In this document: piece after piece, positions 1-21,745 of the stretch
Position numbering within the stretch: the stretch's first letter is position 1
How the letters are laid out: every line of letters starts with the position of its first letter
Virus record (IMG/VR): IMGVR_UViG_3300010885_037026
Span: 1 to 21,745 of that record
Length of the DNA: 21,745 bases
Reading direction: 5' to 3' (one strand)
From: a virus
Made by a program: the position numbers and the translations under genes
Notes under the pieces: generated by a model
Database searches by the model: none
Seen by the model: the letters and a program-made list of their open reading frames with translations, nothing else
Told to the model about the DNA's origin: nothing

Positions 1-1
1 A

Positions 2-76
2 AGGTTTCAAAGCCACCCAAACTGGCCACATAAATGTAGTGCGTTAGTAGATGCAATTGAACTAAGAGTACATTAA
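2..76 (+). CDS. Possible C-terminal end of an upstream gene (partial)
   Basis: The window opens inside what may be the last 24 codons of a gene that starts upstream. This frame is open from base 2 to a TAA at 74-76 and reads as an ordinary protein end, closing with residues SALVDAIELRVH, which could be a short helix. It stops 27 bp before the next start, the spacing seen elsewhere in this block. Frame 3 is also open, to a TAG at 45-47, so the choice of frame is uncertain. No function can be given. Confidence 0.4.
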   Translation, partial: RFQSHPNWPHKCSALVDAIELRVH

Positions 77-78
77 CA

Positions 79-86
79 AATAAATA
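79..86 (+). promoter_or_regulatory. Candidate T4-type late promoter box
   Basis: The octamer AATAAATA matches the T4 late-promoter consensus TATAAATA at seven of eight positions. It lies 17 bp before the ATG of the 1850-aa structural gene and just after the stop of the presumed upstream gene. A late promoter here would give a very short leader that still holds the purine-rich GAGG and AGAGA before the ATG. The site is in AT-rich DNA, so chance matches are likely. Confidence 0.4.
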
Positions 87-103
87 TATCTGAGGATCAG
101 AGA

Positions 104-3100
104 ATGACAACTAACGTATTAAATTTACCGGGTAATTATAAAATTGTAGCTAGTGGCACTAATGGCACTGTTTATATATCTGCGAATACTGTTTTAGGTA
201 CTGGTACTTATACTAATTCAGTACAAGTTCTTTCTACATTTACAAGTGATTTAATTCCATCTATTACAACACCTGGTATTGGTGTGTATAATTTAGGAAC
301 TGAGATTAACTCATGGCAAACATTTTACATAAATCAAATACAACAAGTTGGAACTGGCACACAATATTTAAATACATTTTCTAATACAGAAAACGTAGGA
401 AATGGTAGTAAACCATATGCCCCATTCACTGGCAACAATGCTTCAACCTCTTGGATGTGGGATGGACTATACGATAGTACAGAAAATAGAAAACAAGCTG
501 CGATATATGTTGCAGGCGGTGTTGGCATTGAAAAAGATTTAAATGTTGGCGGACATATATATGGAAGAATTGAATTTGCTAATACCACTACATATATTGT
601 ATTCACAAATACTAACGAGTCCATAGAATATAATATTTCTTTTATTAGTAGAGAATATCCATTAGACAATCAAAGTTCATTATATATTGATACAACTAGT
701 ACATCTGTTAGATCAACTAGTTCTACTGGATTAACTTATAATGCATTTCTTGGTAGAATTAGTACTGACAGAATGTTGGTCGCACAAACTGATAGATCTA
801 CTAGTACACAAACAGGTGCATTAGTTGTCAATGGTGGAGTGGGTATTGCTGGTACAATGACCATTGGCGGCAGTATATTACCAACACCAACTCTTCAGAA
901 TAAAATTGGTAACACATCGTCGCAATGGGCCGAAGCACATATACATGACATCTACACTAAATTAATTACATCTACAACAAGTACAATTGAAATTAAGCCT
1001 GGTGGCGGCTTGACAGATGTTTATGGAGATATTAGAGTCCGTGGTACAAATCCTATTGGTACAGCACCAGTAGTTACAAATGTTCTTTATGTTACAGTTG
1101 ACGGTAATGATACCAATGATGGTAGAGCCATGGATGCTAGTCGTGCTTGCCGTACAATTGGCGCAGCACTTAATAGTCCATACTATCAACCAGGTACACA
1201 AATTTTAGTTAGTCCTGGCCATTATTTAGAAGACAATCCTCTAAGACTAAAACCATATACTAGTGTTAGAGGTAGTGATATTCGTACAACATTTATTGAA
1301 CCTATCAATAAAACACAAGACTTATTCCATCTTGAAAGCGGATGCTATCTTAACTACATGACATTTTTAAATGGGCGTAGTGGTTTATTAGAAGGACAAT
1401 ATGCTCAAGGATTTAATCGTGGTGCATATGCAACATCATTCCCTCCACTAACAGGTGATGAACGTATTGACTTATTCCATTCACCTTATGTACAAAACTG
1501 TACTAATCAAAGCGGTCCATGGTTAAAAGATGGAACAATGTTTGTACCTGATCAAACGGTTCAAGTTCCTGTAGCAGTTGGAACAGGCACATGGGTAGCT
1601 AATACAACGACCATTGTTGTATCTACCAGCATGGGTACAATTGTCCTTGGTATGTCTATTAATGCTGGACAACAAAATCCAGGATTTTTTAATGCTCGTA
1701 CATTGTTGTTGGCTAATAAGCCATTCTTACAAGAACAAGTTGTTAAGTACATTAATCAGCAAATATCAATCAATGCTGGAATATGGAACAATTTTACTTA
1801 TAATCAAGAAAAATGTCGCAGAGACGTTGGTATATTAATTGAGAATGTTGCGTATGATGCAGCATTTGGCGGAAATGAAAAAGCAGTTGAAAGCGGATTA
1901 GCATACTACAACGGTGTAGTTAGTTTAATTGCAGGTCAGGAAGCACAAACCACTGCTGCTATAACTTATCTTAAAAATCGTTGTTTAGAAGTTATAACCA
2001 ACACTCCATGTACAAATACTATTGTTGGTGGATTATATACACAAGTACAAAATACTGTTTTAACAAATGGCGATATCTCAAATAGTTCAATAACAAAGTT
2101 ATTTGAAATTATTACTACCATAATTAATAATGGACCTAGTGCTGCTCCTAGTGTTTATAAGAGTACAGGACCCGATGCTGCTTTTGTTAGTGCTGAAATA
2201 TTAATGCAGGCTAATAGAAAATTCATCCAAGAAGATACTATTAACTATATTAATAATGAAATTTATAATATTGGTGATGGATGGTTTCCGTATAACAAAA
2301 TTAAATGTCGTAGAGATACAAGATTAATTGTTGATTCTATTTCACTTGACTTATTATATAGCAGTCTTACACAAAGTAATTTTGCTGGAATTCAATATTG
2401 GAATAAAAGTGGATACATTGGAAATATTTCTACAGAAATAAACACAACTACTAGTGCTGTTAGATATTTAAAAGATTTATCTATTAAAATTATAAAAAAT
2501 ATTACACCAGCCGACGAGTTAGTAGATAGATTTTATGTTGCAACACAAGATACAAGTGTAGAATCAGCAACGGATACAGAAGTTTCTATCATTAGTCAAT
2601 TGTTTAATACAATAATAGATATCCTTAATGGCACAAATACTACGTGGACTGATAGTATTATTCCTAATGGAAATGTAAGCCAGTTATTGAGTATTCAACA
2701 TGCTGTAACTTCTTTACAAAATAATAAATCTTATATTAAAGAAGAAGTAAATGCATATGTTCAAGCATCTATTGCCAGCGGAGGATTAGGATTTTCGTCA
2801 TCAAATTATAATCCAGATACCTGCAAGAGAGATGTTGGATTCATGATAGATTGTGTATCATTTGACTTACTACTTGGCGGTAATCGTCAGAGTATTCAAG
2901 CAGGAGTTTATTATCTTGGATTTAGTTCAAGTACTACTATACAAGGTCAAGAAATTCAGACAACTAATGCATTTACATATTTGTCTACAATAGCACAAAA
3001 AATTATACAAAATATTCCTGTGTCTGCAATGCAGTTAAAAGTAAAACAAAATTTATCTCTTGATCCTGCTACTTCTACCGAAGCAACTAATTTAAATGCA

Positions 3101-5656
3101 AAAGTAACTAAAATTAATAGTATCATAAATGATATTAATAATAAAGATGCTGGACTTCCTATTTCTTATCTTACAAGAAGTACTGATATTAATGTTATTA
3201 ATGCATATAATTCTTTGTTGGCCAACAAAGAATTTATTGTTGAAGAAGTAATTGCTTATATTGATCAAACTTACAATCCAGGTAAGTTTAATTATAATGA
3301 AGAACTATGCTATAGAGATACAGGTCTAATTGTTGATGCAGTTAGCCAAGATATCTTATTAGGTGGCAATCAGAAATCTGTAGAGGCTGGACTAGCATAT
3401 TGGAATTTTGGTTACAATCAAGTAACTGGACAAGAAACTACCACAACAATGGCAATTAATCATGCTAGAGATATTGCTTTGCAAATTATTGCTAACACTG
3501 CTGTAACTCCGCAGGCACAAACGCTTACTCCACAAGTTATTAATACATTCTTCCAGTATGGCTCTGATTATATGCCACAACAAGCGGTAACTCGTAACTT
3601 TGGTATTGTAACTGATATTATTGAAAGAGGTCCGTTATATGCACCTCCAATATATGCAGGCGATGGATTATTTGCATTAACTGGGTTAAATGGATCCGAT
3701 GTAAAAATATCTCCAAAAGTTACATCTGTCTCTAACATTAGTGGAAATCAATATTTAATTGGATTAAGTGAACCAACTATTGGTTTTGGGAATAATGCCA
3801 CATTATATTTTGGCAACACCTCGATATATCCTATACGAGATTCAGAAGTAGAAGCATTAAGTTTAGAATATACAAACACTGCTACAACATGGAATACCCG
3901 TAAAGTTGATCCAATCGGAAGTATGGGAGGTAGTTTAGTCGATGGTGCAGTGATTAGTACTCGCAGCCCTATTCAATCATTTGTTTATGATGCATTTACA
4001 CAAGTTAATCAAGGCGGTAGAGGTGTACATATTACTAATAATGGATATGCACAGTTAGTTTCTGTGTTTACAATTTTCTGCTCAATTGGTGTACAAACAG
4101 ACAATGGCGGTATTGCAAGTATTGTTAATAGTAATGCTAACTTTGGTGATATTTGTTTATTGTCAACTGGCTATGGAGAACGTAAATTTAGTGGAACAAT
4201 TTATAATCCAGATTATAAAGCATATCCAGATGATCCAGATCTCAATAATTATTATCCAAATGGATTTTGGCCAAATAATGCTCGTGTCAGAGTATTCTTA
4301 CCTGACATTGATGATAGACCACACATTTCATTGGTTATGGAAGTAGTACCTCCAAACACATACAAAGATTTTTCAGGAACAATTGTACCTTATAGAAATG
4401 ATCAAGGATTCCCTGGGTTCTTAAATGCTGCTCCTAATACTGGAACATTAACAACTAGCAGTATTACAATTACTGGTATTGATACCACTGGTATTGCTAT
4501 AGGAAATAGTTTATACATACGAGATCAATATGGAAGCCAAGTTGGGTCAAATGGTTTACAATATGCAGCTAGCGGAACGGTTGTAACAGCAATTGGCTAT
4601 CAGAGTGTTACATTAAATTTTGCACTAACAAGTGGCGGTTTTGATTCAGGAAACACCGCAAATAGTTACAATAATAACTATTTTGATCTATATTTTTGCG
4701 GAAATGCTTACTATACAGTACTGAGTAGCGAAGTAGGTGATAATCCTAAAACATCAGGTATTAATATATTATCAGCTGCTGGTACAGGCGGCGCTGATCA
4801 AATAGCTAATCATCGAGCAGCATTAACTTATTTAAACACATTGGTTGATCAAGTTATTGATAATCAAACAGTAACAAGATTACAAACTAATATAAGTCAA
4901 ACTAAATTATCGTTGGTAACAGGTGGAGCCAAAGCGACAACATTTATTGATCTAAGATTTGAAGAAATAGATTTAATTATTGGTGCTGCTAATCTACCAG
5001 CGGCAGAAGCAGTAAGACCTCCATCGCAACGAACAAAGACCGGCCCTGCTGTACAAGGCAGCGGCAGTGCAATTACGTTAATTAAAGCAAACATTGACTT
5101 TTTAGCTGCAGAAATTTACGCTTACATAACATCACCTAGCGGATTAAATTTTACAAATTATAATCAAGATAAATGCGACAGAGATATTAGATTAATTCTA
5201 CAAAGATTAATCTATGATATTGAAACCGGCGGAAGATATAATAGTGTAATGTCTGGGTTAAGTTATTGGTCAAGAGATAACGCACATCACATTGTACAAC
5301 TTGGTGAAAATGTAACAAGAACCGACTTATTCCCAGATGGATCAAGTGTAAACTTCTATCAACGTAGTTATATTAGTGCCAGTGGATATGTATTTGAATA
5401 CGTAGGTGCTGGTACTAATTACGGAGCACTACCACAACGAGGTGTTGCAGATCCTGTACAAGGTAAAGAAGTTGTGCAGTTAGATAGTGGTAAAGTATTC
5501 TTTACTTCAACTGATCAAAATGGTGACTTCCGTATTGGTCCAGGATTGGTAATTAGTCAAGCAACAGGTGTTCTAAGTGGTAGAACATTTACTAAATCTT
5601 TATTTGCTAATATGACTCCGTTCATTCTAGCAATTGAGGGCGGCGGCGTAATATAA
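104..5656 (+). CDS. Giant virion structural/adhesin protein, beta-helix plus helical repeats (1850 aa)
   Basis: Probably a very large tail-fibre or baseplate-associated virion protein. Residues 1-320 are Thr/Ser/Gly/Asn-rich beta sequence with two copies of the GGVGI cassette (around residues 140 and 245). From about 325 there is a pectin-lyase/DUF1565-like opening (YVTVDGNDTNDG, then SPGHYLEDNPLRL), typical of right-handed beta-helices. Residues ~537-1180 hold four tandem helical repeats of ~166 aa, each with a motif of the type YNxxxCxRD. Beta-helix-like sequence resumes around 1280-1380 (DGAVISTRSP, GGRGVHITNNGYAQLVS). A fifth helical repeat lies at ~1662-1740, and the C-terminus has a GKVFFTSTDQNGDFRIG segment that I recall from structural proteins of T4-like aquatic phages. 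The ATG follows GAGGATCAGAGA. There is no signal peptide or membrane segment. Virion role is well supported by context and composition; the exact position in the particle is unknown. Confidence 0.8.
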   Translation: MTTNVLNLPGNYKIVASGTNGTVYISANTVLGTGTYTNSVQVLSTFTSDLIPSITTPGIGVYNLGTEINSWQTFYINQIQQVGTGTQYLNTFSNTENVGNGSKPYAPFTGNNASTSWMWDGLYDSTENRKQAAIYVAGGVGIEKDLNVGGHIYGRIEFANTTTYIVFTNTNESIEYNISFISREYPLDNQSSLYIDTTSTSVRSTSSTGLTYNAFLGRISTDRMLVAQTDRSTSTQTGALVVNGGVGIAGTMTIGGSILPTPTLQNKIGNTSSQWAEAHIHDIYTKLITSTTSTIEIKPGGGLTDVYGDIRVRGTNPIGTAPVVTNVLYVTVDGNDTNDGRAMDASRACRTIGAALNSPYYQPGTQILVSPGHYLEDNPLRLKPYTSVRGSDIRTTFIEPINKTQDLFHLESGCYLNYMTFLNGRSGLLEGQYAQGFNRGAYATSFPPLTGDERIDLFHSPYVQNCTNQSGPWLKDGTMFVPDQTVQVPVAVGTGTWVANTTTIVVSTSMGTIVLGMSINAGQQNPGFFNARTLLLANKPFLQEQVVKYINQQISINAGIWNNFTYNQEKCRRDVGILIENVAYDAAFGGNEKAVESGLAYYNGVVSLIAGQEAQTTAAITYLKNRCLEVITNTPCTNTIVGGLYTQVQNTVLTNGDISNSSITKLFEIITTIINNGPSAAPSVYKSTGPDAAFVSAEILMQANRKFIQEDTINYINNEIYNIGDGWFPYNKIKCRRDTRLIVDSISLDLLYSSLTQSNFAGIQYWNKSGYIGNISTEINTTTSAVRYLKDLSIKIIKNITPADELVDRFYVATQDTSVESATDTEVSIISQLFNTIIDILNGTNTTWTDSIIPNGNVSQLLSIQHAVTSLQNNKSYIKEEVNAYVQASIASGGLGFSSSNYNPDTCKRDVGFMIDCVSFDLLLGGNRQSIQAGVYYLGFSSSTTIQGQEIQTTNAFTYLSTIAQKIIQNIPVSAMQLKVKQNLSLDPATSTEATNLNAKVTKINSIINDINNKDAGLPISYLTRSTDINVINAYNSLLANKEFIVEEVIAYIDQTYNPGKFNYNEELCYRDTGLIVDAVSQDILLGGNQKSVEAGLAYWNFGYNQVTGQETTTTMAINHARDIALQIIANTAVTPQAQTLTPQVINTFFQYGSDYMPQQAVTRNFGIVTDIIERGPLYAPPIYAGDGLFALTGLNGSDVKISPKVTSVSNISGNQYLIGLSEPTIGFGNNATLYFGNTSIYPIRDSEVEALSLEYTNTATTWNTRKVDPIGSMGGSLVDGAVISTRSPIQSFVYDAFTQVNQGGRGVHITNNGYAQLVSVFTIFCSIGVQTDNGGIASIVNSNANFGDICLLSTGYGERKFSGTIYNPDYKAYPDDPDLNNYYPNGFWPNNARVRVFLPDIDDRPHISLVMEVVPPNTYKDFSGTIVPYRNDQGFPGFLNAAPNTGTLTTSSITITGIDTTGIAIGNSLYIRDQYGSQVGSNGLQYAASGTVVTAIGYQSVTLNFALTSGGFDSGNTANSYNNNYFDLYFCGNAYYTVLSSEVGDNPKTSGINILSAAGTGGADQIANHRAALTYLNTLVDQVIDNQTVTRLQTNISQTKLSLVTGGAKATTFIDLRFEEIDLIIGAANLPAAEAVRPPSQRTKTGPAVQGSGSAITLIKANIDFLAAEIYAYITSPSGLNFTNYNQDKCDRDIRLILQRLIYDIETGGRYNSVMSGLSYWSRDNAHHIVQLGENVTRTDLFPDGSSVNFYQRSYISASGYVFEYVGAGTNYGALPQRGVADPVQGKEVVQLDSGKVFFTSTDQNGDFRIGPGLVISQATGVLSGRTFTKSLFANMTPFILAIEGGGVI
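1712..3520 (+). repeat. Four tandem ~166-residue helical repeats inside the giant protein
   Basis: Copies begin near nt 1712, 2209, 2721 and 3220 (residues about 537, 703, 873, 1039), spaced 166, 170 and 166 aa. Each starts with a helix of the type ANKxFIxEExxxYI, then a cysteine motif (YNQEKCRRD, YNKIKCRRD, YNPDTCKRD, YNEELCYRD), then a helix ending near LLGGN, then TTxAxxYLxxxxxxII. A fifth, diverged copy (YNQDKCDRD) sits near nt 5088-5320. DNA identity between copies is visibly low while the protein motif is kept, so this looks like an old duplication under protein-level constraint. Confidence 0.75.
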
Positions 5657-5667
5657 AAGGATAAATC

Positions 5668-6081
5668 ATGGCGTTAATTCCATTAAACACATTTAAAACA
5701 AAAACAACGTTGTTGAGTTCTTCAACGTCATATACTAGCTGGAGCGCGGGATTAACTACATCCACAGTATATACTGCTCCAATTGGAACTACTGCTATTA
5801 TATTAATGGCACAGGTGGCTAACATTAGTACACAAACACAATATTGTAGTTTCATGCATCATAGAAATAGACCAGTTTTACAAGATGCACAAGGTAACGG
5901 TAGACAAGATGGAAATACAGATAGTTTTTTAACCAAAAACTTTGCAATTCCTGCAGGTGATTCTGCATCAGTGTTAACAGGTAAGCTAATTTTAGAACAA
6001 CTAGATAGTATTCGAGCATATGCTAGTAACACAAGTACACTTCAACTAGTATTGAGCGTATTAGAAACAGCAAATACATAA
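5668..6081 (+). CDS. Small virion structural protein (137 aa)
   Basis: A small, beta-rich protein with no recognisable enzyme motif. It opens MALIPLNTFKTKTT and its core (VYTAPIGTTAIILMAQVANIS, then FAIPAGDSASVLTGKLILEQ) reads like a compact beta-sandwich. I recall similar short proteins next to large fibre genes in T4-like aquatic phages, where they are annotated only as structural. A GKLILE segment near residues 103-109 is followed by a short strand and ends without a coiled coil. The ATG is 11 bp after the previous stop and has AAAGG as its ribosome-binding site. Likely co-transcribed with its neighbours; it might be a fibre-associated or decoration protein. Confidence 0.65.
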   Translation: MALIPLNTFKTKTTLLSSSTSYTSWSAGLTTSTVYTAPIGTTAIILMAQVANISTQTQYCSFMHHRNRPVLQDAQGNGRQDGNTDSFLTKNFAIPAGDSASVLTGKLILEQLDSIRAYASNTSTLQLVLSVLETANT

Positions 6082-6093
6082 AGAGAGATTAAT

Positions 6094-7479
6094 ATGGCTA
6101 TTTTATTAAGTGGATCAAAATTAAGAACTGGTGGTAGTGGTGAGTTTTTACCATTAAAAGATGCACAACCCCAGTTACCTGCAACTGATTCCACTACCAC
6201 TGGCTTTACCTTAATCACTAATAACGTACTACAGACTAGATATGCATCTAGTTTGGGTAACATTGAGTTTAATCAATCAAGTATGTATAGTAATCAAAGT
6301 AAAGGAACTATTACTATACTTGCAACAGGCACAGTTTCAGTATCAACTAGCACAGCTACCGGAACGTTGGTTGTACAAGGAGGCGTTGGAATTGGTAGAA
6401 ATTTATGGGTTAAAGAAGATATCCATGTTAATAATTTAACAATAGGCCGCGGCTACGAAGGTAAAAATAATATTGTTATTGTTGGAAAAGCTGATACTAT
6501 TTTAGTTCCAGTAGCAGGACAAGAAAATTTATCAATTGGATATAATACATTACAAAGTTTAGATACTGCTCATAGAACAATTGCAATTGGTTCTCATATT
6601 TTTAGCACCGGAACATATATTGCTGATAGTATTGCTATTGGTAATAAAACTATGGAAAACTTAGGTGCTATTCACTCTGTATTTGTAAAAAGCATAACTG
6701 GTGCTACTCAAGCAAATCCTGTAGTAATAGAAGTTATAGGACACGGTTTAAGTACAGGGTCACATGTTATCATTACCAATTTAGGAGGAATGACACAATT
6801 AAATGGCAATGAATATTATGTTAATGCAGACAATGCTAATCATTTGTCCTTATATACTGATATTATTTTATCATCTAAAGTTGACGGTACTGGATATACA
6901 GCATATGCTAACAGTGGAACTTTATCTAGAGTAGTATATAGTAATAATAATATTGCCATAGGCAACGATACTGCTCCAAAATTAATTGATGGGGAACATA
7001 ATTTCTTTATTGGTAATAGAACTGCTAAAGATTTAAGTACAGGATCGTATAATTTCTTCTTAGGCACAGATGTTGGAAATAATATAACTCAAGGAAGTGG
7101 AATAATTTCCATTGGCGCTGAAACCATAATTGATGGAGTAGATGATCAAATAGGTATTGGTAGTGTATTTTATTATAACGGTACTGGAACTAGTGAAATA
7201 TATTCATCACTAAGTGTAGGGTTAGGTGAAGCGGCAATATCAACTTCGTCCGGAGCCCTTATGGTCACAGGTGGTGTTGGTATTTCTGGTAGTGTATACA
7301 GCGCAGAAGGTCAAGCAGACGAAAATTATCTGATATATACGCCTAGAATAACTATAAGTACAACGGCTCCTACGGATGCACGTATAGGAGATTTTTGGAT
7401 TAATACAACCATTAGTGCATATCTACAATATATCAATGATGGTGGCAACCGTCTTTGGTTGCAAGTTAGTTCAATTTAA
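6094..7479 (+). CDS. Fibre-like virion protein with YadA-head-like turns and an inserted FCCH-like domain (461 aa)
   Basis: Probable tail-fibre or tail-associated protein. The N-terminus (MAILLSGSKLRTGG) resembles that of the 641-aa protein at 13269. One GGVGIG cassette lies near residue 92 and another near 390. Between them are repeated turns of the type SxAIGxxT/A (SIGYNTL, AIGSHIF, SIAIGNKT, IAIGNDTA, FFIGNRTA, FFLGTDVG, ISIGAETI), as in the left-handed beta-roll of YadA/Hep_Hag trimeric adhesins. At about 198-282 these turns are interrupted by a domain with the pattern TGATQANPVVIE, GHGLSTGSHVIITN, GMTQLNG, GTGYTAYANSGTLSRV, which resembles the FCCH-like module common in phage tail proteins. 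The end (GDFWINTTISAYLQY, NRLWLQV) is a small Trp-rich beta module. Start is 12 bp after the previous stop with an AGAGAGA ribosome-binding site. Confidence 0.75.
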   Translation: MAILLSGSKLRTGGSGEFLPLKDAQPQLPATDSTTTGFTLITNNVLQTRYASSLGNIEFNQSSMYSNQSKGTITILATGTVSVSTSTATGTLVVQGGVGIGRNLWVKEDIHVNNLTIGRGYEGKNNIVIVGKADTILVPVAGQENLSIGYNTLQSLDTAHRTIAIGSHIFSTGTYIADSIAIGNKTMENLGAIHSVFVKSITGATQANPVVIEVIGHGLSTGSHVIITNLGGMTQLNGNEYYVNADNANHLSLYTDIILSSKVDGTGYTAYANSGTLSRVVYSNNNIAIGNDTAPKLIDGEHNFFIGNRTAKDLSTGSYNFFLGTDVGNNITQGSGIISIGAETIIDGVDDQIGIGSVFYYNGTGTSEIYSSLSVGLGEAAISTSSGALMVTGGVGISGSVYSAEGQADENYLIYTPRITISTTAPTDARIGDFWINTTISAYLQYINDGGNRLWLQVSSI

Positions 7480-7496
7480 TAAATGAGAAACATATC

Positions 7497-8402
7497 ATGT
7501 CAACATCGTCATTAGGATTCCCAATACCACCAGTACGTGTAAATGGTTATTTGTATACTCCTCCAGGAAGTAGCAAAACTTATAAATGGAGTGATCCTAC
7601 AGGCGCTTGGATAATACAAACTGCACAAAATACTGCTACTAGTGTTGTTAGTCCATTGGTTATCATTACCTCTGCTACTAATTCTATTTCCACAGAGACC
7701 GGTGCATTAGTTGTAAAAGGTGGAGTTGGTATTGGTGGAGATGTACATATAGGTGGAATACTTTTTACAAATGATGTTCCTGTGCTAACGGCAACAAGTT
7801 TTAATATCAGTGACGGACCAGATGGCGGAGTTGATACTAATATCGTACATGTTGTAGATCCAGTTTCGCATACATCGACTATATTAATTAATAATATTTC
7901 AACATTAGATACAGTAACAAGTAGGGGTGCGGTTAGTTCACATGTGATTACAATTACTAATGCTACTTCGTCAACTAGTGTTAGTTCAGGTGCATTAGTA
8001 GTCACCGGTGGCGTTGGAATTGCAGGAAGGGTAAATACAGAAAGTATACAAATTGCTGATACTGTATTTGACTCAACTGATACTTTTGTAAATTCAACAG
8101 ATGAATATGTTGTTGATTCTTACTTGTTGAGTCAATATACATCGTCAAAATATTTTATACAAATATCAGACGGAACTAATTCTCATGCAGTAGAAATGAT
8201 TTTAACTGCAAGTAGTGATGGAACACCATATATGACACAATACGGACAAGTAACCACAGCAGGGGAATTAGGAACATTTAGTGCAACAGGAGAATCAACC
8301 AGTGGTGGCGATATATTAATATCTTTAACGTTTAGAACAACAATTTTCCCACCAACAAAACGTATTAAAGTATTAAGAACAGCAATGACCTCTGGTATTT
8401 AA
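7497..8402 (+). CDS. Fibre-like virion protein (301 aa)
   Basis: Probable fibre or tail-tip protein. Residues ~1-40 (PPVRVNGYLYTPPGSSKTY, then KWSDPTGAWI) form a Trp/Tyr-rich module that resembles the C-terminal end of the 461-aa neighbour. Two GGVGI cassettes follow (around residues 70-85 and 165-180) with Thr/Ser-rich beta linkers between them. The C-terminal third (from about residue 200: YVVDSYLLSQYTSSKYFIQI, then YGQVTTAGELGTFSA and PPTKRIKVLRTAM) looks like a separate beta-sandwich domain that I recall from structural proteins of T4-like aquatic phages. There is no signal peptide, membrane segment or catalytic motif. The start is 17 bp after the previous stop and the gene ends 11 bp before the next start. 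Confidence 0.7.
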   Translation: MSTSSLGFPIPPVRVNGYLYTPPGSSKTYKWSDPTGAWIIQTAQNTATSVVSPLVIITSATNSISTETGALVVKGGVGIGGDVHIGGILFTNDVPVLTATSFNISDGPDGGVDTNIVHVVDPVSHTSTILINNISTLDTVTSRGAVSSHVITITNATSSTSVSSGALVVTGGVGIAGRVNTESIQIADTVFDSTDTFVNSTDEYVVDSYLLSQYTSSKYFIQISDGTNSHAVEMILTASSDGTPYMTQYGQVTTAGELGTFSATGESTSGGDILISLTFRTTIFPPTKRIKVLRTAMTSGI

Positions 8403-8413
8403 AGGAATAAAAA

Positions 8414-11400
8414 ATGGCAATAGCAGTAATCACAGAAGATTTTGTAACCAGAAGTGGATTAATTGTTCAAGGAACAGGAACGGTTACAAGTTCTACAGGG
8501 CAAACTACATCCCTGCAAGTTAATAGTGGCGCTGCTATTGCTAAAAATTTAATTGTAGGAACCAATGCTAGAGTTTATGGCAATTTAACCGCAGACGGCA
8601 ATGCATTAATTGCTGGTAATGTATTTCTTAACGGTAGTGTTACCTTAACATCTACTTCTGCTACAAATTTACAACTATCTAATAATACTACTGCAACTAC
8701 CGGCGGCGCCGGCGCACTCAGAATAGTTGGTGGTGCATATATTGGTGATAACATAGTAATAGCAGGAACTAACGCCAGTACAAGCAGTGTAACAAGCAAC
8801 TCTTTATATGTTGCTGGTGGGGTAGGTATTGCTAATTCATTGGTAGTATCAGGTACTGCATTATTTCAAAATGATGTTATTTTTAGCGGTGGCACAACTA
8901 ATGTTTTTAGTACCAACACAGTTTATACTGATAACTTAATTGAATTACATGTTCCTAGTAATGATACATGGGGATTAGATGACGGAAAAGATATAGGGTT
9001 GCGTTTCCATTATTATAACGGAGGCAACCAAAATGGAGCATTGGTACTAGCCAATGATACAAAATATCTTGAATGGTATAATACAGGCGCAGAATCTACC
9101 ACTGGAACATTTACAGCTACTACATATGGAACATTTAAAACTGGAAATATAATATTAACCAGTAATGAAAATGCAACTAACACACAAACTGGATCTTTAA
9201 AATTAGTTGGTGGATTAGCAGTTGCACAAGACATATATGTTGGCGGCGTAGTTAGAGCATATAATTTTGTTGGAAATGTATTAGGCGGTGTTACCACAGC
9301 AACTAATATTGCTGGCGGCACAACAGGAGCAATATTATATCAGAGTGAAGAAGGTAAAACAACTTCATTGCCAATTGGTGGTGCTGGAGATGTATTATCA
9401 GTTAATGCTGGATTTCCAGCATGGTATCCATTATCAACAGTTCCTGTTGAATATGCAAATACAGCAACTAATATTGATGCTGGTAACGATATGCAAATTC
9501 CTTACCAAACTGGTATAGGACAAACAGCATTTGAATATAATTTAAGATACGATTATTCAACTAACACTTTAAACACAGTTAATGCTATATTCACAGGAAC
9601 TGATGTAGCATCAAGCACAGCCAGCGGTGCGTTGCAAGTAGTTGGTGGTGTTGGAATTGGTGGAAATTTGTATGTCGGCGGCAATCAAGTTTTATACGGT
9701 GATCTTGCTGTTCGCGGCGGGGATATCACTACTGATAGATTAACATTTAACTTAGCTAATACAGTGGCCACTACTGTTAATATTGCAGGATCTGCCACCG
9801 CAATTACAATAGGTGCTGACTCTGGATATGTATCAATTAGAAATACAGAAAATTCAGTAAGCACACTAACAGGTGCATTACGAGTTGCAGGTGGTGTTGG
9901 TATTGGTGGCGATGTATATATTGGCGGAACTACATATATTAGCCATAGTTTAATTCCAACCGCAAATAATGTTGCGCTAGGTTCTCCTACTAATCCAATT
10001 GCAGATTTGTTCTTGGGTGCTAATTCTTTATATGTTGATACTGTAAAATTATCTGCAACTGGTACAACAATGAATGTGTTAAGTACCAGCGGCCCTGTAT
10101 TGTTAAATGTAGCTGCTGGAATATTCACCACATCTACAAACTCAACTTCAACTACATCCGGTGCTTTGGTAATAGGCGGCGGTGTTGGAATGGGCGGCAC
10201 ATTATATGTTGGCGGCGACGAAATTCTATCTGGTAATCTTGCAGTAAATGGCGGAGACATTACTACTAACAATGCAACAGTCAATTTAGTTAACAATACT
10301 GCCACAACTGTTAATTTTGCAGGATCTGCAACAGCAATTACAATTGGTGCAACTTCGGGTTATGTTGCAATCAGGAATACACAAGCAGTATCAAATTCTG
10401 TAACAGGCGCTCTAAGAGTTGCAGGTGGTGTTGGAGTTGGTGGGAATTTATTTGTTAATGACACAATAACTGCTACTAATTTAGTAATCAAAGGAGCATA
10501 TGCTACTTCATACTTGGGCAACTATGGAAGTTTATACATAGATGGATCAAGTGGTAATCAATTAATTCAAGGATCAACTAATAGCCTAGCAAATGGTATT
10601 GGTATGTGGACTGCAGGTATACTTAATAGTACAGTATACTCTAGTGGCGGCATTGATTTTGCAACTGGTAAAACTCTAAGACTCAATAATACACCAACAG
10701 GCGGCGTGACTCGAATGTCAATTAGTGCTGCTGGTAATGTAAGTATGACTGCTGGCACAGCATCAACTGGTTCAACCACAGGTACATTGGTTGTAACCGG
10801 CGGTGTTGGTATAAGCGGTGATTTATACGTTGGTGTCAACGGTTATATTAATGGTGCTGCAATTATTACCACAGCTACTGTAGGAAATTTTGGTGTATCA
10901 AGCCTTACTGCAGGAACTGACACCGCAATTAGTGCATCTATTGGTGCTGTTACAATATGGAATACAAGTACTTTACAAAGTATTACCAACAGAAGCAATT
11001 CTACTACTAATGCAATATCCATCACAAATGCAACATCGGCAACATCAACTATAACAGGTGCATTAAGAGTTGCAGGCGGTGTTGGAATTGGTGGAAGATT
11101 ATATGTAGGCGATAGAATTCTAGCAACCAACACTACAACTTCCGTATCAAGCACTACCGGAGCATTAATTGTAACAGGTGGGGCAGGTATTGGCGGAACT
11201 GTAAATATTGGTACGAACTTGTATGTAAGTGGATCAATTTATGGAACACTTAATGGATTAGTTACTACTGCTACCAATATTGCCGCAGGCGGTCCAGGAC
11301 AAATTCCTTATCAGTCAGCTAAGGGTGTTACACAATTTATAGATACAGGTACATCTGGACAAATATTAATTAGTAATGGTATAACTGCTCCAACGTTTGT

Positions 11401-13024
11401 AAATACCGCTTCATTAATTGTTGGATATTCAATTAATGTGCAAGGCGGTTCAGCAGGATCTTTAGTATATCAAACTGCACCAAATACTACTGGTTTTATT
11501 AGTACAGGTTCTTTATATGTAGGATCAGCAGTTACTGCTACCAATATAATCGGCGGTACTATTGGATCATTACCATATCAAAGTTCTGCTGGTATAACTG
11601 CAATGTTACCCATTGGAACTAGTGGATATCTATTAACATCCGACGGCTCTAACCCTAGTTGGACATCACTAGGTGCATTGTCTGCTGGTACAGCAACCAA
11701 TGTTTCTATTACAAATGATATATCTAGTGCCACTGTACATTACATTACTTTCTTAAGTACAACTACAAACGCGTCTGGCATTAAAACATCTGGTCCTTCT
11801 GGATTAACTTATATACCAAATACAGGATATACTGGATTTGGTGTTGCAACTCCTACTGTTAAAGTAGATATTGGTGGTGCGGTAAGAATATCAGGAATAA
11901 CCAATATAACAAACAATACCGCAGCATCTAGTACAATTACAGGTGCATTGACTGTAGCCGGCGGTGTAGGTATAGGCGGAAATTTATATGTTGGCGGCAA
12001 CACCATTGGCACAGATCAAACTAGTGTTAATTTACTAAACACAGTAGCTACTACTGTTAATTTTGCAGGAGCCAGCACTACTATTAATATTGGTGCTAGC
12101 ACAGGTGATACTAACATTAATAACAATTTAAATGTAGTAGGGAATTTAACTGTACAAGGTACAACTACCGTAGTTGACAGTACAGTAACTAATATTTCAG
12201 ATCCTATTATTACCTTAGGCGGTGGACCAAATAATTCTGCTGCTACAGTCGATGATAATAAAGATAGAGGTGTTGCATTTAGATGGATGACTGGTGGAGT
12301 AGCAAAAACTGGGTTCTTTGGATATCAAGATGCTCCTGGATTTTTTACGTTTATCCCCGATGCTACTATTTCAAACGAAATTGCTAGCGGAACTAAAGGA
12401 GCAATAGATGCACATCTAGCAGGTGGTGGTGCAAATTCTATAGTATATCAAAGTGCTTCTAATACCACAGCATTCCTTACTAATGCATCTACATCAGGAT
12501 ATGTATTAACTTCATTGGTAGGAGGTGTACCTTATTGGGGATTAGCAAATGGAGGTAATGCAGGATCTGCAAGTACAGCAACCAATCTTGCTGGCGGAAG
12601 TCCTGGACAAATTCCGTATCAAATAGCTAGCAGCTCAACTGGATTTATTTCAACAGGCGCTGTAGGTAATGTGTTAGTAAGTAATGGAACTAGTGCTCCT
12701 GCTTATCAAAACACATTAACGTTAGCTGGTACAACTGTTGCAACAAATACAACAACTGGCGCATTACAAGTAAGAGGTGGGGTTGGTATTGGTGGAAACT
12801 TATATGTTGGCGGAAATAGCAATATTGCTGGTATAACAACAATTACTAATACAACTAATTCTCTAACAACTAATTCAGGTGCTCTGCAAGTTGCAGGCGG
12901 CCTTGGAGTAGGCGGTAACATTTATTCGGGTAACAAAATTGGGTGGACATCAGCTACAAATGTTAGTGCAGTATACCAGTATTATAATGTTGCCACAAAT
13001 AGTTTAGATACAGTTTTTGGTTAA
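8414..13024 (+). CDS. Long multi-repeat fibre protein (1536 aa)
   Basis: Probably a long, fibrous tail protein; almost the whole chain is repetitive Thr/Ser/Gly/Ala/Asn-rich beta sequence. Three repeat types can be seen. Type A is the [19 protein letters not shown] cassette, about 13 copies. Type B starts TATNIAGG and continues GQIPYQS, an FIxTG turn and GQILxSNGxxAPxW, about seven copies. Type C is TTVNFAGSATAITIGA, three copies. Two larger domains share a (D)DxKDxGxxF core: residues ~165-235 (DDGKDIGLRFHYYNGG) and ~1253-1340 (DDNKDRGVAFRWMTGG). The C-terminus ends YQYYNVATNSLDTVFG, a chain end I recall from fibre-like proteins of T4-like aquatic phages. There is no S74 chaperone, so folding may rely on a partner. 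AAAGGA precedes the ATG. No catalytic motif or signal peptide is visible. Confidence 0.75.
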   Translation: MAIAVITEDFVTRSGLIVQGTGTVTSSTGQTTSLQVNSGAAIAKNLIVGTNARVYGNLTADGNALIAGNVFLNGSVTLTSTSATNLQLSNNTTATTGGAGALRIVGGAYIGDNIVIAGTNASTSSVTSNSLYVAGGVGIANSLVVSGTALFQNDVIFSGGTTNVFSTNTVYTDNLIELHVPSNDTWGLDDGKDIGLRFHYYNGGNQNGALVLANDTKYLEWYNTGAESTTGTFTATTYGTFKTGNIILTSNENATNTQTGSLKLVGGLAVAQDIYVGGVVRAYNFVGNVLGGVTTATNIAGGTTGAILYQSEEGKTTSLPIGGAGDVLSVNAGFPAWYPLSTVPVEYANTATNIDAGNDMQIPYQTGIGQTAFEYNLRYDYSTNTLNTVNAIFTGTDVASSTASGALQVVGGVGIGGNLYVGGNQVLYGDLAVRGGDITTDRLTFNLANTVATTVNIAGSATAITIGADSGYVSIRNTENSVSTLTGALRVAGGVGIGGDVYIGGTTYISHSLIPTANNVALGSPTNPIADLFLGANSLYVDTVKLSATGTTMNVLSTSGPVLLNVAAGIFTTSTNSTSTTSGALVIGGGVGMGGTLYVGGDEILSGNLAVNGGDITTNNATVNLVNNTATTVNFAGSATAITIGATSGYVAIRNTQAVSNSVTGALRVAGGVGVGGNLFVNDTITATNLVIKGAYATSYLGNYGSLYIDGSSGNQLIQGSTNSLANGIGMWTAGILNSTVYSSGGIDFATGKTLRLNNTPTGGVTRMSISAAGNVSMTAGTASTGSTTGTLVVTGGVGISGDLYVGVNGYINGAAIITTATVGNFGVSSLTAGTDTAISASIGAVTIWNTSTLQSITNRSNSTTNAISITNATSATSTITGALRVAGGVGIGGRLYVGDRILATNTTTSVSSTTGALIVTGGAGIGGTVNIGTNLYVSGSIYGTLNGLVTTATNIAAGGPGQIPYQSAKGVTQFIDTGTSGQILISNGITAPTFVNTASLIVGYSINVQGGSAGSLVYQTAPNTTGFISTGSLYVGSAVTATNIIGGTIGSLPYQSSAGITAMLPIGTSGYLLTSDGSNPSWTSLGALSAGTATNVSITNDISSATVHYITFLSTTTNASGIKTSGPSGLTYIPNTGYTGFGVATPTVKVDIGGAVRISGITNITNNTAASSTITGALTVAGGVGIGGNLYVGGNTIGTDQTSVNLLNTVATTVNFAGASTTINIGASTGDTNINNNLNVVGNLTVQGTTTVVDSTVTNISDPIITLGGGPNNSAATVDDNKDRGVAFRWMTGGVAKTGFFGYQDAPGFFTFIPDATISNEIASGTKGAIDAHLAGGGANSIVYQSASNTTAFLTNASTSGYVLTSLVGGVPYWGLANGGNAGSASTATNLAGGSPGQIPYQIASSSTGFISTGAVGNVLVSNGTSAPAYQNTLTLAGTTVATNTTTGALQVRGGVGIGGNLYVGGNSNIAGITTITNTTNSLTTNSGALQVAGGLGVGGNIYSGNKIGWTSATNVSAVYQYYNVATNSLDTVFG
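8708..12930 (+). repeat. Type A cassette array (GGVGIGG repeats)
   Basis: About 13 copies of a ~20-residue cassette begin near nt 8708, 8803, 9187, 9623, 9871, 10157, 10405, 10777, 11057, 11158, 11939, 12758 and 12877. The best copies share [13 protein letters not shown]; weaker ones read GGAYIGDNIVIAG or GGLAVAQDIYVGG. Spacing is irregular (about 95 to 820 bp), so this is a dispersed protein module and not a simple tandem DNA repeat. The hydrophobic-Gly alternation suggests one or two turns of a beta-solenoid or trimeric beta-prism. Confidence 0.8.
9623..10464 (+). repeat. Segmental duplication within the 1536-aa gene
   Basis: The unit starting at nt 9623 (residue 404) and the unit starting at 10157 (residue 582) match in order over ~100 residues: a type A cassette, GDLAVRGGDITT versus GNLAVNGGDITT, a type C motif, GYVSIRNT versus GYVAIRNT, and a second type A cassette. 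The offset is 534 bp. A third, partial copy starts near 11939. Synonymous differences are frequent, so the duplication is not recent. Confidence 0.7.
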
Positions 13025-13025
13025 T

Positions 13026-13247
13026 ATGGCAATAGTAGCATCACGTTTAACTTCAACAGGTACACTGTTTATCAGTGGAGAATTCAACGAAGTTGCTCAA
13101 TCAAGTATAAAACTCACCACTACAACATATTATGCTGCTAGTTTTGATGAAGTTTCAATATATGGTAGTAGCGTAGCTAAACGTGAAACAAATACAGGAA
13201 CATTTTTAGTATCTAACGGCTTTGACGAAGTAAATAAGCCAGTATAA
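13026..13247 (+). CDS. Small virion protein with three FDEV-type motifs (74 aa)
   Basis: A small beta-rich protein of unknown function, probably a virion component by position. It carries three related segments: GTLFISGEFNEV, YYAASFDEVSI and GTFLVSNGFDEV, about 25-29 residues apart, so it looks like an internal triplication of a strand-turn-strand unit ending in F-(D/N)-E-V. I recall short proteins with such motifs in T4-like aquatic phages. The ATG at 13026 is chosen because it begins MAIVASRL and follows the preceding stop by one base; a TTG at 13017 would overlap the previous gene and has no better support. No clear Shine-Dalgarno is seen, so translation may be coupled to the upstream gene. 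Confidence 0.65.
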   Translation: MAIVASRLTSTGTLFISGEFNEVAQSSIKLTTTTYYAASFDEVSIYGSSVAKRETNTGTFLVSNGFDEVNKPV

Positions 13248-13253
13248 CAATTA

Positions 13254-13261
13254 GGTAAATA
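13254..13261 (+). promoter_or_regulatory. Candidate late promoter box before the collagen-like gene
   Basis: GGTAAATA matches the T4 late consensus TATAAATA at six of eight positions, keeping the TAAATA core. It lies in the 21-bp gap between the 74-aa and 641-aa genes, seven bases before the ATG. That is close: transcription starting downstream of the box would leave almost no leader, which lowers confidence. Confidence 0.25.
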
Positions 13262-13268
13262 TTAGACT

Positions 13269-15194
13269 ATGGCACAACTCTTATCTGGAACAAGAATATA
13301 CGGAACTGGTACAGTAGATACCCGTCTAATAATTAACGGAGGTACCAATTCTAGTTCAACTGCAACAGGTGCATTAAATGTTGTAGGTGGAGTTGGAATA
13401 GGAGGCAATATTCACTTTGGTGGTAATTTATATCAAAATGGTGTTTTATTCTCCTCAGCTAGCCAGGGTGTACAAGGCGTGCAAGGCAATAATGGAACAC
13501 AGGGTGTTCAAGGTAGTCAGGGCACCGATGGTACCCAAGGCAGACAAGGTACTCAAGGTGCTCAAGCATCACAAGGTGTTCAGGGTGCTCAAGCATCTCA
13601 AGGCGTGCAAGGCAATAATGGAACACAGGGTGTTCAAGGTGCTCAAGCATCACAGGGTGTTCAAGGCGCTCAAGGCGTACAAGCGTCACAAGGTACTCAA
13701 GGTCCACAGGGTGTACAAGCTGCTCAAGCTGCACAAGGTGTTCAAGGTGCTCAAGCATCCCAAGGTGTTCAAGGTGCTCAAGCATCCCAAGGTGTTCAAG
13801 GCGCATCGGCTTCACAAGGCGTTCAAGGTGTTCAGGGTCCACAAGGAGTTCAAGGTTCTCAGGCATCGCAAGGTGTTCAGGGATTAGCAGGCCAAGTTCA
13901 AGGTGTGCAAGGTGTACAGGGCGCCCAAGGCGTACAAGCAGCACAAGGTACTCAAGGAGTGCAAGGATTAGCAGGCCAAGTTCAGGGCGTACAAGGTGTA
14001 CAAGGAGTATTAGGACAACAAGGTGTACAAGGGGTACAAGGCGTATTTGGTACTCAAGGTACTCAAGGTGTTCAAGGCGCTCAAGGCGTACAAGCAGCAC
14101 AAGGTAGTCAAGGTGTACAAGGTGTCCAGGCAGCACAAGGCACCCAAGGAGTACAAGGTTTAGCTAATCAAGGTACTCAAGGTGTACAGGGGTTAGCTAA
14201 TCAAGGTACTCAGGGCGTACAAGGTGTACAAGGAGTATTAGGACAACAAGGTGTACAAGGGGTACAAGGCGTATTTGGTACTCAAGGTACTCAAGGTGTT
14301 CAAGGCTCACAAGGTGCTCAGGGAATTCAAGGTGTACAAGCAGCACAAGGCGTCCAGGGTGTACAAGGCGTACAAGCGTCACAAGGTACTCAAGGTGTAC
14401 AAGGTGTACAGGGCGCTCAAGGTGTACAAGCAGCACAAGGTAGTCAAGGTGTACAAGGCCGTCAAGGACCGCAAGGGGTTCAGGGTGTACAAGGTTTAGC
14501 TAATCAAGGTACTCAAGGTGTACAGGGGTTAGCCAATCAAGGTACTCAGGGTGTACAAGGTTTAGCTAATCAAGGTACTCAGGGTGTACAAGGCGTACAA
14601 GCGTCACAAGGTACTCAAGGTGTACAAGGTGTACAGGGGTTAGCCAATCAAGGTACTCAGGGTCGACAAGGTGTACAAGGCGTACAAGCGTCACAAGGTA
14701 CTCAAGGTGTACAAGGTGTACAGGGTGTACAAGGTGGCGGCGGCCAAGGTGTGCAAGGTGTACAAGGTGTAGGTAATCAAGGTACAACCGGTAATCCATT
14801 TGGCGGAGGCACATTTAGTGGTGCAGTAACAATGTCTGCTGGTTTAACAGTAACTGGTGCTATTACAGCAACTGGTGATATCACTGCATATTATACTTCA
14901 GATGCCCGCTTAAAAACCAATATTCAACTTATTACTAATGCATTAGAAAAAACTATGACATTGGATGGTATGACTTTTAACTGGAATGAACGAGCAGTAG
15001 GTAAAGAAACTACTATTAGAGAGCCTGGTGTTATTGCACAACAGATTTTAGAAGTATTACCGGAAGCTGTGGCTATAAGAGACAATGGTTACTATGCGGT
15101 AAGATATGAAAAAATCATTCCATTATTAATTGAGTCTATCAAAGAACTCAATGTTAAACTCGAAAAATTAGAAAAACAATCAAATACCCTCTAG
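13269..15194 (+). CDS. Collagen-like tail fibre with C-terminal S74 chaperone (641 aa)
   Basis: Probably a trimeric tail fibre or adhesin. Residues 1-64 hold an [14 protein letters not shown] start like that of the 461-aa protein and one GGVGIGG cassette. Residues ~65-508 are a collagen-like stalk built of G-x-Q triplets (GVQ, GAQ, GTQ, with ASQ, AAQ and GLANQ breaks) with almost no proline. A short beta segment follows ([20 protein letters not shown]). Residues ~541-641 are a Peptidase_S74 intramolecular chaperone: SDARLKTNI at the expected self-cleavage site, then [35 protein letters not shown] and a final coiled coil. In known S74 proteins this domain drives trimerisation and then cleaves itself off at the Ser of the SD motif. 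A hairpin terminator follows the gene, so it is likely last in its transcript. Confidence 0.88.
13459..14790 (+). repeat. 9-bp-periodic collagen-like stalk repeats
   Basis: About 1.3 kb of 9-bp units, mostly GGTGTACAA or GGTGTTCAA, encode G-x-Q triplets. Higher-order units are nested in it: a 33-bp unit coding [11 protein letters not shown] appears six times (two copies near 14149-14214, four between 14487 and 14670), and a 97-bp block at 13982-14078 recurs without mismatch at 14210-14306 (offset 228 bp). The repeat is coding and has no spacers, so it is not CRISPR. Its identity makes it prone to length change by recombination or slippage. Confidence 0.9.
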
Positions 15195-15207
15195 GAATAC
15201 GTAATTG

Positions 15208-15236
15208 ATTCAGTTATAATTAACTGAGTATTTTAT
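15208..15236 (+). terminator. Hairpin terminator after the fibre genes
   Basis: A perfect 7-bp stem TCAGTTA/TAACTGA with a TAAT loop (15210-15227) can be extended by a U-G and an A-U pair to nine pairs, and is followed by GTATTTTATT. It starts 13 bp after the stop of the S74 fibre gene and precedes a promoter-like box. The stem is AT-rich, so strength is uncertain, but position and T-rich tail fit an intrinsic terminator. Confidence 0.65.
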
Positions 15237-15239
15237 TCA

Positions 15240-15247
15240 ACTAAATA
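15240..15247 (+). promoter_or_regulatory. Candidate late promoter for the enzyme block
   Basis: ACTAAATA keeps the TAAATA core of the T4 late consensus TATAAATA (six of eight). It lies just after the hairpin terminator and 11 bp before the ATG at 15259, so it is well placed to start a separate transcript for the four enzyme-like genes. Confidence 0.45.
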
Positions 15248-15258
15248 AAAACTCAATT

Positions 15259-16239
15259 ATGACAAATCTTGCAAAATTCGCGCTCGATAGAGGAGGCAGT
15301 ATACATCCTCTTATTATTCCGTCAGCACAAACAAACGGCACGGGATTAATGAATCCATCTATTTTAATAGATAATGGAAAAATTATTGTTAATATTCGAC
15401 ACGTTAACTATACTTTTTTTCATTCAGAAAAGAAATTGTTCCAACATCCATGGGGTCCACTAACGTATCTGCACCCAGAAAACGATATTCATTTGAGAAC
15501 AGATAACTATTATTGTGAACTCAATGATGATTTTGAAATTACTAGATTCAATAAAATTGATACTTCTAAATTTGACACCTATGAACCCATGTGGGATTTT
15601 GTTGGATTAGAAGATGTAAGGCTAATGAGATGGGATGGAAAGTTATACATAACTGGTGTACGCAGAGACACTACTACTAATGGGCAAGGTAGAATGGAAC
15701 TATCCGAAATAGTAGTTTCAACTAACACAGTCACAGAAATATCCAGATTTAGAATTCCACCTCCTAAGGATGTAAATTCATATTGTGAAAAAAACTGGAT
15801 GCCTATCCTAGATATGCCATTTCATTATATTAAATGGACAAATCCAACTGAAGTAGTAAGTGTTGATCCGACTACTAAAACTTCTAAAACTGAACAACTA
15901 GGTGATACGATATACCTACCTAGAGATATACGAGGTGGATCTCAAGTAATGGAATTTAATGGAAATTATATTGCATTAACACACGAAGTGGATTTATTTA
16001 AAAGCGAAGTTGGAAGAAAAGATGCAGTATATAAACATAGATTTATTATATGGGATAAAAATTGGAATATAATTAAACACACCAATGATTTCTCTATCAT
16101 GGATGCTCATGTTGAATTTTCAATTGGAATGTGCAAATATCATGATGACATATTAATTACATTTGGTTTTCAAGATAACGCGGCATATCTTCTAAAGATT
16201 TCTGCAATAGAACTTGAAAATTTTATAAATTCTCATTAG
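15259..16239 (+). CDS. GH130/GT108-like five-bladed beta-propeller protein (326 aa)
   Basis: Probably a sugar-active or sugar-binding propeller. Motifs spaced as in GH130-type propellers are visible: MNPSILIDNGKIIVNIRHVN near residue 31, GLEDVRLMRWDGKLYITGVR near 116 (compare the EDPR signature of GH130), EKNWMP near 177, RGGS at 225-228 followed by a strand and ALTHEV, and GMCKYHDDILITFGFQDNAA near 293-306. Length fits the family (about 300-350 aa). Family members act as mannoside phosphorylases or, in GT108, mannosyltransferases; I cannot show that the catalytic Asp is present, so activity is unproven. It is first in a four-gene run and ends seven bases before the next start. No signal peptide, so it acts in the infected cell or on the virion. 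Confidence 0.55.
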   Translation: MTNLAKFALDRGGSIHPLIIPSAQTNGTGLMNPSILIDNGKIIVNIRHVNYTFFHSEKKLFQHPWGPLTYLHPENDIHLRTDNYYCELNDDFEITRFNKIDTSKFDTYEPMWDFVGLEDVRLMRWDGKLYITGVRRDTTTNGQGRMELSEIVVSTNTVTEISRFRIPPPKDVNSYCEKNWMPILDMPFHYIKWTNPTEVVSVDPTTKTSKTEQLGDTIYLPRDIRGGSQVMEFNGNYIALTHEVDLFKSEVGRKDAVYKHRFIIWDKNWNIIKHTNDFSIMDAHVEFSIGMCKYHDDILITFGFQDNAAYLLKISAIELENFINSH

Positions 16240-16246
16240 GCAAAGT

Positions 16247-17509
16247 ATGAAACCAACTTCACCACTTATTAATTTACTAGAAAAATTTATACACGATCCA
16301 GCAGATGCTGAGAATAATTTTGCATTGGCATTGTACTATAATGGTATAGGACAAACCGCATCGGCTGTTTCTTATTATATAAGAACAGCAGAAAGAACAG
16401 ATGACGATTTACTAAAATATGAATGTTTAATAAAAGCCGCTAGATGTTTTGAATCTCAAGGTACACGTTCTTTTTCCGTAAAAGGTTTATTACAACATGC
16501 TATTGCATTAATTCCAACTCGTCCTGAAGCATATTTCTTCTTGAGTAGATTACATGAAATTGAACAGAAAGAAGGTGATTGGTTTGTATGCTATATGTTA
16601 GCTTCAACAAGTCTAGGAGTATGTAACTTTGACTCACCAAAGTTAAGAACAGATGTTGGATATCCAGGAAAATACGGTCTATTGTTTGAAAAAGCAGTAA
16701 GTAGTTGGTGGTGTGGACTATGTGAAGAATCTAGAACATTGTTTAAAGATTTATTAATTAATCACGAACTTGATACTACACATAGAACTGCTGTACTTAA
16801 TAATTTAAAATTTTTCAATGAGTTCAATACCAAAGAATTGATATTGTTCAACAAAGAAAAACATAATCAATTAAAATTAAAATTTACTGATTCTGATAAA
16901 ATAGAAAAAAACTTTTCAGAATCGTATCAAGATATGTTTGTACTAACTATGTTAAATGGAAAACGTAATGGTACATATTTAGAGATCGGTGCTGCTAATC
17001 CATTTTACGGTAATAATACAGCATTACTAGAACAAAACTACGAGTGGACAGGTGTATCGTTGGATATAGATCAACAATTTGTTGATGCATTTGCAAAAGA
17101 GCGCCGCAATCCGTGTTTGTTAAAAGATGCAGCATTAATAAATTATGAAAAATTTCTATATGGTTTAGATTTTCCACAGAATATTGATTATCTACAATTA
17201 GATTGTGATCCACCAAACGTTACATATAAGATATTGTTATCAATGCCTTTTGAAAAATATAAATTCGCTGTTATTACCTATGAGCATGACTACTATTGCG
17301 ACGAATCGAAGAGCTTCAGAGAAAAGTCAAGAAAGTATCTTGAGTCATTTGGATATGTTATGGTAGTAGGAGATATTGCACCAGATGAGTGGAGAACTTA
17401 CGAAGACTGGTGGATACACCCAGAACTAATAGATCCTGCAATTTTAGAAAAAATGAAAATCACTACAACAGCAACTAAGAAAGCCGAAGATTATATGCTC
17501 GGCAAATAG
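16247..17509 (+). CDS. TPR-like domain fused to an FkbM-type methyltransferase (420 aa)
   Basis: Two parts can be seen. Residues 1-210 are helical and read like tetratricopeptide repeats (NFALALYYNGIGQTASAVSY, RPEAYFFLSRLHE, a Trp/Cys-rich stretch SSWWCGLCEESRTLFKDLL). Residues ~230-400 resemble an FkbM-family SAM-dependent methyltransferase: motif I YLEIGAANPFYGNNT from about 244, acidic motif GVSLDID near 270, YLQLDCDPPN near 315 and VITYEHD near 342. FkbM enzymes O-methylate sugars or natural products, and fusions to TPR or glycosyltransferase parts are common in glycan clusters. The gene follows the propeller gene by seven bases and precedes the radical SAM gene by five. Substrate unknown; the TPR part may hold a protein or another enzyme of the block. 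Confidence 0.7.
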   Translation: MKPTSPLINLLEKFIHDPADAENNFALALYYNGIGQTASAVSYYIRTAERTDDDLLKYECLIKAARCFESQGTRSFSVKGLLQHAIALIPTRPEAYFFLSRLHEIEQKEGDWFVCYMLASTSLGVCNFDSPKLRTDVGYPGKYGLLFEKAVSSWWCGLCEESRTLFKDLLINHELDTTHRTAVLNNLKFFNEFNTKELILFNKEKHNQLKLKFTDSDKIEKNFSESYQDMFVLTMLNGKRNGTYLEIGAANPFYGNNTALLEQNYEWTGVSLDIDQQFVDAFAKERRNPCLLKDAALINYEKFLYGLDFPQNIDYLQLDCDPPNVTYKILLSMPFEKYKFAVITYEHDYYCDESKSFREKSRKYLESFGYVMVVGDIAPDEWRTYEDWWIHPELIDPAILEKMKITTTATKKAEDYMLGK

Positions 17510-17514
17510 ATAAT

Positions 17515-18435
17515 ATGACACAAACACACAAAGTAAGAGTTTTTCCAGGAGTTTTCACAGAGAAGTGGAGACTCGCGCATTCCCCTACATTAGAGATTAC
17601 CACAATAATTCCAAAAAAAGGATGTGTGGTAGATTGTGTTTTTTGTCCACAACGTATCTTGGAGACTCGATACAAAGGCGAAACGACATTATCTATTGAA
17701 GGATTTAAAACTCTAATAGACAAAGTACCTAAAGAAATTAGAATTACATTTTCTGGATTTGTTGAACCGTGGATGAACAAATATTGTACAGATATGTTAT
17801 TATATGCACATGAGCAAGGCCATCCTGTTTCGGTATTCACCACTGGTATAGGAATGTCTATAGAAGATATGCAACGTATAAAGCATATTCCTTTTGCACC
17901 TAATCCCAACGGCGGTTTTGTACTACATTTACCTGATCAAAAGAGAATGGCAAAACATCCGATCACCAAAGGTTATATCAAACTTTTAGAATATATAAAA
18001 TCAATAGAAAGTGAAATAACCAATTTTAGTACTATGTCAATGAGTCAAGAGATGCATGATGATATTAAACATATATATACGTGGGCGCCTGTACACGAAA
18101 TGTGGGGCCGTGCAGGTAACTTAATTGGCGAAGCATTATTAAAACCAGAATTAGATCAGTTAAAAGATGGGTATAAAACAATATTCCATGGCAATAAAGA
18201 TATGACATGTAATTGTTCTGAAAGATTATATCATAATGTGTTATTGCCTAACGGAGATGTGTCTCTCTGTTGCATGGATTATGGGCTAGAAAATATTTTA
18301 GGCAATCTCTATGATCAGAGTTATGAAGCAATAATTCCACAACCTTACGCAACTTTTAAAATTTGTAGATCCTGTGAAAATGGAATAAAATTAGATTCTG
18401 ATATAATTAAATTTGAAAGAAGTTTTATAAGATGA
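17515..18435 (+). CDS. Radical SAM enzyme with SPASM-type C-terminal domain (306 aa)
   Basis: Radical SAM enzymes use a 4Fe-4S cluster to cleave SAM and start a radical reaction. The cluster motif CxxxCxxC is at Cys37, Cys41 and Cys44 (GCVVDCVFCPQ). A conserved region with ITFSGFVEPWMN follows near residue 82, matching the GGEP-type SAM-binding position. The C-terminal domain carries further cysteines at 232, 234, 252, 253, 284 and 287 in the order CNCSERL, GDVSLCCMDYGLENILGNL, CRSCENG, as in SPASM/twitch auxiliary-cluster domains. Known SPASM proteins modify peptides (sactipeptides, PQQ, mycofactocin) or act in carbohydrate clusters. Its neighbours favour a sugar role, but peptide modification cannot be excluded. 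The gene overlaps the next one by ATGA, so the two are probably translated together. Confidence 0.85.
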   Translation: MTQTHKVRVFPGVFTEKWRLAHSPTLEITTIIPKKGCVVDCVFCPQRILETRYKGETTLSIEGFKTLIDKVPKEIRITFSGFVEPWMNKYCTDMLLYAHEQGHPVSVFTTGIGMSIEDMQRIKHIPFAPNPNGGFVLHLPDQKRMAKHPITKGYIKLLEYIKSIESEITNFSTMSMSQEMHDDIKHIYTWAPVHEMWGRAGNLIGEALLKPELDQLKDGYKTIFHGNKDMTCNCSERLYHNVLLPNGDVSLCCMDYGLENILGNLYDQSYEAIIPQPYATFKICRSCENGIKLDSDIIKFERSFIR

Positions 18436-19232
18436 ACAAAACACAATCAATTCCTGTTATTGGAACATCTGTGGTTAATAGCACATATTGGGTGACTAGA
18501 CTATTAATGAGTATAGATTATGATGTTGATAACTTTGTTATTATTAATAATAACGGGCGTGGCGAACTTGACCAAGAGCTAGAAAATTTAAAAAACATAA
18601 ATCATAAATTTGTTAAAAAAATAACAGTTACACATCTACCTTCAAATATAGGTTGCGGTGGTGCATGGAATCTTATAATTAAATGCTATATGAATAGTCC
18701 TTATTGGATTATGGCCAACGACGAAATAGCATTTGGTCCAGGCATACTAGAAGAAATAGCAAACAAGACTAATAATGATCCTTCGGTCGGATTGATACAT
18801 GGAAATCCTGGTGACTTTGGAGTAGGTTCCTGGGATTTATTTTTAATAAGAGATGTTATTATTAAAACTTTTGGGTTGTTTGATGAGAATTTATATCCAG
18901 CATATTGTGAAGATGCAGATTATATAATGCGATTTATGCATAGACCAATTAAAAAAATAGTATCATTAGAAAACAGATATTATCATAAACTTCAGTTAGT
19001 AGAAGGCAATGGTTATTATGATAGTAGCAGTCAAACACAACACACATCTCCTGACATAACAGAAAAATTAGAAAAAATTAATTCTATGAACATAGATTAC
19101 TTAACTAAAAAATGGGGACCTGGATGGAGAACATGTTTGCCAACTGCTTTACCTTTTGAGAATGAAGTAAAAACAATATCTCAAACAACTTACGATTTGG
19201 ATTTTGTTAGAAGTAAAAATTTAGGATATTAG
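18432..19232 (+). CDS. GT2-like glycosyltransferase (266 aa)
   Basis: Likely transfers a sugar from a nucleotide donor. The order of motifs fits a GT-A fold of family GT2: VIINNNGRGELD near residue 36, LPSNIGCGGAWN near 73 (the GxxxxWN helix of rhamnosyltransferase-like enzymes), PYWIMANDEIAFG near 90-102 at the usual DxD position, GLFDENLYPAYCEDADYIMR near 149-168 with the ED pair of the catalytic-base region, and a final LTKKWGPGW. The metal-binding DxD appears as NDE, which is seen in some GT2 enzymes but weakens the activity call. Length fits a single-domain enzyme. It begins inside the end of the radical SAM gene (ATGA overlap) and closes the plus-strand block, sharing TTAG with the convergent Nudix gene. 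Confidence 0.75.
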   Translation: MNKTQSIPVIGTSVVNSTYWVTRLLMSIDYDVDNFVIINNNGRGELDQELENLKNINHKFVKKITVTHLPSNIGCGGAWNLIIKCYMNSPYWIMANDEIAFGPGILEEIANKTNNDPSVGLIHGNPGDFGVGSWDLFLIRDVIIKTFGLFDENLYPAYCEDADYIMRFMHRPIKKIVSLENRYYHKLQLVEGNGYYDSSSQTQHTSPDITEKLEKINSMNIDYLTKKWGPGWRTCLPTALPFENEVKTISQTTYDLDFVRSKNLGY

Positions 19233-19669
19233 AATAAATCTAATAGTAATTCTAGTTTAGCTCTGATAATTTTATTATTAAAAGAGCTCTTTACTGCCCT
19301 GTGTAAAGGCTTCGGCCATTGATCATAACTGGCCCATGCATACCCATCATGCTCATCATTTAATACAGGTATAAATTCGCGATCAATAACTAATACATAT
19401 GTATTATATTGAAATTGTTGATCATTGCTAATAAACAATTCTAACGGAATTACTTTTTTTATTGTAGGTGTTTTACCTACTTCTTCTTGTATTTCTCGTG
19501 TAAGGGCATCAAAAGGTGTGCTATCAGATGGCTCTTTTTTACCTCCAACTAATCCCCAGGTGCCTGCTGTTTTAGTCTGTGTTCTTGACAAGAATAAAAA
19601 GCGTTTAGTGTCTTTAGCAAGAAATAATCCACCACTACACACTACTTGATTTACAGTACTAATCTCCAT
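19229..19669 (-). CDS. Nudix hydrolase (146 aa)
   Basis: Nudix enzymes hydrolyse nucleoside diphosphates linked to another group, such as ADP-ribose, NDP-sugars or dinucleoside polyphosphates, using metal bound by the Nudix box. The box here reads GGKKEPSDSTPFDALTREIQ then EEVG (residues 42-65), with the catalytic REIQEE at 58-63. It is one residue longer than the canonical box and has SDS where a GE pair is usual, so the first Glu of the box is not in place. The preceding SRTQTKTAGTWGLV and the trailing Trp-rich segment are typical of the family. The start lies inside the end of gp15 (19-bp overlap), so translation is probably coupled. T4-like phages often carry Nudix genes. Substrate is unknown; a nucleotide-sugar would fit the neighbouring block. 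Confidence 0.85.
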   Translation of the reverse strand: MEISTVNQVVCSGGLFLAKDTKRFLFLSRTQTKTAGTWGLVGGKKEPSDSTPFDALTREIQEEVGKTPTIKKVIPLELFISNDQQFQYNTYVLVIDREFIPVLNDEHDGYAWASYDQWPKPLHRAVKSSFNNKIIRAKLELLLDLF

Positions 19670-21051
19670 AATGTTGCATTATAAATGCCCTCATAACTTT
19701 TACTCCATGCTCCGTTTTCCCACTTATATTGTGTGCTTGTATATGAGTTAGTTATGTATATAACACTATGAACAGAAGAAGAACTGAATACTATATTCCA
19801 TTGGCTACCATTCCATTCAATTATATCATTAGCAAATGCTTGGAAATCAGTACCATTGAGATTTTGCCATGCCGTTGGTCCTTGATATCCCGGTTGGCCA
19901 AACTGTGAATTATTATTAATATCTTCTAATATCAAGTATCGTGTATTTGTCGCAACTGCACCTGGATTAAATGTGTCGGGATTAATTACCGCATCAACAG
20001 TGCCTCTGCCTGCAATAATAGTATTGCTAGGTATTGTATCTCTGTTTATGTTCAATCTCATAATAAACTCGTCACTGGGATCTAAACTCATGTATGCAAT
20101 AACTTCATTGCCGTCTGATTGCGAAAATCTCAATTCACTTAAACTTGCTCTAAACTTTCCGGGATATAAATCTAAAATCTTGAGCCAGGATGCTGTATTC
20201 TTGGGTGATGTAATATCAATGTTTTCGCCAGCACCATTGCGATGTATTAATCTTGCTGTATCGTTTAATACCAATAAATCATAATTTCCTGGAGTTATCG
20301 TAACTGTGGTATCAGGAGAAATATTTGAAAATACATCTGCTGCTCCTGCTTGATCATATACATTGGCAATTGTACCCTGAGCACTTGACGCAAATATATT
20401 AGATATAATTTTAGTTATAACACCTAATTTTTTAACTTTAGCCGGGGGAGTAATCCATATAGGTGTATCAAACGACATAGTCATGATATCAATATCTTCA
20501 GTAACTCCTTGGGGAATTTGTCTACTAGTCCAATTTACATCATCTAATCTAACAGTGCTTAAACTGGTCCAATCAAGATAGTTATCAGTAGTTTGGATTT
20601 CAAAGCTCGGAGTAAAGAAAACTGCGATTTGTTCAAACAGTTGTAATTTTTGATCATTACTTGTAGTCCATATATCAGCATTTAATGTTAGTTTATAGGG
20701 ACTGGGCATGATACGTTCAATAGTATAGTTAGAGCCTTTTACATCTATGTACTGTTGAGTATCAGGATTTATTCCACGTTCTATAACATTAATTTTACTG
20801 ATAAAAGTTGGATCTTGTAAACGTTCTCTATCAAACTCTAATTCTTTTATATAGCAAGAAATAAAAGGAGCACTAGGAATAGTGTTCTCACTATTCTTCT
20901 TTAATATTTGTCCAACTTGCCTGGTCATATCTCCATAGCGAACAGGAACTTGTACCAGATTACCCTTGGCATCTTTATAGGCAAAGTTACTGAATATCTG
21001 AATAAATTGTGACAAATATCTACGTATTTGTCCGTCGTAAAAATAGTCCAT
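19651..21051 (-). CDS. 15: gp15-like tail sheath stabiliser with a long C-terminal extension (466 aa)
   Basis: In T4, gp15 caps the tail tube and sheath and joins the tail to the neck. The N-terminal ~235 residues resemble T4 gp15 from memory: a MDYFYDGQIRRYLSQFIQIFSN opening (T4: FGYFYNSSFRRYATLMGDLFSN), VPVRYGD, then PSPYKLTLNADIWTTSND and FEQIAVFFTPSFE, then FDTPIWITPP. T4 gp15 is about 272 aa, so ~200 residues here are extra. The extension (from about 260) is beta-rich and includes ITPGNYDLLVL, ASLSELRFSQSDG, RYLILEDINN, WNGSQWNIVFSSS and QYKWENGAW, with Trp-Gly turns like those in phage tail and fibre modules. The gene begins one base after the stop of the upstream gene. Confidence 0.75.
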   Translation of the reverse strand: MDYFYDGQIRRYLSQFIQIFSNFAYKDAKGNLVQVPVRYGDMTRQVGQILKKNSENTIPSAPFISCYIKELEFDRERLQDPTFISKINVIERGINPDTQQYIDVKGSNYTIERIMPSPYKLTLNADIWTTSNDQKLQLFEQIAVFFTPSFEIQTTDNYLDWTSLSTVRLDDVNWTSRQIPQGVTEDIDIMTMSFDTPIWITPPAKVKKLGVITKIISNIFASSAQGTIANVYDQAGAADVFSNISPDTTVTITPGNYDLLVLNDTARLIHRNGAGENIDITSPKNTASWLKILDLYPGKFRASLSELRFSQSDGNEVIAYMSLDPSDEFIMRLNINRDTIPSNTIIAGRGTVDAVINPDTFNPGAVATNTRYLILEDINNNSQFGQPGYQGPTAWQNLNGTDFQAFANDIIEWNGSQWNIVFSSSSVHSVIYITNSYTSTQYKWENGAWSKSYEGIYNATLWRLVL

Positions 21052-21052
21052 A

Positions 21053-21745
21053 CTATAAATCCGCCCTTGGTTTTAATACTTGACTCAATGCCTGACGTTC
21101 TGTTACAACTTCGCCTGCAATTGTTGAAGTGGTGGTATTGTTAACAAAACTTGCTTTGAGTTTTCTTCTTACCAATAACGGATTATCAGTTTGTGTAGCA
21201 CCTAATGTACTTGTAGTCATTCTTACATTATCTTCATATTTGATCCAATGTGTTCCGTCATATCTAAATAATCTGTTAGGTAAGTAATCAGTTCTTAAGT
21301 AGAAGTCTCCTAATCCTGGTGCTGCTGGAAATGTAATTCCAAATCCGTATGGTATTCCGTTAGGTGGAGCACCGTCGCCGGTTAGATAACCAATATAATA
21401 ATTTTTATCAGGAGTACTAAGTACCGCAGATGAGTCCAAATACGACGATGTTGCTGTAACATCTGTATTATCAATAGTAGTATCTGCTATTGATACCAGT
21501 CCTGTTCCTGTATTACTAATTGGAATAACATAAAATTGTTCAGTTTGATATCCACTCTTTTCAACATCTGCTTGTGCTTGTTGAATAATTTGATTATTAA
21601 TTTCAATGTTTTTCTTATATGTTGACAACAAATCACGTAATGTGCTGCCATCTTCTGCTCCACTATCTGCATCGAGAATCTCTTTAAATTCTTGACTATC
21701 AACTAGTGGTGAACATTTTGCTCTGACTAAATGAGGATACCACGT
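21053..21745 (-). CDS. Virion structural protein, N-terminus beyond the window (partial)
   Basis: The frame is open from the window edge (21745) to a TAG at 21053-21055, giving at least 230 residues; an internal TTG start at 21631 is not needed because the sequence upstream (WYPHLVRAKC, then LVDSQEFKEILDAD) reads as protein. The chain holds a coiled or helical part (LSTYKKNIEINNQIIQQAQ), then GFGITFPAAPGLGDFYLRTD, LPNRLFRYDGTHWIKYEDNV, and ends ERQALSQVLKPRADL. I recall this last part from structural proteins of T4-like aquatic phages. Its place directly upstream of gp15 suggests a neck or tail-completion role, but it does not resemble T4 gp13 or gp14 as I remember them. Function unassigned. 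Confidence 0.65.
   Translation of the reverse strand, partial: TWYPHLVRAKCSPLVDSQEFKEILDADSGAEDGSTLRDLLSTYKKNIEINNQIIQQAQADVEKSGYQTEQFYVIPISNTGTGLVSIADTTIDNTDVTATSSYLDSSAVLSTPDKNYYIGYLTGDGAPPNGIPYGFGITFPAAPGLGDFYLRTDYLPNRLFRYDGTHWIKYEDNVRMTTSTLGATQTDNPLLVRRKLKASFVNNTTTSTIAGEVVTERQALSQVLKPRADL

Follow-up and report, generated by a model that had tools for sequence, protein, structure and literature searches.

The collagen helix is regarded as having a single rule, namely Gly in every third place, and in human collagen the replacement of one Gly causes disease. In a 21,745-nt stretch of the IMG/VR virus record IMGVR_UViG_3300010885_037026 (the whole stretch is referred to here as the window), a tail fibre gene encodes a long stalk of G-x-Q triplets in which Pro is scarce and Ala stands in the place of Gly in a number of triplets, raising the question of whether such a stalk forms a collagen-type triple helix or a different trimeric fold. 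If the former is true, phage stalks break the Gly rule many times per molecule, with a bias to Ala/Ser, small neighbours and a kept Gln, and would show how a helix tolerates the loss of Gly without proline or hydroxyproline; if the stalk is disordered or takes another fold, it is a warning that collagen profile matches in phage fibres are over-read.

Genomic setting and domain organization of the fibre gene

Pfam and PHROGs matches showed that the 21.7-kb virus record carried, besides the fibre gene, a gp15-like gene, genes for large tail-fibre-like proteins and a galactosyltransferase-like gene. The gp15-like gene, located at nt 19651–21051 on the minus strand, encoded a protein similar to the T4 gp15 tail sheath stabiliser (Pfam T4-gp15_tss, E 2.6e-24), indicating that the window came from a T4-like myovirus. 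Aquatic T4-like phages are reported to carry triple collagen repeats within their structural operons and to have glycosyltransferase genes in clusters for host recognition (PMC7029224), and the window, judged from its gene content, is a fibre/host-recognition region of this type.

The fibre gene was an open frame of 641 aa on the plus strand (nt 13269–15194), and its product matched the collagen repeat profile (PF01391, E 8e-42, 141 bits versus a cut-off of 27), Peptidase_S74 at the C-terminus (PF13884, E 7e-15), and many PHROGs tail-fibre families, the stalk being included in the latter matches. Four parts were distinguished, all on the plus strand. The N-terminal region (aa 1–63, nt 13269–13457), presumed to be the virion-attachment end, shared 75% identity with the fibre at the corresponding place in IMGVR_UViG_3300009151_000346 (L322) and contained a repeat that also occurs in the large structural proteins encoded upstream. 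This repeat, TGALxVxGGVGIxGxLxVxG, was present in many copies in several structural ORFs (nt 767–12949 of the window) as well as in the fibre N-terminus. The G-x-Q stalk (aa 64–510, 447 aa, nt 13458–14798) was delimited by triplet counts, shuffles and the Pfam Collagen match; the original prediction had placed it at nt 13459–14790, where a stalk was indeed found, although that start was one base out of frame. A short tip (aa 511–543, nt 14799–14897) followed in the sequence, in which no separate head domain was found between the stalk and S74. The S74 intramolecular chaperone (aa 544–641, nt 14898–15191) was assigned from Pfam, PDB matches (6f45 and 7dc3), alignment and position, in accordance with the S74 fibre that had been predicted, and its residues S544, D545, R547, L548 and K549 were invariant in an alignment of four sequences. 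As only about 33 residues separate the stalk from S74, the stalk would make up almost the whole of the mature fibre, leaving only a small tip. Long antisense ORFs lying over the stalk are by-products of its periodic codons.

Composition, periodicity and phase breaks of the stalk

Of the roughly 448 residues of the stalk, 135 were Gln, 128 were Gly and 4 were Pro, with charged residues that included 3 Arg and 1 Asp, and, in the 131 in-phase triplets, Y was Gln in 92.4% and X was Pro in 2.3%, so that the proline-poor, collagen-like G-x-Q stalk of the original prediction was recovered. Stabilisation by Pro/Hyp or by charge pairs, which is usual in collagen-like triple-helix proteins but not strictly required, was not apparent from the 4 Pro, 3 Arg and 1 Asp. 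A spacing of exactly 3 was observed in 112 of 134 Gln-Gln pairs and 97 of 127 Gly-Gly pairs, compared with means of 19.5 (maximum, 35) and 18.5 (maximum, 34), respectively, in 2000 composition shuffles. Uninterrupted G-X-Y runs averaged 3.7 triplets, the longest having 15.

At the Gly position of the in-phase triplets, Gly was found 112 times and Ala 19 times (12 ASQ and 7 AAQ), the presence of Ala in Gly's place having also been predicted. Triplet counting located the 19 Ala triplets at nt 13458–14696 on the plus strand, with first codons at nt 13458, 13566, 13593, 13647, 13683, 13719, 13728, 13755, 13782, 13809, 13863, 13938, 14094, 14130, 14340, 14376, 14430, 14601 and 14688. The phase-shifting breaks anticipated earlier were counted as two GLAGQVQ (nt 13881–13901 and 13965–13985) and six GLANQ of the G4G type (nt 14157–14651, starting at nt 14157, 14190, 14493, 14526, 14559 and 14637), all on the plus strand, to which GGGGQ and GVGNQ near the stalk end were added. 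Breaks in relatives were mostly gaps of 2 and 5 (G1G and G4G), followed by 7 and 4; GLSNQ was present in 17 other loci, GLANQ being its variant. G1G and G4G are the kinds of break named for type IV collagen (PMC9778032).

Long internal direct repeats were present in the stalk DNA, for example units of 294 and 247 nt with partial identity, indicating that stalk segments have been duplicated. Such repeats would also be expected if the periodic protein were a by-product of DNA repeat expansion carrying no selected fold, an origin that is very improbable, since Gly, Gln and Val were written with several synonymous codons, meaning that the protein pattern was not merely a copy of one DNA unit, and the spectrum of residues at the Gly position (see below) was sharply off the neutral one.

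Distribution of G-x-Q stalks and comparison with known fibres

Among the matches listed, tblastn of the whole fibre reached named phages at the S74 end only, and pattern scans and blastn of the stalk were therefore used; among the matches listed for a plasmid search, S74-end matches only were likewise found. Scanning IMG/VR for six consecutive G-x-Q triplets yielded at least 120 stretches, and among the 120 matches listed, proline-poor, Gln-rich G-x-Q tracts were observed in 51 ORFs from 45 loci. Related tracts were found in two isolated cyanophages, S-SCSM2R and DSL-LC02. Long G-x-Q tracts were fewer among the matches in bacterial genomes, many of which consisted of different low-complexity repeats, GQQ for example. 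Published averages for viral collagens are 13.0% for Gln at Y and 22.1% for Pro at X (PMC3368898, Table 4), from which the window stalk departs with its 92.4% and 2.3%. Thus, the statement that this stalk is unlike most phage collagens holds against the published viral tables but fails against viral contigs, in which at least 45 loci possess a like composition, and the composition can no longer be regarded as exceptional among phage fibres. The proline-poor G-x-Q composition is a widespread viral class, seemingly without a description in the open-licence literature, as no paper on G-x-Q phage collagen was found among open-licence papers.

The density of Gly-to-Ala triplets is the property by which the window stalk stands out. 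Under a strict flank rule, 16 Gly positions were replaced versus 52 kept (24%), whereas the highest value for any other ORF of the pattern-fetched set, among the matches listed, was 7%; a locus fetched by similarity (L250), with 43 Gly positions replaced and 56 kept, was comparable to or above the window. The L250 ORF, of 1675 aa, alternates QATQG, QNTQG and QSAQG, and Ala, Asn and Ser take the Gly position more often there than in the window.

The nearest counterpart, L322, has at the corresponding place a fibre that also possesses a long collagen-like stalk, with 75% identity in the N-terminus and 47% in S74, and a gene neighbouring this fibre is 88% identical to that in the window; however, its stalk, of the GTTGNQGVIGSQ type, contains neither Ala triplets nor GLANQ. 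A near neighbour having an alike N-terminus and S74 but no Ala triplets suggests that the Ala feature is recent or easily lost. The protein annotated as FhaB in cyanophage S-SCSM2R resembles the window stalk in having low-Pro G-x-Q tracts with GTQASQGTQ and GTQAAQGTQ, but these tracts are interrupted by globular domains, and no S74 was found in a motif search of that ORF. The E. coli prophage collagen-like proteins EPcl, in which a phage collagen domain lies within a trimeric fibre-like protein and for which a Tm of 42°C was measured, favour Gln at Y as in the window, but Pro takes 48% of their X positions, and about a third of the residues at X and Y are charged (PMC3368898). S74 fibres of S-SRM01, Sf-FS3 and ACG-2014i share 47% to 58% identity with the S74 end of the window fibre; neither these nor the S74 relative in P-SSM2 had a G-x-Q stalk in the stretches read. 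The distal subunit of the phage S16 long tail fibre (PDB 6f45) matched the C-terminal end of the window fibre weakly in sequence; the S16 adhesin uses a polyglycine-rich bundle, not a collagen-type stalk (cited in PMC11869133).

Residues replacing glycine in viral stalks

In viral G-x-Q stalks, many of which came from loci fetched with the window protein as the query, 181 distinct contexts with a replaced Gly position were collected, consisting of A 85, S 63, N 18, V 7, F 6, T 1 and W 1. Ala, Ser and Asn thus made up 166 of the 181, and Arg, Asp, Glu and Cys were found in none of them, whereas single-base changes from the observed Gly codons, with a transition weight of 2, would give 23% Arg, 16% Asp, 10% Glu and 8% Cys (57% together) under neutrality. 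The pattern-fetched subset gave the same spectrum (S 28, A 23, V 1 and T 1). Compared with triplets having Gly, those without it kept Gln more often (94%, 171/181, versus 76%, p 3e-11) and more commonly had a small residue at X (78% versus 40%, p 4e-24), the p values being optimistic and a guide only, because repeat copies are not independent and some of the stalks had been fetched by their similarity to that of the window. In the window, X was Ala or Ser in 19 of 19 Ala triplets versus 15 of 102 GxQ triplets, or, when distinct contexts were counted, in 9 of 9 versus 8 of 61.

In collagen peptides, destabilisation by the replacing residue increases in the order Ala < Ser < Arg < Val < Asp (PMC9405839). 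The two commonest replacements were the two mildest in this order, although past Ala and Ser the match was inexact, Val being found 7 times and Arg never, despite Arg being milder than Val. A bias to Ala and Ser combined with small X and kept Gln is the pattern that a tightly packed centre would select. Such a need for small residues does not by itself separate the collagen supercoil from another polyproline-II packing, such as an untwisted bundle or a fibre bonded mainly by Gln ladders instead of buried Gly, in which Gln would be the true invariant residue of the trimer. Untwisted polyproline-II bundles occur, for instance, in C1q peptides and in the long tail fibre of phage S16 (PMC11869133), and the slightly greater regularity of Gln than of Gly in the window, together with the retention of Gln in nearly all non-Gly triplets, would fit this arrangement. 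It is nevertheless unlikely, since across the class Gly is the more conserved residue (viral G-triplets lack Gln in 24%, whereas Gly is lost in about 1%) and the L322 stalk at the corresponding locus is built of GTTGNQ triplets, so that Gln recurs for the most part at every sixth residue. On sequence grounds, therefore, the Gly-position spectrum favours a triple helix over a different trimeric fold, and a different fold would not be needed to account for the G-x-Q stalk.

Predicted structure and assembly of the fibre

The stalk is probably a homotrimeric, proline-poor, collagen-type structure having tolerated Ala nodes and G4G-type breaks and nucleated by S74. The whole protein would form a homotrimeric fibre on the tail or baseplate of a T4-like phage, and its stalk, if fully helical, would extend about 129 nm (447 residues × 2.88 Å). 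Proteins of the S74 type trimerise, seed folding and then cleave themselves. By analogy, the C-terminal S74 would trimerise, seed the helix and set the register, the stalk would zip from S74 in the C to N direction, and S74 would then, to judge from the site, probably cleave itself off at Ser544. A triple helix leaves the Gln side chains at Y exposed and able to contact other chains; uncharged Gln at this position may bond to neighbouring chains and to water, replacing hydroxyproline or salt bridges. A solved collagen peptide structure shows an axial Gln-Phe contact (PMC9599227). Stabilisation of the stalk by Gln side chains is plausible. The Ala-x-Gln triplets and the breaks might be weak points that the helix tolerates and at which it loosens or bends, the stalk then being a flexible rope, not a rigid rod, and duplication or loss of repeats could allow quick change of stalk length and content.

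It counts against the collagen-type reading that a mean run of 3.7 triplets is short for a stable proline-free helix, and that a single Gly-to-Ala change reduced the melting temperature of a model peptide to 29°C, from 60°C without it (PMC9405839). The short Gly runs, along with the 19 triplets having Ala and the ten or so breaks, would also suit a flexible linker, largely disordered or only locally helical, connecting the anchor at the N-terminus to the S74 tip, as would the lack of structure over the stalk in a single-chain AlphaFold2 model (pLDDT about 26), which, being of a monomer only, says nothing either way on the fold. A linker of this kind appears quite improbable, as it would need neither a period of three residues kept strictly along some 447 aa nor a Gly-position spectrum free of charged residues. 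PDB sequence matches of the stalk to collagens were rejected as evidence of fold because they were composition-driven.

Within the collagen-type reading, it can be proposed tentatively, and with some doubt, that the stalk represents a distinct proline-free phage collagen in which Gln at Y and small X offset the loss of the central Gly, the helix surviving even when a quarter or more of its Gly positions are taken by Ala, Ser or Asn. Stalks of this kind would provide short repeat cassettes amenable to testing as synthetic peptides.

Other genes of the region

The 1850-aa structural ORF at nt 104–5656 of the window gave a whole-protein match to Pfam Phycobilisome (31.4 bits versus a cut-off of 22.2) with no single stretch passing; it contains repeated helical segments, and the match is probably due to chance or convergence. 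The 326-aa protein encoded at nt 15259–16239 matched no Pfam family above its cut-off and nothing in PHROGs or NCBIfam, while at least 599 relatives were present in viral contigs; its motifs resemble those of a GH130-type glycoside enzyme. A radical SAM/SPASM-type protein was encoded at nt 17515–18435, adjoining glycosyltransferase and NUDIX genes, and this group is possibly a surface-sugar or host-takeover module. In marine cyanophage Sf-FS3 (L401, nt 4333–5661), two Fe(2+)/2OG dioxygenase genes directly follow the S74 fibre, one of them annotated as prolyl 4-hydroxylase-type; that either acts on a fibre is conceivable.
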